Assembly: GCF_015291705.1 (NCBI RefSeq)
Contig: NZ_CP030050.1
Coordinates: 3,038,001-3,102,000, forward strand
Reading direction: 5' to 3'
Origin: Bradyrhizobium arachidis
Lineage (GTDB): Bacteria; Pseudomonadota; Alphaproteobacteria; Rhizobiales; Xanthobacteraceae
Length of the DNA stretch: 64,000 nucleotides
Part shown: one piece after another, positions 1 through 64,000 of the stretch
Layout: each line of letters begins with the position of its first letter
Numbering within the stretch: position 1 is the stretch's first letter
Translations under genes and position numbers: made by a program
Notes under the pieces: model-generated
What the model was told of the DNA's origin: nothing
The model's database searches: none
What the model saw: only the letters and a program-made list of their open reading frames with translations

Positions 1-912
1 CGGGAGGATCTCGATCAGCTCGAAGCTTGGAGCGCTGCCGCTGCGATCGCCGCGCTGACGCAGCGCATCGAGATCATCGCCGCGATCAAGCCGTATCTCT
101 ATCACCCCGTGGTGCTCGCCAAGCTGGCGCTCGGCATCGAGAACATCAGCCGAGGCCGGTTCGCGATCAATCTGGTCAATGCCTGGAATCGCCCGGAACT
201 GGAGAAGGCCGGGATCGGCTTTCCGGAGCACGATGCGCGTTATGCGTATGGCCGCGAATGGATATCCGTCGTCTCGCGCCTGATGGAGGGCGAGCGCCTC
301 ACCTATGCTGGCGAACACTTCAACGTCACCGACTATGCGCTGCGCCCGGCCGGCCTATATCGCAGGCGTCCGCTCATCTATGTCGGCGGCGAGTCCGAGC
401 CGGCGCGCGATCTCGTCGCCGGCCATGGCGATGTCTGGTTCATCAACGGCCAGCCGCTCGACGATGTAGCCGGCCTGATCGCGGATGTCGCGGCGCGGCC
501 GCGAGGTTCGGCGCCGCCGCTGCGTTTCGGCTTGTCCGCCTTTGTCGTCGCGCGCGAGACCCGAGAGCAGGCGCAGGCCGCGTATGAGCGATTGCTCAGC
601 CTCGCCGCAAAGGATGCACCGATGAAAGCCATTCAGAAGCAGAATACCGATCCCAAGGTCGTGATGATGCAGACCATGCAGAAGACGCCGCGGGTCGGCA
701 GCAACGGCGGCACGGCCGCCGGGCTGGTCGGGAGTTACGACGAGGTCGCGGCGCGCATCGAGGCGTTCCATGCCGCGGGCATCGAACTGTTCATGCTGCA
801 ATTCCAGCCATTCGAAGCCGAGATGCGGCGTTTTGCGCTCGAGGTGATTCCCCGTGTGCGGGCGACGCAATCGACTGGGCCCTCCGAGGGGCTGGCCCAG
901 TCCTTGGGGTAG
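1..912 (+). CDS. LLM-class FMN-dependent monooxygenase (5' end outside window)
   Basis: The reading frame is open from base 1 to the stop at 910-912, so the N-terminus lies outside the window; about 303 residues are visible. It resembles SsuD/SfnG-type luciferase-like monooxygenases, which use FMNH2 and O2 to cleave C-S bonds of sulfonates or sulfones. Visible family features are the segment GRFAINLVNAWNRPELE near visible residue 51, EHDARYAYGREW soon after, and LIYVGGESEPARDLVA in the phosphate-binding half. It is convergent with the next LLM gene, with one base between the stops. The exact substrate cannot be told from sequence. Confidence 0.85.
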   Translation, partial: REDLDQLEAWSAAAAIAALTQRIEIIAAIKPYLYHPVVLAKLALGIENISRGRFAINLVNAWNRPELEKAGIGFPEHDARYAYGREWISVVSRLMEGERLTYAGEHFNVTDYALRPAGLYRRRPLIYVGGESEPARDLVAGHGDVWFINGQPLDDVAGLIADVAARPRGSAPPLRFGLSAFVVARETREQAQAAYERLLSLAAKDAPMKAIQKQNTDPKVVMMQTMQKTPRVGSNGGTAAGLVGSYDEVAARIEAFHAAGIELFMLQFQPFEAEMRRFALEVIPRVRATQSTGPSEGLAQSLG

Positions 913-913
913 G

Positions 914-2254
914 TCAGGCGGACGCAACTTCCGGCGCCCGCTTGGCGAAGCGACTCGCCGGTCGCGCAAGACCAAAATGATCGCGAAGCGTTGTGCCGGT
1001 GTATTCGGTCCGGAACAGGCCGCGCTTGTGAAGGATCGGCACGACTGTGTCGACGAAGGTCTCCAACCCCGTTGGCAGAACATCCGGCATCAGGTTGAAG
1101 CCGTCCGCGGCGCCTGCCTTGAACCAGGCCTCGATATCGTCCGCGATCCACTCCGGCGTGCCGACGATGATGCGATGGCCAACGCCGCCTCCGAGCGCGC
1201 GTATCAACTGGCGGACGGTGAGATTTCCGCGCCGGGCAAGATTCACGGTACCCTGGAACATCGTGTGGTTGGCGTTGACCGGCAGTGGCAGCGGATCGGG
1301 CAGGGGCTTGTCGAGTTCAAGCAGCGTAGGGTCGATCTGGAGCGTGCCAGCCAGCCGCGCCAGGCTGTATTCGATCGGCACCAGCTCCCAGAGCTCGTCT
1401 TGCCGCCGTTTTGCCTCGGCCTCGGTACTGCCGATGACGATGGCGAGTCCCGGCAGAATGACGATGGAATCACCGGAGCGTCCGTAAGCTGCAGCACGCG
1501 TGCGCACATCGCGCGCATAGGCGACGCCTTCCTCGATCGATTGCGCCAGTGTGAACACAGCCTCCGCATAGGCGGCGGCGAAGTCGCGGCCGTCATCTGA
1601 GCCGCCCGCCTGCACCGTCACCGGTCGTCCCTGCGGCGAGCGTGGCACGTTCAGGGGGCCGGCGACTGAATAATGCGGGCCGCGGTGGGCGATTGGATGT
1701 ACTTTCGACGTATCGACGAACCTGGCGCTCGCCTTGTCACCGACGAAGGCGTCGTCCTCCCAACTGTCGAACAGCGCGTGGACGACCTCCGTGAATTCCT
1801 TGGCGCGCTCGTAGCGGGCCTTGTGCTCCGTCACCGCTGAGAGACCGAAGTTGCGGCCTGACGCGGCATCTGCGGTGGTGACGGCGTTCCATCCTGAACG
1901 TCCACCGCTCGCGTGGTCGAGCGTCACGAAGCGGCGCGCGATGTTGTAGGGCTCGTTGTAGGTCGTCGACACCGTGCCGATCAGGCCGATATGCGTTGTC
2001 GCGGCCGCGACCGTCGCCAGAATGATGGTCGGCTCCAGCGACGTGAACGACCGGTAGTCGATCCGGTCGTTCACGGCCGGCGAGTCCGCCAGAAAGATGG
2101 CGTCAAACTTCCCGCGTTCGGCAATCTGCGCCACCCGCACATAATGACCGAGATCGAAGAATGCACGTGGATCGCTGCCCGGTAGGCGCCAAGCCGATGG
2201 ATAGACGCCGGAGTGAAGCAGGTTGACGTTCAGGTGCAATTGGCGTGGCGGCAT
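914..2254 (-). CDS. NtaA/SnaA/DszA-family FMN-dependent monooxygenase
   Basis: A 446-residue flavin monooxygenase of the nitrilotriacetate/dibenzothiophene-sulfone/pristinamycin branch of the luciferase-like superfamily. Such enzymes take FMNH2 from a separate reductase. Family hallmarks are the N-terminal LNVNLLHSGVYPSAW, ATTHIGLIGTVSTTYNEPY, LDHASGGRSGWNAVTT and the C-terminal HKRGLFRTEYTGTTLRDH. I start at the ATG at 2254, because the upstream in-frame TTG (2287) adds 11 residues unlike the family. It lies 43 bp downstream of the SsuA-like gene on the same strand, so the binding protein and oxygenase probably share a transcript. The substrate is unknown; an organosulfur compound is inferred from context. 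Confidence 0.9.
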   Translation of the reverse strand: MPPRQLHLNVNLLHSGVYPSAWRLPGSDPRAFFDLGHYVRVAQIAERGKFDAIFLADSPAVNDRIDYRSFTSLEPTIILATVAAATTHIGLIGTVSTTYNEPYNIARRFVTLDHASGGRSGWNAVTTADAASGRNFGLSAVTEHKARYERAKEFTEVVHALFDSWEDDAFVGDKASARFVDTSKVHPIAHRGPHYSVAGPLNVPRSPQGRPVTVQAGGSDDGRDFAAAYAEAVFTLAQSIEEGVAYARDVRTRAAAYGRSGDSIVILPGLAIVIGSTEAEAKRRQDELWELVPIEYSLARLAGTLQIDPTLLELDKPLPDPLPLPVNANHTMFQGTVNLARRGNLTVRQLIRALGGGVGHRIIVGTPEWIADDIEAWFKAGAADGFNLMPDVLPTGLETFVDTVVPILHKRGLFRTEYTGTTLRDHFGLARPASRFAKRAPEVASA

Positions 2255-2297
2255 GTTGATTCCGAAAATCGGCGGTCTAAGCCGCAAGGAGCGGAGA

Positions 2298-3263
2298 TCA
2301 GGCCCCCTTTGGGGACCAGATCTTGATGGCCGTGGTGTCGATCTTCACGGGGATCAGACCCTCGGCGTGGAATGCGTCTGCAATTCGCTGCTGCTCCGAT
2401 AGGCCCGGGCCGGTGACCGCGCCCACCTGATAGGAGCGATGGCTGTTGGCCTCCTCGACGGTGGCGGCATCGATACCCCAGAGGCCCGCGAGCAATGTGG
2501 CGGCGTCCTTCGGCTGGGCCTTCACCCATTTGCCAGTCTCGGAGAGCTTTGCGAAGATCACGTTGAGCACTTCGGCATGCTTGTCCGCATAAGTGGCCGC
2601 GGCGAGGTAATAGCGCTTGTAACTCGCAAGGCCATTGCTGCCGTCGGACAGGATACTGCCTTTCGTTTGGTGCAGAGCGCTGGTCAGGAACGGATCCCAG
2701 GCGACCCAGGCATCGACATTGTTGCTGACGAAGGCCGCGCGGCCGTCCGCCGGGGTGAGGTAGGCGGGCGTGATGTCCTTGAAGCTCAGCCCGGACTTCG
2801 CGAGCGCCGCAAGCAGCAGATAGTGGCTGCCGGCGCCCTTGGTCACCGCGATCTTCTTGCCCTTGAGATCGGCGATGGACTTGAGTGCGGACGACTGCGG
2901 CACCACGATCGCCTGCGCCGCCGGCGAGGCGGCCTCCTCGGCGACATAGGCAAGCTTTGCGCCAGCGGCCTGCGCGAAGATCGGTACGGTGTCGGCGACG
3001 TCCGCGCCGAAATCGATGCTGCCGATATTGATGGCTTCCAGCAGCGGCAGGCCGCTGGTGAATTCGTGCCAGGACACCGTGACGCCGAGCGGCGCCAGTG
3101 CCTTCTCCAGCTCACCGTTTGTTTTCAGGATCGCCGTCAGGGTCGAGGATTTCTGATAGCCAATGCGGATCTCCTCGGACATCGCAGGCTGAACGGTCGC
3201 CATGGCGAAGATGCCGAGCGCAGCCGCGGCGAGCGTCCGCAGGCGGGAGGTGGAACGAGACAT
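2298..3263 (-). CDS. SsuA-like aliphatic sulfonate ABC transporter substrate-binding protein
   Basis: A 321-residue periplasmic binding protein of the SsuA/NMT1 type. It has a Sec signal peptide (hydrophobic core about residues 9-26, cleavage expected after AMS at 29). The mature protein opens with EIRIGYQKSSTLTAILKTNG, followed by the SsuA-like GSIDFGADVADTVPIFAQAAG and DLKGKKIAVTKGAGSHYLL. It has no permease or ATPase beside it, and could use either of the two SsuBC pairs in the window (10740-12372, 27931-29585). A 194-bp gap separates it from the LLM gene upstream on the same strand. Confidence 0.88.
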   Translation of the reverse strand: MSRSTSRLRTLAAAALGIFAMATVQPAMSEEIRIGYQKSSTLTAILKTNGELEKALAPLGVTVSWHEFTSGLPLLEAINIGSIDFGADVADTVPIFAQAAGAKLAYVAEEAASPAAQAIVVPQSSALKSIADLKGKKIAVTKGAGSHYLLLAALAKSGLSFKDITPAYLTPADGRAAFVSNNVDAWVAWDPFLTSALHQTKGSILSDGSNGLASYKRYYLAAATYADKHAEVLNVIFAKLSETGKWVKAQPKDAATLLAGLWGIDAATVEEANSHRSYQVGAVTGPGLSEQQRIADAFHAEGLIPVKIDTTAIKIWSPKGA

Positions 3264-3457
3264 GAATCATGATCCTGAAGCTGAGCCGCTTTGGCGACGC
3301 GTTTGGCAAATTGCAGGCCGCAATGTGCCGGCAATCGCGGCCGCGTTGCAATTTCAGAATGCGGGGCAGTTGGAGAACGAAGCGTCTCTGGTCGGACACG
3401 ATCCGAGAACGGAATTTTCCACGCGATGCGGCTTGTTATCTGAAATCGGCCCGCCCG

Positions 3458-4858
3458 CTATTCGGCGGCATCGGATCTCAGATTGTCGGCTGAGCGCCGA
3501 TAACGCGCGCCGGGATGCGTCGCGTGCAGTCGCGGACCGCGTCCAGGGAAAAGCTTTTCGCGCAGCGTGCCGTCGCGATAGGCGGTCTTGTAGACGCCGC
3601 GCGATTGCAGCTCGGGCACCACGAGATCGACGAAAGCGTTCAGCGATTCCGGCGCGACCAGGCGAAACAGGTTGAAGCCGTCGACATCGGTTTCATCAGC
3701 CCAGGCGATCAGCTCGTCGGCGACATCCTGCGGCGAGCCGACCACGAAAGGCGAGCGAGCGCCGGCGCGGCTCAATCCGGCGAGGTCGCCGACATTGACC
3801 GGCCGGTCGCTCCGGACCGTGAAATTCTCGACCATCGACTGGATGGCGTTGCTCTCGACATACTCGATCGGCTGGTCCGGCCGATAGGTCGAGAAGTCGA
3901 TGCCGGTCCAGCCCGACAACAAGGCGAGCTGCCCGGTCTGGTCGACATGCCGTGCGTAGTCCTCGAGCAGATCATTCGCCTCGGACCGCGTCGGCGCCAC
4001 GATCACGGTCGCGCCGGCAAACAGGCGGATGTCGTAGGGATCGCGGCCATGGGTCTTCGCGGCCTCCCGGATTTCGCGGACGGCGCGTGCAAGGATTGGC
4101 CTGGTCTGGCCGTTGAGAAAGATCGCTTCTGCGTGTTGGGCGGCGAAGGCGCGGCCGCGCTTAGAGGTGCCGGCCTGATACAAAAGCGGCGTTCGTTGCG
4201 GCGAAGGCTCGGCGAGATGAATGCCATCGACCCTGAAGTAGGGGCCTTCATGCAGAACCCGGTGGAGCTTTGCGGGGTCCGTGAAGATGCGGCTGCCGCG
4301 GTCGCGGCGAACCGCATCGTCCTCCCAGCTTCCCTCCCAGAGCTTGTAGGCCGCAGTGAGAAAGTCTTCGGCCGCGTCATAGCGGTCGTCGTGGGCGCGG
4401 CCGGCCGGCAAACCCATGCCGCGCGCGCCGCTGTCGAGATAGCCGGTGACGATATTCCAGCCGATCCTGCCTTTCGTAAGGTGGTCGAGCGTCGAAAACG
4501 TGCGCGCGAGTTGATAGGGATGCTCGAAGGTCAGGTTGGATGTGATGCCGAAGCCGAGATGGCGGGTGACGAGCGCCATGGCGGACACGAGCAGGGTCGG
4601 GTCCGCGTTAGGAAGTTGCACCGCATGACGGGCGGCGGCATCGGCAGTGCCGCCAAAGACGTCGTACACGCCGAATACATCCGCCAGGAAGATGCCGTCG
4701 AGCAGTCCACGCTCAGCGGTCTTGGCGTAGTCGACCCAATAATCCAGCGTGTTGTAATCAATGGACGCATCGCGCGGATGAGACCACAGGCCCGCCCAAT
4801 TGTGGCTCGGCGCGGTCATGTTGAAAGCGTTGAAGCGTAGCTCGCGCGGTCGCGTCAT
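3458..4858 (-). CDS. NtaA/DmoA-type LLM FMN-dependent monooxygenase
   Basis: A 466-residue flavin monooxygenase, third LLM member of the cluster. It shows the N-terminal RFNAFNMTAPSHNWAGLW, the flavin-side TRHLGFGITSNLTFEHPYQL, LDHLTKGRIGWNIVTGYLDS and the substrate-side TPLLYQAGTSKRGRAFAAQH. These match nitrilotriacetate, dimethylsulfide and dibenzothiophene sulfone monooxygenases. I chose the ATG at 4858; the frame is open 84 bp further but those residues look non-coding. It is divergent from metY across 254 bp that hold a 10-bp inverted repeat (4931-4966). A sulfur-compound substrate is inferred from the adjacent SsuA-like and MetY genes. Confidence 0.9.
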   Translation of the reverse strand: MTRPRELRFNAFNMTAPSHNWAGLWSHPRDASIDYNTLDYWVDYAKTAERGLLDGIFLADVFGVYDVFGGTADAAARHAVQLPNADPTLLVSAMALVTRHLGFGITSNLTFEHPYQLARTFSTLDHLTKGRIGWNIVTGYLDSGARGMGLPAGRAHDDRYDAAEDFLTAAYKLWEGSWEDDAVRRDRGSRIFTDPAKLHRVLHEGPYFRVDGIHLAEPSPQRTPLLYQAGTSKRGRAFAAQHAEAIFLNGQTRPILARAVREIREAAKTHGRDPYDIRLFAGATVIVAPTRSEANDLLEDYARHVDQTGQLALLSGWTGIDFSTYRPDQPIEYVESNAIQSMVENFTVRSDRPVNVGDLAGLSRAGARSPFVVGSPQDVADELIAWADETDVDGFNLFRLVAPESLNAFVDLVVPELQSRGVYKTAYRDGTLREKLFPGRGPRLHATHPGARYRRSADNLRSDAAE

Positions 4859-4930
4859 GATCTGGCTCGATCGTCTATTTGCGAAGCACATTCGCTGCGC
4901 GTGACTGTTACTAGCATTTTGTGCGAGCGA

Positions 4931-4966
4931 GTTTGTTTCCAATTCGGCAAAGGCGCGGAAACAAAC
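4931..4966. promoter_or_regulatory. Inverted repeat between divergent monooxygenase and metY genes
   Basis: Two perfect 10-bp arms, GTTTGTTTCC (4931-4940) and GGAAACAAAC (4957-4966), are separated by 16 bases. The dyad lies 73 bp upstream of the LLM start at 4858 and 146 bp upstream of the metY start. Its placement in a divergent promoter region suggests an operator, but no regulator gene lies next to it, and a transcript hairpin is the alternative. Confidence 0.5.
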
Positions 4967-5112
4967 GCGTTGCGAGGCGGCGATGATGCAGCACGTGCAT
5001 CGCTATTTTTCGGACACGCTCGACAGAGGCGGAATCCGGCCACATCATTTTGATCGACAAGGATGGCGGGCCGCGAACGGCGCGCACTATCGAGATCGAA
5101 AGGGAAAAGCAG

Positions 5113-6432
5113 ATGGCCTTGGAAACCCGGAATTTCGAGACGCTCGCGCTGCACGGCGGATCGTACCGCACCGATCCCGCCACCGGCGCAGTCGCGGTTC
5201 CGATCTACCAGACCACGTCATTCCAGTTCGAGAACGCCGATCATGCTTCGCGTCTGTTCGCGCTCGAGCAACTCGGCCCGATCTATACCCGCATCGGCAA
5301 TCCGACCCAGGAGGCGTTCGAGACGCGGCTCGCCGCGCTGGAGGGCGGTGTGGCGGCGCTTGCCGTCGCCTCGGGGCAGACCGCCTCCGCCTTCGCGATC
5401 TTCAATATCGCGCAAGCCGGCGACAACATCGTGTCATCGACCGATCTCTACGGCGGGACCTGGACGCTGCTCTCGCAGACCCTGAAGCAGTTCGGCATCG
5501 AGGTCCGCTTCGTCGATCCCTCCGACCCTGAAAACTTCCGTCGCGCGACCGATGCGAAGACGCGGGCCTACTTTGGCGAGACGCTCCCGAACCCCAAGCT
5601 GAACGTGTTCCCGATCAAGGAGGTCGCGGATATCGGCCGCTCGCTGGGCGTGCCGTTGATTCTCGACAACACGGCCTCGCCCCTGATCGCGCGACCGTTC
5701 GAGCACGGTGCCGCAGTGGTGGTCTATTCCACGACAAAATATATCGGCGGCCATGGCACGGCAATCGGCGGCGCCATCGTCGACGGCGGCAACTTCGACT
5801 GGGCTGCCCATGCCGAGCGCTTCCCGCTGCTGAACAAGCCCGACGAGGCCTATCACGGCGCGATCTGGACCGAGGCGGCGAAGCCGCTCGGACCGATCGC
5901 CTACATCCTGCGAGCCCGCGTCAAGCTGTTGCGGGACCTCGGTGCATCCATTGCGCCGCAGAACGCCTTCCAGTTCATCCAGGGTCTCGAGACCTTGCCG
6001 CTGCGCATCCGCCAGCACAACGAGAATGCGGTGAAGGTCGCGAATTTCCTCGCCAAGCATCCTTCGGTGTCGAACGTGATCTTCCCAGGGCTGCAGAGCG
6101 GCGAGAACAAGCGCCGGGCCGACGCGTATCTGAAGGGCGGCTACGGCGCCTTGGTCGGCTTCGAGCTCAAAGGCGGTGTCGAGGCCGGCCGGCGGTTCAT
6201 CGACGCACTCAAGCTGTTCTATCACGTTGCCAATATCGGCGATGCCCGGTCGCTTGCGATTCACCCGGCGTCGACGACGCACCAGCAGCTCACCCCAGCC
6301 GAGCAACTCGCCGCCGGCGTTACCCCGGGCTACGTTCGCCTCTCGGTCGGGATCGAGCATCCCGACGACATCCTGGCAGATCTCGGCCAGGCGCTGGCGC
6401 AGGCCGAGGCCGGTGCGCGCAAAGCCGCGTGA
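5113..6432 (+). CDS. metY: O-acetylhomoserine aminocarboxypropyltransferase (sulfhydrylase)
   Basis: A 439-residue PLP enzyme of the Cys/Met metabolism family. It makes homocysteine from O-acetylhomoserine and sulfide in the cytoplasm. The PLP-binding lysine is in VVYSTTKYIGGHG (Lys209), the PLP-ring aspartate in LILDNTASP (Asp185), and the phosphate-site motif YTRIGNPTQEAFE begins near residue 58. The full-length N-terminus, TRNFETLALHGGSY, is typical. The start is the ATG at 5113, preceded by AGGGAAAAG. It leads an operon with the MetQ-type gene 20 bp downstream. In this setting it would trap sulfide derived from organosulfur compounds; the alternative thiol-accepting role cannot be excluded. 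Confidence 0.93.
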   Translation: MALETRNFETLALHGGSYRTDPATGAVAVPIYQTTSFQFENADHASRLFALEQLGPIYTRIGNPTQEAFETRLAALEGGVAALAVASGQTASAFAIFNIAQAGDNIVSSTDLYGGTWTLLSQTLKQFGIEVRFVDPSDPENFRRATDAKTRAYFGETLPNPKLNVFPIKEVADIGRSLGVPLILDNTASPLIARPFEHGAAVVVYSTTKYIGGHGTAIGGAIVDGGNFDWAAHAERFPLLNKPDEAYHGAIWTEAAKPLGPIAYILRARVKLLRDLGASIAPQNAFQFIQGLETLPLRIRQHNENAVKVANFLAKHPSVSNVIFPGLQSGENKRRADAYLKGGYGALVGFELKGGVEAGRRFIDALKLFYHVANIGDARSLAIHPASTTHQQLTPAEQLAAGVTPGYVRLSVGIEHPDDILADLGQALAQAEAGARKAA

Positions 6433-6452
6433 GACGCGTCATCTGAATTGCA

Positions 6453-7265
6453 ATGGAAATTGAGACAGTGAAAATCCTTCGTCGTACCGCCCAGGCCGCG
6501 GGTCTCTGGCTCGCGTTCACCGCGGCCGCCTTCGCCGGCGAGCCCCTGAAGATCGCGACCAGCGCCGGCCCGGTTGGCCAACTGGCCTCGTTTGCCGCCA
6601 AACTCGCCAAGGACAAGGGGCAGGACGTCAAGATCGTCGAGCTCTCGGACTGGGTCGCATTGAATGAGGTCGTGAACAGCGGCGAGGTCGATGCCAATCT
6701 GTTCCAGCATGCGACTTATCTCGCGCTTCAGAACAAGCAGCGTGGATTCAATCTGGTGCAGGCCGACAAGGTCGGCGTGATCGCGCCCGTCGGGCTGTTC
6801 TCGAAGAAGATCAAGACGCTCGACGAGATCAAGTCCGGCGACAGCGTCGCCATTCCGAACGAGCCGCTCAACGGCGCCCGCGGATTGATCCTGCTGGAGC
6901 GGGCAGGCTTGATCAAGCTGACGCCAGGCAAGGGCTTTTCGGTCAGCAAGTTCGACATCACCGACAACCCCAAGAATCTGAAGATCGTCGAGCTTGATCC
7001 GGCGCAGACCTACCGATCGCTGGACGACGTGACGCTGGCGCTCGTCAACATCACCTACCTCATTCCGGCCGGTGGCGATCCCAAGTCGGCGCTCATCATC
7101 GACCGCACCGTTGATGATGGGCTCGTGCTGCGCTTCACGGCACGGCCCGACAAGAAGGACGATCCGCGCCTGAAGGCATTTATCCAGGTGTTCAACTCGC
7201 CAGAAGTGAAGCAGTTCATCGAAGAGAAGATCCCGGCGTTCATTCCGGCGGGGTTCAGCAGCTAG
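6453..7265 (+). CDS. MetQ/NlpA-family ABC substrate-binding protein (first copy)
   Basis: A 270-residue NlpA-type binding protein, related to methionine-binding MetQ. Family signatures include NEVVNSGEVDANLFQHATYL, APVGLFSKKIKTLDEIKSGD and VAIPNEPLNGARGLILLERAG. The signal peptide ends near AAFAG and has no lipobox cysteine, so it should be soluble and periplasmic rather than a lipoprotein. An alternative GTG start at 6468 would give a more compact signal peptide. It lies 20 bp after metY. No MetN ATPase or MetI permease is nearby. The ligand may be methionine or another small sulfur compound. Confidence 0.88.
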   Translation: MEIETVKILRRTAQAAGLWLAFTAAAFAGEPLKIATSAGPVGQLASFAAKLAKDKGQDVKIVELSDWVALNEVVNSGEVDANLFQHATYLALQNKQRGFNLVQADKVGVIAPVGLFSKKIKTLDEIKSGDSVAIPNEPLNGARGLILLERAGLIKLTPGKGFSVSKFDITDNPKNLKIVELDPAQTYRSLDDVTLALVNITYLIPAGGDPKSALIIDRTVDDGLVLRFTARPDKKDDPRLKAFIQVFNSPEVKQFIEEKIPAFIPAGFSS

Positions 7266-7585
7266 GAGATCGTCCTCTTGGGAAGCCGCGCCATGATCTA
7301 TGTCGTCGACGTGAATCAGATGAGCTTTGCCTTCGTGGCGAGAAGTGAGCGGCACGCATCGGAGATTGCAGGCTCGCCGGGGTTTGTGCAGGCTCTGGAT
7401 CGCGTTTTCCTGAATCGACGAGGCTCCGGGGGTTCGAATCATCGTCCGCGTGCTGCGGCGGTTCAGGAACTTGCCCTCTTCAACGACATGTCGTCCGAGT
7501 TCGCGGATGCCACGGCGGACGTCCTGGTGGCCCGGGTCGGCTAGATGTCGAAGCAGATTATCGCTAGAGAAGGAGATCGTAGACC
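7266..7585. other. Intergenic stretch between the two MetQ-type genes
   Basis: This 320-bp gap carries no convincing gene. A TTG-started frame of 88 codons (7278-7544) has no recognisable domain and atypical composition. A GGTTCGAATC string near 7431 recalls a tRNA T-loop but cannot form the T-arm. The only functional element I can point to is the AAGGAG ribosome-binding site just before the gene at 7586. Confidence 0.5.
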
Positions 7586-8368
7586 ATGAGACGTCGCTTG
7601 TTGCTCGTGATGGCCGCCTTTGTACTGTTCGCCGCGCCGGCCTCCGCGGATCAGAAGATCAAGGTCGGGATATCGGGCGGGGATGCCGAAATCGTCTGGG
7701 CCAAGGTCAAGGAGATCGCCGCCAAGGACGGCCTCGATGTGCAGGTTGTCGTCTTCAACGATTATCTGTTGCCCAATGCCGCGCTTGACGTCGGCGATCT
7801 CGATGCGAATGCCTTCCAGCACAAGCCGTTCCTGGACAATCAGATCAAGACGCGGGGATACAAGATCGTCGCCGTCGGCGAGACGATCGTCGCTCCGATC
7901 GGGCTCTATTCCAGAAAGGCGAAGTCGGTTGCCGAGATCAAGGAGGGCGCGTCAATCGGTATCCCGAACGATCCGTCGAACGGTGGCCGTGCGCTGCGGC
8001 TGCTTCAGGCGGAAAAGCTGATCGAGCTGAAGGATGGCGTAGGAATTCTGCCGACCGCGCTCGATGTGACCGGAAATCCCAAAAAGCTCAAGATCCGCGA
8101 AATCGACGCCGCCCAGCTGCCACGTAGTTTGGACGACGTCGATGCCGCCGTCATCAACACCAATTACGCCGTCCCGGCCGGCCTCATTCCGGGCAAGGAT
8201 TCCATCGCGATCGAATCCTCGGTCAATAATCCCTACAACAACTTCATCGCCGTTCGCGAGAAGGACAAGGATGCCACTTGGGTCGCCAGGCTGGTGCGCG
8301 CCTATCAGAACGACACGATCCGCCAGACCATCAAGGACAAATTGCCGGGTCAGATACCCGCGTTCTGA
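7586..8368 (+). CDS. MetQ/NlpA-family ABC substrate-binding protein (second copy)
   Basis: A 260-residue NlpA/MetQ-type periplasmic binding protein with a signal peptide ending ASADQK. Signatures match the first copy: LDVGDLDANAFQHKPFLDNQ, APIGLYSRKAKSVAEIKEG and IGIPNDPSNGGRALRLLQ. It has a clear AAGGAG ribosome-binding site. It sits 24 bp before the flavoprotein gene, so ligand binding and the flavoprotein/ferredoxin module are probably co-expressed. It is diverged from the first copy and may bind a different ligand. It also lacks a lipobox cysteine and a cognate ATPase or permease. Confidence 0.9.
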   Translation: MRRRLLLVMAAFVLFAAPASADQKIKVGISGGDAEIVWAKVKEIAAKDGLDVQVVVFNDYLLPNAALDVGDLDANAFQHKPFLDNQIKTRGYKIVAVGETIVAPIGLYSRKAKSVAEIKEGASIGIPNDPSNGGRALRLLQAEKLIELKDGVGILPTALDVTGNPKKLKIREIDAAQLPRSLDDVDAAVINTNYAVPAGLIPGKDSIAIESSVNNPYNNFIAVREKDKDATWVARLVRAYQNDTIRQTIKDKLPGQIPAF

Positions 8369-8392
8369 ACAGAGTCAAACCGGAGACGAGCG

Positions 8393-10021
8393 ATGACAAA
8401 CTCACCTGGTCGCGCCGAGAAGCTGTCGAGTTCGGCAGGATCCGTCATGTTCGACGCGGATGTGCTGGTGCTCGGTGGCGGTCCCGCGGGCACCTGGGCC
8501 GCGATCAGCGCCGCGGAACATGGTGCGCGCGTCGTGCTGGCGGATAAGGGATTTTGCGGTACCTCAGGTGCGACTGCGGCCGCCGGCACCGGCGTTTGGT
8601 ATGTCGATCCCGCTCCGGAGCGCCGCGAGGCCGCGATGGCCAGCCGTGAGAAACTCGGTGGCCACCTCCAGGATCGCCGCTGGATGGCGCGCGTGCTGGA
8701 CCGGACCTACGCCCAGAGCAACCAGCTCGCCGACTGGGGCTATCCTTATCCCGCCGATGACGATGGCAGGCCGCAGCGGAATTCGCTCCAGGGCCCGGAG
8801 TACATGCGGCTGATGCGCAAGCGGACCAAGCAGGCCGGCGTGACCATCCTCGATCATTCGCCGGCGCTCGAACTGCTGGTCGATGGCAACGGCGTGGTTG
8901 CGGGAGCTACGGGCTTGCGCCGCCAGAAGGGGGATCGTTGGGCGGTCAACGCCAAGGCCGTGGTGATCGCCACTGGCGGATGCGCCTTTCTCAGCAAGAC
9001 GCTCGGTTCGAACGTCCTGACCGGCGACGGCTATCTCCTCGCTGCGGAGGCGGGTGCGGAATTCACCAGCATGGAGTTCTCCAACGCCTACGCGATCTCG
9101 CCGGCGTTCGGATCGGTGACCAAGACCTTGTTCTACAGCTGGTCGAGCTTCACCGATGAGCAGGGCAGCGTCATTCCCGGAGCGTCGTCGAAAGGTGGAC
9201 GCTCCGTGATTGCGCGCGCGCTCCGTAAAGGCCCCGTGTACGCGCAGCTTGACCAGGCGGACGCGGAGACCCAGCGGCACATGCGCGTGTCCCAGCCGAA
9301 CTTCTTTCTTCCGTTCGACCGCACCGGTATCGATCCCTTCACGCAACGTTTTCCGATCACGCTGCGCCTCGAAGGAACCGTTCGCGGGACAGGCGGCCTG
9401 CGGATCATCGATGACAGTTGCGCGACCACCGTGCCGGGTCTCTACGCGGCAGGCGATGCAGCGACGCGCGAATTGATCTGCGGTGGCTTCACCGGCGGCG
9501 GCAGCCACAATGCCGCCTGGGCGATGTCTTCGGGGCATTGGGCCGGCCAGGGCGCCGCCGAGTTTGCGCGACAAATGGGTACGACGAGCGGGCGTCAGGC
9601 CTTCCGACGCGGCACCGTTGGCCTGCGATCTGGCGGCGGTCGTCCGTTGCAGGGCAGCGCCCTCGCGCGGAGCGTTCAGGACGAGGTGTTCCCCTACGAG
9701 CTGAATTACTTCCGCGAGGCCGGACGACTGGGCGAGTCGCTCCGTCGGCTGGATGCATTGTGGTCCGATGCGTCGGCTGCCGATGCACCGGACGAGAAGG
9801 AACTGTTACGTGCACGCGAAGCGGCCGCCATGCTCGCGACCGCGCGCTGGATGTATCGCAGCGCGCTGACGCGTCAGGAAAGCCGGGGAATGCATCGCCG
9901 CGACGATTACCCCGAGCAGGACGACCGTTACCTCCATCTGGTGACGAGCGGCGGGCTCGATGATGTCTGGACGTCCGCACGTCCGCTGGCGTCTGCGCAA
10001 TATGCGGAGGCCGCGGAATGA
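8393..10021 (+). CDS. SdhA/FrdA/AprA-superfamily FAD-dependent oxidoreductase (module 1, large subunit)
   Basis: A 542-residue flavoprotein of the fumarate reductase/succinate dehydrogenase/APS reductase superfamily. The FAD dinucleotide fold is DVLVLGGGPAGTWAA (residues 23-37), followed by GFCGTSGATAAAG. A second FAD contact, PGLYAAGDAATREL, is near residue 348 and is followed by the glycine-rich FTGGGSHNAAWA. The C-terminal helical part has RQESRGMHRRDDYPEQDD, as in SdhA/AprA. It has no signal peptide, so it is cytoplasmic. Its stop overlaps the ferredoxin start as ATGA, implying a stoichiometric complex. It is a clear paralog of 13851-15452. The reaction is unknown; APS reductase and SdhA are distant relatives, not close matches. 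Confidence 0.88.
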   Translation: MTNSPGRAEKLSSSAGSVMFDADVLVLGGGPAGTWAAISAAEHGARVVLADKGFCGTSGATAAAGTGVWYVDPAPERREAAMASREKLGGHLQDRRWMARVLDRTYAQSNQLADWGYPYPADDDGRPQRNSLQGPEYMRLMRKRTKQAGVTILDHSPALELLVDGNGVVAGATGLRRQKGDRWAVNAKAVVIATGGCAFLSKTLGSNVLTGDGYLLAAEAGAEFTSMEFSNAYAISPAFGSVTKTLFYSWSSFTDEQGSVIPGASSKGGRSVIARALRKGPVYAQLDQADAETQRHMRVSQPNFFLPFDRTGIDPFTQRFPITLRLEGTVRGTGGLRIIDDSCATTVPGLYAAGDAATRELICGGFTGGGSHNAAWAMSSGHWAGQGAAEFARQMGTTSGRQAFRRGTVGLRSGGGRPLQGSALARSVQDEVFPYELNYFREAGRLGESLRRLDALWSDASAADAPDEKELLRAREAAAMLATARWMYRSALTRQESRGMHRRDDYPEQDDRYLHLVTSGGLDDVWTSARPLASAQYAEAAE

Positions 10022-10338
10022 TCGAGGTTATCGATGCGGAACAGTGCACGGCCTGCGACATCTGCGTGAGCGTGTGCCCGACCAACGTCTTCGACAAGAC
10101 CGACGGCATTCCCAGGATCGCACGTCAAAGCGACTGCCAGACCTGCTTCCTGTGCGAGCTCTATTGTCCCGAGGATGCGCTGTTCGTCTCGCCGTTCGCC
10201 GACGCGCCGCAAGCGGTCGACGTGGCGGCGTTGAAGGAGGCGACCATGCTGGGCAGCTATCGGCGTGCCGTGGGCTGGGTCGAGGAGAGTCGGCACCTGC
10301 GGGCGGCCGATCGGAGTTATCGGCTGTTCGGCCATTGA
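10018..10338 (+). CDS. 2x[4Fe-4S] ferredoxin subunit (module 1, small subunit)
   Basis: A 106-residue bacterial-type ferredoxin. Two complete clusters are visible: Cys10, 13, 16 and 20 (QCTACDICVSVCP) and Cys40, 43, 46 and 50 (DCQTCFLCELYCP). This fits a partner that passes electrons to or from the FAD of the preceding subunit, as AprB does for AprA, but it is shorter than AprB as I know it. Its ATG overlaps the flavoprotein stop by four bases. The tail after residue 60 (SYRRAVGWVEESRHLRA) is shared in outline with the second ferredoxin and may be the docking element. Confidence 0.9.
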   Translation: MIEVIDAEQCTACDICVSVCPTNVFDKTDGIPRIARQSDCQTCFLCELYCPEDALFVSPFADAPQAVDVAALKEATMLGSYRRAVGWVEESRHLRAADRSYRLFGH

Positions 10339-10365
10339 AAGTCATGTCGTCTCTGGAGGCCGGCC

Positions 10366-10713
10366 ATGAGCGGAGATCGCCTCTTTCTGTTGAAGCCGGG
10401 ATTTGAAGATCCCGAGCAGCCGGGCCGCTTCTTCGTCTGCCCGCACTGCAATGCAATCGAGGGGTTGCTGGCGTCGTTCCCCGGGCTGGCAACGCAGATC
10501 GAAGTGCAGCGCCTGCCATTCACGCGGCCGCGAACGGCGCTGGTCGATATCTTGGGCGAGCAGCATCAGTCGCTTCCGGTTCTGGTCTTTGATGAGAACC
10601 GGCCGGTGCCTGAGGACGCCGGCGTCGCCAACGGCCGGCGCTTCTTCGATTCCTCGGAGCGAATACTGCGCTATCTGGCCGACCGCTACGCATTCCCGCA
10701 CGTTCACCAATAG
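10366..10713 (+). CDS. DUF3088 family protein with CPHC motif
   Basis: A 115-residue protein I assign to DUF3088 from memory of the family: an N-terminal RLFLLKPGFEDPEQPG, then FFVCPHCNAIEGLLASFP with a CxxC at residues 25-28, and later HQSLPVLVFDENRPVPEDAG. The CPHC and overall length suggest a thioredoxin-like or glutaredoxin-like fold, which is an inference. It follows the ferredoxin gene by 27 bp on the same strand, with GGAGG upstream of its ATG, so it is likely the last gene of the metY-to-ferredoxin operon. A role as redox accessory or metal/thiol carrier for the module is possible. Confidence 0.72.
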   Translation: MSGDRLFLLKPGFEDPEQPGRFFVCPHCNAIEGLLASFPGLATQIEVQRLPFTRPRTALVDILGEQHQSLPVLVFDENRPVPEDAGVANGRRFFDSSERILRYLADRYAFPHVHQ

Positions 10714-10739
10714 GACTGATCGGGATCGCCGGCATTCCC

Positions 10740-11564
10740 CTAGGTTTGCACCTGTCCCCAGCGCTGCACCGTGATCCGCGTCAGCGTCCGGAAGATCAGG
10801 CCTTCCACGACAAGACCAACCACGATCACGGTGAGCAATCCGGCGAAGACGCTTGCCGTCTCCAGCTGCGCACGGCTGGTGTAGATGAACCAGCCGATCC
10901 CGCCGGACCGCGCGCTGACGCCGAACACAAGCTCGGCCGCGATCAGGGTACGCCAGGCGAAGGCCCAACCGATCCGCAGGCCCGACAGGATCTGGGGAAA
11001 TGCCGCCGGCACCAGGATCTCCGCGACGAACCGGCCCCCCGAGAGGCCCAGGTTGCGGCCGGCCATTCGTAAAGTCGGCGGCACCGCGAGGAAGCCGCCA
11101 TAGCAGGCGAGGGCCACCGGCCACAGAACGGAGTGCACAATGACGAAGATGAGACTCGGCGTTCCCACACCAAACCACAGCAGAGCAATAGGAAGAAGCG
11201 CGATGGCGGGAAGCGGATTGAACATCGACGTCAACAGGCCAAGAGCCTCATTGCCCCAGCGCGACAGGGCGGCGAGGGTCGTCAGCACCGCGGCGACGGC
11301 AACGCCCAGCGCATAGCCGGTGATGAGAACCCGCAGCGAGGTCAACGCGCGGTTTGGCAGCTCGCCCGACAGGACGGCCGACCACAGCGCCGATAGCGTT
11401 GCGCCCAGGGTCGGCAGCAGAAGTGCGTTGTCGAGCCAGCGTGCATAAAGCTCCCAGGCAAGCGCAAAGCCGGCGAGGATGATGAAGCGCCGCCAGGGCG
11501 TTCCCTCGAGCGCCCGCCGCAGCGCTGGCGCACGAACGAGTTTTGGGGCCGCGACGTCAGACAT
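10740..11564 (-). CDS. SsuC/TauC-type ABC transporter permease (importer 1)
   Basis: A 274-residue inner-membrane permease of the nitrate/taurine/sulfonate importer family. About six membrane segments are visible. The cytoplasmic coupling (EAA) loop is VPPTLRMAGRNLGLSGGRF, preceded by IALLWFGVGTPSLIFVIVHS. The start is the ATG at 11564, overlapping the ATPase stop by eight bases. The longer open frame to 11660 only reads through the ATPase gene. It forms an importer with the ATPase and binding protein upstream in the same minus-strand operon. Confidence 0.9.
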   Translation of the reverse strand: MSDVAAPKLVRAPALRRALEGTPWRRFIILAGFALAWELYARWLDNALLLPTLGATLSALWSAVLSGELPNRALTSLRVLITGYALGVAVAAVLTTLAALSRWGNEALGLLTSMFNPLPAIALLPIALLWFGVGTPSLIFVIVHSVLWPVALACYGGFLAVPPTLRMAGRNLGLSGGRFVAEILVPAAFPQILSGLRIGWAFAWRTLIAAELVFGVSARSGGIGWFIYTSRAQLETASVFAGLLTVIVVGLVVEGLIFRTLTRITVQRWGQVQT

Positions 11565-12372
11565 GGTCGACTTCCGGGGCAGAAAACACGGTCTCCTGGA
11601 TGCGCCGCTCCAGCTCGCCGAAACCCGAGCTGCCGCGGGCGCGCGTTTCCGGCGGGACATCGAAGGTGGCGGCCAGCCGTCCCGGGTGCGGCGTCAGCGC
11701 CAGGATGCGGGTTCCGACGCGAATCGCCTCGTCGATGCCATGGGTCACGAACAGGGCGGTGTTTCCGGTTTCATCGCACAGCTTGAGCAGTTCGTCCTGC
11801 ATCTGCCGCCGCGTCAGCGCGTCAAGCGCGGCGAACGGTTCGTCCATCAGCAGCAGCGCCGGCTCCAGCGCGAAGGCCCGCGCGATCGCGACGCGCTGTT
11901 TCATGCCGCCGGACAAGGTATGGGGGAAGGCGTCGATGAAGTTCTTCAATCCGACGCGCTCAAGCCAGCGCCGCGCAATGCCCTCTGCATCTCGTCGCGG
12001 CAGCGATTTTCCTCGCTCCAGGGCATAGCGGACATTGCCGAGCACAGTGCGCCACGGCAGCAATTGGTCGAACTCCTGAAACACGGTCATGCGGTCGGGC
12101 CCCGGGGCTCCGATCCGCCGGCCGTTCATGCGCATTTCACCGGCGCTTGGCTTGAGGAAACCGCCCACCGCACGCAGCAGTGTGGACTTGCCGCAGCCCG
12201 ACGGACCCAGCAGGATCAGCCGTTCGCCGGCCGCGAGCGTGAAGCTGACATCCTCGACCGCGGTGAGGATGCCTTCGCGCGTCGGATAGCTGATGCTGAC
12301 GTGATCGAGCTTGAGCAGCGTCGACGACGTGGTGTCGCCGACGAGGCCAGTCAGTCGCGGAGCGACGTTCAT
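11557..12372 (-). CDS. SsuB/TauB-type ABC transporter ATPase (importer 1)
   Basis: A 271-residue ABC ATPase of the nitrate/sulfonate/taurine class. Walker A is GPSGCGKST (56-64), the signature LSGGMKQR (153-160), Walker B LLLMDEP (173-179), and the switch histidine is in FVTHGIDEA. The FQEFDQLLPWRTVLGNV stretch after the Q-loop is typical of SsuB/TauB. It lies one base after the binding-protein gene and overlaps the permease gene by eight bases, so the three are surely one operon. Confidence 0.93.
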   Translation of the reverse strand: MNVAPRLTGLVGDTTSSTLLKLDHVSISYPTREGILTAVEDVSFTLAAGERLILLGPSGCGKSTLLRAVGGFLKPSAGEMRMNGRRIGAPGPDRMTVFQEFDQLLPWRTVLGNVRYALERGKSLPRRDAEGIARRWLERVGLKNFIDAFPHTLSGGMKQRVAIARAFALEPALLLMDEPFAALDALTRRQMQDELLKLCDETGNTALFVTHGIDEAIRVGTRILALTPHPGRLAATFDVPPETRARGSSGFGELERRIQETVFSAPEVDHV

Positions 12373-12373
12373 A

Positions 12374-13378
12374 TCAGCTTCCCGGCTTCTCTCCGAGGCC
12401 GGACCAGAACAGGTCCCGCCATGACGCCGGCGCCTGCTTGATCAGGCCGACCTTGGCCTCGAAATCCGCGAACTTCTGGGCGCCCTCGGGAGCCGTCGTG
12501 AAGTTGACGTCCTTGTCGCGAATGATGCTCTCGACGAAGTCGGGGGCAAGCTTCGATCCCTCCGCCTTGATGTACAGCGCGGCAGCTTCCTTCGGATTGG
12601 CCTTGATCCATTCATTGGCGCGATCAAGGCCGCGGACGAACGCCAAAATCGTCTTGGGGTTGTCGTTGACGAACTTCGTGGTGGAATAGACCACGTTGAA
12701 AGTGTGGGGCCCGCCGAGCACATCGTAGCTGTTGAGGACCTGATGCACCTTGCCGCTCGCTAGTTGTTGCTGCGAGAACGGCGGCGAGGTGAAATGTGCC
12801 GTGATTTCCGAATGCCCGGAGAGGATCTGGGCCGTCGCGTCGGGATGCGGCATGCTGACGGTGAGCTCGTCAAGCTTGTCGTATTTGCCGAACGCCTTGT
12901 CCGCCGCCATCTGGAGGACGATCGGCTGAAAGCCGACCTTGACCGAGGGAAGCGCGATCCGGTCCTTCTCGGTGAAGTCGGCCAGCGTCTTGATATTGGG
13001 ATTGTTGGTGGTCAGGATGTTCGCCATCGAGCCGAGCGCAGCGACGCCAATGATCTTGGCCGTGGTCCGCGTCTTGTCCCAGGTCAGGATCATGGGCGTG
13101 ATGCCGGCCGTTGCGAAATCGAGGCCGCCTGAAATCAGCGCCTCGTTCATGGCCGCCGCGCCGGACAGCCGGAGCCATTCGACCTTTGGCGGCGCAATGC
13201 CGAGGGCCTTGGCTTCTTCCTCGATCAGCCCCTTTTCGCTGGCGACGATCAGCGGAAGGTAAGCGATGCCGAATTGCTGGGCGATGCGAAGCTGGCCCGT
13301 TTCAGCGCGCACACTATTCGCGCCACCCAGCGTAATGATCAGCGCGAGCGCCGCCTGCAAAAGCCTCGACCTATTCAT
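12374..13378 (-). CDS. NMT1/TauA-like ABC substrate-binding protein (importer 1)
   Basis: A 334-residue periplasmic binding protein. The Sec signal runs to about SVRAET (residue 26). The mature N-terminus, LRIAQQFGIAYLPLIVASEK, and LISGGLDFATAGITPMILTW are typical of nitrate/sulfonate/taurine binding proteins. I chose the ATG at 13378, preceded by AAGAGACG; the longer frame to 13435 is less likely. It heads the importer operon and is divergent from the second flavoprotein gene, with 472 bp between. The ligand is not determined; a sulfonate or sulfur ester is inferred from neighbours. Confidence 0.9.
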   Translation of the reverse strand: MNRSRLLQAALALIITLGGANSVRAETGQLRIAQQFGIAYLPLIVASEKGLIEEEAKALGIAPPKVEWLRLSGAAAMNEALISGGLDFATAGITPMILTWDKTRTTAKIIGVAALGSMANILTTNNPNIKTLADFTEKDRIALPSVKVGFQPIVLQMAADKAFGKYDKLDELTVSMPHPDATAQILSGHSEITAHFTSPPFSQQQLASGKVHQVLNSYDVLGGPHTFNVVYSTTKFVNDNPKTILAFVRGLDRANEWIKANPKEAAALYIKAEGSKLAPDFVESIIRDKDVNFTTAPEGAQKFADFEAKVGLIKQAPASWRDLFWSGLGEKPGS

Positions 13379-13613
13379 GTTGACGTCTCTTGAATTCCCA
13401 TTCGTCCGACGGCTCACCACGAGCCATTGCGGCACACTTCAGGAAATCAATCAGCCGGTCCAGTGAACTGATGTCGCTGCGCAATTTTCGAAACAAATCC
13501 GCTTGGCCAACTGCATCGGCAGGAGATCTGTTCTTCAATCGATCTGTATCAAAGAAGTCTGTTCCCTTGCCTTGAAGGGCTTCGATCCAATTTCTCGCGT
13601 CGGGCAGGACCAC
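13371..13613 (-). CDS. Possible 80-residue leader protein upstream of importer 1
   Basis: A GTG-started frame of 80 codons whose stop overlaps the start of the binding-protein gene by eight bases (CAACATGAATAG). The composition is protein-like, with the charged amphipathic run ADLFRKLRSDISSLDRLIDF, but I recognise no domain. It lacks a good ribosome-binding site. The overlap would allow translational coupling. It may instead be chance coding in a 472-bp divergent promoter region. Confidence 0.3.
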   Translation of the reverse strand: MVLPDARNWIEALQGKGTDFFDTDRLKNRSPADAVGQADLFRKLRSDISSLDRLIDFLKCAAMARGEPSDEWEFKRRQHE

Positions 13614-13850
13614 ACGACAGCGAGAAGCTTCGTTTTACTCCCTGTCCTCGCTGGAGAAGTCTGTTCTATGCCAGAATAGCCATCTTCTCGACTTCGCCAC
13701 AGGCCACACGACTCGTTCGCTGCGAGGCGTCAAAAGAGTTTTACCTTTCATTGACGCGAGTACGGCCCGCCTCAAACATGGGTCACCGGGTGCCGCTCGG
13801 CATCAGCAGGTGCCGGCGGAGCGGCTAGTGCGTTACGAGAGATCAGGATC
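13379..13850. promoter_or_regulatory. Divergent promoter region between importer 1 and module 2
   Basis: This 472-bp stretch separates the minus-strand importer operon from the plus-strand flavoprotein operon. It must hold both promoters. Apart from the weak 80-codon frame above, I see a widely spaced CGAGAAG (13621) and CTTCTCG (13684) inverted pair and an AGGA ribosome-binding site ahead of 13851. No confident promoter hexamers or operator could be fixed by eye. Confidence 0.45.
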
Positions 13851-15452
13851 ATGATGTCTTCCGCGCTCGAAGAATTGTCGATAGCGACCGACGTGCTGAT
13901 CGTCGGTGGCGGGATGGCGGGCGCATGGGCCGCGACGTCTGCCGCCGAGGCGGGGGCGAAAGTCGTTCTGGTCGACAAGGGCTATTGCGGCACCAGCGGC
14001 GTGACGGCCGCGGCAGGACCGGGCCATTGGTGGGTCCCGCCGGATCCTCCGTCGGCCCGCGATACGGCTGTCGCCAATCGTATCGCGAGCGGCCTCGGTC
14101 TCGGCGAAGCGGACTGGATGTATCGCATTCTCGATCAGACCTGGCGCTCGCTGCCAACACTGGCGCGCTATTACAAGTTCGGCGCGGATGACGATGGGCG
14201 TGTAAACTATCGCGCGGTGCGCGGGCCCGAATATATGCGCGCGCTGCGGCAACAGGTGCTGAGCCACGGTGTCACCATCCTCGATCATTCGCCCGTCCTC
14301 GAACTTCTGGCGCGGTCCGACGGCTCGATCGGCGGTGCCCGCGGCCAGCGCCGACAGGACGGCGGGAGAGCCTATCGGATCGAGGCAGGGGCGGTGATCC
14401 TTGCGGCCGGCGGGACCAGCTTCCTGTCCCATCTTCTGGGCTCGCGAACCAACACCGGGGACGGCTATCTCATGGCGGCCGAAGCGGGCGCGGAGATGTC
14501 CGGCATGGAGTTCACTGCGGCCTACACCATTGCGCCCGCGCATTCGACGATGACGCGAAGCATGGCTTATGCGTTCGCAACCTATTACGACGCCGACGGG
14601 CACGAGCTCGATCTTCCGTTCGGCCCCGACCAGACCATTCGCCTGGCGCGCGCGCTCCAGCGCGGTCCGGTCTACTGCTCGCTGCATCGTCTACCCGACG
14701 ACATCAAGGCGCGGCTGCACACGATATCGCCGAACGTCCCGTTGGTGTTCGACCGCTGGGGGGTCGATCCCTATCGCGACCGCTTCGAGGTGACATTGCA
14801 CAATGACGGCACCATTCGCGGCATCGGCGGGGTGCGGGTGCACGATGTGGATGGCAGGACATCGGTTCCGGGATTGTTCGTAGCCGGCGACAACGCATCG
14901 CGCGAGAAGGTTGCAGGCGCCATCTCCGGTGGCGGCAATGTCAACTCGGCCTGGGCGCTTTCGTCCGGTGTGCTCGCCGGGCGTGCTGCGGCAGGCCTGG
15001 CGCGCGGCACGACGAGTGCGGGCCGATTGCGGCCACTTGGCCGCGCCGGGCGGGAGCCTCGCAGGGGCGCCAGGGCCGTCGATCTTGCCGCGCTTCGTAA
15101 CGGCGTGCGCGCCGAAATGCACCCGTTCGACAAAAATCTATTGCGCACCGGGCAAGGACTTGCAGCATCTGCACACGTGCTCAAGGGCTTGTGGACCGAG
15201 TTGGTCGATCACGCAGACGCAGGCACAATCGCCTCGCGCGAGACGGCGGCTCTATTGGCAACAGCGCGCTGGTCCGTCGCCACGGCGGCAACACGTAAGG
15301 AGAGCAGGGGCCTTCATCGCCGCGAGGATTTCCCTTCACGGGATTCCGGGCTTGCAGTCCGTCTGCTTAGTGGCGGCCTGGACCAGGTCTGGGTCGCTGT
15401 CGACGGTGCTCCTGCGGATGCCAAGACCGGTCAACTCGAGGCGGCTTCATGA
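13851..15452 (+). CDS. SdhA/FrdA/AprA-superfamily FAD-dependent oxidoreductase (module 2, large subunit)
   Basis: A 533-residue paralog of the flavoprotein at 8393. FAD fold: DVLIVGGGMAGAWAATSAAE (19-24 for GGGMAG), then GYCGTSGVTAAAG. Shared internal blocks are RGPEYMRALR, GVTILDHSPVLELL, TGDGYLMAAEAGAEMSGMEF and GTIRGIGGVRV, then PGLFVAGDNASREK and RKESRGLHRREDFPSRDS at the C-terminal helical domain. Two adjacent ATGs (13851, 13854) could start it. Its stop overlaps the ferredoxin ATG. It is cytoplasmic and of unknown reaction. The mid-region around residues 230-260 differs most from the first copy, suggesting a different substrate. Confidence 0.88.
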   Translation: MMSSALEELSIATDVLIVGGGMAGAWAATSAAEAGAKVVLVDKGYCGTSGVTAAAGPGHWWVPPDPPSARDTAVANRIASGLGLGEADWMYRILDQTWRSLPTLARYYKFGADDDGRVNYRAVRGPEYMRALRQQVLSHGVTILDHSPVLELLARSDGSIGGARGQRRQDGGRAYRIEAGAVILAAGGTSFLSHLLGSRTNTGDGYLMAAEAGAEMSGMEFTAAYTIAPAHSTMTRSMAYAFATYYDADGHELDLPFGPDQTIRLARALQRGPVYCSLHRLPDDIKARLHTISPNVPLVFDRWGVDPYRDRFEVTLHNDGTIRGIGGVRVHDVDGRTSVPGLFVAGDNASREKVAGAISGGGNVNSAWALSSGVLAGRAAAGLARGTTSAGRLRPLGRAGREPRRGARAVDLAALRNGVRAEMHPFDKNLLRTGQGLAASAHVLKGLWTELVDHADAGTIASRETAALLATARWSVATAATRKESRGLHRREDFPSRDSGLAVRLLSGGLDQVWVAVDGAPADAKTGQLEAAS

Positions 15453-15826
15453 TCGAGCTTATCGTCGCGGACCGCTGTACGGATTGCGGGACATGCATCG
15501 AGGTTTGTCCAGCTAATGTGCTCGACGCCGGGCAAGGCGGCCTGCCGATCCTTGCGCGTGTCGAGGATTGCCAGACGTGCTTCATGTGCGAGCTCTATTG
15601 TCAGGCCGACGCCATCTACGTTGCACCCGATTGCGACCGCCGTGTCGCCGTCGACGAGGCGGAGGTAGTGACCTCCGGTCACCTCGGTCAATACCGCAAA
15701 CACTCCGGCTGGGACGAATGGTCCGATCGTTTCCCAAACGAGCAATGGCTGATGGAGACCGTTTTCCGTCGCGCCGGCGAGGCCGCGGCGAAGGCGACGT
15801 CGGCTGACGTTATCCGCACGAAGTGA
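15449..15826 (+). CDS. 2x[4Fe-4S] ferredoxin subunit (module 2, small subunit)
   Basis: A 125-residue ferredoxin with clusters at Cys10, 13, 16, 20 (RCTDCGTCIEVCP) and Cys41, 44, 47, 51 (DCQTCFMCELYCQ). The second cluster has Gln where a proline normally follows the last cysteine. It overlaps the flavoprotein gene as ATGA, as in module 1. It has an extra 20-residue basic/alanine-rich C-terminus compared with the first ferredoxin. The shared LGQYRKHSGWDEWSD-type region may bind the large subunit. Confidence 0.9.
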   Translation: MIELIVADRCTDCGTCIEVCPANVLDAGQGGLPILARVEDCQTCFMCELYCQADAIYVAPDCDRRVAVDEAEVVTSGHLGQYRKHSGWDEWSDRFPNEQWLMETVFRRAGEAAAKATSADVIRTK

Positions 15827-15962
15827 GTCCAGAGAGACAAACTTTTATGTCGTGTCGAGATGCGTCGTCCTGTTGTTGCATGACAGCGGCGATCTTTGAA
15901 AAGACTATCTTGGTCTGAACGCCTAGCATGTCCTCGTTATTGTCATCGTAAAGCTGCAGGAC

Positions 15963-16955
15963 ATGAATACCCCCCGAATTGAAGGCCAGCGCGCATCCGC
16001 CAGCGTGCGATCGCCGATCGTCGTCAATCAGCTTGGCCCGGACGTTCGTGCCGCGCTGGCCGATCACTGGTCGCGTCCGCTGATCATCGATCATCCCGCC
16101 GATCGCGCGCCCTGGGCGATCGCTCCGGAAGCCGACGTGCTGCTGACGCGGCCGCTCGCCGGATGGCACAAGGCGCCTGCGGAGAAGCCGGCCGGCTGGC
16201 CATTCGGCCTGCGCTGGATCCAGACCGCATCGACGGGCGTCGATTTCTTTCCGACGTGGCTGCTCGATGGCCCGGTCGTTACGGTCGGCCGCGGCATCTC
16301 GGCTGATCCAATTGCGGAATATGTCCTTGCGGCGATCCTCGGCTTCGAAAAGCGCATCCACGACATCCGGCCGCGCAGCCGCGAACAATGGAAGATTGCT
16401 CCGCTCGGTTCGCTCAGCGGCAAGACCATCGGGATCGCGGGCTTCGGCGCGATCGGCCGCGCCGTGGTGGAGCGGGTCAAGCCGTTCGGCGTCAACATCA
16501 GGGTTTTGCGGCGCTCAGGCTGGCCATATGTTCTCCCGGGCATTCAGCCTGTCGGCAGCATCGAGCAGTTGGTCGAGGTTTCCGATCATCTCGTTCTTGC
16601 CCTGCCGGCGACGACGAAGACGGCGCGTCTCATCAACGCCGACGTGCTGGCACGCGCCAAGACGTCGCTGCACCTGATCAATGTCGCACGTGGACGGATC
16701 GTCGATCAGAGCGCTCTGTTACAGGCGCTTGATGAGGGACGGATTGCCGGCGCGACGCTCGATGTCACCGACCCCGAGCCGCCGCCGGAAGGCGATCCGA
16801 TCTATGACCATCCCAAGGTCGTCCTGACCCCGCATGTGTCGTGGACGGGTGGCGAGGATGCCAAGCGGCTGGCCGACAAGACGCTGGTCAACCTCGACGC
16901 CTATGCGCATGGCGTGGCGCTGGCCGACGTCTTCGACAGGAATCTCGAATACTAG
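15963..16955 (+). CDS. D-isomer-specific 2-hydroxyacid dehydrogenase, NAD(P)-binding
   Basis: A 330-residue dehydrogenase that would interconvert a 2-oxoacid and a D-2-hydroxyacid. The dinucleotide motif is GFGAIG (160-165). The catalytic set is complete: Arg243 (VARGRIVD), Glu272 (DPEPP) and His291 (TPHVSWTG). The N-terminal substrate domain is short and diverged. It starts 136 bp after the module 2 ferredoxin and is 16 bp before the aldolase-family gene, so these two form a pair. It may process the carbon skeleton left after desulfonation; that is inference. No signal peptide. Confidence 0.88.
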   Translation: MNTPRIEGQRASASVRSPIVVNQLGPDVRAALADHWSRPLIIDHPADRAPWAIAPEADVLLTRPLAGWHKAPAEKPAGWPFGLRWIQTASTGVDFFPTWLLDGPVVTVGRGISADPIAEYVLAAILGFEKRIHDIRPRSREQWKIAPLGSLSGKTIGIAGFGAIGRAVVERVKPFGVNIRVLRRSGWPYVLPGIQPVGSIEQLVEVSDHLVLALPATTKTARLINADVLARAKTSLHLINVARGRIVDQSALLQALDEGRIAGATLDVTDPEPPPEGDPIYDHPKVVLTPHVSWTGGEDAKRLADKTLVNLDAYAHGVALADVFDRNLEY

Positions 16956-16971
16956 AAAAGGAGCCGCAACA

Positions 16972-17754
16972 ATGAACAAGGTCGTCGAGAAGCCGAAGAA
17001 ATACTCCCTGGTCGAGCGCACGCCGGCCGCGACGTTCGAGGAGGAGCGGCTGCATCGCAAGCAGCGGCTTGCCGCAACCTTCCGCCTGTTCTCGCGCTAC
17101 GGTTTCGATCAGGGCCTCGCAGGCCATGTCACCGTGCGCGATCCGGAGTTTCCCGAACGGTTCTGGATCAACCCGCTGTCGAAGCATTTCAGCCAGATCA
17201 AGGTGTCCGACCTTCAACTGGTCGATCACGACGGCAACATCCTGATCGGCGACAAGCCGATCAACCAGGCCGGCTTCGTGATTCACTCGGCGATCCACGC
17301 GGCGCATCCGGAAGTGATCGCGGCGGCCCACACCCATTCGACCTACGGCAAGGCGTGGTCGGCGCTCGGTCGTCTGCTCGATCCGCTGACGCAGGACTCC
17401 TGCGCGTTCTACGAGGATCACGTGCTATTCGATCCCTTCTCCGGCGTCGTGCTGGAGGCGGAAGAGGGCCGCAAGATCGCACAGGCGCTGGGATCGAAGA
17501 AGGCCGCCATCTTGCAGAACCACGGCCTGCTCACGGTCGGACCGACCATCGAGGCGGCCGCATGGTGGTACATCGCGATGGACAATGCCGCGCGCGCTCA
17601 GTTGCTTGCCGAGGCCGCCGGCACCCCAAAGCCGATCCCGCACGAGATCGCCAGCCTGACCTCGCGGCAGGTCGGTACGCACAAGGGCGGCTATTTCAGC
17701 TTCCAGCCGCTCTGGGACTGGATTACCGAGGCCGAGCCGGATCTGTTCAACTAG
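16972..17754 (+). CDS. Class II aldolase/adducin family protein
   Basis: A 260-residue class II aldolase-family protein. Zinc ligands are seen as AHTHS (His120, His122) and LQNHGLLTVG (His184); GLAGHVTVRDP near residue 48 is the conserved phosphate/substrate loop. The start is the ATG at 16972 after AAAGGAG. Members cleave or decarboxylate sugar-phosphate or hydroxy-oxo substrates; some, in sulfolactaldehyde or C4 pathways, act with dehydrogenases like the preceding gene. Its 3' end overlaps the convergent flavoprotein gene by eight bases. The substrate is not known. Confidence 0.9.
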   Translation: MNKVVEKPKKYSLVERTPAATFEEERLHRKQRLAATFRLFSRYGFDQGLAGHVTVRDPEFPERFWINPLSKHFSQIKVSDLQLVDHDGNILIGDKPINQAGFVIHSAIHAAHPEVIAAAHTHSTYGKAWSALGRLLDPLTQDSCAFYEDHVLFDPFSGVVLEAEEGRKIAQALGSKKAAILQNHGLLTVGPTIEAAAWWYIAMDNAARAQLLAEAAGTPKPIPHEIASLTSRQVGTHKGGYFSFQPLWDWITEAEPDLFN

Positions 17755-19105
17755 CGATCACGGTCTCGCGAAGCCGCCCGGCCAGCTCCGCGCATTGCTG
17801 CCGGATGTCGGGAACGGCAATGATCTCCCAGAACGCGGCCCGCGTCAGCGGGCCGACGGCATAGAGCCGGCGAGAGGGAGATCCGTCACGATTGACAATT
17901 GCACAGTCGGGCGTGACGTCGATGCCGATCCGCAGCGGATCGATGCGGGCAAGGCCTTGGTCGAGCAGGCTGCGGACGGCCGGGTTGGTGCTGGCGGCTG
18001 GATCCCGGACGATCCCGGTGCAGTCGACGATGGCTCCGACCTCAAGCTCGGACGTCTCGGTTTGACCGCGTCTGCGGTAGCGAACGATGGCGCCGCCGGA
18101 GTTCGGCGCGATGCTGGCAAGCTTGCCGGCGATAACCGTCAGCCGCCTTATGGCGAGGGCCTCCGCGATGCGCGCCTCGACCTCCGGCGCGGTGCGATGG
18201 CGATGGACATCCCACCAGGCGCGGGCGTGCTCCAGGAAGCGGCGCTTCGAGCTCAATGGCAGCTCCTGCCAAAGCCGCTGGGTGAAGGGCCTGATTGCGT
18301 CGATCGCACCGCGCCACTCGCCGCCCTCGGCGACGTGCAGCTCGATGCGGCGACGAAACCAGCGTAGCAGCGGCCCGATCTCGGCGCCGAACGGAATCTC
18401 GCGTTCAGTGAAGCGCATCGGATCGACGCGTCGGTGCGCTCTCGGTAGGAGGCCGCGCCGCGACATTGCGACGATCTGGCCCTGATGTCCGTAGCGAAGC
18501 AACGACAGGACATAGTCGACCATCGAGAGACCCGTGCCGAGGATGAGCACGGTGGCCTTCGTGTCGATGCCGGCGTCGGTGGGTGAGGCCCAGGGTTCTG
18601 CATGACCCGCCAGCAGCGGGGCCGCGGCGTCATGGCCGGTCGCGAGAATGGCCGTGCTGCCGGTGATGCATGTTCCGTCGGCAAGGGTGACTGCGACGTC
18701 GGAGGGATTTTCCCGGATCGACACGCACTCTCCGCGCACGATGGTCAGGCCTTGTGTCCCGTCGCGCGATCTCAGCGGCGCGATCAGATCGACGAGATAG
18801 TCGCCGTAGGTTTGCCGCGGAACGAAGCAATAGGGATCGGGACACAGCGGCCCGCCGGGCCGTGCACACAGCCAGTTCCAGAAATGTTCGGGATCGTCGG
18901 GTAGCGCGCTCATGTTCGTCACGCGCACATTGAGGAGATGCTCGGGATTGCCTGCATGATAGGCAAGTCCGCGTCCGATCTCGGGCCGCTTTTCAATCAG
19001 GGTCACGCGGAGGCCAGAGGGATTGTTCTTCAGGAGCTGAAAGGCGAGGAGGACGCCGCTGGCGCCTCCCCCGATGACGATCGCGTGCCGCCCCTCCGGA
19101 CTCAT
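17747..19105 (-). CDS. YdhS/HpyO-like FAD/NAD(P)-binding protein
   Basis: A 452-residue protein of the FAD-NAD(P)-binding family (NAD_binding_9-like), related to E. coli YdhS, whose function is unsettled. The FAD fold is HAIVIGGGASGVLLAFQLL (residues 7-25); LNVRVTNMSALPDDPEHFW is a family hallmark, and VLILGTGLSMVDYVLSL is the second dinucleotide fold. It is convergent with the class II aldolase gene. The next 158 bp (19106-19263) separate it from the LysR gene, which runs the same way. It may oxidise an amine or hydroxyl substrate; no specific call is possible. Confidence 0.8.
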   Translation of the reverse strand: MSPEGRHAIVIGGGASGVLLAFQLLKNNPSGLRVTLIEKRPEIGRGLAYHAGNPEHLLNVRVTNMSALPDDPEHFWNWLCARPGGPLCPDPYCFVPRQTYGDYLVDLIAPLRSRDGTQGLTIVRGECVSIRENPSDVAVTLADGTCITGSTAILATGHDAAAPLLAGHAEPWASPTDAGIDTKATVLILGTGLSMVDYVLSLLRYGHQGQIVAMSRRGLLPRAHRRVDPMRFTEREIPFGAEIGPLLRWFRRRIELHVAEGGEWRGAIDAIRPFTQRLWQELPLSSKRRFLEHARAWWDVHRHRTAPEVEARIAEALAIRRLTVIAGKLASIAPNSGGAIVRYRRRGQTETSELEVGAIVDCTGIVRDPAASTNPAVRSLLDQGLARIDPLRIGIDVTPDCAIVNRDGSPSRRLYAVGPLTRAAFWEIIAVPDIRQQCAELAGRLRETVIAS

Positions 19106-19263
19106 CGTGCCGCCCCCCGTTTCGATCGCTCAGTCAACGCCGCAGGACCGGGGAAGCTTTACCGTTCAAATGCGTTGATAGTCAGACAAGTGCGATATTC
19201 TATTCTTCACCAGATCAAGAGTGGTGACGCTCCGTTCAATCGCCATTTGCTGGAACGATCTTG

Positions 19264-20178
19264 TCAAAGTTCCTTGCAAACACGATTGACCAATTCGATG
19301 AACCAGCGCAGCGCCGGATCCGCCATGGCGCGGCGGGTGTGGAGCAGGTCGATATTGAACGCCTCGACATCGTAGGGAACCGGAACGACGGATACGCCGG
19401 CGGCAGCCGCGAAGCGGCGCGCGATGCGCTCGGCCATGGTCGCCACCAGATCGGTTCCGGCGACTGTAAATGGCACCGCGACGACGTGGGCGAGCGTGAT
19501 CGCAGTCCTGCGTTTGCGTCCGTGCCGGCTCAGCATCGTGTCGATAGCGCCAGGAAGCCCGTCGCCGCCGGCGGATGAGAACAGCACATGCGGAAGACGC
19601 GCGTAGTCGTCCTTCGTGAGCCGCGCCTTCCCTTTGGTGCGCCTGGCGTCACGAATGCAGACGAAGTTCTCCGCGAACAGTGTGCATCGGGTGATGCGTT
19701 GGGACGCGGGAAGATGGCCGCCGATCAACGCGTCGACATCGCCGCGCTCGAGGCTCGCGACACTCGCGGCCGGATCGATGATGGGACGCACCACGAGATC
19801 AATCCCCGGAGCCTCCCGCCGCAGCGCCTCGACCAGCGGTGGCACCACGACGTGGTCGCCATAATCGGTCGCGGCAATCGACAGGCGGCGGCTGACTGTT
19901 GCCGGATTGAACGCTGATGTGGGCGCGAGCACACCCCTGATCTGTGCCAGTGCGTCGCTGATCGGTTGGGTCAGCGCCAGCGCCTTGGCCGTCGGCTGCA
20001 TACCGGAGGCCGAGCGCACGAAAAGCTCGTCACCAAACAGCGCGCGCAGTCGCATCAACGCGCTGCTCATCGATGGTTGCGCCAAGCCGACGCGTTCGCC
20101 GGCGCGGGTCACATGGCGCTCCTCCATCAGCGCCTCGAAGGCAACCAGGAGGTTAAGGTCAACGGAAGCCAAATTCAT
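19264..20178 (-). CDS. LysR-family transcriptional regulator
   Basis: A 304-residue LysR regulator. The N-terminal helix-turn-helix covers about residues 5-62, with VDLNLLVAFEALMEERHVTR, AGERVGLAQPSMSSALMRLR and LFGDELFVRS. The C-terminal two-lobe effector domain follows. Start choice: ATGs at 20178 or 20181 fit the family; the frame is open to 20280, but that would overlap the divergent transporter. It is divergent from the BASS transporter, its likely target. The 5' end sits on a direct repeat (20180-20205) that may be its autoregulatory site. Confidence 0.9.
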   Translation of the reverse strand: MNLASVDLNLLVAFEALMEERHVTRAGERVGLAQPSMSSALMRLRALFGDELFVRSASGMQPTAKALALTQPISDALAQIRGVLAPTSAFNPATVSRRLSIAATDYGDHVVVPPLVEALRREAPGIDLVVRPIIDPAASVASLERGDVDALIGGHLPASQRITRCTLFAENFVCIRDARRTKGKARLTKDDYARLPHVLFSSAGGDGLPGAIDTMLSRHGRKRRTAITLAHVVAVPFTVAGTDLVATMAERIARRFAAAAGVSVVPVPYDVEAFNIDLLHTRRAMADPALRWFIELVNRVCKEL

Positions 20179-20179
20179 C

Positions 20180-20205
20180 ATAGCAATGATAGGCATAGCA
20201 ATAAT
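20180..20205. repeat. Tandem 11-bp direct repeat at the LysR/transporter divergence
   Basis: ATAGCAATGAT (20180-20190) and ATAGCAATAAT (20195-20205) are repeated in the same orientation with a 15-bp period and one mismatch. The pair lies across or just before the LysR start and about 60-90 bp upstream of the transporter start. A regulator binding site is possible; if the LysR gene began further upstream the repeat would be coding. Confidence 0.4.
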
Positions 20206-20267
20206 CGATTTCAAGAATGTCGTGAGGTGTGGTCCTCTGATCCAAACGACGTGACTGGACGAGGCGT

Positions 20268-21191
20268 ATGCGACCCTCACTCCTGCGCCTCATCCCGCGC
20301 GGACCGACATTGCTGGCGCTCGGCGTCCTGCTTGGGCTCGCCTTTCCTGTTCTCGCGGATCTGGCGCGCCCGCTGATGCCGACCACGATCTTCCTGATCG
20401 TGCTCGGAACGCTGTTGCGGATCGACAGCCAGGCTGTCATCGCGGCGCTGCGGCGGCCATCACTCTCCGTGCTGCTCCCCGCAATCGTCATGGTGGCCTG
20501 TCCGCTGCTGGTCGGTGCTGCCGGGCATGCCTTGAGCCTTGCTCCGGAACTCGCGCTTGCAATTGTGCTTGCCGTCTCGGCGCCGCCGTCGAGCGGAACG
20601 GCGGCGGTGATACGCATGCTCGGGCTCGACGGCGCAGTGCCACTCGTGGTGACGGTGCTGTCTATGGTGCTGGCGCCGGTCACCGTGCCGCTTCTTGCCG
20701 GTTGGTTCGGGGGACTGGAGATTAGCGCGCTCGAGCTCGCGCTTCGTCTGGCGCTGTTGATCGGCAGCGCTGAAGGCGTGGCGTTCCTGGTCCGGCGGCA
20801 TGCGGCCTCGATGCTGGCGGCCCATGGCGCGGTAGTCGATGGGACCATCGTCGCGGCGCTCCTCGTCTTTGCCATTGCGACCATGGCCGGCATTCGCGCG
20901 CAGATCGCGGCGGATGTGCAGGCCGCCATGCTCTGCCTGGGACTCGCCTTTACCTGCAACATCGCCCTTCAGGCGGCGGGGGCCATACTGCTGCCCGGCA
21001 GTTTGGGCCAGCGCCTGACTATCGGACTCATCCTCGGCAATCGCAATGTAGGCCTGGTCTGGTCGGCGCTGGGAGCCGCCGCCTCGCCGCGCATGGCCCT
21101 ATACTTCGCCGCGACGCAATTTCCGATCTACCTTCTGCCGCGGCTGATCGAGACATTGATCAGCCGTAAAACTAAAGAGGCCAAGCCGTGA
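20268..21191 (+). CDS. Bile acid:sodium symporter (BASS)-like transporter
   Basis: A 307-residue membrane protein with about nine hydrophobic segments, resembling the SBF/BASS fold. Loops such as LAVSAPPSSGTAAVIRMLGL in the middle and LGNRNVGLVWSALG near the end match the two crossover regions of the family. It would carry an organic anion across the inner membrane. It overlaps the DUF2891 gene as GTGA and is divergent from the LysR gene. The substrate is unknown. Confidence 0.78.
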   Translation: MRPSLLRLIPRGPTLLALGVLLGLAFPVLADLARPLMPTTIFLIVLGTLLRIDSQAVIAALRRPSLSVLLPAIVMVACPLLVGAAGHALSLAPELALAIVLAVSAPPSSGTAAVIRMLGLDGAVPLVVTVLSMVLAPVTVPLLAGWFGGLEISALELALRLALLIGSAEGVAFLVRRHAASMLAAHGAVVDGTIVAALLVFAIATMAGIRAQIAADVQAAMLCLGLAFTCNIALQAAGAILLPGSLGQRLTIGLILGNRNVGLVWSALGAAASPRMALYFAATQFPIYLLPRLIETLISRKTKEAKP

Positions 21192-22201
21192 CCACACCCC
21201 ATCTCACCCTCGACCATGCCCAGCATTTCGCCCGCATTGCGCTTGGCCATGTCGGGCGGGAATATCCCAACAATGTGGACCACGCACTGGCCGAACCGTC
21301 GGACGCCCGCACGCCGAGCCAGCTGCATCCAATCTTCTACGGCAGCTACGACTGGCACTCCTGCGTCCACAGCTACTGGATGCTGGCGCGACTGCTGCGC
21401 CGCTTTCCGGATTTTGCGGCGGCCTCCGACATCCGCACGCTGTTCGACACGCAGTTCGTACCCGAGAAGGTCGCTGCTGAGCGCGCTTACTTCGCTCGCC
21501 CGACCGCCCGTGGCTTCAAGCGGCCCTATGGCTGGGGCTGGCTGCTGAAGCTCGCGACCGAGCTCGCGCTCCACCCCGACGATCGCTGGAGCCGCAATCT
21601 CGTACCCCTGGCCGACATCATCGCGCAGCGCTTTCACGATTTTCTACCGTTGGCGCATTATCCCGTACGCGTCGGCACACATTTCAATACGGCGTTTGGC
21701 TTGCGGATGGCAGCGGACTACGCCGGTATCAAGGGGGATGAGGCGCTGGCCAGGCTGCTGCGCGAGACCGGCCATCGCTGGTATGGCGAGGACAGCGACT
21801 GCCCGGCCTGGGGTGAGCCGAGCGGCGATGATTTCCAATCCTCGGCTCTCATCGAGGCCGAGTGCATGCGGCGCCTATTGCCGCCGGATGCGTTCCTGTC
21901 CTGGTTCGATCGGTTCCTGCCGCGGCTCGTCGAAAAGCAGCCGGCAACGCTGTTCAGGCCTGCGACGGTCACCGACCGCACGGATGGCAAGATTGCCCAT
22001 CTCGACGGGCTCAATCTCAGCCGGGCCTGGTGCTGGCGTTCTCTCGGTAATGCGTTGCCGGCAGGCGACCCCCGTCGCGCCATTGCCCACGAAGCGGCGC
22101 GCGAGCACCTGGCCGCGGGCCTTCCACATATCGCCGAGCACTATATGGGCGAGCACTGGCTCGCGAGTTTTGCCGTGCTTGCCCTTGATAATGACAACTG
22201 A
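21188..22201 (+). CDS. DUF2891 domain-containing protein
   Basis: A 337-residue soluble protein assigned to DUF2891 by its motifs GREYPNNVDHAL, HPIFYGSYDWHSCVHSYWML, ARGFKRPYGWGWLLKL and NTAFGLRMAADYA. The fold looks like an alpha/alpha barrel, and the function is unknown. The start is the GTG at 21188, overlapping the transporter stop. It is a translationally coupled partner of the BASS-like gene. Its 3' end is 21 bp from the convergent ABC ATPase gene. Confidence 0.85.
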   Translation: MTTPHLTLDHAQHFARIALGHVGREYPNNVDHALAEPSDARTPSQLHPIFYGSYDWHSCVHSYWMLARLLRRFPDFAAASDIRTLFDTQFVPEKVAAERAYFARPTARGFKRPYGWGWLLKLATELALHPDDRWSRNLVPLADIIAQRFHDFLPLAHYPVRVGTHFNTAFGLRMAADYAGIKGDEALARLLRETGHRWYGEDSDCPAWGEPSGDDFQSSALIEAECMRRLLPPDAFLSWFDRFLPRLVEKQPATLFRPATVTDRTDGKIAHLDGLNLSRAWCWRSLGNALPAGDPRRAIAHEAAREHLAAGLPHIAEHYMGEHWLASFAVLALDNDN

Positions 22202-22222
22202 GCAGGCGAGGGCTGCCTGCGG

Positions 22223-23947
22223 TTATTCCGCAGCGGCCATCAGCCAGGGACGCGCGTGCGGAACGTTTGCAGCGCCGGCGACACCTGACGGGATCGAGGC
22301 CAGCAGCGACTTCGTATAGGGCTGCTGCGGATTGTCGAAGATCTCGGTGACGGCTCCATGCTCGACGATGCGTCCGCGGTGCATCACCGAGACGGTGTGG
22401 GCGAGCTGGCGCACCAGCGCCAGGTCGTGGGAGACGAACACATAGGTCAGGCCGAGATTGGCCTGCAGCGAGAGCAGGACTTCGACGATGTCGGCCTGGA
22501 CGCTGACGTCGAGTGCGGAGGTGGGCTCGTCGAGTACGATCACGTCGGGCTTGAGCACCAGCGACCGGGCGATGGCGACACGCTGGCGCTGGCCGCCTGA
22601 CAGGGCCGCTGGCTTGCGGGAGAGCAGGTGCTCGGCCAGTCCGACGTCGGTCAAAGCCTCGCGGACCCGCGCGTCGCGCTCCTTGCGCGTCCCGACCTTG
22701 AAACGGTCGAGCGGCTCGCGCACCAGCTGCTCGACCGTCCAGGTCGGATCGAGCGAGGTGAACGGATTCTGGTAGACCAACTGAAGGTGGCGCCACGCCG
22801 AGCGCAGGGCCTCGGGCGAGCGACCGTTGATCTGCTCGCCTGCGACCGAAATGGTCCCGTGGTCGGGCTGCTCGAGGCCCAGCAGCAGCCGGACCGCGGT
22901 CGTCTTGCCTGACCCGGACTCGCCGACCAGAGCATGCGTGGTGCCAGCCGGAACGGCGAACGACAAATCGCTGGCGGCCGTCAGCGTCTTGCCGTCGACG
23001 GTGAAAGTCTTCGTGACGGCGCTGACCTCGATCTTCGGTGCCGCGCCGGCGCCGGTCTTGAGGGCACAAAAACCTGTATCGCGCAGCGCGGCGTAACGAT
23101 CGGGGTTGAGCGCCGGGACATCCGCGCGAAGCTTCCTGGCGTAGGCCGACGCCGGCGAGGAGAAGACGGCTGCGGTGCGGCCGGCCTCCTGGATGACGCC
23201 GTCCTTGAGCACCACGAGCGAGTTCGCGCGTTCGGCGGCGATCGCAAGGTCGTGGGTAATGAGCAGAAGGCTGATCTTGTGATCGTGCTGCAACCGCGTG
23301 AGCAGATCGAGGATGCGCTTCTGGATCGTGACGTCGAGCGCGGAGGTCGGCTCGTCCGCGACCAGCAGAGCCGGCCGAGGAAGGATCGCAAGGCCGATCA
23401 GCACGCGCTGGAGCATGCCGCCGGACAGCTGGTGCGGGTAGGAGTCATAGACACGTTGCGGGTTGTCGAGCCCGACCTCGGCGAACGTCTCAAGGATGAG
23501 TTGCTTGCGGAGCGCCATGTCCGGCTCGTCGAGGAGTGCTGCGGCCTCTTGTGCCTGGCCACCGATCGTCCGCACCGGATTGAGCGAGTTGGCGGGATCC
23601 TGCGGGACGAACCCGATGGCTCGTCCTCGCAAGGGGCGGAAGCCGCGCTCGGACATTCCCAGCACGTCCTGGCCGTCGAACGCGACGCGGCCAGTGGCGC
23701 GTCCGCCGCTGGGGAGCAGCCGCAGCACCGCGCGGGCGATCGTCGATTTGCCCGAGCCGGACTCCCCGATAAGGGCGAGGCTCTCGCCGCGGCCGAGTTC
23801 AAACCCGACATTGGTCACGACCTCATGCGGCCCGTAGGAGACCGAGAGGCCGTCGACCCGGAGCAACGGAAGCGGACGCAGCGGCAACGGCGCGGTGAGC
23901 TCCGCGCGCGTAAATGTGTGGGAGGTCAGTCTGTCTTGCGCAGCCAT
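22223..23947 (-). CDS. Dipeptide/oligopeptide-type ABC transporter, double ATPase
   Basis: A 574-residue fused ATPase with two ABC domains, like GsiA or a DppD-DppF fusion. Walker A motifs are GESGSGKS (61-68) and GESGSGKT (342-349); signatures HQLSGGMLQR and LSGGQRQRVAI are each followed by ADEPTSALDV or LDEPTSALDV. The true start is the ATG at 23947, overlapping the permease gene. It powers the permeases at 23926-25781. The ligand class is probably peptide-like or another cationic solute. Confidence 0.93.
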   Translation of the reverse strand: MAAQDRLTSHTFTRAELTAPLPLRPLPLLRVDGLSVSYGPHEVVTNVGFELGRGESLALIGESGSGKSTIARAVLRLLPSGGRATGRVAFDGQDVLGMSERGFRPLRGRAIGFVPQDPANSLNPVRTIGGQAQEAAALLDEPDMALRKQLILETFAEVGLDNPQRVYDSYPHQLSGGMLQRVLIGLAILPRPALLVADEPTSALDVTIQKRILDLLTRLQHDHKISLLLITHDLAIAAERANSLVVLKDGVIQEAGRTAAVFSSPASAYARKLRADVPALNPDRYAALRDTGFCALKTGAGAAPKIEVSAVTKTFTVDGKTLTAASDLSFAVPAGTTHALVGESGSGKTTAVRLLLGLEQPDHGTISVAGEQINGRSPEALRSAWRHLQLVYQNPFTSLDPTWTVEQLVREPLDRFKVGTRKERDARVREALTDVGLAEHLLSRKPAALSGGQRQRVAIARSLVLKPDVIVLDEPTSALDVSVQADIVEVLLSLQANLGLTYVFVSHDLALVRQLAHTVSVMHRGRIVEHGAVTEIFDNPQQPYTKSLLASIPSGVAGAANVPHARPWLMAAAE

Positions 23948-24774
23948 CGGCTGATCCTGTTCACGGAGAGGACGGTCGCGATCGTGACGAAGGCGGGCGC
24001 GTACACCAGCCACGGCCATTTGAGGTAATCCTTGCCGATCGAGATCAGCAGGCCCCAGTCGGAGGCGGGAGGCGGATCGCCGTAACCGAGGAAGGCGAGG
24101 CTCGCGATCACCAGGATCGACAGGCCGAATTGCAGCACTGTGAGTGGAATCACCGAGCGCGATGCGTTCGGCAGCACGTGCCGCAACAGGATGTGCCAGC
24201 GCGAGCCGCCCATCAGGAACGCCGCCTCGACGAAAGTCGCTTGCCGGGTCTTGATCACTTCCGAGCGCATCACCCGCGCAAACACGGCCACCGCCGAGAC
24301 ACCGGTCGCGATCGCAGCGTTGGTGGTGTCGAAACCGATCGCGGTGACGACGATGACTGCCAGCAGGAAGTTCGGGATCGCCAGCAGCACGTCGACCAGG
24401 CGAGCGAGCACGATGTCGACCCAGCCGCCGAGGAAGCCTGCAAGCAAGCCGATCAGGCCGCCAGCGACGGCGGCGATGGCGACGGCGATGAGTGCGCTCG
24501 TCACCGAGGACGCCGTGCCATAGACAACGCGGGTGTAGAGGTCGCGGCCGAGGTGATCGGTGCCGAACCAGTGTGCGGCACTCGGGCTCAGCAATTTCTC
24601 GGCGGGAACACCGACGATCGGGCTATGATTCGTGAACAGGCCTGGCGCCAGCGACCAGGCAATCACGATCAGGATGACCGCGAATGAAAGCGCGACAGTT
24701 GGCGGCACGCGAAAAGCTGTCAGCCGGCTGATCGCGGTGACGCGCGAGGCAGAGGAGAAGGAGGCGAGAATCAT
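23926..24774 (-). CDS. DppC-type ABC transporter permease
   Basis: A 282-residue inner-membrane permease. The N-terminal segment, then the periplasmic HWFGTDHLGRDLYTRVVYGT, and the coupling loop RSEVIKTRQATFVEAAFLMG are typical of DppC/OppC. About six membrane segments. It overlaps the DppB-type gene by four bases and the ATPase gene by 22 bases, so the operon order is binding protein, DppB, DppC, ATPase. Confidence 0.93.
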   Translation of the reverse strand: MILASFSSASRVTAISRLTAFRVPPTVALSFAVILIVIAWSLAPGLFTNHSPIVGVPAEKLLSPSAAHWFGTDHLGRDLYTRVVYGTASSVTSALIAVAIAAVAGGLIGLLAGFLGGWVDIVLARLVDVLLAIPNFLLAVIVVTAIGFDTTNAAIATGVSAVAVFARVMRSEVIKTRQATFVEAAFLMGGSRWHILLRHVLPNASRSVIPLTVLQFGLSILVIASLAFLGYGDPPPASDWGLLISIGKDYLKWPWLVYAPAFVTIATVLSVNRISRWLRKTD

Positions 24775-25781
24775 GATGTGACCGCCGCGGTTGTTGCAGC
24801 GGCGCTATCGTCCGCGGTGGTCGGGCGGACCCTGCGACCGCCGATCAGCTTCACGCGCGGGTCGAGCAGCGGGTAGACGAGGTCGGCGATCAAATTGACG
24901 AGCACGAACACGACTGCCGCGAGCGAGACGACCGCTTGCAGCACGGGCAAATCCTGCGTGCTCACCGAGCGCTGCACCAGACTGCCGATGCCGGTGCGGC
25001 CGAACACCGTCTCGGTGATCAGCGAGCCGCCGAGCAGCTCGCCGATGGCGAGCGCGATGACGGTGACGACCGGGAGTGAAGAGGGCTTGAGCAAATGCCT
25101 GGCAAACAGACGCACCTGCGTCAGACCACGGCTGCGCGCAACGGCGGCGTATTCCTGGTCTGACTCCTTGTCGAGGTTCGCGATCAGCACCTCGGCGATC
25201 CGAGCGGAGACGGGCACCCCGAGCGCGATCGCGGCGAAAAAGGTGGCCCAGAAGCTATCCGGTGCAATCACGCGAAACAGTCCGAGCTGGAACCCGAAGA
25301 TGTGGATCAGCGCCAGGCTGATCACGAAATTGGGCACCGACAGGAACAACGACGGGAAACCGCGCAGCAAGCCCTGGCCGAAACGTTTCGGAAGGAACTG
25401 CGTGCCGTAGGCGATCGTCAGCGCCAGCAGCAGCGCGATGGCGAACGCCGAGGATGCAAGGAGCAGCGTTGACGGGAGAACTTCGGCGATCAGGGTCGTC
25501 ACCGGCCGGCTGGACCGCATCGACAAGCCGAGGTCGCCGGTCACGAAGTTGGACAAAGACGTCCAGAGCTGGACTGGAATCGGCCTGTCTAGCCCCTGGG
25601 CGGCAATGATCTGCCTGATCTGGTCCTCGGTGAACCCGTTCTGCGGGTCGCGCAGCACGTTGGTGATGGGATCGCCGGGCAGAATGCTGACGACGACGAA
25701 GGTGAAGACGTAGGCCAGCAGGATGACGACGACGGCCTGGGCGAAACGCTTCGCGGCATAGGACAGGTAGGCGCTTCTCAT
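24771..25781 (-). CDS. DppB-type ABC transporter permease
   Basis: A 336-residue permease. The DppB hallmarks are FVVVSILPGDPITNVLRD at the N-terminus and the coupling loop KESDQEYAAVARSRGLTQ, with LITETVFGRTGIGSLVQR near the C-terminus. It starts 35 bp after the binding-protein gene and overlaps the DppC-type gene as ATGA. Confidence 0.93.
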   Translation of the reverse strand: MRSAYLSYAAKRFAQAVVVILLAYVFTFVVVSILPGDPITNVLRDPQNGFTEDQIRQIIAAQGLDRPIPVQLWTSLSNFVTGDLGLSMRSSRPVTTLIAEVLPSTLLLASSAFAIALLLALTIAYGTQFLPKRFGQGLLRGFPSLFLSVPNFVISLALIHIFGFQLGLFRVIAPDSFWATFFAAIALGVPVSARIAEVLIANLDKESDQEYAAVARSRGLTQVRLFARHLLKPSSLPVVTVIALAIGELLGGSLITETVFGRTGIGSLVQRSVSTQDLPVLQAVVSLAAVVFVLVNLIADLVYPLLDPRVKLIGGRRVRPTTADDSAAATTAAVTS

Positions 25782-25816
25782 GCCGGTCGCCTCAGGCTGC
25801 TTGGTTGCACGACGCC

Positions 25817-27469
25817 TTACTCGCCGATCGTTGCCGTGTAATAGCTGGCATAGGCGATGCCGTTGTAGACCTCTCCCTTGAGCTTCGGGGACTGCACGTA
25901 GATTCGCTGAACGATCTGCGTCCGCGGAATGAAGTAGCCTTGCTCGAGAACGTAGGTCTGCAACTCGTCGAGCAGCGGATTGCGAATGTCGAGAGAGGCA
26001 GCGCCGGCGATCTTGTCGCGCAGCTCGTTGAGCTTGCCGTCACTGTCGCCGAGGTTGAACCAGTTCTCGCCATTGTTGGCCTCGGTGAGGATGCTGGCGA
26101 CCGTGCCGGCGTCGATGAAGCTGCGCGTCACCTCATAGGCCGGCACGGCCGGACCGCCGAACCGGACCTTTTCGCCGAACGTCACGACGTCGTAGGCCCG
26201 GATGGTGACCTTCCACCCGATCTTGCCGAGTTGCTGGGCGATGAGCTCGTCGATCGACTTCGCCGTCGCGAGGTAGGGGTTGGAGTGAAGTGTGAGCGAC
26301 AGCTGCTTGCCGTCCTTGGTGCGAATGCCGTTGGCCCCCTTGGTCCAGCCGGCATCGTCGAGAAGCTTCTCGGCCTTGCCGGGGTTGTAGGCCAGGAGGT
26401 CGCTGTGGTCGGTCGCACCGGGCACGTTGCTCTGGATGAAGGACGTCGCCAGCTTCCAGTCAGGCGTATAGACGGTGTCGATGATTTCCTTCCGGTTGAT
26501 GCCGGCCTGAAGCGCCTGGCGTACCTTTACGTCATTGTACGGCTCCAGCTTGGTGTTGATCGCAAGGCCATTGACGAAGCCGAGATAGCGCGGCGTTGCG
26601 ATCGTGAACCCGGCCTCCTTGAGAGACTTCAGTTCCTGCGGCGAGGGGCTGTAGGCGACATCGGCCTGTCCCGACTGGACAGCGGCGACCCGCAGCGACG
26701 GCTCCGATACAAGCTTGTAGGTGATCGAATTGAGATAGGCCGGGCCGGTATGACCGACCGCCGGCGGGCCCCAATTGTAGTCCTTGCGCTTGACCAGCTT
26801 GACGAAATCGCCCTCCTTCCAGGCGGCGACCACGTACGGTCCGCTGCCGGATGTCTTGGCCAGATCAGCCTGATGGGCGGCGGGCTGCGCGATGGTTTTC
26901 GGGGAGATGAGGATCGAACCGTGATAGCCGAGCGTCGGGATGAACCCGAGCGTCGGCGCCCTGAAGAGGACCTTCACCGTGGCCGCGTCGACAGCCTCGG
27001 CGCGGTCGTAAGTCTTCGGAAAGAGGCCAATCGGGTTGATGCCCTCGTTGCGGCGGCCGGCATACCAGATGTCGAGATTGGCGACGACCGCCGACGCGTC
27101 GAGCGGGGTGCCGTCGGAGAAGCTCACGCCCTTCTTCAGGTGCAGGGTGAACTGGGTGGCGTCGCCGTTCTGCTCCCAGCTCTCGGCGATCCAGGGGCTG
27201 ACCTTGCCGTCGGCATCGACATAGACGAGCTTGTCGGTCACATGGCCCCAGATGTGGCCCTGGAAGCTGGAGATCGCACTGTTGTTCGGAATCCAGGTGC
27301 TGCCGAGCGAGTCGATGAGGAAGGTGATGTCACCGCCGTTCGGCGGAGCGCCGGCGCTTCGGACTGGCGACAGTCCCGCGATGGCCGTCAAGGCGGCGGC
27401 CGCCACCACGGAGGTGGCGGCCAGCAGGCGGCGCCGGGAGAGCAGGAGTGAAGAGAAGCGTGCGGTCAT
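25817..27469 (-). CDS. Family 5 (peptide-type) ABC substrate-binding protein
   Basis: A 550-residue extracellular solute-binding protein family 5 member. The N-terminus has a Tat-like SRRRLLAATSVVAAAALTAI signal ending near SAG. Signatures are GKVSPWIAESWEQNGDATQF, LKKGVSFSDGTPLDASAVV and YNDVKVRQALQAGINRKEII. The start is the ATG at 27469 with AGGGGCT upstream; the frame to 27685 is not needed. It leads the four-gene peptide-type importer operon. Confidence 0.92.
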   Translation of the reverse strand: MTARFSSLLLSRRRLLAATSVVAAAALTAIAGLSPVRSAGAPPNGGDITFLIDSLGSTWIPNNSAISSFQGHIWGHVTDKLVYVDADGKVSPWIAESWEQNGDATQFTLHLKKGVSFSDGTPLDASAVVANLDIWYAGRRNEGINPIGLFPKTYDRAEAVDAATVKVLFRAPTLGFIPTLGYHGSILISPKTIAQPAAHQADLAKTSGSGPYVVAAWKEGDFVKLVKRKDYNWGPPAVGHTGPAYLNSITYKLVSEPSLRVAAVQSGQADVAYSPSPQELKSLKEAGFTIATPRYLGFVNGLAINTKLEPYNDVKVRQALQAGINRKEIIDTVYTPDWKLATSFIQSNVPGATDHSDLLAYNPGKAEKLLDDAGWTKGANGIRTKDGKQLSLTLHSNPYLATAKSIDELIAQQLGKIGWKVTIRAYDVVTFGEKVRFGGPAVPAYEVTRSFIDAGTVASILTEANNGENWFNLGDSDGKLNELRDKIAGAASLDIRNPLLDELQTYVLEQGYFIPRTQIVQRIYVQSPKLKGEVYNGIAYASYYTATIGE

Positions 27470-27930
27470 GGATAGCCCCTGATGATTGGCAGCGTCGAGC
27501 GGATCGCCGTATCCATGGCGATGTTTCGGCACGATCGCCGTTTCTTCGTAGGAGAGGCGAAACGAGCAGACCTGGCCATTCCAAAGTTTGGGTGAGGTGG
27601 GCAACAAATGCCTCGGGATCAGGGCCATGGCCGCAATGGCCGTTTTGTTCTTCGTGCAAACGCGCACGATTGTAGTTTGGCTCACGATCTAAGGCGCATC
27701 CGTTGCTGCCTCGAGCACCCGAAATTTGAATTCGACTGCGAGATGGTTCGCTTCGACGTGTCAATTCGCGTGGCGCATCGTCGTATTGAAAGGACATTCT
27801 GCCAAATCCCGCGCGCAGTAGAACGGCATTGATGCCGACGATCGAAAAACGAATTTTGCTACCATCGAATTGCGCGCTGGAGTTTGCGAAGGTGACGCCG
27901 TCTCAGCTGAGACGGAGCAAGTTCGATTTC
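27470..27930. promoter_or_regulatory. Divergent promoter region between the peptide importer and SsuABC importer 2
   Basis: These 461 bp lie between two divergently transcribed importer operons and must contain both promoters. The 5' frame extensions of either operon into it have poor composition. I could not identify an operator or a small gene. Around 27720-27760 the sequence is AT-richer than its surroundings. Confidence 0.45.
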
Positions 27931-28860
27931 ATGACGGATGCGTCGCTACTTTCCACATCTGCCGATGCGACTGCAGTACCCGCAGCCAGCCGCACGGAGC
28001 CATTCCACCGTCCCGGCGAATCTGTCGTGACGGTGGTCGCCGACGTTGCGCGTCCGTCGGAAGTGTCGAGATTGCGCGCGCATGCCCCGATCTGGCGCTC
28101 CGTCGCTTTGCCCTGGCTTCTCCCGATCGGCCTGCTGCTTGTCTGGCAGTTCCTCTCTGCGACCGGGATTGTGTCGACTGCGATCGTACCGGCGCCATCC
28201 GACATCTGGGACGCTGCACGGCAGCTCGCCGAGCGCGGCGAATTGCAGCACGACATCCTCGTCAGCCTTCGTCGGGTTGCAATCGGCTTCAGCATTGGCG
28301 CTTTCGGCGGGCTTCTGTTCGGTCTGGCCGTGGGGCTGTTCGAGCCGGTGCACGATCTCTTCGATCGGTCGCTCCAGATGATCCGAACGATTCCGCATCT
28401 GGCGCTGGTGCCGCTGATGATCCTCTGGTTCGGCATAGGGGAGGAGCCGCGCCTTATTCTCGTCGCGATGGGGTCGCTCTTCCCGGTCTACATCAACACG
28501 GTCGGTGGCATCCGCAATGTCGATCCGAAGCTGATCGAGCTTGGAAAATCCTACGGCCTCGGGCGTTTCGAACTGGTCTTGTCCATCATTCTGCCGGCGG
28601 CGCTTCAGCCGATCCTGGTCGGTATGCGCTATGCACTTGGTGTGGCCTGGCTCACGCTGGTGGTGGGTGAAACCATCGCCTCACGTGATGGCGTCGGTTA
28701 CCTGGTGCAGAATGCCCGTGAGCTGCTGCGCATCGACATCATCGTGCTGGCCATCGTTCTTTACGCCATCGCAGGCTGGCTGTCGGATTTCATCACGCGG
28801 CTGATTGAACGTCGGCTGCTGCGCTGGCATCCGAACTATGCTGGCAGGGTGAAGGCATGA
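27931..28860 (+). CDS. SsuC/TauC-type ABC transporter permease (importer 2)
   Basis: A 309-residue inner-membrane permease of the sulfonate/taurine/nitrate family. The cytoplasmic loop region holds LVPLMILWFGIGEEPRLILV and VGGIRNVDPKLIELGKSYGL, the expected EAA-type coupling site. An 80-residue N-terminal tail precedes the first membrane span, longer than usual. I start at ATG 27931; a frame from 27829 adds 34 residues. It overlaps the ATPase gene as ATGA. Confidence 0.9.
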   Translation: MTDASLLSTSADATAVPAASRTEPFHRPGESVVTVVADVARPSEVSRLRAHAPIWRSVALPWLLPIGLLLVWQFLSATGIVSTAIVPAPSDIWDAARQLAERGELQHDILVSLRRVAIGFSIGAFGGLLFGLAVGLFEPVHDLFDRSLQMIRTIPHLALVPLMILWFGIGEEPRLILVAMGSLFPVYINTVGGIRNVDPKLIELGKSYGLGRFELVLSIILPAALQPILVGMRYALGVAWLTLVVGETIASRDGVGYLVQNARELLRIDIIVLAIVLYAIAGWLSDFITRLIERRLLRWHPNYAGRVKA

Positions 28861-29585
28861 GCGGAGCCAGCGTCAGCCTGCGCTCGGTCGGCAAGTCATT
28901 CGCCGGGCGCAAGGTCCTTGATAGCGTTGATCTCGATATCGCGGCCGGCCAGTTCGTCTCGATCATCGGGCCTAGCGGCGCTGGCAAGTCGACGCTCCTG
29001 CGCCTTGTGGCGGGACTGGACGCACCCTCGCGTGGCCGTATTGAACTCCGGACGACCGGCCACAAGGCGGACGTGCGACTGATGTTCCAGGAGGACCGGC
29101 TGCTGCCATGGCGGACAGTGCTCGGCAATGTGTTGCTGGGCATCAAGGGCAGGAAGGATGACGCCGGACGCATTCTCGAAGCCGTTGGATTGCAAGGGCG
29201 CGAGAGTGAATTTCCGGTGGGACTGTCGGGCGGTCAGCGCCAGCGTGTGGCGCTGGCAAGGGCGCTGATTCACGAGCCTGACTTGTTGCTGCTGGACGAG
29301 CCGTTCGGGGCGCTCGACGCCATCACCAGGGCTGCGATGCAGCTGCTCCTGGGGCAGTTGCTGGTCGCGCGGCCTCGCACCGTCGTGCTGGTGACGCATG
29401 ACGTCGAGGAGGCGTTGCTGCTCTCGGATCGGGTGCTCCTGGTCAAGGACGGCGGCATCGCGCGCGATCTGATTTTCGACCAGCCGCGCCCCCGGCATCG
29501 CGGGGATCCGGTGCTGTCGGCTCTGAAAGAGGAACTGCTCGACGGTCTGCTGACGGCAGAGCGCGATTTGGTTGCCGTTGCATAA
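28857..29585 (+). CDS. SsuB-type ABC transporter ATPase (importer 2)
   Basis: A 242-residue ATPase, compact like SsuB. Walker A GPSGAGKST (38-46), Q-loop FQEDRLLPWRTVLGNV, signature LSGGQRQR (123-130), Walker B LLLLDEP (143-149), switch LVTHDVEEALLLSDRV. It overlaps the permease gene and is 20 bp before the binding-protein gene, completing a second sulfonate-type importer. Confidence 0.93.
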   Translation: MSGASVSLRSVGKSFAGRKVLDSVDLDIAAGQFVSIIGPSGAGKSTLLRLVAGLDAPSRGRIELRTTGHKADVRLMFQEDRLLPWRTVLGNVLLGIKGRKDDAGRILEAVGLQGRESEFPVGLSGGQRQRVALARALIHEPDLLLLDEPFGALDAITRAAMQLLLGQLLVARPRTVVLVTHDVEEALLLSDRVLLVKDGGIARDLIFDQPRPRHRGDPVLSALKEELLDGLLTAERDLVAVA

Positions 29586-29605
29586 CGAGACGAGAGGATG
29601 ACTTG

Positions 29606-30688
29606 ATGACTTTTGGTGGTTCGACGCGCGGTAGCGCGGGTATTTCGCGGCGCTCGGTGCTCTCGATCGGTGCTGGATTTGCCGCCGCCGCGACCGGGGC
29701 AGGCGCGGTATCGCGCGTGAGCGCCGCCGATGCCGTGCCGCCGCAACTGACTGTCGCGGTGATCGGAGACGGCCGGACCGGTGTCTGGGCATCGCTGCGA
29801 GCCGGCGTGGGCGGCCGCAATCTCGAGCAGGAGCTTGGCACCAGGATCGTCTGGCAACCCGGCTTCACGGCATCGCTGCCGGTGATGGAGGCGATCAAGG
29901 CCGGCTCCGTCGATTTCACCTTTGCCACCGCAACGGCGGTCGTGAATGCTGTTCCGGCGCGCGTTCCGATCGTGCCACTGGCAGCCTATCCGCTGCCGGT
30001 CGACGAGGTCGATTTCCTGGTGCAGGCCAATTCCCCGATCAAGACGGCGGCCGATCTGAAAGGCAAGAAGATCGCCCACCAGAATGGCACGACGGGCACC
30101 TACAGCCTGATCAAATATCTTGAGACTGCCGGCCTCAGATTGTCTGATGTCTCAGCCGTCAGCCTGAGCGGGGCGGATGCGTTCACGGCATTCGCGCAAG
30201 GCAGCATCGACGGCTGGATTCACTGGCAGCCGGCGACGGCGCTGGCGCTGACAAAGCTCGGCGGCAAGGCACGTCTGCTGCCCGACGTGAAGACCTACGA
30301 CTATGCCTTCTACGTCGCGCGCAGTGACATCGCGGTGAAATATCCGCAGCTCCTCGCCAAGTTCGTGAAGATCATTAGGGAGACCCAGGCCCATATCTTC
30401 GCGCATCCTGCCGAATCCGTTGCACTCTGGGCGTCGCAAGGCGGCTTTCCCCCGAACGGGACCGAACAGGCCGTGTATGAAAAGCTCGTCCGCGATGCCA
30501 GGCTGTCGGAGTCGACCGCAGTTGCGCTCAAGCCGATCGATGAGGCAGCCGCCGCATCGACGCAGGATCTCGCCGACAATTTCCACGCGCTCGGCGTGCT
30601 CCCGAACAAGGTGGACGTCCGATCGTTCCTGCTTGGCACGCAGTTCGATGCCGCAAAGAGGGCCGTCGCACTGGAGCTCGGCGCATAA
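29606..30688 (+). CDS. SsuA-like ABC substrate-binding protein with Tat-type signal (importer 2)
   Basis: A 360-residue periplasmic binding protein. The signal carries a twin-arginine pattern, SRRSVLSIGAGFAAAATGAG, suggesting Tat export, and ends near RVSAAD. Mature features: LPVMEAIKAGSVDFTFATAT, DLKGKKIAHQNGTTGTYSLI and SIDGWIHWQPATALAL, as in aliphatic sulfonate binders. The ATG at 29606 follows GAGAGG; the TTG at 29603 is an alternative. Confidence 0.9.
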   Translation: MTFGGSTRGSAGISRRSVLSIGAGFAAAATGAGAVSRVSAADAVPPQLTVAVIGDGRTGVWASLRAGVGGRNLEQELGTRIVWQPGFTASLPVMEAIKAGSVDFTFATATAVVNAVPARVPIVPLAAYPLPVDEVDFLVQANSPIKTAADLKGKKIAHQNGTTGTYSLIKYLETAGLRLSDVSAVSLSGADAFTAFAQGSIDGWIHWQPATALALTKLGGKARLLPDVKTYDYAFYVARSDIAVKYPQLLAKFVKIIRETQAHIFAHPAESVALWASQGGFPPNGTEQAVYEKLVRDARLSESTAVALKPIDEAAAASTQDLADNFHALGVLPNKVDVRSFLLGTQFDAAKRAVALELGA

Positions 30689-30721
30689 ACAGAGACGCCG
30701 AGCCAACAACGGGGAAGCATC

Positions 30722-31147
30722 ATGAACGCTCAAGCCGGCGAGACGGTGTCGATCACCTCCGCCACCATCGGCCAGTTCGGCCGATATTTGCTCAGCGCAG
30801 GCAAGAACCATTTCATCTCGGACCAGCGCGTGGCCGTCGGGGGCCCGGGCGAGGCGATTAACGCTGGCGAATTGTTGCTGTCGTCTCTCGGCAGCTGCTC
30901 GCTCGGGCTGATCCAGAAGACGGCAAAAGAGCAGGGGATCGTGCTGCGCGAGGCCGGGTCCGAAGTCTCATTCCGGCGTCACGCGACCGATCCGACGCAG
31001 TACGAATGGATTCGTATCGCGGTCCGTCTGCCCGGCGTGACGGCCGGCGAGGCCGAGACGCTGGTTGCCGGTTTCACCGCCAATTGTCCGATCTACAACA
31101 CTCTGAAGCGTGGCGGTTCCGTCGAGATCTCCTGGACTGTGAGCTGA
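30722..31147 (+). CDS. OsmC-family peroxiredoxin-like protein
   Basis: A 141-residue OsmC/Ohr-type protein. The two family cysteines are present at Cys59 (LSSLGSCSLGL) and Cys122 (TANCPIYNTLKR). These proteins reduce organic hydroperoxides through a thiol relay. It sits in a compact run, 33 bp after the SsuA-like gene and 3 bp before the LLM monooxygenase. In a sulfur operon it may detoxify peroxide from uncoupled flavin chemistry or handle a persulfide; this is inference. Confidence 0.92.
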   Translation: MNAQAGETVSITSATIGQFGRYLLSAGKNHFISDQRVAVGGPGEAINAGELLLSSLGSCSLGLIQKTAKEQGIVLREAGSEVSFRRHATDPTQYEWIRIAVRLPGVTAGEAETLVAGFTANCPIYNTLKRGGSVEISWTVS

Positions 31148-31150
31148 CCC

Positions 31151-32482
31151 ATGCTTGACAAGAAACTGCACCTTGCCGCCTTTGTCTCCGCAGGTCCTGT
31201 CTCCGGCAGCCATGCCGGATGGCGGCATCCGGAAGCGGATGGCGATCTGTTGTCCGCTGCGTACTACCAGAATATCGGCCGGCTGCTGGAGCAGGGGCGC
31301 TTCGATCTTCTGTTCATCGCCGACATCCTCGCGATCCCGGACACGCTGGGCGGCAGCCTCGACAGCCAGCTTCGGTATGGCGCGCTGGGCGCGCTGCGGC
31401 TCGATCCGCTGGTCGTGCTCTCGATCATCGCGGGCGCGACCAAACATCTCGGTCTTGGCGCGACTATCTCCACAACCTACGCCCAGCCCTATGTCCTGGC
31501 GCGGGCGCTGGCGACGCTCGATCACCTCAGCGGTGGTCGCGCTGCCTGGAACATCGTCACCTCGTTCCAGGAGGCGGAGGCGCGCAATTTCGGCCTGACA
31601 GAGCAGCTGTCGCGCGAAGGGCGCTACGAACGTGCCGACGAGTTTCTCGAGGTCGTGACCAAGCTGTGGAATTCGTGGGAGGACGGCGCGCTGGTCAGGG
31701 ACCGCGAGACCCCGCTGTTCGCCGACCCGGCGCGGGTGCACCGGATCGATCATTCCGGCAAATGGTTCAACGTGCGTGGGCCGCTCAATGTCAGCAGGCC
31801 GCCGCAAGGGCGCCCGGTCTTCATCCAGGCCGGTGCCTCGGATCGTGGCCGCGATTTCGCGGCGCGGTGGGCCGAGATCATCTTCGTGACGCCAGGCCTG
31901 ATCGACGTCGCCGTCGAATTCCGCAACGATTTGCGCGCCCGCGCGGTCCGTTTCGGTCGCGACCCCGATACGATCAAGGTGCTACCCGGCATCGTCCCCG
32001 TCATCGGCGACACGGAGAAGCAGGCCAAGGCGCAGCACGATCAGCTCCACGAATTGTCGCATCCGGAGTCCGGTCTCTCGACATTGTCCTATCACCTCGG
32101 TGTCGATCTCTCGCGTTTCCCGCAGGATCAGGTCCTGCCCGAGGACCTCAATGTGCCTGGCGTCGAGGGGCACTACCGCGAGGTCTCCGAGCTGACGCGC
32201 CGCTCGGGCTTGAGCCTTGCGGAGCTCGGACAGCGTTACGGCGCCGGGAGGACCACCAGCGGCTTCGCCGGCACGCCCGGTACGGTCGCCGATCGGATGC
32301 AGGAGTGGTTCGAGGCCGGCGCCTGCGACGGCTTCATGTTGCAGGTCCCGTACCTTCCGGGCGGCCTGGGGGAACTGGTCCATGGCCTCGTGCCGGAGCT
32401 GCAACGTCGCGGCCTGTTCCGGACCGAGTACGACGGCTCAACCTTGCGTGATTTGCTGGGTTTGCCCCGCCCGGCGGGATGA
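31151..32482 (+). CDS. NtaA/SnaA/DszA-family FMN-dependent monooxygenase (fourth LLM)
   Basis: A 443-residue LLM monooxygenase. Hallmarks are KLHLAAFVSAGPVSGSHAGW at the N-terminus, ATKHLGLGATISTTYAQPY, LDHLSGGRAAWNIVTSFQEA, RPVFIQAGASDRGRDFAA and the C-terminal QRRGLFRTEYDGSTLRDLLG. It closes the importer 2 operon. A role in organosulfur oxidation, with importer 2 bringing the substrate, is the simplest reading. It is distinct from the member at 914-2254 but belongs to the same branch. Confidence 0.92.
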   Translation: MLDKKLHLAAFVSAGPVSGSHAGWRHPEADGDLLSAAYYQNIGRLLEQGRFDLLFIADILAIPDTLGGSLDSQLRYGALGALRLDPLVVLSIIAGATKHLGLGATISTTYAQPYVLARALATLDHLSGGRAAWNIVTSFQEAEARNFGLTEQLSREGRYERADEFLEVVTKLWNSWEDGALVRDRETPLFADPARVHRIDHSGKWFNVRGPLNVSRPPQGRPVFIQAGASDRGRDFAARWAEIIFVTPGLIDVAVEFRNDLRARAVRFGRDPDTIKVLPGIVPVIGDTEKQAKAQHDQLHELSHPESGLSTLSYHLGVDLSRFPQDQVLPEDLNVPGVEGHYREVSELTRRSGLSLAELGQRYGAGRTTSGFAGTPGTVADRMQEWFEAGACDGFMLQVPYLPGGLGELVHGLVPELQRRGLFRTEYDGSTLRDLLGLPRPAG

Positions 32483-32723
32483 CGCGCGACCGGTCACGCG
32501 TCAGCAAGTCAAAGCGGCCAGGGCCTGGCTCGACATGTCGCAAGATCAATTGTCTGCCGAATCTCTCGTCGCGCGCCGTACGATCCAGGATTTTGAAACG
32601 GGCAAGCGAGAGCCGATGCCTCGGACGGTCAAGGATTTGCGGCTTGCACTGGAGCGGAGCGGGATAGAGTTTTTGTTCAACGGAGACCGCGCCGTTGGTA
32701 TCCGCGAGCGAGATTCGGACTGA
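32448..32723 (+). CDS. Small XRE-family helix-turn-helix regulator (start uncertain)
   Basis: The frame ending at 32723 encodes an XRE-type helix-turn-helix: QQVKAARAWLDMSQDQLSAE and SLVARRTIQDFETGKREPMP, ending in ALERSGIEFLFNGDRAVGIR, a common tail of short XRE regulators. No ATG lies before the domain; the GTG at 32448 would give 91 residues and overlap the monooxygenase stop by 35 bases. A start at the ATG 32535 would truncate the first helix. It may be intact with an odd start or a decaying gene. Confidence 0.65.
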   Translation: MICWVCPARRDDARPVTRQQVKAARAWLDMSQDQLSAESLVARRTIQDFETGKREPMPRTVKDLRLALERSGIEFLFNGDRAVGIRERDSD

Positions 32724-33204
32724 TCGTCCGCTCGGCTCTGCGGCGCTAGGTTAGCGCCAGCTACACGAGCTACGATGGACATCGGAAGAGCCGATGCCGC
32801 CTATCGCGTCTGGCCCGAATGTTCAGAGTTACCGATAGTTCAGCTTCGCAAGAACGCTGCTTGGCGATACCACATCGTACATTTGCCGAATTTGGATCGA
32901 GGCGCTGCGGGTCCGCACAAGATCTATCAGCAAACCATTCCGCAACTACGGTTGCTTCCTTCTAATCCAGTGGAGCGAGCCGAAGTCGGTGTAGCGCGGA
33001 CCGAAATCTCGCATCGCGGGTCAGGGCGGCCCGGTGCCCTGAGTTCCAATCCGGTTGAGGTGGAGTGCTTCCTAAGGTTTGGCGTCTGCCATTGCCTGCT
33101 GGATGCCGTCCGCGAACACCGTCTCCATTTCGATAGCTTCAGCAAGCGAGCGATGCAGCAATTTGGGCATAACAACCAGCAGGTGATCGACGTGGTTGCT
33201 TTCT
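32724..33204. other. Gene-poor stretch before the relaxase gene
   Basis: These 481 bp carry frames on both strands (for example 32775-33341 plus, 32927-33175 minus) with no recognisable domain and shifting composition. I read it as non-coding or decayed flanking DNA at the edge of the mobilizable element. No terminal inverted repeat or integrase fragment is visible. Confidence 0.45.
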
Positions 33205-34146
33205 CTACGGCCCATATCGCGGACCGGGCAGTTCGAAGTTCGTCGAGACCGGCGCCATGGTCTCGGCCGGCACCTTTTCCCGCAAACTGGGCTTTGCGAG
33301 TCCCTCGATCACGGGGCGACGCGCCATTTTGGCTGGCGTAACCAGGGAGATTTCATCCGCAACGGGAACCGAAGCCTCCGCGCGGGCTTCCTCGAGTTCG
33401 CGCTCCAGCTTGCGGCACTCTGCCTCCAGACGGGCGACTTCCGCACGCGCCACGCGTTCCTCATCGCGCTGCTGTATCGCAGTGGTCTTCTTGCCGGTCC
33501 GCTTGTAGTACAGGATGTTCCAGCGCGGGATGTGCACTTCAGCGGCTGGCAGATCGAGTTCTGCGTTGGAGCGAGCATCGACGCGATAGGACACGTCTTT
33601 CTCCTCGCAAAACTGGTTCAGCGCCTCCGCCATCTGGCTGCGGATTGCCTTGGCTTTGAAAAGGAAAAGGTCGTTCCAGTGGCGAGCCTTTTTCGGTGAA
33701 AATTCACCGTTCACGATCTCGCGCATCGTGGCCATGAAATGAATATGGGGATTTTCCAGTCCATCGGACGCCATCGGGCAATGGACAGCTACCTGCACGA
33801 CCATGCCGCGCGTTGCGAGATCGCGAGCCAGGCGCTTAGCGAGCTCGACCCAGTACTGTCTGGGCAACGCGCGCGGGATCGACAGCTCAATTAGACGCGC
33901 TTCTTGTGCGTTCTTCCGTTTCTCCGCGGCTACCGCGCGCTTCCACAGTTGCGCGCAGTCGGCGGCCCAGGCCGGAGTGCCTTGGGGACGCACCACGAAA
34001 TTCTTGAGCACATCCGTGCGCTGTGAGAAGTCCACGAGCAAACCGTCGCGCCGGCGCGCCGTGCCGCCGCGCAGATATGCCGAATGTTCGATGGCGTCTC
34101 CGCCTCGCGAGCGTCGCACCAAACCCAAGTTCAAGCCCAAGCCCAT
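33205..34146 (-). CDS. MobA/MobL-family (MobQ-type) relaxase
   Basis: A 313-residue mobilization relaxase. It has the N-terminal HSAYLRGG and DFSQRTDVLKNFVV, RPQGTPAWAADCAQLWKRAV, EKRKNAQEARLIELSIPRAL, the catalytic-metal histidines in NPHIHFMATMR (His134, His136, with His122 upstream) and RHWNDLFLFKAKAIRSQ. The C-terminal end from residue 227 is a coiled coil (RVARAEVARLEAECRKLERE). It lacks the helicase/primase tail of larger MobA proteins. The ATG at 34146 is preferred over a TTG at 34164. It is divergent from the small gene at 34586. Such enzymes nick oriT for plasmid transfer; here it sits in the chromosome without other transfer genes. Confidence 0.88.
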   Translation of the reverse strand: MGLGLNLGLVRRSRGGDAIEHSAYLRGGTARRRDGLLVDFSQRTDVLKNFVVRPQGTPAWAADCAQLWKRAVAAEKRKNAQEARLIELSIPRALPRQYWVELAKRLARDLATRGMVVQVAVHCPMASDGLENPHIHFMATMREIVNGEFSPKKARHWNDLFLFKAKAIRSQMAEALNQFCEEKDVSYRVDARSNAELDLPAAEVHIPRWNILYYKRTGKKTTAIQQRDEERVARAEVARLEAECRKLERELEEARAEASVPVADEISLVTPAKMARRPVIEGLAKPSLREKVPAETMAPVSTNFELPGPRYGP

Positions 34147-34585
34147 GTGAGACCCACGACCCAATGTATAAATGAAGCGCCCGGCCTTCTGCCTGCCGGG
34201 AAGCTAATCGAGCCGGCAGCAAAACTCAAAGCCGGCCCAAACGCGAAGCGGGCTGGTCTCCGAACCAAAGCGACTGGAAGCCTTGCGAAGGCTTAGCGCC
34301 GGGTTCTAGGCCAACCCGACATCTTCTTTGTCGTTGCCGTAGGCTCCGCCGAATGGGGCGTCTAAGTGAGCCAAGGGCGGCGGAGCAGGCAGGATCGTTA
34401 GCTAGGAGGGATTGGCTATCCGTAGAGAGAGCCGGAGGCCCCCTGGGGGCAGCATCCTCCCGTCGTCGTCATGGTCAGGAACCTCGGCTCGCCACCCGAA
34501 ATGAAATTTTTACGAGAGGGGTGGCGCCTTGCCGGCGCCCATCGATAATGGGCTGCTCCTGTAACAAAGATCGTAGGAGCTCTGG
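34147..34585. other. Candidate oriT region between relaxase and mobilization-like gene
   Basis: This 439-bp gap between divergent mobilization genes is the expected position of an origin of transfer. It contains a 9-bp inverted repeat (34343-34351 and 34378-34386, GCTCCGCCG/CGGCGGAGC). The loop ends in CCAAGGGCG (34371-34379), resembling the nick-region core I recall for MobQ-type and Ti-plasmid oriTs. A 13-bp palindrome, GCCCCCTGGGGGC, is at 34438-34450. No gene is visible. Confidence 0.5.
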
Positions 34586-34912
34586 ATGCCGACCTCTTTT
34601 CCCCGCCGCCCGCCCGACCATGCCGCGGACAACGCAGATTCCACCCCGCGCGAGCAGCCCCGCAGCGCCGTCGAGCGCGCGCAGGAGCGCGTTGCAGCCG
34701 CTCGCCTCAAGTTGGCGGTTCAAGAGCGCCGGCTTCGCCAGGTGTCGGTGCGAGAGCAGTGCATCCGCGAAGGCGCCGTGGGACGCGCCGTGCTGGATTT
34801 GCTCGACGACGGCGTGCTGGAGAAGGCCTCGGTCGATCTGATCCGCGCCAAGGTGCGCGAGCACTTCGGCCCCGCGCAGGCAGCGGCCTTCAGCGGTACC
34901 CTCTTCGAGTAA
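34586..34912 (+). CDS. Small coiled-coil mobilization-like protein
   Basis: A 108-residue protein with a proline- and charge-rich N-terminus and a helical region, AVERAQERVAAARLKLAVQE then RRLRQVSVREQCIREGAVGR, ending in LLDDGVLEKASVDLIRAKVR. It has an AGGAG ribosome-binding site. I recognise no named family. Its position divergent from the relaxase across a candidate oriT suggests a MobC/TraD-type relaxase accessory. Confidence 0.6.
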   Translation: MPTSFPRRPPDHAADNADSTPREQPRSAVERAQERVAAARLKLAVQERRLRQVSVREQCIREGAVGRAVLDLLDDGVLEKASVDLIRAKVREHFGPAQAAAFSGTLFE

Positions 34913-35448
34913 CTTCATCGGCCGCGATAGGCGTGCGCGTAGGGGCGTCGACCTGCGGGACGCGCGAGGCGTCGTATTGCCCTCAGCGCCCCGTTTCCGT
35001 CGACGTAGAGGCCTTTGCCGTACGCGAGAAGCCGGAGGCCGATCCCTCACCGCATGGAGGCGTGTAGTCGGTCTGACTGCTCCTCCTGAGTGATGATCTC
35101 GTGCCTGAGCAGGGTGCTTCTATGTCGGCTCATGCCGTTTGGTGTTGTCGTGTTCCGTTGACCAGAACAGCTTCACGACGCCTGAAAAGCTCATGGCGAA
35201 CGAGCGCATCTGGACCGCTTGATGATGCAGCACTTGGATGCTACACAGCGTTCGATGTCGCCCGAATTTGTCTGAATTTTCAGTAGCTTGTGGCGGGGCT
35301 TCGGCTGGCTGCGTACCCTCCCGCCCCAGCCAGCACTTAAGGTTGCTGAGTTCGTGATTGAAGCAGCTCTGCTCCCCGCCGGATCTTTCGCGCGCGTTTG
35401 GAAATGGCAGTCCGTTCGGCGCATGAGCCTTGCGGCTTGCCAGGTGGC
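34913..35448. other. Gene-free stretch after the mobilization genes
   Basis: These 536 bp contain no frame I can support. A 110-codon minus frame (35120-35452) shows no domain and has the composition of non-coding DNA. This is probably the other end of the mobilizable element or decayed DNA between it and the IclR gene. I did not find target-site duplications or transposase fragments. Confidence 0.45.
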
Positions 35449-36252
35449 TCACATGCGAACGCGAAGAACGTCGTGGGCCTTCTCCGCGGCACGTTGCAAG
35501 ACCGGCAAGAAGCGTCGCTGGAGGTCTTCGATCGACGCGCGACTGGTTGGCGCCACCACCTTCATCGCGGCAACGATTTTCCCGTTCCGGTCAAACAGGG
35601 GAACGGCGACCGAGCGCACGCCCTCCTCGAATTCCTGATCGCCCAAAGCCCAGCCTCGTTGACGCGCAAGCGCGATCGCCTTCTTCAGTCGCGCCGGGTC
35701 GGTGATGGTGTTCGGACTTCGCTTCGCCAGCTTCGCTTTTCCAAGCAGCTCGTCCAGCGCGGCGGGGTCCAAAGCTCCGAGGACGATGTGTCCCAGAGAG
35801 GAAGCGTGAGCAGGAATGCGGGATCCGACACTGAGAGTGGCATTGACGACCCGTCGAGCCTGGACACGCGCCACATAGATGACGTCAGGCCAATCCAGCA
35901 CCCCCACGGTGCAGGACTCGTTCAACTCGTTCACGACCTCTTCGACGAAAGGCTCCAGCGTTTCCCACATATTTTGCGAGGACAGATACGCGAACCCCAG
36001 GTCCAATACCTTTGGACTGAGGGTGAATGATTTCCCATCGAAGCTGGCATAGCCAAGATCATTCAAAGTGAGGAGGAAGCGTTGGACGGTGCCCCGGCTC
36101 AAGCCCGTTTGCCGCGCAGCCTCGCTGATCGTCAGCGACGGGTGATCACGGTCAAAGGCCCGGATCACCTCGAGTCCTCGCTGCAGCCCCTGGATGAAAT
36201 AGCTCGGCTGTTTGGCTGGGCCAGCGCGCTTGGCCGTCTTGATCGTTTTCAT
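35449..36252 (-). CDS. IclR-family transcriptional regulator
   Basis: A 267-residue IclR regulator, closest in style to PcaR/PobR-type regulators of aromatic catabolism. The winged helix-turn-helix is about residues 22-85: IQGLQRGLEVIRAFDRDHPS, then SEAARQTGLSRGTVQRFLLT. The effector domain shows VVNATLSVGSRIPAHASSLG and the C-terminal EEGVRSVAVPLFDRNGKIVA. It is divergent from the EamA transporter. Two palindromes GTCCGNTTATCGGAC lie between them and are the likely binding sites. Confidence 0.93.
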   Translation of the reverse strand: MKTIKTAKRAGPAKQPSYFIQGLQRGLEVIRAFDRDHPSLTISEAARQTGLSRGTVQRFLLTLNDLGYASFDGKSFTLSPKVLDLGFAYLSSQNMWETLEPFVEEVVNELNESCTVGVLDWPDVIYVARVQARRVVNATLSVGSRIPAHASSLGHIVLGALDPAALDELLGKAKLAKRSPNTITDPARLKKAIALARQRGWALGDQEFEEGVRSVAVPLFDRNGKIVAAMKVVAPTSRASIEDLQRRFLPVLQRAAEKAHDVLRVRM

Positions 36253-36267
36253 TCTCGACTTCCCATC

Positions 36268-36329
36268 GTCCGCTTATCGGACAAACCGCCCAGCAATTCA
36301 AGGATTCGGCCTTTGTCCGTTTATCGGAC
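36268..36329. promoter_or_regulatory. Two IclR-type palindromic operators
   Basis: GTCCGCTTATCGGAC (36268-36282) and GTCCGTTTATCGGAC (36315-36329) are identical except at one spacer base and are 47 bp apart. Each has perfect 5-bp arms around a 5-bp spacer. A further GTCCG half site is at 36334. They lie in the 152-bp gap between the IclR gene (ends its 5' side at 36252) and the transporter (36405), so they probably bind the IclR protein and control both directions. Confidence 0.75.
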
Positions 36330-36404
36330 GTATGTCCGAAATATTGACCGGCTTGCACTTGCCGGCTATTGTGACCCCTGCCGCAGATCACAGAAATTCA
36401 TCCC

Positions 36405-37313
36405 TTGTCGCAGCCATCAAGCTCCGAGTACCTGCGTGGTGCAATTTACGGCCTTGCGACCGTGTGCATCTGGGTATTCTGGATCGTGGCCGCGCGGCTT
36501 GGGCTCAGAACGAGCCTCACCCCCTCTGACATTACGGCCATTCGTTGTGGTGTCTCTGGACTGATCTTGCTGCCGTATCTGCTGAAGGTGGGCGTTCCCG
36601 TCGGCCGGCTGGGGGGACCGGGGCTGGCGGCGATTGTGCTGGGCGGCGGGGCGCCGATGGTGCTGGTCGCCTATGGAGGCCTGCAGTTCGCTCCGGCGGC
36701 CCATGCGGCATCGCTATTCACCGCACTCATCCCCTTGCTCGTTGCGATCTTGGCCGCTGTCGTGCTTGGCGAGGCATTCACGCTTTCAAGGCAGATCGGA
36801 CTTGCCTTGATCGTGACTGGGGCTCTGCTCATCGTCGGTGGCGCGGGTGGCACGATCGGATCGCGGCAAAACATCGGCCATGCCATGTTCATCGGCGCGG
36901 CCATGCTGTGGGCCTGCTATACCGTCGCGATGCGGAAAGCGAGAATGGACGGGCTCCACGCCGCCGCTATTGCCGCGGTCGGGTCATTGGTCGTTTACGT
37001 GCCGGTGTACGCCGTCATGCCAGGTGCCAATCTGCTCAATGCACCCTGGCGCGACGTCGCTCTGCAAGTTCTTGTCCAGGGATTTCTCACGCCGATTGTT
37101 TCGTATTGGCTTTACGGGCGCGCGGTCAGCATTCTTGGCGCATCGAACGGCTCGGCGTTCGCAGCCCTAAGCCCTGCCGTGACGGCCCTCGTGTCCGTCC
37201 CGCTCCTCGGCGAATGGCCAGCAACGGGTGACTGGATCGCGATATTTCTGATTTCTGGTGGTGTGTATGTCGCAAGTGGAGGCTTGGTCCCGGTCCGACC
37301 AACCGGGCACTGA
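36405..37313 (+). CDS. EamA/DMT-family transporter
   Basis: A 302-residue integral membrane protein with ten predicted membrane spans and two EamA repeats. Segments include LRGAIYGLATVCIWVFWIVA at the N-terminus and SLFTALIPLLVAILAAVVLG. The family exports or imports metabolites such as amino acids. The only available start in the typical position is a TTG at 36405, since an in-frame stop lies at 36372; ATG is absent. It is the first gene of the IclR-regulated set. Confidence 0.85.
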   Translation: MSQPSSSEYLRGAIYGLATVCIWVFWIVAARLGLRTSLTPSDITAIRCGVSGLILLPYLLKVGVPVGRLGGPGLAAIVLGGGAPMVLVAYGGLQFAPAAHAASLFTALIPLLVAILAAVVLGEAFTLSRQIGLALIVTGALLIVGGAGGTIGSRQNIGHAMFIGAAMLWACYTVAMRKARMDGLHAAAIAAVGSLVVYVPVYAVMPGANLLNAPWRDVALQVLVQGFLTPIVSYWLYGRAVSILGASNGSAFAALSPAVTALVSVPLLGEWPATGDWIAIFLISGGVYVASGGLVPVRPTGH

Positions 37314-37351
37314 GCGGCTCCCAGTCGCTGCGGTAAGGTGAGGTGGCGGTC

Positions 37352-38215
37352 ATGGCAGGTGCGACATTGGCCAGCGCGGCCAATACTGTGCGGGCAGAAG
37401 ACACAAGGATTGGTCAAGCCTCGTGCGAGGAGTTGGGACAGCTTGTGGCGAGCTGCTGGCTGGAACGCAGATCTATTCCATTGATCGATGAGAGCCTGTC
37501 CATGGAAAAGGCGCTGTGCGCCAGAGACAAATTCCTGAGTCTCATTCAGCCGCTGTTGGGTGCTCCCCTGGGATATAAGGTCGCGGCGATAACGCCGCCG
37601 GCACAGAGAGATCTGGGCATCAAGGAGCCGTTGGGCGGCACATACTTGGCCGGAATGTTCAGTTTCGAGAGCAGCGCTCCGGTCCCGGTCAGCTACGGCA
37701 ATCGGCCGATCGTCGAGGCGAAATTGATGGTTGCGGTCAGGGACGATGCCATCAACGACGCGAAGACGATCGAAGACGCAGCGAAGCACATTGCGTACAT
37801 CTTACCGAGCATCGAGCTTGGGGATTCTCTCGCTGACATCGGGCAAAAGCTCACGGCGCCGATCCTGATGCTCTACAATGTCGGCGCACGCGCGGCGATC
37901 CTGGGCCGGCCTATCGCTTTCGATGGTTCGGAGAAAGCTGTTCGAGCGCTCAACTCGCTCGTCGTGACCACGACAGACTCAAGCACCGGACGCCATATCG
38001 ACAGCCAATCGGCCAGCGCCATGATGGGAGGCCCCCTCAACGCGGTGCTTTGGCTTGTTCGAGATCTGCACATTCGCGGCGTGAGGCTACGGGCCGGGGA
38101 TCGCCTGGGGCTCGGAGCCTTGTCGCGGGTGCGGCCGACGCCAGGTCTGCTGCTGGAGACGCGATGGGAGGGACTTACGGAAACTCCAACGGTGGTCAAA
38201 GCGCTGTTCGAATAG
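37352..38215 (+). CDS. 2-keto-4-pentenoate hydratase/fumarylacetoacetase-like protein
   Basis: A 287-residue protein of the 2-oxopent-4-enoate hydratase (MhpD/XylJ) type, acting in meta-cleavage aromatic catabolism. Motifs are LLGAPLGYKVAAITPPAQRD, RPIVEAKLMVAVRD and LPSIELGDSLADI, with metal-ligand glutamates in the last two. I start at the ATG at 37352 after AAGGTGAGG. The N-terminal 20 residues resemble a weak signal. It lies 38 bp downstream of the EamA gene. No ring-cleavage dioxygenase is nearby, so a non-classical substrate is possible. Confidence 0.82.
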   Translation: MAGATLASAANTVRAEDTRIGQASCEELGQLVASCWLERRSIPLIDESLSMEKALCARDKFLSLIQPLLGAPLGYKVAAITPPAQRDLGIKEPLGGTYLAGMFSFESSAPVPVSYGNRPIVEAKLMVAVRDDAINDAKTIEDAAKHIAYILPSIELGDSLADIGQKLTAPILMLYNVGARAAILGRPIAFDGSEKAVRALNSLVVTTTDSSTGRHIDSQSASAMMGGPLNAVLWLVRDLHIRGVRLRAGDRLGLGALSRVRPTPGLLLETRWEGLTETPTVVKALFE

Positions 38216-38265
38216 CGTCGGCAGTGACGCTGCTTGGGGATTCGGTTCATGTCGGAGAGGCGAGC

Positions 38266-38724
38266 GTGACGAAGAGATTTGCGAAGGCCGAAGAGGTGGT
38301 CTTGTGCTGGCTTGCAACGGTTGACGCCAGCAACAGGCCCAATGTGACACCCAAGGAAATTTTTGCAGAGATCGGCGACGGCTTGCTTGTCATTGCCGAT
38401 ATCGCTTCGGCGCGCAGCGTGCAGAACATCAGAGCCAATCCGGCAGTGTGCGTCAGTGTGATCGACATCTTCCTTCAGCGAGGCCGAAAGCTGGAGGGCA
38501 CAGCCGAGATTATCGCTCCGGATCATCCGGATTTCACCAAGCTGGTCGCGCCACTGCTTCGGATGACCGCAGACAAGTTTCCGATCCGCCACGTGATCTC
38601 CGTCCGCATCGAGCGCGCGTCGCCGATCCTCGCGCCGAGCTATTTGTTCTTTCCTGAGCGGAGCGAGGAGGAGCTGCAGAGCGACGCCTATCGGACCTAT
38701 GGCGTGCAGCCGATGAAAGGATGA
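38266..38724 (+). CDS. Pyridoxamine 5'-phosphate oxidase-like FMN-binding protein
   Basis: A 152-residue split-barrel protein of the PNPOx-like family. The N-terminal part AKAEEVVLCWLATVDASNRP and NVTPKEIFAEIGDGLLVIAD, then ARSVQNIRANPAVCVSVIDI, fits FMN- or F420-binding members. The GTG at 38266 follows GGAGAGG. The longer frame from 38050 overlaps the previous gene and is not used. It is the third gene of the IclR-linked set. The reaction is unknown. Confidence 0.82.
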   Translation: MTKRFAKAEEVVLCWLATVDASNRPNVTPKEIFAEIGDGLLVIADIASARSVQNIRANPAVCVSVIDIFLQRGRKLEGTAEIIAPDHPDFTKLVAPLLRMTADKFPIRHVISVRIERASPILAPSYLFFPERSEEELQSDAYRTYGVQPMKG

Positions 38725-38760
38725 CGCGAGAGGCTCTGGCAGGGGCGCAAGTGCGCAGCT

Positions 38761-39732
38761 TCACTGCGCGATCCAGACCGTCATTCCCGGTTCGAGGTCA
38801 GCCGTCTCGCGCGCGGGATCGAGGCGCAGGCGCAGGGTGTTGCGGTCATGATCGCCGATGACCCGTTCGGCCTGCCAGGTGGCGAACACGCCCAGCGGCC
38901 GCAGCTCGGTCACGACTGCCGGCGTCGCGGCGTCGCTTCCGGTCCGCGCCACGTTCACCGTGGTCCCCATCGCGACCCGGCCGAGATGATCTTCGCGCAC
39001 GTTGAATGAGAGCCATTGCCGGCCTGCGGCCGTGACCATCAGGATCGGCTGGCCGGCGCGGACATTCTCGCCGACCTCCGCCGCGATGACGCTGACCGTG
39101 CCGTCGGCGGGGGCGCGCAGCACCATCTTGTCGAGGCGGCGTTCGAGCACGGTGACGGCCGCGGCTGCGGCCTGCACCTGCGTGTCGGCGATGGCGCGCT
39201 CTTCGCGGGTCGGACCCGCCACCGCCGCATCGTAATTGGCCTGGGCCTCCGCGACGCCGGCGCGCGCGGCCGCCACGTCGTTCTCGGCCTGGTCGAGCGC
39301 CTGCTGCGTTTCGAAGCTCTGCCGCGCCAGCGTGCTGGTGCGCGTGAGCTGGGCCTCCACATAGTCGAGGCGGGCGCGCGCCTTGGCGATGGCGGCCTTC
39401 AGGGATTCGACCTGTTCGCGGCGGACGCCGGCATAGACGTTGTTGCGGTTCGCGACGGCAGAGGCGAGCGCGGCACGTGCCTGGTCCGCCTGCGCCGTCA
39501 GCTCCACCGCCGAGAGCCGCGCCATCACGTCGCCCGCCTTCACGTGGGCGCCTTTCTCGACCGCGATCGCGGCGAGCTGACCGCTCACCTCCGGCTCCAC
39601 CCTGACCTCGGTCGCGCGCACGATGCCGACGATGGTCGCGGGAAGTTCGGAGTGACGCGTGGCATAGATCAGTGCGGCTGCGACGAGGGCGAGCGGAATT
39701 GCGAGGAAGGCGGCAGCTCTAAGGTTGCGCAT
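38761..39732 (-). CDS. HlyD-family membrane fusion protein (adaptor B)
   Basis: A 323-residue periplasmic adaptor with an N-terminal membrane anchor (LRAAAFLAIPLALVAAALIY). The biotinyl-lipoyl-like domain has VEPEVSGQLAAIAVEKGAHV; the coiled-coil hairpin spans about residues 75-190; the barrel has the DKMVLRAPADGTVSVIAAEV segment. The start is ATG at 39732, 14 bases inside the permease gene. It ends the three-gene efflux operon. No TolC-type outer membrane gene is nearby. Confidence 0.9.
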   Translation of the reverse strand: MRNLRAAAFLAIPLALVAAALIYATRHSELPATIVGIVRATEVRVEPEVSGQLAAIAVEKGAHVKAGDVMARLSAVELTAQADQARAALASAVANRNNVYAGVRREQVESLKAAIAKARARLDYVEAQLTRTSTLARQSFETQQALDQAENDVAAARAGVAEAQANYDAAVAGPTREERAIADTQVQAAAAAVTVLERRLDKMVLRAPADGTVSVIAAEVGENVRAGQPILMVTAAGRQWLSFNVREDHLGRVAMGTTVNVARTGSDAATPAVVTELRPLGVFATWQAERVIGDHDRNTLRLRLDPARETADLEPGMTVWIAQ

Positions 39733-42049
39733 GTCGGTGTCCTCTCCTGAAGGCAAATGCCGAGATCACCGCGAGCAAGAAATAGCCGAGCGCCAGACCC
39801 CACAGCACGCGCCAGTCATGGGCGACCTCCCAGATGCTGGCGCCCATCTGGTTGATGCGCACGAGGCCGTCGATCGCCGAGTCCGCCGGGAAAATCCGTC
39901 CGAACGCGAGCGCCACGTCCGGGATCGCCTCGCGCGGCCAGGCAAAGCCGGCCATGAAGAATTGCGGCAGGCTGGTCGCCAGCAGCAGGATGGTCGGATT
40001 CTCCGGCCGCGTGAACCAGGCGCCGACCGCCTGTCCCATGAAGCTCGTCGCCAGCAGGAAGACGGTCCCGAGCGCGAGGATCTGGGGGAGATGGCCGAGC
40101 GTCGAGAAGCCGTAGATGCGCGGCAGCACGATGACATAGAGCGCGAGCGCGGGAAGATAGACGGTCAGATGGGCGATGCCGCGGCCGAGCACGCCGGCAA
40201 AGGCTCCGCCTCCGGCCGCGAGCGCCGTGCCGGTCAGCATCGCCGCGCCGATGAGAAGGGTCTGCTGCAGGATCAGGATGAACGCCGCCGGAACGATGTA
40301 GCTGGCATAGCCGCCTACCGGGTTGAAGATCGGCTGTAGCAGGACATCGGCCGGGCTCGAACTCGCAAGTTTGGCCTTGACGAGGCTGCCATCCGGGCGC
40401 GCGCCGCGCGCAACGAGCTCTGACGCCAACGTTCCGATGGCGGTGGCCAGCCCGCTGGCGCTCGTTCTGAAGATGAACAGATAGGTTGCGTCCGCATAGA
40501 CCGGGATGTGCGCGGTGATGCCCTTGAGCACGTCGCGCTCGGTGTTGGGCGGAATCTCGACGACGGCAAAGGCGTGCCCGCGATCGATCGCGGAGCGCGC
40601 CTCGGCGAGCGTTCGGGCGCGAACCGTCACGCTTAATGCGCCGCTCGCATCCAGCGTTTCGACGATCTGCCGGCTGAGATCGCTGAGATCATTGTCGACG
40701 ACCGCGATCGGAAGCTTGCGCAGGATCTGGTTCAGATAGGGCTGCGGATAGTAGATGCCGTAAATGAGGGGTGCGAGAAACAAGAGGCTGAAGGCGCTGC
40801 GCGTGCCCAGCACCCGCCGCCACTCCGCGACGAAGGCGCCGCCGACGCCGCGCGGCGCCTCGCTGGCTTCGGCGGCCTCGGCCGGCCGCGCGGCTGCAAA
40901 CCAGCCCCGGCGCGTGAGGCTCGCCATGCGCAGCAGCGCAAGGCTGGCAAAGAGCAGCGCAAGGACCGCCAGCGCCGCAAAGGGAATGGCGGAATCGGCG
41001 ACCGGCAATCCGCGCGCCGCCTGCCCCAAGAGGACGGCCATGTACCAGCGCAGCGGCAGGATCGCGCTCCAGCCTTGCGCAAAGGTATTCATGGCGATGG
41101 TGGGAAAGCCGACGCCGGCATAGCCGAACGCGGGCGAGGCGATGAGACCCGCGAGCCCGAGCCCGGTGGCGAGATCGCCGACCAGAAGCTGGAGCAGGGC
41201 GCCGATCGACAGATAGGCGATGATCAGCAGCGAGGCCGCCGCGATCATCAACGGCAGGTCGCCCCTGAAGGGGATGTCCAGCACACCCTCCAGGAACAGC
41301 GGCTCGGCCAGCATGACCAGGAAGAAGATGCAGAACAGCGGCGCGAGCTTGCCGGCCAGCGCGACGAGCGGATCGCCGCCGGCGCTTGCGAGCCAGGCCC
41401 GCGCGTCCCTGCGGCGGAATTCGGAGCCGACGGAATAGCCGGCGGCCAGCGTGATCACCACATGGATGATCGTCGGCAGCAGCGCGCGCAGCAGGAACTG
41501 CGCATAGTTCTTCTGCGGATTGACCAGCGCCATGGTCTCCGCCTTGAGCGTTCCCAAAGACGACGGCGCGGGCGCAGCGCGGCTGGCGGGCGCGGCCACG
41601 GCTGCCGCTGCGGAAAGCGAGTCGCTGAGGCCCGAGGATGCGATGCCGGAGGGCGTCAAGAACTGCTGGTTGTAGAATCCGACGATCTGCGGGCGGCGCG
41701 CCGCCTTCAGGTCGCGCTCGAAATCCGGCGGGATAAAGACCGCCGAAATCGACTTGCCGGAGCGTATGTCCTTGACGGCCGTGGACAGCGTGCCGGAGCG
41801 GTCGACGATCCTCAGGCTTGGAGACGCCGCGACATATTCCACCAGCGCCCGCGAGGCATCCGACTTGTCCTCGTCGACGACCGTGACCCCGAGCCCGCGA
41901 ATGACCGGATGGCTGAAGACGGTGGTCAGCACCAGGAATGCGAACAGCGGCACGCCGAAGATCAGCAGCAGCGCAACCCGGTCATGAAACAGCCAGCGGC
42001 ATTCGCGCCGCGCGACCAGCCAGAATCCGGGCTTTGTGGCAAGCTTCAT
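39719..42049 (-). CDS. Fused double ABC-2 permease (YhhJ/YbhR-like)
   Basis: A 776-residue membrane protein made of two tandem ABC-2-type permease units. Each begins with a short cytoplasmic stretch and first span (FHDRVALLLIFGVPLFAFLV; SAFSLLFLAPLIYGIYYPQP), has a large periplasmic domain, then about five spans. A hinge with alanine/proline/glycine lies near residues 385-400. It overlaps both HlyD genes by a few bases, giving the order HlyD, permease, HlyD. The ATPase normally needed for ABC-2 export is missing. Confidence 0.85.
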   Translation of the reverse strand: MKLATKPGFWLVARRECRWLFHDRVALLLIFGVPLFAFLVLTTVFSHPVIRGLGVTVVDEDKSDASRALVEYVAASPSLRIVDRSGTLSTAVKDIRSGKSISAVFIPPDFERDLKAARRPQIVGFYNQQFLTPSGIASSGLSDSLSAAAAVAAPASRAAPAPSSLGTLKAETMALVNPQKNYAQFLLRALLPTIIHVVITLAAGYSVGSEFRRRDARAWLASAGGDPLVALAGKLAPLFCIFFLVMLAEPLFLEGVLDIPFRGDLPLMIAAASLLIIAYLSIGALLQLLVGDLATGLGLAGLIASPAFGYAGVGFPTIAMNTFAQGWSAILPLRWYMAVLLGQAARGLPVADSAIPFAALAVLALLFASLALLRMASLTRRGWFAAARPAEAAEASEAPRGVGGAFVAEWRRVLGTRSAFSLLFLAPLIYGIYYPQPYLNQILRKLPIAVVDNDLSDLSRQIVETLDASGALSVTVRARTLAEARSAIDRGHAFAVVEIPPNTERDVLKGITAHIPVYADATYLFIFRTSASGLATAIGTLASELVARGARPDGSLVKAKLASSSPADVLLQPIFNPVGGYASYIVPAAFILILQQTLLIGAAMLTGTALAAGGGAFAGVLGRGIAHLTVYLPALALYVIVLPRIYGFSTLGHLPQILALGTVFLLATSFMGQAVGAWFTRPENPTILLLATSLPQFFMAGFAWPREAIPDVALAFGRIFPADSAIDGLVRINQMGASIWEVAHDWRVLWGLALGYFLLAVISAFAFRRGHRHAQP

Positions 42050-43137
42050 TGCCGCGACCGCCAGTCGAGATAGGCGCTCATCCCGGGCCGCAGCTCGGGC
42101 ACCGGCTTCACGGGATAGGCGCGGATCGAGAACGTGCGCAGATCGAAATCGCCCGTGGCGCGCGTGGCGCGCCAGCTGGCATATTCGCCCTTGGTCGCAA
42201 TCAGCTTGACCTCGACGGTGACGCTGCGGTCGTCGAGCGCGGGAATGCGGACGTCGAAACGATCGCCGACCTTCAGACTCTTGACCAGATCCTCGCGCAG
42301 GTCGAAGTGAACCCAGACATCGCCGAGGTCGATCAGGGTGACCAGCGGCACGCCCGGCGACACATATTCGCCCGGCTCGACATTGCGCTGGTAGATCTGG
42401 GAGGCGACCGGCGCATAGACCACGAGCTGGTCGATGATGGACTGGACGCTCTGGATATCGGCATCGGCCTTCTCGACATTGGCCGTCGCGATCGCCCGTT
42501 CCTCCTTGGTGTAGCCGTTGACGGCCTGCTCATAGGCCGATTTGGCCTGATCGACCGCGCGCTCGCTTTCGTGCAGCGCATCGGTCACCTGGTCGAGGCG
42601 GGCCTGCGGCGCGTTGCCCTGCTCGGTCAGGGTCCGCGTGCGGTCGAATGTCTTCTGCGCCAGCACCACCGCCGCTTGCGCCCGCTCCATCTCCGCCTTG
42701 CGCGCGGCGACGGTTTCGACGCGCGTTCCAACCATGATGTTGGCGAGCTGGGCGTCGGCGACGGCCTTTGCCGCCTTCATCTGGTCGCGCTTGGCGATCG
42801 TCTCCGGATTGTCGATCCGCACCAGCACCGCCTGCGCAGCAACGTTCTGGCCGCGCTGGACCGGGATCTCCTTGACCCTGCCGTCGACGCGCGCCGCGAT
42901 GTCCAGCCGCGTCGCATCGACCTCGCCCTGGACCAGCAGCGGCTCCGGCCGCAGCAGATAGAAGATCGACAGCCCGGCGACGACGGCTGCCACGATGGCG
43001 ACGATGATGGCAGGCGTGCGCGTCGCGCTGCGCGGGCCCGGCTTGTGATCGTCGCCTAATGCGTCAGGCCTGACTTGATTGTCCTTGGCTTGAACGTCCT
43101 TGGCCTGACTGTCCGTGTCGGAGGTCGGCGTGTCCAT
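42046..43137 (-). CDS. HlyD-family membrane fusion protein (adaptor A)
   Basis: A 363-residue adaptor. A hydrophilic 40-residue cytoplasmic tail with a small repeat (KDVQAKDNQ) precedes the span TPAIIVAIVAAVVAGLSIFY. RLDIAARVDGRVKEIPVQRG is the lipoyl-like motif, followed by an extended coiled coil and DVWVHFDLREDLVKSLKVGD. It is the first gene of the efflux operon, overlapping the permease gene as ATGA. It differs from adaptor B in sequence, so the two may form a mixed adaptor ring. Confidence 0.9.
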   Translation of the reverse strand: MDTPTSDTDSQAKDVQAKDNQVRPDALGDDHKPGPRSATRTPAIIVAIVAAVVAGLSIFYLLRPEPLLVQGEVDATRLDIAARVDGRVKEIPVQRGQNVAAQAVLVRIDNPETIAKRDQMKAAKAVADAQLANIMVGTRVETVAARKAEMERAQAAVVLAQKTFDRTRTLTEQGNAPQARLDQVTDALHESERAVDQAKSAYEQAVNGYTKEERAIATANVEKADADIQSVQSIIDQLVVYAPVASQIYQRNVEPGEYVSPGVPLVTLIDLGDVWVHFDLREDLVKSLKVGDRFDVRIPALDDRSVTVEVKLIATKGEYASWRATRATGDFDLRTFSIRAYPVKPVPELRPGMSAYLDWRSRQ

Positions 43138-43245
43138 GAACTGATCCCCTTGGCTCTCGACCGGGATAGCGGCTTTCCATGTCGTACTTGTAAAGTCTCG
43201 TCCGCCGCGTTGTGCCGCTCCGAAGCCTCTCGGCAGGGCCGCTGA

Positions 43246-43605
43246 TCAGTTTCGCCGTGCGGTCCAATATCCGGAGCAACGCGCGGTCCCGGAATAACCG
43301 CTCCACCGTCCCTGGCCGGCGTTACCCGAAAGCCGGCCGCTGCCCGAGGCAAATTTGTCCTGTACGGTCACCGAGGCGCGAACCGCCCCGGATCTTGCGA
43401 CGTAGCCCCTGAACCGGACCAGGTTCGGATGCGTCACGATCCCGTCGGTGATGTTGACGGTGAAACTGTAGCTCTGATCGCATGCACCGCGCTGGGTCAC
43501 GAAGATGAGATCCCAGGCGCCGTCATAAGCCGAGCGAGCCTCGGCTGCGGAGCTGGAGGCGGCGAGACAGACCGCCGCCGCGGCCCAATAGACGCACTTC
43601 TTCAT
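43246..43605 (-). CDS. Small secreted protein of unknown function
   Basis: A 119-residue protein with a Sec signal (WAAAAVCLAASSSAAEARS), mature part SAYDGAWDLIFVTQRGACDQ, and a glycine-serine-rich C-terminus ending CSGYWTARRN. Two mature cysteines suggest a disulfide. The pattern of a beta-rich secreted domain fits small hypothetical proteins common in rhizobia. No function can be given. Confidence 0.75.
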   Translation of the reverse strand: MKKCVYWAAAAVCLAASSSAAEARSAYDGAWDLIFVTQRGACDQSYSFTVNITDGIVTHPNLVRFRGYVARSGAVRASVTVQDKFASGSGRLSGNAGQGRWSGYSGTARCSGYWTARRN

Positions 43606-43775
43606 CGCGATGTCTCCGGGCTAGGGCTGTCCGGCACGGCGCGGCCACAAGCCTATGCTGAATTTGCATTGCGACAAGATAGCAGCTCTTTCGATCGTTC
43701 AAAGAGCACGGCCCGCCAGCGTCGTGCTTTTTCCAAATGCGTCCCGAATCATCGAATGCCCAGACGGCACGCCCT

Positions 43776-44663
43776 CTATCCCTCGTATTGATCCAGTCCC
43801 ATCGCCCATGACGTCTGATCGTGTCCGTAGGCATAATTGCGGTTGTTCACCGTCGGGTTGCGGTTGACCATCGGCCGCATGAACATCGGATGGGTCGCCG
43901 AGCGCACCTCGTGCTCGACCGTGAACAGGTGCTTGCCGCTGTCGAGATCGACGATGTCGCAGAACCGGTACTGGTACTGGTTGTCCTCGCGCGAGATCAG
44001 CTCGCGCGCCAGCAGCTTGCGGTAGGGGCCGGAGAAGTCGGTGATGTACATCTGCACATGATGGCCGTCATAGCCGCCCTGCGGTCGGTCGGTCTCGCGG
44101 AACAGCAGATGCTGGTCGCGGCCAGTCTGCACAGCGGCGACCGTGCCGTCGCCATTCCGCATCGTCGCGGGCATGCCCATGATCTCGGGATAGAACGCGC
44201 AGATCGCCTTCGCGGTGCCCACGGGCACGTCGAACTCGACATAGGGAATGCCGAGCGCGATGCGGCCGAAGCGCGCCGCATCCGGCTCGTAGCATCGCAT
44301 CCGGTTGCCCCACGGACAGATCGCCTCGATGTGATCATTGTGCTCGGTGAACGCGAACGCGGTGCCCTCGAGCTTCTTCGCAACCGATGCCAGGCGCGCC
44401 AGCAGCGCCTCGCGGCCCTCGATCACCAGCCCGGTGTGGCCGCGCAGCACCTGCGCCTTGCCGCTGGGCAGGTGAAACTGGCTGCGTCCGGCATTGATCC
44501 ACATGTTGGTGTCGGACACCATCAGATAGGGATCGCGGGTGAGCCCGAGCCCGGTGACGTAGAACAGCGTGGCGAGGCGCTGGTCGGGGACCTGGATGTT
44601 GACGTGCTCGAAATGGATCGCGTTGCCGAGATCTTCTGCGGATCGGTCGAATTGTTGCGGCAT
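43776..44663 (-). CDS. VOC-family (glyoxalase/dioxygenase fold) protein
   Basis: A 295-residue protein with two vicinal-oxygen-chelate repeats. The first opens with IHFEHVNIQVPDQRLATLFY (His20), the second with GIPYVEFDVPVGTAKAICAF. HHVQMYITDFSGPYRKLLAR and HLFTVEHEVRSATH supply possible metal ligands. This could be a ring-cleavage dioxygenase, lyase or resistance protein; the substrate is unknown. The 178 bp to the divergent CoA transferase gene are shared promoter space. Confidence 0.82.
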   Translation of the reverse strand: MPQQFDRSAEDLGNAIHFEHVNIQVPDQRLATLFYVTGLGLTRDPYLMVSDTNMWINAGRSQFHLPSGKAQVLRGHTGLVIEGREALLARLASVAKKLEGTAFAFTEHNDHIEAICPWGNRMRCYEPDAARFGRIALGIPYVEFDVPVGTAKAICAFYPEIMGMPATMRNGDGTVAAVQTGRDQHLLFRETDRPQGGYDGHHVQMYITDFSGPYRKLLARELISREDNQYQYRFCDIVDLDSGKHLFTVEHEVRSATHPMFMRPMVNRNPTVNNRNYAYGHDQTSWAMGLDQYEG

Positions 44664-44841
44664 GGCCGGGCGCTTCTCGCTTCAGGGGGGACGGGCAGCT
44701 CATTCTAAAGCAGAATTTCCGCCAGCCGAAACGGGTTCGCGATCACATCTTCGGCGCAGGGCAGGATGCCCGTCGCCGCCTTGCCGCGGCAGCCAGTCCC
44801 TGTAATCTGGCGGGAATAGAAGAAAATAAGGGAAGGGATCG

Positions 44842-46029
44842 ATGGGAGGAGTTTTGGCGGGCGTGCGCGTCCTCGATTTCGGGCGCTATATCGCAGGTCC
44901 TTACTGCGCGACCTTGCTGGCCGAGTTCGGCGCCGAGGTCATCCGCGTGGAGAAGCGCGACGGCAGCGAGGATCGCTTCGTTGCGCCGGTCGGCGAGAAC
45001 GGCGAAGGCGCGCTGTTCCTCCAGGTCAACCGCAACAAGAAGTGCATCACGCTCGACCCGATGAAGGCTGAAGGGCAGGAGGTGATGCGCCGCCTCATCG
45101 CGACCGCGGATGTCGTCGTCGCCAACCTGCCGCCACAGACCCTGCGCGCGATGAAGCTCGACTACGACTCGCTGAGGGCGATCAAGCCCGACATCATCCT
45201 GACCACGGCGACGGCGTTCGGCGGGCCGGGGCCGTGGTCCGACCGGGTCGGCTTCGATGGCGTCGGCCAGGTCATGTCGGGCGCGGTCTACATGACTGGC
45301 GCGGGCGATCCGCCTTATCGCGCCGCGGTGAACTGGGTCGATTTCGGCACCGCATTGCATTGTGCCTTCGGCACGCTCGCCGCGCTGATCGAGCGCGGCA
45401 AGTCCGGACGCGGGCAGATCGTCGAGGGTGCGCTGCTCGCAACCGCCTTGTCCTTCACCAATGCCACGCTGATCGAGCAGGCCGTCATCAACGTCAATCG
45501 CGTGCCGACAGGCAATCTCGGCCAGACCGCCGCGCCCGCCGACATCTACCGCACCAAGGACGGCTGGGTGCTGTGCCAGGTCACGGGCCAGCCGCTGTTC
45601 AAGCGCTGGGCAAGGCTGATGGGCGAGGAGGAGCTTTGGCTGAACGATCCGCGCTTTGCCGACGATATCAACCGCGGCAATAACGGCCCCGTCATCAGCG
45701 AGCGGATGGCGCGCTGGTGCGCGATGCGCACCACGCAGGAGGCCGTCGACGCGTTGGGCGAGGCGATGATCCCGACCGGGCCGGTGCTGAGCCCGCAACA
45801 GGCGCTGGATCATCCGCACATCCGCGCCGCCGGCTTCTTGCAGGACGTCGACTATCCGGGCCTGCCGAAACAGGCCCCGGTCGCCCGCGCCGCGGTCCGC
45901 CTGTCGGAAACACCCGGCGCAATCGCGAGCCGCCCGCCGACGCTTGGCGAGCACACTGATGTCGTTTTGGCCGAGCTCGGCTATGACAAGGCTGCGATCG
46001 CAGCGCTCCGGCAAGGTGGGATCATCTAG
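44842..46029 (+). CDS. CaiB/BaiF (family III) CoA-transferase
   Basis: A 395-residue family III CoA-transferase, moving CoA between carboxylic acids. Family motifs are VRVLDFGRYIAGPYCATLLA, FGAEVIRVEKRDGSEDRF and NRNKKCITLDPMKAEGQEVM, and the likely catalytic aspartate is Asp167 in VNWVDFGTALHC. It is full length. It faces the SDR gene convergently with the palindromic repeat at 46082 between them. The acid substrate is unknown. Confidence 0.92.
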   Translation: MGGVLAGVRVLDFGRYIAGPYCATLLAEFGAEVIRVEKRDGSEDRFVAPVGENGEGALFLQVNRNKKCITLDPMKAEGQEVMRRLIATADVVVANLPPQTLRAMKLDYDSLRAIKPDIILTTATAFGGPGPWSDRVGFDGVGQVMSGAVYMTGAGDPPYRAAVNWVDFGTALHCAFGTLAALIERGKSGRGQIVEGALLATALSFTNATLIEQAVINVNRVPTGNLGQTAAPADIYRTKDGWVLCQVTGQPLFKRWARLMGEEELWLNDPRFADDINRGNNGPVISERMARWCAMRTTQEAVDALGEAMIPTGPVLSPQQALDHPHIRAAGFLQDVDYPGLPKQAPVARAAVRLSETPGAIASRPPTLGEHTDVVLAELGYDKAAIAALRQGGII

Positions 46030-46081
46030 CGCCTTTTTGAGCGAAGCGGACACCGGTTCACGTGAAGAAGGGAGGCGCGCT

Positions 46082-46105
46082 CCCTCTCCCGCTTGCGGGA
46101 GAGGG
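46082..46105. repeat. Rhizobiales-type palindromic repeat
   Basis: Perfect 11-bp arms CCCTCTCCCGC (46082-46092) and GCGGGAGAGGG (46095-46105) enclose TT, followed by TTGGGGAGAGGGTG. Such elements are common between genes in Bradyrhizobium and relatives. It lies between the convergent CoA transferase and SDR genes and may act as a terminator. Confidence 0.75.
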
Positions 46106-46176
46106 TTGGGGAGAGGGTGTCTCCGCAAGCGAGGACCCATATTGAGAGAACCCGTTACATCGCAACGGAACCGGCT

Positions 46177-46857
46177 CTAGAGCGAGCTACCGCCGCAGAT
46201 GACGAGCTGCTGTCCGGTGATGGCGGCCGCTTCCGGCGAGAGCAGGAATGCCACCGCATGCGCCACTTCCTCGGCGCGGATGTAGCGGCCGATCGGCGGC
46301 AGTTTTGGCGCGACATCGGCGCGCGCGGGGTCCTTCAGCATCGGCGTCTCGGTCGCCGCCGGTGCGACGACGTTGACGGTAACGCCCCTTGGCGCGAGCT
46401 CGATCGCCCAGGACCGCGCCATCGCCACCAGCGCCGCCTTGGTCGCGGCATATTGGCCGCGGCCGGCTGCGCCCGAGGCGGTGCGGCTGCCGATGAAGAC
46501 GATGCGCCCGCCCTGCGGCAGGCGCGGCGCCAGCGCATTGGCGAGGCGTTCGGCGACGTCGACGTGCAGCCGCCACATCGCGGCGCCGGCGTCGTGGTCG
46601 AGCGCGCCGAGCTGGCCGACCTTCAGTGCGCCCGCGGCATGAACCAGGGCGGTCGGTGCGATCGCCGCGACGGCGTCTGCGATGCCGTCGACATCGCTCA
46701 GATCGATCGACACATGGTCAAAGGCAGGATGGTCGAACGGCGCAGGGCGACGGCTGATGCCGCTGACGCGCCAGCCGTCACGCAGGAGGCGCTCGACGAT
46801 CGCAGCGCCGATCCCCGAGCTGGCGCCGGTGACGAGGGCGTGCGGCCGCTTGTCCAT
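46177..46857 (-). CDS. Short-chain dehydrogenase/reductase (SDR)
   Basis: A 226-residue classical SDR. The cofactor motif TGASSGIG is at 10-17, the catalytic serine Ser124 in FIGSRTASG, and the Tyr136-Lys140 pair in GQYAATKAAL. HAAGALKVGQLG holds the NAG-like motif region. It follows the sialidase-like gene on the same strand with a 4-bp gap, so it belongs to that operon. It would oxidise or reduce a hydroxyl/keto group in the same pathway. Confidence 0.93.
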   Translation of the reverse strand: MDKRPHALVTGASSGIGAAIVERLLRDGWRVSGISRRPAPFDHPAFDHVSIDLSDVDGIADAVAAIAPTALVHAAGALKVGQLGALDHDAGAAMWRLHVDVAERLANALAPRLPQGGRIVFIGSRTASGAAGRGQYAATKAALVAMARSWAIELAPRGVTVNVVAPAATETPMLKDPARADVAPKLPPIGRYIRAEEVAHAVAFLLSPEAAAITGQQLVICGGSSL

Positions 46858-46861
46858 TATC

Positions 46862-48076
46862 TCAGCCCTGCACGCCGCGTGCTACCCACGGCTCGCTCAC
46901 GCGCACATATTTGATGGCGCGGCGATGGAAGGTGAACGCGGTGTGGAGCGCGCCGTCGGCCGTCTGTTTGACGGAGGGATAGGATAGCTCGCGATTGGTC
47001 TGGTCGCGCGAATTGTTGGTCATGCAATAGCCGTCGCCGGTCTCGACGTTACGCTTGCTCCAGCTCTTTCCGCCGTCGGCCGAGATCGCCAGCGTCAGCG
47101 GCGCCCGCGGCGCGCCCCAGAAGGCGGTGCGGCCGTCGGCCTTGCTGCCGTCGCCGGCGAGCACCGGCGGCAGGTCGTCCTCGATCTCGTCATAAAGCGA
47201 GAGGCGGCGCCCGGTCGCGTCGCTGGCGCTGCTGTCATTGAAGACCAGCGCGAGATGACCGTTGCCGAGCCGCGCGAGCTGGATCGACGAATTGTTGTTG
47301 GGAAGCACGGTCGGCGATGGCGCCGGCCAGGTGCGGCCGTGATCGCTGGACCGGCTCTGGTAGATGTTGTCGGCCCAGCGGCTGCGGAACAGCGCCAGCA
47401 GCGAGCCGTCGTCGAGCCGCGCGATGCTCATATGCACGCAGCCGCGGCTGCCGGGAACGTCGACGTCGCGCCAGGTCTTGCCGGCATCGGACGAGATCTT
47501 CACCGCGCTGGTGTCCTCGTCGCCGTTCCATTTCCGGCCCGGCGTGCTGTGACAATAGAACACCGGCAGCAGCCAGTCGCCGTTGTCGAGCACGACGATC
47601 GGCTGCCGGATGAAGGTGCCGCGGCCGCGCTCTTCGGCAAACATCGTCTCGATCGGACCCCAGCTCTTGCCATTGTCACGGGATATGCGGCGGCGGATCA
47701 GGGCGGTGTCCTGGTTGCCCGCCAGCTGCGCCGTCCACATCAGCCACAGCGTGCCGTCGGGGACGGGGAACAGCACCGGGTTCTGCTCGGAGCGCCCCGC
47801 ATCGTCGGATAGCTTTTCAGCCGGCGACCATTGCGTCGCGCCGCGGGCGAGGCGCGAGAAATAGACCGAGATGTCCGACATACCCTCCTGCGTGCCGCCG
47901 AACCAGACGCAGGCGAGATCGCCCCCCGCGAGCGGCATCAGATTGGCGGCGTGGTTCTGCACACAAGGCGAGGGGATGAAGGCATCGAACCGGTCGGGAT
48001 CGCCGGCGGCCGGGCGAACGACGCCGTCGGCGGCGATCTCGATGTCGATGGTCACGATCTCGGTATCGATGATCAT
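46862..48076 (-). CDS. Sialidase/BNR-repeat family protein (cytosolic)
   Basis: A 404-residue six-bladed propeller protein. Four Asp-box repeats are visible: SRDNGKSW (132-139), SSDAGKTW (195-202), SSDHGRTW (243-250) and SADGGKSW (332-339); FIRQP near 155 matches the sialidase FRIP region, and other Arg residues could complete the triad. It has no signal peptide. The start is the ATG at 48076 with AAAGGA upstream. It overlaps the symporter gene by four bases. Either a true exo-sialidase-type glycosidase or a neutralised propeller binding protein is possible. Confidence 0.88.
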   Translation of the reverse strand: MIIDTEIVTIDIEIAADGVVRPAAGDPDRFDAFIPSPCVQNHAANLMPLAGGDLACVWFGGTQEGMSDISVYFSRLARGATQWSPAEKLSDDAGRSEQNPVLFPVPDGTLWLMWTAQLAGNQDTALIRRRISRDNGKSWGPIETMFAEERGRGTFIRQPIVVLDNGDWLLPVFYCHSTPGRKWNGDEDTSAVKISSDAGKTWRDVDVPGSRGCVHMSIARLDDGSLLALFRSRWADNIYQSRSSDHGRTWPAPSPTVLPNNNSSIQLARLGNGHLALVFNDSSASDATGRRLSLYDEIEDDLPPVLAGDGSKADGRTAFWGAPRAPLTLAISADGGKSWSKRNVETGDGYCMTNNSRDQTNRELSYPSVKQTADGALHTAFTFHRRAIKYVRVSEPWVARGVQG

Positions 48077-49509
48077 GTCGAGGTCCTTTCCACGAATGCA
48101 TTGGACTGTGCTGCCTGCGGCGCCGCCGCCGCGGTCGGAGCGCGGCCGAGCACGAGGCGCTCGATCGCCATCACGACCAGCGGGGTTGCGGCCGCGACAT
48201 ACATGTTGTCGATGCCGAAGGGGTTGCCGAGCATGTACCAGACCGTGGTCGAGAGCGCGGCGCCGATCAGGCCGGCGGTGGCGCCGCGGTTGCTCGCGAA
48301 CAGCGGCAGATAGAAGCCCATCATCGCGACGATCGTGATCGACAGCCGCAGCGCGCGGGTGAAGAACGATAGCTTGAGGATCTCCGGAATGAAGAAGACG
48401 AACACCAGCGGCACGATGCCGATCACCACCGAGAACACCCGCGTCATCTTCAATTCCCGTTCCGGCGTCGGCTTCCAGTACGGCACGTAGAAGTCGCGCA
48501 CCACGAGCGAAGCGATGGCGAGCGCGACGGTGCAGACGCTGACGAAGATCGAGGCGACCAGCGACGTCGTGACGAAGGCGGCGGCCAGCGGCGGCATCTT
48601 CTCCAGGAACACCGGCAGCGCGTAGAGGCTGTTCATGTCGGGGTAGAGGTATTTCGCGGCAACGCCGATCAGCGCGAGCAGGAAGCCGAGCGGCAGGCAG
48701 AACGCGGCGGCATAGAAGGTGGCCTTGCGGGCGTCGTCGGCGCTCGGCGTCGACGAGATCGCCTGCACGATGAACTGGGTCGAGAAGATCGCGCCGACCG
48801 TGCCGAAGGTCCAGGCGAAGATGGTCGCAAAGCCGATCTTGCCGTCCCAGGTGAAGTAATAGGCCGGCAGCTTGGCCTGGATCGGCGCGATGCCGCCGGT
48901 CAGCGACATCGCGACCGCGAAGATGATGACGATGCCGACGACCTTGAAGGCGCTGTGCAGGATCGTCACCCAGGCGACGCCCTTCAACCCTCCGAACACG
49001 TAGTAGAAGGTCGAGACCACCGCGATGATGCACATCGCGACCGGCAGGCTGACATGCAGTGCGGTCGCGATCGCAGCGGCGCCGCTGACGTAATTTCCGA
49101 CATTCACCAGCAGCAGCGCGTAGATCATGATCACGGACACCGTGAGCATGGTCGACTTGCCGTATTTCTGCGCGATCGCGGCCGAGATGGTGTATTCGCC
49201 GGAATTGTAGAGCTTCTTCACCATCAACAGCCCGAACAGCAGAAAGCCGATCGAGGCGCCGAGTACGGCCCATCCCGCGGCCATGCCTGATTGGAACGCC
49301 TCCTGCGCAGTGCCGACGGTCGACTTGGCGCCGACGAACTCGGACATCATCAGCACGCCGACGACGACGGCCGGCATGGCGCGCGCGGCGGTCATGAACT
49401 GGTCGCTGGTCCGGCTGCGCAGCTTGAGCGTGAGCCAGGAGGTGAAGGCGATGTAGGCGACGATCATCGTGACGATGAGCGTGCTCTCGCCATTGAGGAT
49501 GGCTTGCAT
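48073..49509 (-). CDS. Sodium:solute symporter (SSS) family transporter
   Basis: A 478-residue SSS-type transporter with about 13 membrane spans. Hallmarks are FMTAARAMPAVVVGVLMMSE, GTAQEAFQSGMAAGWAVLGA, SGEYTISAAIAQKYGKSTML and FYYVFGGLKGVAWVTILHSA. It likely imports the substrate of the sialidase-like and SDR proteins with sodium. The start is ATG 49509, with AGAGGAAA upstream. A TGTTCG-spacer-CGAACA palindrome sits 62 bp upstream. Confidence 0.9.
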   Translation of the reverse strand: MQAILNGESTLIVTMIVAYIAFTSWLTLKLRSRTSDQFMTAARAMPAVVVGVLMMSEFVGAKSTVGTAQEAFQSGMAAGWAVLGASIGFLLFGLLMVKKLYNSGEYTISAAIAQKYGKSTMLTVSVIMIYALLLVNVGNYVSGAAAIATALHVSLPVAMCIIAVVSTFYYVFGGLKGVAWVTILHSAFKVVGIVIIFAVAMSLTGGIAPIQAKLPAYYFTWDGKIGFATIFAWTFGTVGAIFSTQFIVQAISSTPSADDARKATFYAAAFCLPLGFLLALIGVAAKYLYPDMNSLYALPVFLEKMPPLAAAFVTTSLVASIFVSVCTVALAIASLVVRDFYVPYWKPTPERELKMTRVFSVVIGIVPLVFVFFIPEILKLSFFTRALRLSITIVAMMGFYLPLFASNRGATAGLIGAALSTTVWYMLGNPFGIDNMYVAAATPLVVMAIERLVLGRAPTAAAAPQAAQSNAFVERTST

Positions 49510-49570
49510 CGGTGACGTTTCCTCTGGTGACGCGGACGCGGTGTTGTCAGCCCGCTCTGTCCGATTGCGG

Positions 49571-49587
49571 TGTTCGGAATGCGAACA
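49571..49587. promoter_or_regulatory. 17-bp palindrome upstream of the symporter operon
   Basis: TGTTCG (49571-49576) and CGAACA (49582-49587) are perfect 6-bp arms around GAATG. This matches the TGTTCG-type palindromes typical of IclR-family operators as I recall them. It lies in the 226-bp gap between the caspase-like gene and the symporter start. No adjacent regulator gene of its own is seen. Confidence 0.5.
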
Positions 49588-49735
49588 ATTGTTGTTAAAG
49601 ATCATTAAACCTGTCCGGGCGCCGTGCGTCAAGCGCACGCCTCGGCGAAACCCGTGTTCCAGAGAGCAGGATGGGCGCTATGGCGCGGCCGCGATCGCGG
49701 GCCTCAGCGCGGCGGCGTCGTCGCGCGCGGGCGTG

Positions 49736-50893
49736 CTAGTCGGCGCTACGCTTCCAGGCGCCGGTGCCCAGCTTGCCCGTGATGACAGCCAGCGCATCGC
49801 GGATCTCGTAGGCGCCGCCGTCGCTGTAGCCCGACAGGCCCCTGATTGCGTGCAGGGTCCAGCGGCCGTTCGCGGCCGTGATCGTGCCTTCGTGCGGACG
49901 CGCCGAGCGCTGCGGCTCGGCGTGGAATCGGTAGGTGCCGTCGCCCATGATCTGCCAGATCCAGCGCGATTGCCCGCGGCCGCTCGGCACCATGATCTCC
50001 CAGGTGCCGACCAGCGCGGGGTCGATCCCTGGCGCCGCCGGCGTGGGCGGTGGAGCAGGGGAGACGGCGGCCGGAAGTGGGCTCGGCGACGCTGCGCCTT
50101 CGGCGCCGGCGGGTGGCGGGCCGGCGAGGTAGATCGCCTTGCGCGACAGCGAGCCATAGACGAACGGCTGCTGCTCGTTGCGCGTCGCCTCCATCACGTC
50201 GTCGCGGACGTTGCGGAACATGAACGTCACCTCGACGCCGGGCACCTCGATGTTGCGCAGGAGTGCCGCGGCAAACGGGCTGTTGCGCGCGTCGCCGTCG
50301 AGCGCTGTGGTGCCGTCGCGCGCGGCATAGGCGACGAGAACGTTGCCGACCGGCTCGATGCGGCCGAGCCCGCTCGTGGAGGCCGCACGCGTGGCGATCG
50401 ACCTACTCATCTTGGCGGCAAACGGATTGTTGCGACAGGCGTCGAGGATGACGAGACCAAGGCTCGTGGTGCTCGACACCTGCAACATCACGCTTTGCAG
50501 GTTGATGGCTTCATTCGCCGCGTCCGTATCCCGCTTCAGCTCTGCGTCAACAGGGATCAGCCAGTTCTCGCCATTGATCTCCATGCCATGGCCGGCGAAA
50601 TAAACCGCCGCCATCTCGGCGCCGACGGCCTCGCGCCCCAACGCGATCAGGCCGCGGCGCATGGCATCGAAACTGGCGTTGGTGGCGAGGGAGACAGCGA
50701 AGCCAAGTCGCTTCAGCGCCGCGGCGACGTCGCTCGCATCGTTCGGCGGATTGAGCAGCGCGGGCACGTTCCTGTAGGCACCGTTGCCGATGACGAGCGC
50801 GACCCGGCGGCCGTCCGCGGCTTCAGCCAAAGGCGCCATTCCCGCTAACGCGGTTGCGGCTGTCAACCTTGAGACGAATTCGCGCCGGTTCAT
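49736..50893 (-). CDS. Caspase-family (C14) protein with a C-terminal accessory domain
   Basis: A 385-residue caspase-fold protein. The N-terminus has NRREFVSRLTAATALAGMAP, a twin-arginine-like export signal. The catalytic dyad is present: His102 in YFAGHGME and Cys153 in ILDACRNNPF; GNGAYRNVPALLNPPNDASD is the family start. A proline/alanine-rich linker (about 260-290) leads to a C-terminal module, DPALVGTWEIMVPSGRGQSR, that looks like a beta-barrel domain. Bacterial caspases of this type are usually linked to stress or programmed responses; no partner gene is next to it. Confidence 0.9.
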   Translation of the reverse strand: MNRREFVSRLTAATALAGMAPLAEAADGRRVALVIGNGAYRNVPALLNPPNDASDVAAALKRLGFAVSLATNASFDAMRRGLIALGREAVGAEMAAVYFAGHGMEINGENWLIPVDAELKRDTDAANEAINLQSVMLQVSSTTSLGLVILDACRNNPFAAKMSRSIATRAASTSGLGRIEPVGNVLVAYAARDGTTALDGDARNSPFAAALLRNIEVPGVEVTFMFRNVRDDVMEATRNEQQPFVYGSLSRKAIYLAGPPPAGAEGAASPSPLPAAVSPAPPPTPAAPGIDPALVGTWEIMVPSGRGQSRWIWQIMGDGTYRFHAEPQRSARPHEGTITAANGRWTLHAIRGLSGYSDGGAYEIRDALAVITGKLGTGAWKRSAD

Positions 50894-50956
50894 CCGGATC
50901 TCGCTGGCTCGAACCAGCTTTGATCCTAGCGCAACGGAGCCGGGGGAGCCACGGGC

Positions 50957-51155
50957 TTACCCTAGCAATTGTTTCAACGCCTTGGCATCGGCGGGCGCCG
51001 TGCTCTTCTGGTCGTTGTCGAAATAGACGTAGACGTCGCAGCCCTGCCGCTTCCATGACAGCAGCTTGAAGAAGGACGCCAGCCTGTCGGCGTTCGCCTT
51101 GAATTTGCGGCGGCAGCTGGAACAGGATCGGTCCGACCTTGCCGCCGAGCTGCGA
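50957..51155 (-). pseudogene. DUF72 protein relic
   Basis: The family hallmark LGGKVGPILFQLPPQ (DUF72) is readable in one minus frame at 51105-51149, and the conserved C-terminus DVYVYFDNDQKSTAPADA in another frame ending at the stop 50957. A frameshift separates them near 51110 and the N-terminal two thirds are absent. The remains abut a plus-strand gene, so a deletion or recombination joined them. Confidence 0.7.
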
Positions 51156-51173
51156 GATGCGGCGGCTCGCGCG

Positions 51174-51479
51174 ATGGCGGAAGCCTCGCCTGCCGAAAGG
51201 AACGTCCGTGCTGTCGATACGTTTCTCGTGAGCTTGGTCAACGGGAGGCCGGAACCGATGTACGCGCTGTTCGAAGGCAACAAGCAGATCGGCGATCCCT
51301 TTCCTTCCGAGAAGGAAGTGTGGGAAGCCGCCCTGATCGAGGGATTGGTGACCGACGTGCCGGTCGCGGACGAGGAAGGCGGCCGGCTTCTGCCCGAGGG
51401 ATATCACGTCGCGCGGGTGGAGGAGAGCGAGGTCTGCGAGCCACGGCCGGAGTGGAAGCTGCCGCGCGAGATCAGCTAG
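51174..51479 (+). CDS. Hypothetical protein, possibly N-terminally truncated
   Basis: The 101-residue stretch from the ATG at 51174 (frame open from a TTG at 51066) has protein-like sequence, for example VRAVDTFLVSLVNGRPEPMY, ALFEGNKQIGDPFPSEKEVW and VPVADEEGGRLLPEGYHVAR. I do not recognise its family. The 5' part of the longer frame is the antisense of the DUF72 relic, so the native N-terminus may have been lost. Its stop overlaps the stop of the convergent M20 gene. Confidence 0.55.
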   Translation: MAEASPAERNVRAVDTFLVSLVNGRPEPMYALFEGNKQIGDPFPSEKEVWEAALIEGLVTDVPVADEEGGRLLPEGYHVARVEESEVCEPRPEWKLPREIS

Positions 51480-52663
51480 TTCGACGCCAGCGCGGTCTTG
51501 GCGACCTCGGCCATCCAGGTCGATGCGACGGGGAGGATCGCGTCGTTGAAATCGTAGCGCGGGCCGTGCAGCTCGGCGCCGTCGCGCAACGGCCCGTTGC
51601 CGATCCAGACGAACGCGCCCGGCCGCTTCTGCAGATAGAAGGCGAAATCCTCGCCGGCCATGCTGGGCGCAAGATCGCGGCGCACGGGCGCCTGCGCCTT
51701 GTCGGCGGCGATGCGGGCGAGGTCCGCTTCCGCCGGCGTGTTGATCACGACGCCGACGCCCATGACGATCTCGGGCGTCACCTTGACGCCGAAGCTCGTC
51801 GCAATCCCGGCGCAGGTGCGCTCGATGCCGTCGAGGATGGTGTCCTTCACGCCGTCGCGGTGGTAGCGCAGCGTGCCGCGGATGGTGACGCGGCCTGCGA
51901 TCTGGTTCGGCGCGGTGCCGCCGTCGATGGTGCAGAGCGAGAGCACGGCGGTGTCGAGCGGATCGACGCTGCGCGACACGATTGTCTGCAGCGCTACGAT
52001 GAGATGCCCCGCCGCCATCACCGGATCGCGGGTCAGATGCGGCATGCCGGCGTGGCCAGCATGGCCCTCGATGGTGATGGTGATGCGCCCGCCGGAGGCC
52101 ATGACGACGCCGTCATGCACCGCGACGGTGCCGGCCTCCAGGCCCGGCCAGTTGTGGAAGCCGAACACGCGGTCCATCGGAAAGCGCTCGAACAGCCCGG
52201 CCGCGACCATCGCACGCGAGCCGCCAAAGCCCTCTTCCGCCGGCTGGAAGATGAAGTCGACCGTGCCGCTCCAATTGGTGTCGGCCGCGAGCAGCGCGGC
52301 AGCGCCGAGCAGCGAGGCGGTGTGCCCGTCATGGCCGCAGGCATGCATCACGCCCGGCGTCGTCGAGGCGTAGGCAAGGCCGGTATCCTCGGTGATCGGC
52401 AGCGCATCCATGTCGGCGCGCAGGCCGACGCGGCCCTCCGCAGACCCGCGCCTCAAGGTCGCGACCACGCCGTGGCCGCCGATGCCGGCCTTGAAGGGAA
52501 TGCCGAGCTCGGTCAGCTTCTCCTGCACGAAGGCGGCAGTTGCCTTCTCCTGGAGCGACAGCTCGGGATGCGCATGCAGATGCCGGCGCCATTCGGTCAG
52601 TTTCTTGTGCAGGTCGGAGGTCAAGGCGGGGGACTTTCGGATGGTGTCGGCTGTTGCCACCAT
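51476..52663 (-). CDS. M20-family amidohydrolase (HipO/aminoacylase-like)
   Basis: A 395-residue metal-dependent amidohydrolase. Metal ligands appear in HACGHDGHT (Cys108, His110) and in the FQPAEEG motif (Glu142-Glu143); RADMDALPI and EGHAGHAGMPH are standard. It would release acyl groups from N-acyl amino acids such as hippurate. No signal peptide. The ATG at 52663 is preferred. It is followed on the 5' side by a 163-bp gap holding a long palindromic repeat. Confidence 0.93.
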   Translation of the reverse strand: MVATADTIRKSPALTSDLHKKLTEWRRHLHAHPELSLQEKATAAFVQEKLTELGIPFKAGIGGHGVVATLRRGSAEGRVGLRADMDALPITEDTGLAYASTTPGVMHACGHDGHTASLLGAAALLAADTNWSGTVDFIFQPAEEGFGGSRAMVAAGLFERFPMDRVFGFHNWPGLEAGTVAVHDGVVMASGGRITITIEGHAGHAGMPHLTRDPVMAAGHLIVALQTIVSRSVDPLDTAVLSLCTIDGGTAPNQIAGRVTIRGTLRYHRDGVKDTILDGIERTCAGIATSFGVKVTPEIVMGVGVVINTPAEADLARIAADKAQAPVRRDLAPSMAGEDFAFYLQKRPGAFVWIGNGPLRDGAELHGPRYDFNDAILPVASTWMAEVAKTALASN

Positions 52664-52730
52664 AGCCGATTATCTGCGTCCCGCATCAAGCCCCTTGGAA
52701 TGCCTCGCGTGCAAAGCAGCTCGCTCTATC

Positions 52731-52815
52731 GTCATGGCCGGGCTTGACCCGGCCATCCACGTCTTGCCTTGCAGAGCCAAAGAACGTGGATGGCCGGGTC
52801 AAGCCCGGCCATGAC
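52731..52815. repeat. Long palindromic repeat element (32-bp arms)
   Basis: Arms at 52731-52762 and 52784-52815 are perfect 32-bp inverted copies (starting GTCATGGCCGGGCTTGACCC) around a 21-bp loop. This motif is a familiar intergenic repeat in Bradyrhizobium-type genomes. It lies between the amidohydrolase and enolase-superfamily genes; it could fold as a stem-loop in RNA. Confidence 0.8.
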
Positions 52816-52826
52816 GACCTCACGCC

Positions 52827-53915
52827 CTACGCCGCCAGCTTCGCCAGCCCCGTCCAGTCAAAACGGATGCCGTGGCCCGGACGGTCCGGCGCCAGCGCCT
52901 TGCCGTCCTGAAGCACCAGCGGGTGCTCGATATACTTGTCCAGCCCGAAGCCATGCGCCTCCAGATACGACCGGTTCGGGCAGGCCGCGAGCAAATGCAC
53001 GGTGATGTCATGCGCACCGTGGCTGGTCACGGGCAGGTTGAAGGCTTCCGCCAGCCGCGCGATCTTCATGAACGCGCTGACGCCGCCGCAATTGGTGACG
53101 TCGGGCTCGGGATAGGACACCGCGCCCGCGACGATGTAGTTCTTGAACTCCCACAGCGAGCGCAGATTTTCGCCCGCCGCGATCGGCACGCCGCCGGCCT
53201 GCAGGATGCGGGCATGGCCCGCGACGTCGTCGGGAATGATCGGCTCCTCGAGCCAGGTGAGATCGTAGGGAACGAAAGCGCGGGCGGCGCGGATCGCTTC
53301 CTCGACCGTCCACTTCATGTTGGCGTCCGCCATCAGCGGAAAGCCGTCGCCGAGATGCTGTCGCATCACGGAGACGCGCGCGACGTCGGATTTGAGATCG
53401 GGCCGGCCGACCTTCATCTTGATGGCGCGAAAACCTTTGGCGAGGTTGCCGTCGGTCTGCTTGAGCAGCGCCTCGACGGAGAGATCGAGATCGATGCCGC
53501 CGGCATAGCAGGGCACGTGCGCATCGAAGCCGCCGAGCAACTGGTACAGCGGCAGCTTCGCGCGCCGCGCCTTCAGGTCCCACAGCGCGATGTCGAGCGC
53601 GGACAGCGCCAGCACCGCCGGTCCGCCGCGGCCGCCATAATGCAGGCCCCACCAGACGTGGTGCCAGATCGCCTCGGTGTCGTCGGCCTCATGCCCCTCG
53701 ACCAGCGGCGGAATCTCCCGCTTGAGGATGTCGGCGACAGCCCCGCCATTGCGGCCCACGGTGTAGGTGTAGCCGACGCCCTCGGCGCCATCGGCATCGC
53801 GCACTCGGCAGGTGATCAGCTCGAACGCCGCGATCTCGCCATGCGTGGAGTCGGACAGCGTGACGGGCAGGGGGATCCGGTAGAGGGCGGATTCGAGATT
53901 TGCGATACGTGGCAT
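52827..53915 (-). CDS. Mandelate racemase/muconate lactonizing enzyme (enolase superfamily)
   Basis: A 362-residue enolase-superfamily enzyme. The KxK pair is Lys166/Lys168 (AIKMKVG); metal ligands are Asp197 (DAN), Glu223 (LEEP) and Glu249 (AGEN); His299 (TSHGAHD) could be the second base. This MR-subgroup arrangement usually abstracts the alpha-proton of a carboxylate, as in acid sugar dehydratases or racemases. The exact substrate is unknown. It is monocistronic as far as I can see, between two palindromic repeats. Confidence 0.92.
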   Translation of the reverse strand: MPRIANLESALYRIPLPVTLSDSTHGEIAAFELITCRVRDADGAEGVGYTYTVGRNGGAVADILKREIPPLVEGHEADDTEAIWHHVWWGLHYGGRGGPAVLALSALDIALWDLKARRAKLPLYQLLGGFDAHVPCYAGGIDLDLSVEALLKQTDGNLAKGFRAIKMKVGRPDLKSDVARVSVMRQHLGDGFPLMADANMKWTVEEAIRAARAFVPYDLTWLEEPIIPDDVAGHARILQAGGVPIAAGENLRSLWEFKNYIVAGAVSYPEPDVTNCGGVSAFMKIARLAEAFNLPVTSHGAHDITVHLLAACPNRSYLEAHGFGLDKYIEHPLVLQDGKALAPDRPGHGIRFDWTGLAKLAA

Positions 53916-53939
53916 GTAGTCTCCCTGTTTTTTCTTCTT

Positions 53940-54024
53940 CGTAGGATGGGTAGAGCGAAGCGAAACCCATCAACCTCATCTTCGCAAGTAGCGATGGGTT
54001 TCGCTACGCTCTACCCATCCTACG
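53940..54024. repeat. Long palindromic repeat element (near-perfect 32-bp arms)
   Basis: CGTAGGATGGGTAGAGCGAA (from 53940) is mirrored by the arm ending TACG at 54024, enclosing a short loop, with one mismatch in the arms. This is another common Bradyrhizobium-type intergenic repeat. It sits between the enolase-superfamily gene start and the end of the downstream hypothetical gene on the same strand. Confidence 0.78.
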
Positions 54025-54058
54025 CACTGCAACGCGTAAAAGGCGCAGGCGATCCCGC

Positions 54059-54604
54059 TTACCGCTTGGTGGCGTAATAATTGATGCTGATCGAGGCGCG
54101 GTGCGGCGAGGTTCGCCACACCGACATATCGAGCGCGTCGCCGCTGCCGGCGCCGACACGCCAGCTCGCCAGACGATGATTGTCGTCGTTGGACGGCTTG
54201 TCGGTCCGCTCACGGGCCTTCAATGATGTCTCGATCAGCCCGGGCAGCGCATCGGCCGAGACGCCGACGGCCGACACCGTGCAGGTCACGCTCGGACCAT
54301 CGTCAGGTCCTGCGAAATAGGCCGTCATGCTGCCGAGCCTCTCGTCCCGCCTGAGCAGCTTCGCCGAGTAGAGAAGGTCGATTTTTGCCCCACGCTCCAT
54401 CTCGGCCGTGATCGGGCCGCCGTCACTGGCAAAACCCAGACCCGTTGCGGTGCGCTCGACCTGGCTTGGCCGAGATGGCTTGGGCGCGCAGATCTTTGCG
54501 AAGAGATCAACCAGCAAGGCGCTGTTATCCTCTTCCGCGCGAGCCGCGCCCACGAGCGCCAGCAGCGCAAATCCCGCGAGCGCGACCCGAACCACGCCAA
54601 TCAC
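54059..54604 (-). CDS. Secreted hypothetical protein coupled to the M20 peptidase
   Basis: A 181-residue protein read from the GTG at 54604, which overlaps the M20 stop as GTGA. The signal is VVRVALAGFALLALVGAARA, ending before EEDNSALLVDLFAKICAP. The mature protein has a C-terminal beta-rich part (TSPHRASISINYYATKR). It has no recognised domain. The longer frame to 54667 runs into the peptidase gene and is not preferred. The coupling suggests joint expression with the peptidase, although one is exported and the other is not. Confidence 0.65.
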   Translation of the reverse strand: MIGVVRVALAGFALLALVGAARAEEDNSALLVDLFAKICAPKPSRPSQVERTATGLGFASDGGPITAEMERGAKIDLLYSAKLLRRDERLGSMTAYFAGPDDGPSVTCTVSAVGVSADALPGLIETSLKARERTDKPSNDDNHRLASWRVGAGSGDALDMSVWRTSPHRASISINYYATKR

Positions 54605-55794
54605 CGCATCGTCGCGAGCTGCACGGCAAGCGCACATGCGCGGTCGTATTCGTCGAGATTGATCCACTCGTCGATGGTGTGCGCCTCGTTCTGGCCTGCG
54701 CCAAACGTCACGGTCGGAACGCCGTGGCGGACCATCCAGTTGGCGTCCAGGCCGCCATTGGCGGCGCGGACGTTCGGCGTGCCGCCGACCGCGGACACCG
54801 CCTCGATCGCGCGTTTCACCACGGGGAGGTTCTCCTTCATGCGGAACGGATAATAATCGGTCTCGGCCTTGAACTTGACCTTGCCGGACTTGCCTTGTGC
54901 ATTCGTCACCTTCTTGGCCGCCTTCTCGAACGCGGCCTTGTAGGCTTTCGTGATCTCCTTGAAGAACTTTCCGTCATGGCTGCGGCTTTCGCCGCGCACA
55001 TGGACGTAGTCGGTGACGACGTTGGTGGCATCGCCCGCGGGGCGGCCCTCGCCGCCGGTGACGGGGCCGACATTGCTGGTGCCTTGACGCTTGCCCTTCA
55101 CCACCTTGCCGAACCAGCCGCCGGCCTTCACCTCGGCAAGCGCCAGCGCCATGATCATGGTCGAGGAGATGCCGCGCTCGGGCGCAACGCCGGCATGCGA
55201 GGCGCGGCCCATGATCTCGACGGTCCAGCGATCGGCGCCGACCGCGCCGATCACGACATTGGAGGCGGCGCCGCCGTCATAGTTGAACGCCATCGTGGGC
55301 TTGCCGAGCTCCTCCAGCTTGACGTGGCGCGCGCCATAGAGCCCGCTCTCCTCGCGCACACAGAACAGCAGCGTGATCGGCGGATGGTCGAGCTTCTGCT
55401 TGGCAAGCTCGGCCGCCAGCGTCACCAGCACGCCGCAGCCGCAGCGGTTGTCGCCGCCGAGCGCGGTCTTGGCCTCGTTGACGATCTTGCGGCCGGATTT
55501 CTTGGGCTTGGCCCCGGCGCAGAGCGGCACCGTGTCCATATGGGTCATGAACATGATGCGCGGCTGGTTGTGCAGCGCGCCGCGGCCGGGCAGGTCGACG
55601 ATGAGGTTGCCGGTCTCGGTCGGCACGGGAATGCGGGTGTTGGCATCGTCGAGCCGGATCGCCTTCGCGGGCACGCCGGCCTCCTTCAGCGCGGCGGTGA
55701 GCTCACGCCCGATCGCCGCCTCCTGTCCGGTGACGCCCTCGACGGCGAGGAAGCGCATGAGGCGATCGGTGGCGGCTTGGTGGTCGACGGGCAT
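54601..55794 (-). CDS. M20-family (PepT-like) aminopeptidase
   Basis: A 397-residue dizinc peptidase related to tripeptidase PepT and M20/M42 enzymes. Metal-site motifs are MTHMDTVP (His85, Asp87), GGDNRCGCG (Asp115) and CVREESGLYG (Glu148-Glu149). The EIMGRASHAGVAPERG part is the dimer domain. It cleaves short peptides, likely in the cytoplasm. It is followed by the coupled secreted gene, and preceded 33 bp upstream by the MFS transporter gene on the same strand. Confidence 0.92.
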   Translation of the reverse strand: MPVDHQAATDRLMRFLAVEGVTGQEAAIGRELTAALKEAGVPAKAIRLDDANTRIPVPTETGNLIVDLPGRGALHNQPRIMFMTHMDTVPLCAGAKPKKSGRKIVNEAKTALGGDNRCGCGVLVTLAAELAKQKLDHPPITLLFCVREESGLYGARHVKLEELGKPTMAFNYDGGAASNVVIGAVGADRWTVEIMGRASHAGVAPERGISSTMIMALALAEVKAGGWFGKVVKGKRQGTSNVGPVTGGEGRPAGDATNVVTDYVHVRGESRSHDGKFFKEITKAYKAAFEKAAKKVTNAQGKSGKVKFKAETDYYPFRMKENLPVVKRAIEAVSAVGGTPNVRAANGGLDANWMVRHGVPTVTFGAGQNEAHTIDEWINLDEYDRACALAVQLATMR

Positions 55795-55827
55795 GTTTGA
55801 TTCCTTTGGCGAACGGTGCCGGCCATC

Positions 55828-57075
55828 CTATGGGCTGGGCGAGGTGTAAGCCAAGAAGATCAGCACGCCGAATGCCAGCATTGCAGCCATGAACAGCAGC
55901 ACCGCCGGCAGCCCGGCCAGCGCCGCGACGGCGCCGGTGACCGACTGCATCAGCGCTGCGCCGAGGAAGAAGGCGAGGTTCACGGCCGCGAGCGCCTTGC
56001 CTGCGGTTTGCGCATCGACCAGCTGCCTGGACATGCCGAACAGCAGCGGCTGCGCCGAGGTCGCAAGCCCGACGAGCACGAACAGCACGAGATCGTATTG
56101 CGGCGGCATCACCGGCAGGCCCAGCAGCGCGGAGACCGGATAATGCGGTGCCCCGAGCGCCAACAGCGTCAGCAGCAGCGCCCCGGCCATATGCGAGCCG
56201 GCCACCAGCGCGCGGCGGCGGCCGAGCCTGCGGTCGATCATGCCGATGCACAGCGGCCCCGCGATCATCGCCAGCGTGAACGCGCCGAGCTGGTTGCCCG
56301 CCTCGACCCGCGTCAGCCCCTTGACGTCCATCAGCCACGGCCCGCCCCACAGCCCGCGCAGCACCAGCGAGGTCGCCAGCGATACCAGCGCCAGCGCGAT
56401 CAGGCCGCGCAGGGGCCGCGAGAAGCCGAGCCTGAGCACCTCGATCATCTGCGACAGCGGCGAGGAATCGTCCTTGTGCTCGGCCGGCTGGCTCGGCACC
56501 AGCAGGAACACCGCGAGCGCGACCGCGATACCATCGAGCGCGGAGATCCAGAACCCGGCGCGCCAGCCGTAATTGTCGACCACGAAGGCGAGCGGGCTCG
56601 ACGACAGCAGCATGCCGATATTGCCGATCGAGAGGATCGCGCCCGACCACAGCCCGAACCGCGCCGCCGACAATTGCTTCGCGGCGAGCGTCATCGGGCA
56701 CATCAGCATGCCCGAGGTCGCGACGCCGAGCAGCACCTGCCCGAAGGCAAAGCTCGCAGGTCCCGTCGCAAAGCCCGACGCGATGGCGCCGACCACGGTT
56801 CCCGCGAGCAGGCTCAGCGACACCGGCCGCACGCCGAACCGGTCCATCGCCGCGCCGACCGGGATCTGCGCGGCAGCGAAGGCGAAGGGATAGACCGAGG
56901 TGAGGCTCGCCAGCGCCTGCGGCTCGATATGAAAATCCGCCGCCATCAGATCGAGGCTGACCGCCGGGATGGTGCGCAGCAAGGTCGAGAGCATGTGCCC
57001 GCAGGCGAGCGCAAGCAGCGCAAAGATCAGCGCGCGGGTGCCATGTCCCGCTTCATCCGTCGCAACCGCAGTCAT
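55828..57075 (-). CDS. MFS transporter
   Basis: A 415-residue major facilitator with 12 predicted spans. The loop 2-3 motif is QIPVGAAMDRFGVRPVSLSL, and SSPLAFVVDNYGWRAGFWIS lies between spans 5 and 6. Other members of this branch move nucleobases, sugars or drugs. It is the first gene of a minus-strand run with the PepT-like peptidase and secreted protein. The substrate is unknown; peptides or amino acids are suggested by the neighbour. Confidence 0.88.
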   Translation of the reverse strand: MTAVATDEAGHGTRALIFALLALACGHMLSTLLRTIPAVSLDLMAADFHIEPQALASLTSVYPFAFAAAQIPVGAAMDRFGVRPVSLSLLAGTVVGAIASGFATGPASFAFGQVLLGVATSGMLMCPMTLAAKQLSAARFGLWSGAILSIGNIGMLLSSSPLAFVVDNYGWRAGFWISALDGIAVALAVFLLVPSQPAEHKDDSSPLSQMIEVLRLGFSRPLRGLIALALVSLATSLVLRGLWGGPWLMDVKGLTRVEAGNQLGAFTLAMIAGPLCIGMIDRRLGRRRALVAGSHMAGALLLTLLALGAPHYPVSALLGLPVMPPQYDLVLFVLVGLATSAQPLLFGMSRQLVDAQTAGKALAAVNLAFFLGAALMQSVTGAVAALAGLPAVLLFMAAMLAFGVLIFLAYTSPSP

Positions 57076-57188
57076 CAGCGTCCCGTCCCGGCAAGGGTTT
57101 TGGCCGGGTTACACGATCGCGGAGAGGATGCCAATGGTGGGAAAGCAGGTCCGGCACGCGATGTTAGTGCCTTCCGGAGCTTCCCTGT

Positions 57189-57476
57189 TCAATTCCTGCA
57201 CTCCGAGCTCTGCAGGCACAGGTTCGATTGCTCGAGCCTGGAGAAGTCTTCTGTCGCAACGAGGACGAGGAGCCCGAGCAGAATCATGGCCGCGATGTTC
57301 GAGCGCATCCCTGGGCCGCGTCCGGCAGCGTGACGGTCCTGCTCGAACTTCGAGAGGTCGAGCATGCGCAGGATCGTCTCGGACCGTCCATCGTCAGGCA
57401 GAGCTCTCCGGTCTGACGATGGCTTTCGAAACGGTATGATCTTTCCCCCGAGGTTGTGCTGATTGGCCCTCATCAT
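57189..57476 (-). CDS. Small single-span membrane protein
   Basis: A 95-residue protein with a hydrophilic N-terminus (GGKIIPFRKPSSDRRALPDD), then one membrane span, SNIAAMILLGLLVLVATEDF, and a short C-terminus ending CLQSSECRN with two cysteines. The start is the first of two ATGs at 57476 and 57473. The composition and span look real. No function known. Confidence 0.6.
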   Translation of the reverse strand: MMRANQHNLGGKIIPFRKPSSDRRALPDDGRSETILRMLDLSKFEQDRHAAGRGPGMRSNIAAMILLGLLVLVATEDFSRLEQSNLCLQSSECRN

Positions 57477-57811
57477 GCGCCTCGACTGACAGTTGGTGTT
57501 GCCATCAACACGCCGACGATAAGGCCCGCTTGCAGCGAGCGTTCGTTAAATTCCTGTGCGCCGTTGCAATTCAGCGTGATGTCGCGGCGATCCTTAACAT
57601 TCGTCCATCTCGTTTCTGTTTGTTGCTTCTCTGCCGATCGATCCGCCGCTTCGAGCAATTGCGTTTGCAGACGCGTGAACATGACGAATTGTACAGATTG
57701 CCGCACGCGATCGTTATTTTGACGCCGCGAACCTGTCCCCGATACTTCGCTTCCAACAGTGTGTTCACGTCCACGCGGCAAATTCACCGGAAGGCAGCCG
57801 CAGGCAACTGG
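57477..57811. other. Intergenic stretch upstream of the RND operon
   Basis: This 335-bp region is AT-richer than the genes around it. No frame with domain content is visible; the frame from 57530 that runs into the adaptor gene has non-coding composition before 57812. It should contain the RND operon promoter. I could not fix promoter hexamers. Confidence 0.45.
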
Positions 57812-59029
57812 ATGGCCATTGACATGATCAGGCGACCGAAACTCGGCCTCACGATATTTGGAGTCGCCGCGGCAGGCGCGATTGCCTGTGGTGCCTGGTA
57901 TGAACTCATCGGCAGCGTCAAGCCCGTCGAGGCGGCCGCGCAGAGCGCTTCCAGTCAAGCAGCGGCGAAGGTCCCCGTCACCTCATTCGCAGTGAAGACG
58001 GCCGACTTTCCCGTGTACACCTATGGTCTCGGAGTCGTCTCGCCGTTCAAGACGGTGACGGTGAGGAGCCGCGTCGACGGTCAGATCACCAAGGTGTTCT
58101 TCAGGCAGGGCCAGATGGTGAAGGAGGGCGACCCGCTGCTGGAGATCGACCAGCGCCCCTTCATCGCGGCGCTCGAGCAGGCGGTCGCGAAGAAGGCCCA
58201 GGACGAGGCCAATCTGAAGAACGACCAGTTGAACCTGGAGCGCTTCCAGAAGCTCGCGAAGCAGCAGTTCGAGACCCAGCAGAATCTCGATGCCCAGCAG
58301 GCGCTGGTCGATCAGATGATCGCGCAGATCAAGGGCGACCAGGCCGCCATCGACAACGCGCAGACCAATCTCGGCTACACCTCGATCAAGGCGCCGATCA
58401 GCGGACGAACCGGCTTCCGCCTGGTCGATCCCGGCAACATCGTGCATGCCGCCGATACCACGGGGATCGTCACCATCGCCCAGCTGCAGCCGATTGCGGT
58501 GCAGTTCACCGAGCCCGAGGAGCAATTGCAGGCGATCGACAAGGCCTATGATTCCGGCGAGGTGCCGGTGGAAGCGCGGAGCTCGGACGGAACCAGGACG
58601 CTGTCGCAAGGCAAGCTGGTGATCATGGACAATTCCGTGAACCAGGCCACCGGGACCATCAGCCTGAAGGCGCGCTTCGACAACAAGGACAATGCGCTGT
58701 GGCCGGGTCTGTCAGTCACCACGCGGATGCTGATCGACACGCGCAAAGACGTCATCGTCGTGCCGCAGGACGGCGTGCAGCACGGGCCGTCAGGCCTGTT
58801 CGCCTACGTCATCGGCGACAATGGCAAGGTCAGCGCGCGGCCGATCAAGGTCAGCCAGAGCGGCGATGCAAACGCGGTGGTCTCCGAGGGCCTGAAGGTC
58901 GGAGACAGGATCGTGGTCGCCGGGCAGTCGCGCCTGTTCGACGGCGCGCTGGTTGACGAGAAGCCGCAGGTCGCCAGCGCCGCCGCCGCGCAGGCCAACA
59001 GTGGAACCAAGACCGGATCGGCTGACTGA
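57812..59029 (+). CDS. RND efflux periplasmic adaptor (MdtA-like)
   Basis: A 405-residue membrane fusion protein. The N-terminal span KLGLTIFGVAAAGAIACGAW precedes the lipoyl-like VRSRVDGQITKVFFRQGQMV, a long coiled-coil hairpin (about residues 115-180) and the barrel SIKAPISGRTGFRLVDPGNI. This pattern is that of MdtA adaptors. ATG 57812 is used; ATG 57824 is possible. The stop is one base before the pump start. Confidence 0.92.
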   Translation: MAIDMIRRPKLGLTIFGVAAAGAIACGAWYELIGSVKPVEAAAQSASSQAAAKVPVTSFAVKTADFPVYTYGLGVVSPFKTVTVRSRVDGQITKVFFRQGQMVKEGDPLLEIDQRPFIAALEQAVAKKAQDEANLKNDQLNLERFQKLAKQQFETQQNLDAQQALVDQMIAQIKGDQAAIDNAQTNLGYTSIKAPISGRTGFRLVDPGNIVHAADTTGIVTIAQLQPIAVQFTEPEEQLQAIDKAYDSGEVPVEARSSDGTRTLSQGKLVIMDNSVNQATGTISLKARFDNKDNALWPGLSVTTRMLIDTRKDVIVVPQDGVQHGPSGLFAYVIGDNGKVSARPIKVSQSGDANAVVSEGLKVGDRIVVAGQSRLFDGALVDEKPQVASAAAAQANSGTKTGSAD

Positions 59030-59030
59030 C

Positions 59031-62000
59031 ATGGCTGGCGGCATCTCGGCTCCCTTCATTCGCCTCCCCATCGCGACGTCGCTGCTGATGGTCGGCATCG
59101 TCTTCGTCGGCATCATCGCCTATCCGCGATTGCCGGTGGCGCCGCTGCCGGAGGTGGACTTTCCCACCATCCAGGTCTCCGCCAATCTTCCCGGCGCCGA
59201 CCCCGAGACGATGGCATCCTCGGTGGCGCAGCCGCTCGAATCGCAATTCGCCCTCATTCCCGGCGTCTCGGAGATGACGTCGCAGAGCCAGACCAGCTCG
59301 ACCCAGATCGTTCTGCAGTTCGACCTCTCTCGCAATATTGACGGTGCCGGCTCCGACGTGCTCGCCGCCATCAATGCGGCGAGCGGGCAATTGCCCAAGA
59401 ACATGCCGACTCCGCCGACCTACCGGAAGGTCAACCCGGCCGACTCGCCCATTCTCACGCTCGGCGCCACGTCGTCGACGCTGCCGATGACGCAGGTGTC
59501 CGACGAGACCTACACCAAGCTCGCGCAGGCCATCAGCCACATAAGCGGCGTCGGCCAGGTCAGTGTCGGTGGACAGCAGGCCCCGTCGATCCGCGTCCAG
59601 ATCGATCCCGCCAAGCTGGTCGCCAAGGGCCTGTCGCTGGAGGACGTGCGCGCCCCGCTGTCGGTGATCACGGTCAACAATCCCAAGGGCACCCTCAACG
59701 GCGACACCCGCACCTACACCGTCTATGCCAACGACCAGTTCACCAAGGCCGACGCCTGGAACGACATCGTCATCGCCTACCGCAACGGCAGTCCCGTCCG
59801 TGTCGGCGATATCGGCCATGCCGTCAGCGCGCCGCTGGACAACACCCAGTACGGCTGGGTTGACGGCAAGCCCGGCGTCTTCCTGGTGATCTTCAAGCAG
59901 CCCGGCGCCAACGTCATCGACACCGTCGACAGCGTCATGAAGCAGCTGCCGCATCTGCAGGCGGGCATCTCGCCGGCGATCAAGGTCTCGGTGCTGTCGG
60001 ACCGCACCCAGACGATCCGCGCCGCGGTGAAGGACGTGCAGTTCACGTTGGCGCTGACGATCGGCCTCGTCGTGATGGTGATCTTCGTCTTCCTGCGCAG
60101 CGTCTGGGCCACCATCATTCCATCGATCACGGTGCCGCTCGCGCTGCTCGGCGCCTGCGCGCTGATGTGGATGGCCGGCTATAGCCTGGACAATCTCTCC
60201 CTGATGGCGCTCACTATCGCGGTCGGCTTCGTGGTCGACGACGCCATCGTGATGCTGGAGAACATCACCCGCTACATCGAGGAGGGCGAGAGTCCGATGG
60301 CCGCCGCGTTCAAGGGCGCCGGCGAGATCGGCTTCACGATCATCTCGATCTCGGTTTCGCTGATCGCGGTCCTGATTCCGCTGTTGCTGATGAGCGGCAT
60401 CATCGGCCGCCTGTTCCGCGAGTTCTCGGTGACGCTGGCGATGACGATCGCCGTTTCGGCCCTGGTGTCGCTGACCTTGACGCCGATGATGGCCTCGCGC
60501 TTCCTGAAATCGCACGACGAGGAGCATCACGGCAGGCTCTACATGCTCAGTGAGCGCATGTTCCAGGGCCTCGTGGACGGCTACGAGCGCGGCCTCGACC
60601 TCGTGCTGCGCTTCCGCTTCGCCACCTTGATGGTGTTCTTCGCGACCATCGCGCTGACGGTCTATCTGTTCGTTATCATTCCCAAGGGGTTCTTCCCGCA
60701 GCAGGATACCGGGCTGATCACCGGCATCGTCGAGACGTCGCAGGACGTGTCGATCGCCGACATGTCGAGGCACATGCAGGAGATCGGCGCGATCGTGCTG
60801 AAGGACCCCGCGATCGACCACATGGCGATGCGGATGGGCGGCAGCGGCAATACGCTCAATGACGGCACCATGTACATCACGTTGAAGCCGCGCGATGAGC
60901 GCACCGCCTCGGCCGACCAGGTCATCCGGCGCCTGCAGGGCCAGACCGCGAAGGTTCAGGGCGCGCGGCTCTATCTTCAATCGGCGCAGGACGTGCGAGT
61001 CGGGGGCCGCGCGTCGCGAACGCAGTTCCAGTTCACACTTCAGTCGACCGACATCGACCAGCTCAACGCATGGGCCCCGAAGCTGCTCGCGAAGATGAAG
61101 GAGATGCCCGAGCTGCGCGACGTCGCGTCCGACCAGCAGACGTCCGGCACGACGCTGACACTGTCGATCGACCGCAATCAGGCCGCGCGTTTCGGAGTCA
61201 CGCCCGACGTGATCGACGCGACCCTGTATGATGCCTTCGGTCAGCGGGAGATCGCGACCTATTTCACCCAATTGTCCACCTATTACGTCGTCCTCGAAGT
61301 GCTGCCCTCGCTGCAGAAGAACCCGTCCACGCTGGAGCAAATCTATCTGCATTCCCCGACGACGGGCGGCGAGGTGCCGCTGTCGGCCTTCACCAAATGG
61401 ACCACGGCGCCGGTGCGCCCGCTCGCCATCAACCACCAGGGCCAATTCCCGGCGGTGACGATCTCCTTCAACCTCGCGCCCAACGTCGCGCTCGGCCAGG
61501 CGACGCAGGCGATCGACGCGATCGAGCGGCAGATGAACCTGCCCGCCGCCATCACCTCCACATTTGCCGGAACGGCGCAGGCGTTCCAGCAGTCGCTGTC
61601 CTCGGTGCCGCTGCTGATCGTGGCGGCGCTGATCGTGGTCTACCTCATCCTCGGCGTGCTCTACGAAAGCTACATCCACCCGCTGACGATCCTGTCGACC
61701 CTGCCGTCCGCCGGCGTCGGCGCGCTGGCGACGCTCCTCATCTTCCACTTCGACTTCAGCCTGATCGGTCTCATCGGCCTCGTCCTGCTGATCGGCATCG
61801 TCAAGAAGAACGGCATCATGCTGGTCGACTTTGCGATCGTGGCGGAGCGGGATCAGGGCCTGTCGCCGGTCGAAGCCATTCGCCGGGCCTGCCTCTTGCG
61901 CTTCCGACCCATCCTGATGACCACGATGGCGGCCGTGCTCGGCGGCGTGCCGCTGATGCTGGGCCACGGCACCGGCTCGGAGCTCCGTCAGCCGCTCGGC

Positions 62001-62213
62001 TACGCCATGGTCGGCGGCCTCCTGGTCAGCCAGGTCCTGACGCTGTTCACCACTCCGGTCGTTTATCTCTATCTCGACCGTGTCTCGCAGTGGCTGAGCC
62101 CGACGCGTCACGCAGACGGCGATCGCCAGGACGACGGCATTGCGGACGACGACGATCTCGACGTCGTCGAGACGATCGACCGGAAGAAATCCAGGGTCTT
62201 GGCGGCGCAGTGA
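59031..62213 (+). CDS. RND-family efflux pump permease (MdtB/C-like)
   Basis: A 1060-residue RND inner-membrane transporter. The proton-relay aspartates are Asp403-Asp404 in GFVVDDAIVMLEN, and the relay lysine is in VKKNGIMLVDFA. The start MAGGISAPFIRLPIATSLLM and two large periplasmic loops fit the full family length. With the adaptor it should expel lipophilic compounds to a TolC-type channel encoded elsewhere. There is only one permease gene here, unlike the paired MdtB/MdtC system. Confidence 0.94.
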   Translation: MAGGISAPFIRLPIATSLLMVGIVFVGIIAYPRLPVAPLPEVDFPTIQVSANLPGADPETMASSVAQPLESQFALIPGVSEMTSQSQTSSTQIVLQFDLSRNIDGAGSDVLAAINAASGQLPKNMPTPPTYRKVNPADSPILTLGATSSTLPMTQVSDETYTKLAQAISHISGVGQVSVGGQQAPSIRVQIDPAKLVAKGLSLEDVRAPLSVITVNNPKGTLNGDTRTYTVYANDQFTKADAWNDIVIAYRNGSPVRVGDIGHAVSAPLDNTQYGWVDGKPGVFLVIFKQPGANVIDTVDSVMKQLPHLQAGISPAIKVSVLSDRTQTIRAAVKDVQFTLALTIGLVVMVIFVFLRSVWATIIPSITVPLALLGACALMWMAGYSLDNLSLMALTIAVGFVVDDAIVMLENITRYIEEGESPMAAAFKGAGEIGFTIISISVSLIAVLIPLLLMSGIIGRLFREFSVTLAMTIAVSALVSLTLTPMMASRFLKSHDEEHHGRLYMLSERMFQGLVDGYERGLDLVLRFRFATLMVFFATIALTVYLFVIIPKGFFPQQDTGLITGIVETSQDVSIADMSRHMQEIGAIVLKDPAIDHMAMRMGGSGNTLNDGTMYITLKPRDERTASADQVIRRLQGQTAKVQGARLYLQSAQDVRVGGRASRTQFQFTLQSTDIDQLNAWAPKLLAKMKEMPELRDVASDQQTSGTTLTLSIDRNQAARFGVTPDVIDATLYDAFGQREIATYFTQLSTYYVVLEVLPSLQKNPSTLEQIYLHSPTTGGEVPLSAFTKWTTAPVRPLAINHQGQFPAVTISFNLAPNVALGQATQAIDAIERQMNLPAAITSTFAGTAQAFQQSLSSVPLLIVAALIVVYLILGVLYESYIHPLTILSTLPSAGVGALATLLIFHFDFSLIGLIGLVLLIGIVKKNGIMLVDFAIVAERDQGLSPVEAIRRACLLRFRPILMTTMAAVLGGVPLMLGHGTGSELRQPLGYAMVGGLLVSQVLTLFTTPVVYLYLDRVSQWLSPTRHADGDRQDDGIADDDDLDVVETIDRKKSRVLAAQ

Positions 62214-62256
62214 TGGTTCGGTGGCTACGGCGGCGTTGACGGGCGCACGCCTTACG

Positions 62257-62625
62257 CTACGTCCGCTCGAACGTGTCGACATTGGTTGTCACGGCGCGCC
62301 ACCAGTTCAGCGGCTTGAGCTTGGCGGGCTCGCCTTCGCTGGCGGCGCCCAGCGCCTGGTCGGCGACCACGAACCAGGCGGTCTCCATCTTCCCGCGACG
62401 CAACAAGCCCGCGTAGGTCACGACGCGGTCGCCTGCCGCCGACGAGCCGACGGCGGCAAAGCCGATGCAATTGCCGCGATGAAATCCGGTGACCTGCACC
62501 GTCTGCCCATAGAACCCGCTGTCTTCCAGCGCGGTCTCGAACGTGCCCTCGATGCGTCCCTCCGCATCACTGATGATGCGCAGGATGGAGCCGAACTGGT
62601 TTCGCCAACTGCCGACCCATGACAT
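62257..62625 (-). CDS. Avidin/streptavidin-family protein without signal peptide
   Basis: A 122-residue avidin-fold protein. Blocks SWRNQFGSILRI, GTFETALEDSGFYG, VVTYAGLL, ETAWFVV and NWWRAVTTNVDTFE align with the streptavidin strands. Biotin-site equivalents kept are Asn9 (N23), Ser13 (S27), Thr31 (S45), Trp84 (W108), Trp109 (W120) and Asp117 (D128); Phe29 and Tyr71 replace Y43 and W92. It lacks the usual secretion signal. It lies 16 bp downstream of the CYTH-CHAD gene on the same strand. It may bind biotin, or a related ligand. Confidence 0.82.
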   Translation of the reverse strand: MSWVGSWRNQFGSILRIISDAEGRIEGTFETALEDSGFYGQTVQVTGFHRGNCIGFAAVGSSAAGDRVVTYAGLLRRGKMETAWFVVADQALGAASEGEPAKLKPLNWWRAVTTNVDTFERT

Positions 62626-62641
62626 GCCGGTTCTCCCCCGT

Positions 62642-64000
62642 TCACTTGCCCGGCGCGACGCGCAGCCGGTGCAGTCGATGCAGTTCTTTTGCGGCGTCCT
62701 TCATCAAACCGTTCGCCGCCTCGCGCTCGCGGCCGACGATGAATCCCGATGCGAACGCCTGGGCGCGGCGGTTCGCCGGCGGCGCCGCCAGCGCCGCCTC
62801 GGTCGCCAGCTCGCGATGCGCCATGAAGTCGTTGAGCGATCCCAGCGCGGATTGAATCTGCTTCAGGCTGCCGGAGAGGCTGGTGAGCTGCTTGCGGTCG
62901 CGATCGCTGTAGAGACTCCCAAAGAAGTCGACGGCGTAGCGGATCTTCTTGACCTTGATCCGCAGCTTGTGGCGCTGCGTCGGGTCGAGATCGTCCAGAT
63001 GCTTGCCTTGCTTGCGTACCTTCTTGATCCGCCGGTCGAGCAATGCCGCGGCATAGGTGGCAATCGACCGGTCGTCGCCGGCGCGGGACTGCCCGGTCTC
63101 GATCCACTCGATCACGCCGATCAGCAGGCGGCGGTAGCGGGCCGACCCGACCGCCTCGCGGGCGCGTGCGAAGGCTTCGCTTCGTTCCGCGGAAAACTTC
63201 TTGGCGATCGCGCGAGCGCCGCGCTTCGGCACGCCCTGATCGGCGATCGGCTGAATGCTTTCCTTGAGGAATACGTCGATCTCGCGCGCCGACGCCAGCT
63301 CGCCCGTGAGCCATTTGAGCTCGGCCTTGATCCGCTCAGTGCCGGCGCGCGGCAGGATGTCGGAGAACAGCGAGATCGCGGCCCGCAAGCGCCGCAGGCC
63401 GACGCGCATCTGGTGGACACCTTCCGAATCCATGTCCCGCACCGGATCGGCATTCGCCGTGATCTGGCGCAGCGTCGAATGCGCGATCACGCCGAAGGCA
63501 TTGCGCGGCGAGAGCTCGCCTTTCAGCGCGATCGGTTCGGCGTGCTGCGCGCCTGCGCCGTGTCCCGTGACGAGTTGAAAGCCTCGCTCGGCTTTCGATC
63601 GCAGATCGAGCTCGGCGCCCGTCTTGCGTTCGAGATTGCGCGCCAGTCGGAACAGATCGGCGACCTGTCCGGACTTCAATTCCAGCTCGAGCTCGGCAAC
63701 CGGCCGCGAGTGCCGCCCGGCAGCGACGTGGCCGCGGTCGACGGCGAGCTCGATCTGGCTCTTTCGCACCCGCCTTGCCTCGGTCGTACGATGAACCTCG
63801 GTCTGAAACACCGGCCGCAGCTTGCGCGGAAGTTTCTTGGACGCGAGGTCGTCGAGAGGCGTGTTCTTGATCTTCTTGAAGTCGGGCTTTGCGCCTGCGA
63901 CCTCATGTTCCCATTCGCCGCGGGTCACGGTTCCGGAGCCGCCCGCCTTCACGGTCTGCACGTAGCGATCGCCAACCTTGCGGACGCGGAGCGTGAGACC
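62642..64000 (-). CDS. CYTH-CHAD domain protein (5' end outside window)
   Basis: The frame is open at the right edge: codons before the GTG at 63961 continue the CYTH motif LRVRKVGDRYVQTVK, so the start is beyond 64000. The N-terminal CYTH part shows VTRGEWEHEVAG and the Glu/Lys-rich YxELELK-type ELELELKSGQ. The C-terminal CHAD domain has VHQMRVGLRRLRAAISLFSD, RHKLRIKVKKIRYAVDFFGS and many His/Lys/Arg. CYTH hydrolyses triphosphates and CHAD binds polyphosphate. It is an operon mate of the avidin-like gene. Confidence 0.9.
   Translation of the reverse strand, partial: GLTLRVRKVGDRYVQTVKAGGSGTVTRGEWEHEVAGAKPDFKKIKNTPLDDLASKKLPRKLRPVFQTEVHRTTEARRVRKSQIELAVDRGHVAAGRHSRPVAELELELKSGQVADLFRLARNLERKTGAELDLRSKAERGFQLVTGHGAGAQHAEPIALKGELSPRNAFGVIAHSTLRQITANADPVRDMDSEGVHQMRVGLRRLRAAISLFSDILPRAGTERIKAELKWLTGELASAREIDVFLKESIQPIADQGVPKRGARAIAKKFSAERSEAFARAREAVGSARYRRLLIGVIEWIETGQSRAGDDRSIATYAAALLDRRIKKVRKQGKHLDDLDPTQRHKLRIKVKKIRYAVDFFGSLYSDRDRKQLTSLSGSLKQIQSALGSLNDFMAHRELATEAALAAPPANRRAQAFASGFIVGREREAANGLMKDAAKELHRLHRLRVAPGK

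Follow-up and report, generated by a model that had tools for sequence, protein, structure and literature searches.

The locus analysed here raises the question of which reaction is carried out by two similar gene pairs, each consisting of a flavoprotein gene followed by a gene for a small ferredoxin, that lie among genes resembling those of organosulfur uptake and breakdown. The pairs and their junctions are located as follows in the window (the whole stretch of DNA that was analysed, 64 kb in length):

8393..10021, plus strand: flavoprotein A, FAD alpha subunit, 542 aa (ORF, Pfam, AlphaFold2 model, fold match)
10018..10338, plus strand: ferredoxin A, 2x[4Fe-4S] beta subunit, 106 aa (ORF, Pfam, copy alignment)
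10018..10021, plus strand: ATGA stop/start overlap of pair A (read in the sequence)
13851..15452, plus strand: flavoprotein B, 533 aa (ORF, Pfam, copy alignment)
15449..15826, plus strand: ferredoxin B, 125 aa (ORF, Pfam, copy alignment)
15449..15452, plus strand: ATGA stop/start overlap of pair B (read in the sequence)

The first-pass annotation had described two paralogous modules of a flavoprotein and a 2x[4Fe-4S] ferredoxin, with conserved cluster residues and a divergent mid-region, and both descriptions hold. FAD_binding_2 and Succ_DH_flav_C scored above the Pfam cut-offs in both flavoproteins, as did Fer4 in both ferredoxins; the two flavoproteins are 46% identical to each other, as are the two ferredoxins; and the open reading frames overlap by ATGA at both junctions. 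All eight cluster cysteines (8/8) are common to the two ferredoxins, and the flavoprotein alignment is poorest around residues 235-300 of copy A. The ferredoxins were also considered as HgcB-like proteins, but their scores (45.9 and 37.1 against a cut-off of 99) were read as generic Fer4 similarity and the assignment was rejected. When the host genome (9.87 Mb, single contig) was searched with flavoprotein A, copies A and B were recovered and the remaining matches reached at most 25.5 bits, and the top named matches of flavoprotein A are from Bradyrhizobium. No membrane-anchor gene adjoining either pair was seen among the ORFs and domain matches of the 64-kb window.

The following genes surround the two pairs:

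914..2287, minus strand: NtaA/DmoA-family LLM monooxygenase (526.4 against a cut-off of 279.7)
2298..3263, minus strand: SsuA binding protein (SsuA_fam 196.4 against a cut-off of 163.5)
3458..4942, minus strand: second NtaA/DmoA-family LLM monooxygenase (524 against a cut-off of 279.7)
5050..6432, plus strand: metY, O-acetylhomoserine sulfhydrylase type (TIGR01326 604.8 against a cut-off of 495.1)
6453..7265, plus strand: MetQ/NlpA lipoprotein 1 (domain/profile matches)
7586..8368, plus strand: MetQ/NlpA lipoprotein 2 (TIGR00363 269 against a cut-off of 228.85)
10740..11660, minus strand: SsuC-like permease (profile matches)
11557..12372, minus strand: SsuB-like ATPase (ABC_tran)
12374..13435, minus strand: SsuA-like binding protein (SsuA_fam 98.7 against 163.5, below the cut-off)
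15963..16955, plus strand: 2-hydroxyacid dehydrogenase-like gene, 3' of pair B (profile matches)
16834..17754, plus strand: class II aldolase/adducin family gene, 3' of pair B (PRK06208 442 against 255)

The listed start of the class II aldolase gene overlaps the preceding gene, and its true start may be further in. Additionally, an SsuD/SfnG-like LLM gene (141.6 bits) extends across the left boundary of the window. The neighbours named previously were correct for the LLM monooxygenases, metY, the SsuA protein at 2298-3263 and SsuBC, but the genes at 6453-7265 and 7586-8368, which had been taken for SsuA proteins, are of the MetQ/NlpA type; the protein beside pair B is SsuA-like, as proposed, yet remains under the SsuA_fam cut-off. 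The position of the first pair behind metY and two MetQ/NlpA genes had also been missed. These genes form a plus-strand series, metY, MetQ/NlpA 1, MetQ/NlpA 2 and pair A, with gaps of 20, 320 and 24 bases, and we infer that they would share a common transcript. The ssuABC-like set lies between pairs A and B and is divergent from pair B.

In order to place the two pairs among their relatives, a search with a 19-row alignment was performed in GTDB species genomes, in which at least 546 relatives were confirmed; the best 80 loci, a selection skewed to close relatives, were kept (20 from Bradyrhizobium, 13 from other Alphaproteobacteria, one from a Moraxellaceae MAG and 46 from cyanobacteria). Four of the 96 flavoprotein ORFs in these loci were dropped for being shorter than 480 aa, leaving 92 full-length ones. 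In 83 of these 92 cases the flavoprotein gene is followed by a 2x[4Fe-4S] ferredoxin gene, and in 64 of the 83 the two genes overlap by 4 nt; since pairing and overlap recur to this extent (83 and 64 of the 92 full-length relatives in the best loci), they go beyond chance. The nine flavoprotein genes with no ferredoxin gene behind them comprise eight from Nostocales and one at a contig end. Moreover, 59 plasmid records contain a flavoprotein match at E <= 1e-60, among them records from Paenibacillus, Pseudonocardia, Nocardia, Cupriavidus metallidurans, Azospirillum and Rhizobium, which extends the family to Bacillota and Actinomycetota. The distribution is patchy: at the same threshold, and with five or six candidates scored per genome, the flavoprotein was detected in 26 of 244 genomes of the same bacterial family but in one of 289 genomes at the class level, this one being the host's own, and within the family-level set the host's genus had three genomes with the flavoprotein and, among those listed, at least 20 without. 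On the sequence evidence, the flavoprotein-ferredoxin family is widespread and covered by no curated model. Some databases name its members L-aspartate oxidase or succinate dehydrogenase, and such names mislead.

The genomic context of the best 80 loci was summarized by single-linkage clustering of the neighbouring proteins, each cluster taking its name from a single member or a small number of them. The clusters included SsuB-like and other ABC ATPases (60), two clusters of SsuA-type binding proteins (46 and 30), SsuC (43), SsuD/SfnG-like LLM (41), OprB porin (33), 2-hydroxyacid dehydrogenase (29), NtaA/DmoA LLM and SfnB/DszC-like proteins (24 each), MetQ/NlpA and TauD (21 each) and MetY (18). 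The association was then set against a background consisting of other stretches from genomes of the same bacterial family: 20 family-containing loci, taken from 20 of the 26 matching genomes (one locus being 13 kb long, and three probably representing the same records as L024, L059 and L070 of the 80-locus set), were compared with 34 control stretches, two short ones of the 36 obtained having been dropped. The p-values of this comparison are nominal, because the stretches share genomes. An SsuA-type binding protein was found in 20/20 loci and 1/34 controls, SsuC in 19/20 and 2/34, a TauD-like protein in 7/20 and 0/34, an SfnB/DszC-like protein in 6/20 and 1/34, an NAD_binding_9 flavoprotein in 4/20 and 0/34, and a class II aldolase in 3/20 and 0/34 (nominal p 0.046). 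No significant difference between loci and controls was obtained for the NtaA/DmoA LLM (4/20 and 2/34), the SsuD/SfnG LLM (2/20 and 0/34), MetQ/NlpA (3/20 and 1/34), MetY (1/20 and 0/34) or the 2-hydroxyacid dehydrogenase (1/20 and 1/34). A background effect as the source of the importer association is ruled out by this test, and the recurring unit is the pair together with an SsuA-type ABC importer.

Five sulfur-enzyme markers (MetY, SsuD, SfnB/DszC-like and the two LLM types) were also counted. At least one of them is present in 52 of the best 80 loci and in 2/34 control stretches, and the 52 are divided among Bradyrhizobium (19/20), other Alphaproteobacteria (9/13) and cyanobacteria (24/46), the Moraxellaceae locus having none (0/1). 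Whether the sulfur association would recur in other genomes had been set as a test of the first-pass annotation, and the association was found, both in the control test and in the marker census.

A similar picture was obtained with eight plasmid regions, hand-picked from 40 listed of the 59 records, in all of which (8/8) a ferredoxin gene follows the flavoprotein gene. In Haematobacter and Paracoccus aminophilus the unit is bare, consisting of the pair, a binding protein, two permeases and an ATPase, with cysDN starting about 6.4 kb downstream of the ferredoxin gene in P. aminophilus. Two pairs and an importer form a single gene run on the Paenibacillus plasmid. In Pseudonocardia, TauD, importer genes and an LLM gene lie upstream of the pair; in Rhizobium etli an LLM gene, two SfnB genes and MetNIQ-type genes lie beside it; and in Azospirillum a MetY-type gene precedes the pair and an SsuA-type importer follows it. 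No sulfur-enzyme marker was detected by tblastn in four of the eight regions (L184, L185, L186 and L190), of which L185 has annotated cysDN.

These observations bear on the possibility that the substrate contains no sulfur at all, the SsuA/NMT1-type importer bringing in another small anion or a heterocycle and the sulfur genes being neighbours of convenience. The binding proteins of the core unit, which score below the SsuA_fam cut-off, would fit such a substrate, as would the presence of amidohydrolase genes in several units and the lack of any of the five sulfur-enzyme markers in 28 of the best 80 loci, in Haematobacter and in Paenibacillus. We nevertheless consider it unlikely, given that MetY, MetNIQ, SfnB, SsuD or TauD neighbours occur repeatedly in Alphaproteobacteria, cyanobacteria and Pseudonocardia, and that importer and sulfur-enzyme genes are enriched over the controls.

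The AlphaFold2 model of flavoprotein A was used for a fold search, and the fold is that of the complex II/APS reductase flavoproteins, with FrdA and NadB among the best matches. Curated profile scores fall far below the cut-offs, the best being 131 against 718 (TfrA) for A and 112 against 639 (NadB) for B. The first-pass annotation had named a well-characterised close homologue with an unrelated substrate as an observation that would count against it; no characterised close homologue was found, the best solved relatives scoring about 60 bits. Active-site positions were taken from sequence alignments of 70 family rows, drawn from the best 120 matches per copy and mostly from Alphaproteobacteria. 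Three residues shared by SdhA/FrdA and NadB are retained in 0/70 family rows: the His of QFHPT is replaced by Y/F, the His of VHY by I/V or D/E depending on the alignment, and the Arg of ANRL by N/S/A. The Glu of the TE motif in the dicarboxylate site is Arg or Lys in 70/70 rows, by which a positive charge is gained, and the covalent-FAD His (SHT) of SdhA/FrdA has no aligned residue in 70/70 rows, Ser58-Gly59 standing at the motif. For the Arg of the RD motif the alignments disagree, the column being T/R/M/I/N in one and Arg275 in 61/70 rows in the other. Unlike FrdA/SdhA, moreover, the family has no SdhB-type partner, and it differs from NadB in the ferredoxin gene that lies behind it. A fumarate/succinate enzyme or an aspartate oxidase was ruled out by these residues and scores, SdhA (802 bits) and a separate NadB-like gene being located elsewhere in the host genome.

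Oxidation of carbon is nevertheless a reading that has to be weighed, since most members of the complex II fold family oxidise or reduce C-C or C-N bonds. The pairs would then be dehydrogenases that oxidise such a bond in an imported sulfonate or its product, pass the electrons out through the ferredoxin and so prepare the molecule for cleavage by an oxygenase or an aldolase; pair B with the 2-hydroxyacid dehydrogenase and the class II aldolase may serve as an example of such a route. The FrdA and NadB fold matches, the 2-hydroxyacid dehydrogenase genes near the family in 29 of the best 80 loci and the class II aldolase counts of the control test are all consistent with this reading, but the His and Arg residues of SdhA and NadB are mostly replaced, with the RD Arg differing between alignments, and the export of electrons through two [4Fe-4S] clusters with no anchor seen would be unusual in aerobes. 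We regard it as possible, though rather doubtful; it is the strongest competitor of the reading preferred below, ahead of a sulfur-free substrate.

The resemblance to APS reductase was also correctly noted in the first-pass annotation, both systems being composed of an FAD alpha and a 2x[4Fe-4S] beta subunit, and so was the lack of APS-specific features. The AprA profile scores are low (TIGR02061 42.3 against 641.75 and NF005331 70.9 against 557 for A; NF005331 55.6 against 557 for B, with TIGR02061 absent among the 25 best profile rows listed for this protein). The Asn of SAIN, the Arg of RFKDGYG and the His of GHKFSSGS, which we take to be the active-site residues of AprA, are kept in 6/6 AprA rows and 0/70 family rows, the family having no residue aligned with the Asn and Arg, and Asn/Ser/Ala at the His. 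Two active-site columns do agree with AprA, namely a Tyr and a basic residue at the AprA Lys. In the beta subunit, the CWxC Trp beside the first Cys of cluster II is W in 5/5 AprB proteins (adjoining the six AprA genes), whereas it is Q in 82/83 and E in 1/83 family ferredoxins, cyanobacteria included. Identity to the PAPS reductase of Methanothermococcus thermolithotrophicus (PDB 8a8o; PMC10322725) is about 21%, and the electron-transfer Trp42 of its beta subunit is aligned with Gln/Glu in the family (DCWDC compared with DCQTC). Its active site differs from that of the family apart from one or two AprA-type residues, its Lys120-Arg121-Ser122 loop was compared in a single weak pairwise alignment, and the genes beside the family are organosulfur importers, not ATP sulfurylase and APS kinase. 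The chains of this PAPS reductase measure 571 and 104 aa, so that the short subunits of the family, correctly described as shorter than AprAB, are not unusual in themselves.

In a midpoint-rooted tree of 50 rows (37 family, six AprA, six SdhA and one NadB; long branches were flagged for NadB, one AprA and one cyanobacterial row), all 37 family rows form one group with a support of 99/98, the six AprA a separate group (100/100), and the six SdhA with NadB a third (100/99). These results place the family, as far as sequence can tell, outside both the complex II flavoproteins and the APS reductases. A divergent assimilatory APS or PAPS reductase, which the common layout and fold and the two shared columns might suggest, is therefore highly improbable: the AprA residues are missing in all 70 rows and the beta-subunit Trp in all 83, the clade is separate, the curated scores are far below the cut-offs, and the genome has a CysH-like gene at another site (162 bits against a cut-off of 235). 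In the same tree, A and B fall in different four-row subclades, each with 100/100 support, and an A-type and a B-type gene occur together in L059, a Xanthobacteraceae MAG, which together rule out a recent duplication of the modules; A and B are best described as old paralogues of one family. The claim that they act on different substrates receives indirect support from these different, supported subclades and from their different neighbours, and is likely. All eight Nostocales genes with no ferredoxin gene behind them fall into a single clade (100/100).

The reading that we prefer, with a probability of roughly one half, is that the pairs are soluble two-subunit oxidoreductases with importers of their own, and that their substrate, which they probably reduce, is an organosulfur anion brought in by those importers or the first product of its breakdown. 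The alpha subunit would hold FAD in the complex II/APS reductase fold, and the small beta subunit with its two [4Fe-4S] clusters would dock on it. The ABC importers serving the family, of the SsuA type at most loci and of the MetQ/NlpA type at copy A, would supply the substrate, and reduced ferredoxin would pass electrons through the clusters to the flavin for a two-electron reduction. The sulfur of the product would then be released by oxygenases encoded nearby (LLM, SfnB/DszC-like or TauD-like) or be captured by MetY. In favour of this reading are the recurrence of the pair and its overlap, the importer and marker counts, the sulfur genes beside the pair in Azospirillum, Rhizobium, Pseudonocardia and a lichen Nostoc, the fold, and the positive charge gained in what was the dicarboxylate site. 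The reductive direction is preferred because low-potential clusters are expected, no membrane-anchor gene was seen next to the pairs in the window, and oxidised sulfur needs reduction for assimilation. As to the organosulfur or sulfite intermediate proposed previously, the recurrent context argues for the organosulfur part, and no result points to sulfite. Against this reading stand the 28 of the best 80 loci and four of the eight plasmid regions that have no sulfur-enzyme marker (one of the four with annotated cysDN), the sub-cut-off scores of the core-unit binding proteins, the control counts without a significant difference (both LLM types, MetQ/NlpA, MetY and the 2-hydroxyacid dehydrogenase), and the missing ferredoxin gene in the eight Nostocales copies.

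A more specific proposal, drawn by analogy, is a ferredoxin-driven and O2-independent cleavage in which the reduced flavin would attack an imported sulfonate, or a similar anion, at its sulfur and release sulfite or sulfinate; attack of reduced flavin on sulfur is the mechanism proposed for APS/PAPS reductase. We consider this specific chemistry improbable. If it were true, aerobes and cyanobacteria would possess an O2-independent organosulfur cleavage that parallels SsuD and TauD by reductive means; to our knowledge, the aerobic organosulfur scavenging routes (SsuD, TauD, SfnG and DszAC) are all oxygenase-based. An importer-tied flavoprotein-ferredoxin pair in rhizobia, Azospirillum, Nostoc, Paenibacillus and Pseudonocardia would add a new redox step, and the binding proteins beside the pairs make the question of the substrate directly testable.

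In a full-text literature search, outside the coverage of which most subscription journals fall, no publication was recognised as describing the pair, and it is not described in the accessible parts of PMC6515984, PMC13352529, PMC5987646, PMC8557817, PMC5218467 and PMC11852219. It is important to mention the organization observed in Nostoc sp. 'Peltigera membranacea cyanobiont' 210A, where ssuDCB and the pair are on opposite strands, separated by 3.8 kb that include an OprB porin gene, and where SsuD scores 600.5 against a curated cut-off of 518.2. As reported in PMC7784912, deletion of Npun_F5882, a putative alkanesulfonate monooxygenase gene, abolishes feathermoss colonisation by Nostoc punctiforme. 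Because of this requirement and of the ssuD gene beside the pair in the lichen Nostoc, the family may be relevant to the exchange of sulfur in associations of plants with nitrogen fixers.

The presence of two flavoprotein/ferredoxin modules at a single locus is also observed in the Bacillota. In a plasmid of Paenibacillus cellulositrophicus (locus L186, 7974-12944), two such pairs, each with a 4-nt overlap, lie in a single gene run, with one binding-protein gene amid both pairs.

A possible electron partner of the pair is encoded by the following gene of the window:

17747-19105, (-) strand, NAD_binding_9 FAD/NAD(P)-binding protein

This protein was found in 4 of the 20 stretches carrying the flavoprotein family versus 0 of 34 other stretches from genomes of the same bacterial family, and in a Xanthobacteraceae MAG (L059) its relative (12025-13431) directly follows the ferredoxin gene.

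The following gene crosses the left edge of the window, and the island therefore begins outside it:

1-855, (+) strand, SsuD/SfnG-like LLM monooxygenase (TIGR03565, 141.6 bits, below the cut-off)

Two MetQ/NlpA binding lipoprotein genes are located side by side at 6453-8368, and the neighbouring ORFs that were scanned included no recognisable MetN or MetI gene. In other Bradyrhizobium loci (L014-L023), a MetN-like ATPase gene follows the ferredoxin gene of pair A, and NlpA genes are located farther along; an example is:

L016, 12000-13121, MetN-like ATPase (TIGR02314, 377 vs 499.7)

A ferredoxin gene is absent beside the family flavoprotein in eight Nostocales loci (L044, L054, L062, L067, L068, L072, L078 and L086), whose flavoproteins form one clade in the tree (support 100/100). 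The next gene in six of them belongs to an MFS transporter cluster.

Separately, a GroEL-type chaperonin gene was observed close to the family flavoprotein in four loci, assigned by Pfam (Cpn60) in L013 and by cluster membership in the others:

L013, 14111-15838
L070, 749-2371
L044, 2633-4273
L054, 7111-8751

In two of these loci, L013 and L070, the chaperonin gene is preceded by a 95-aa ORF, a candidate groES.
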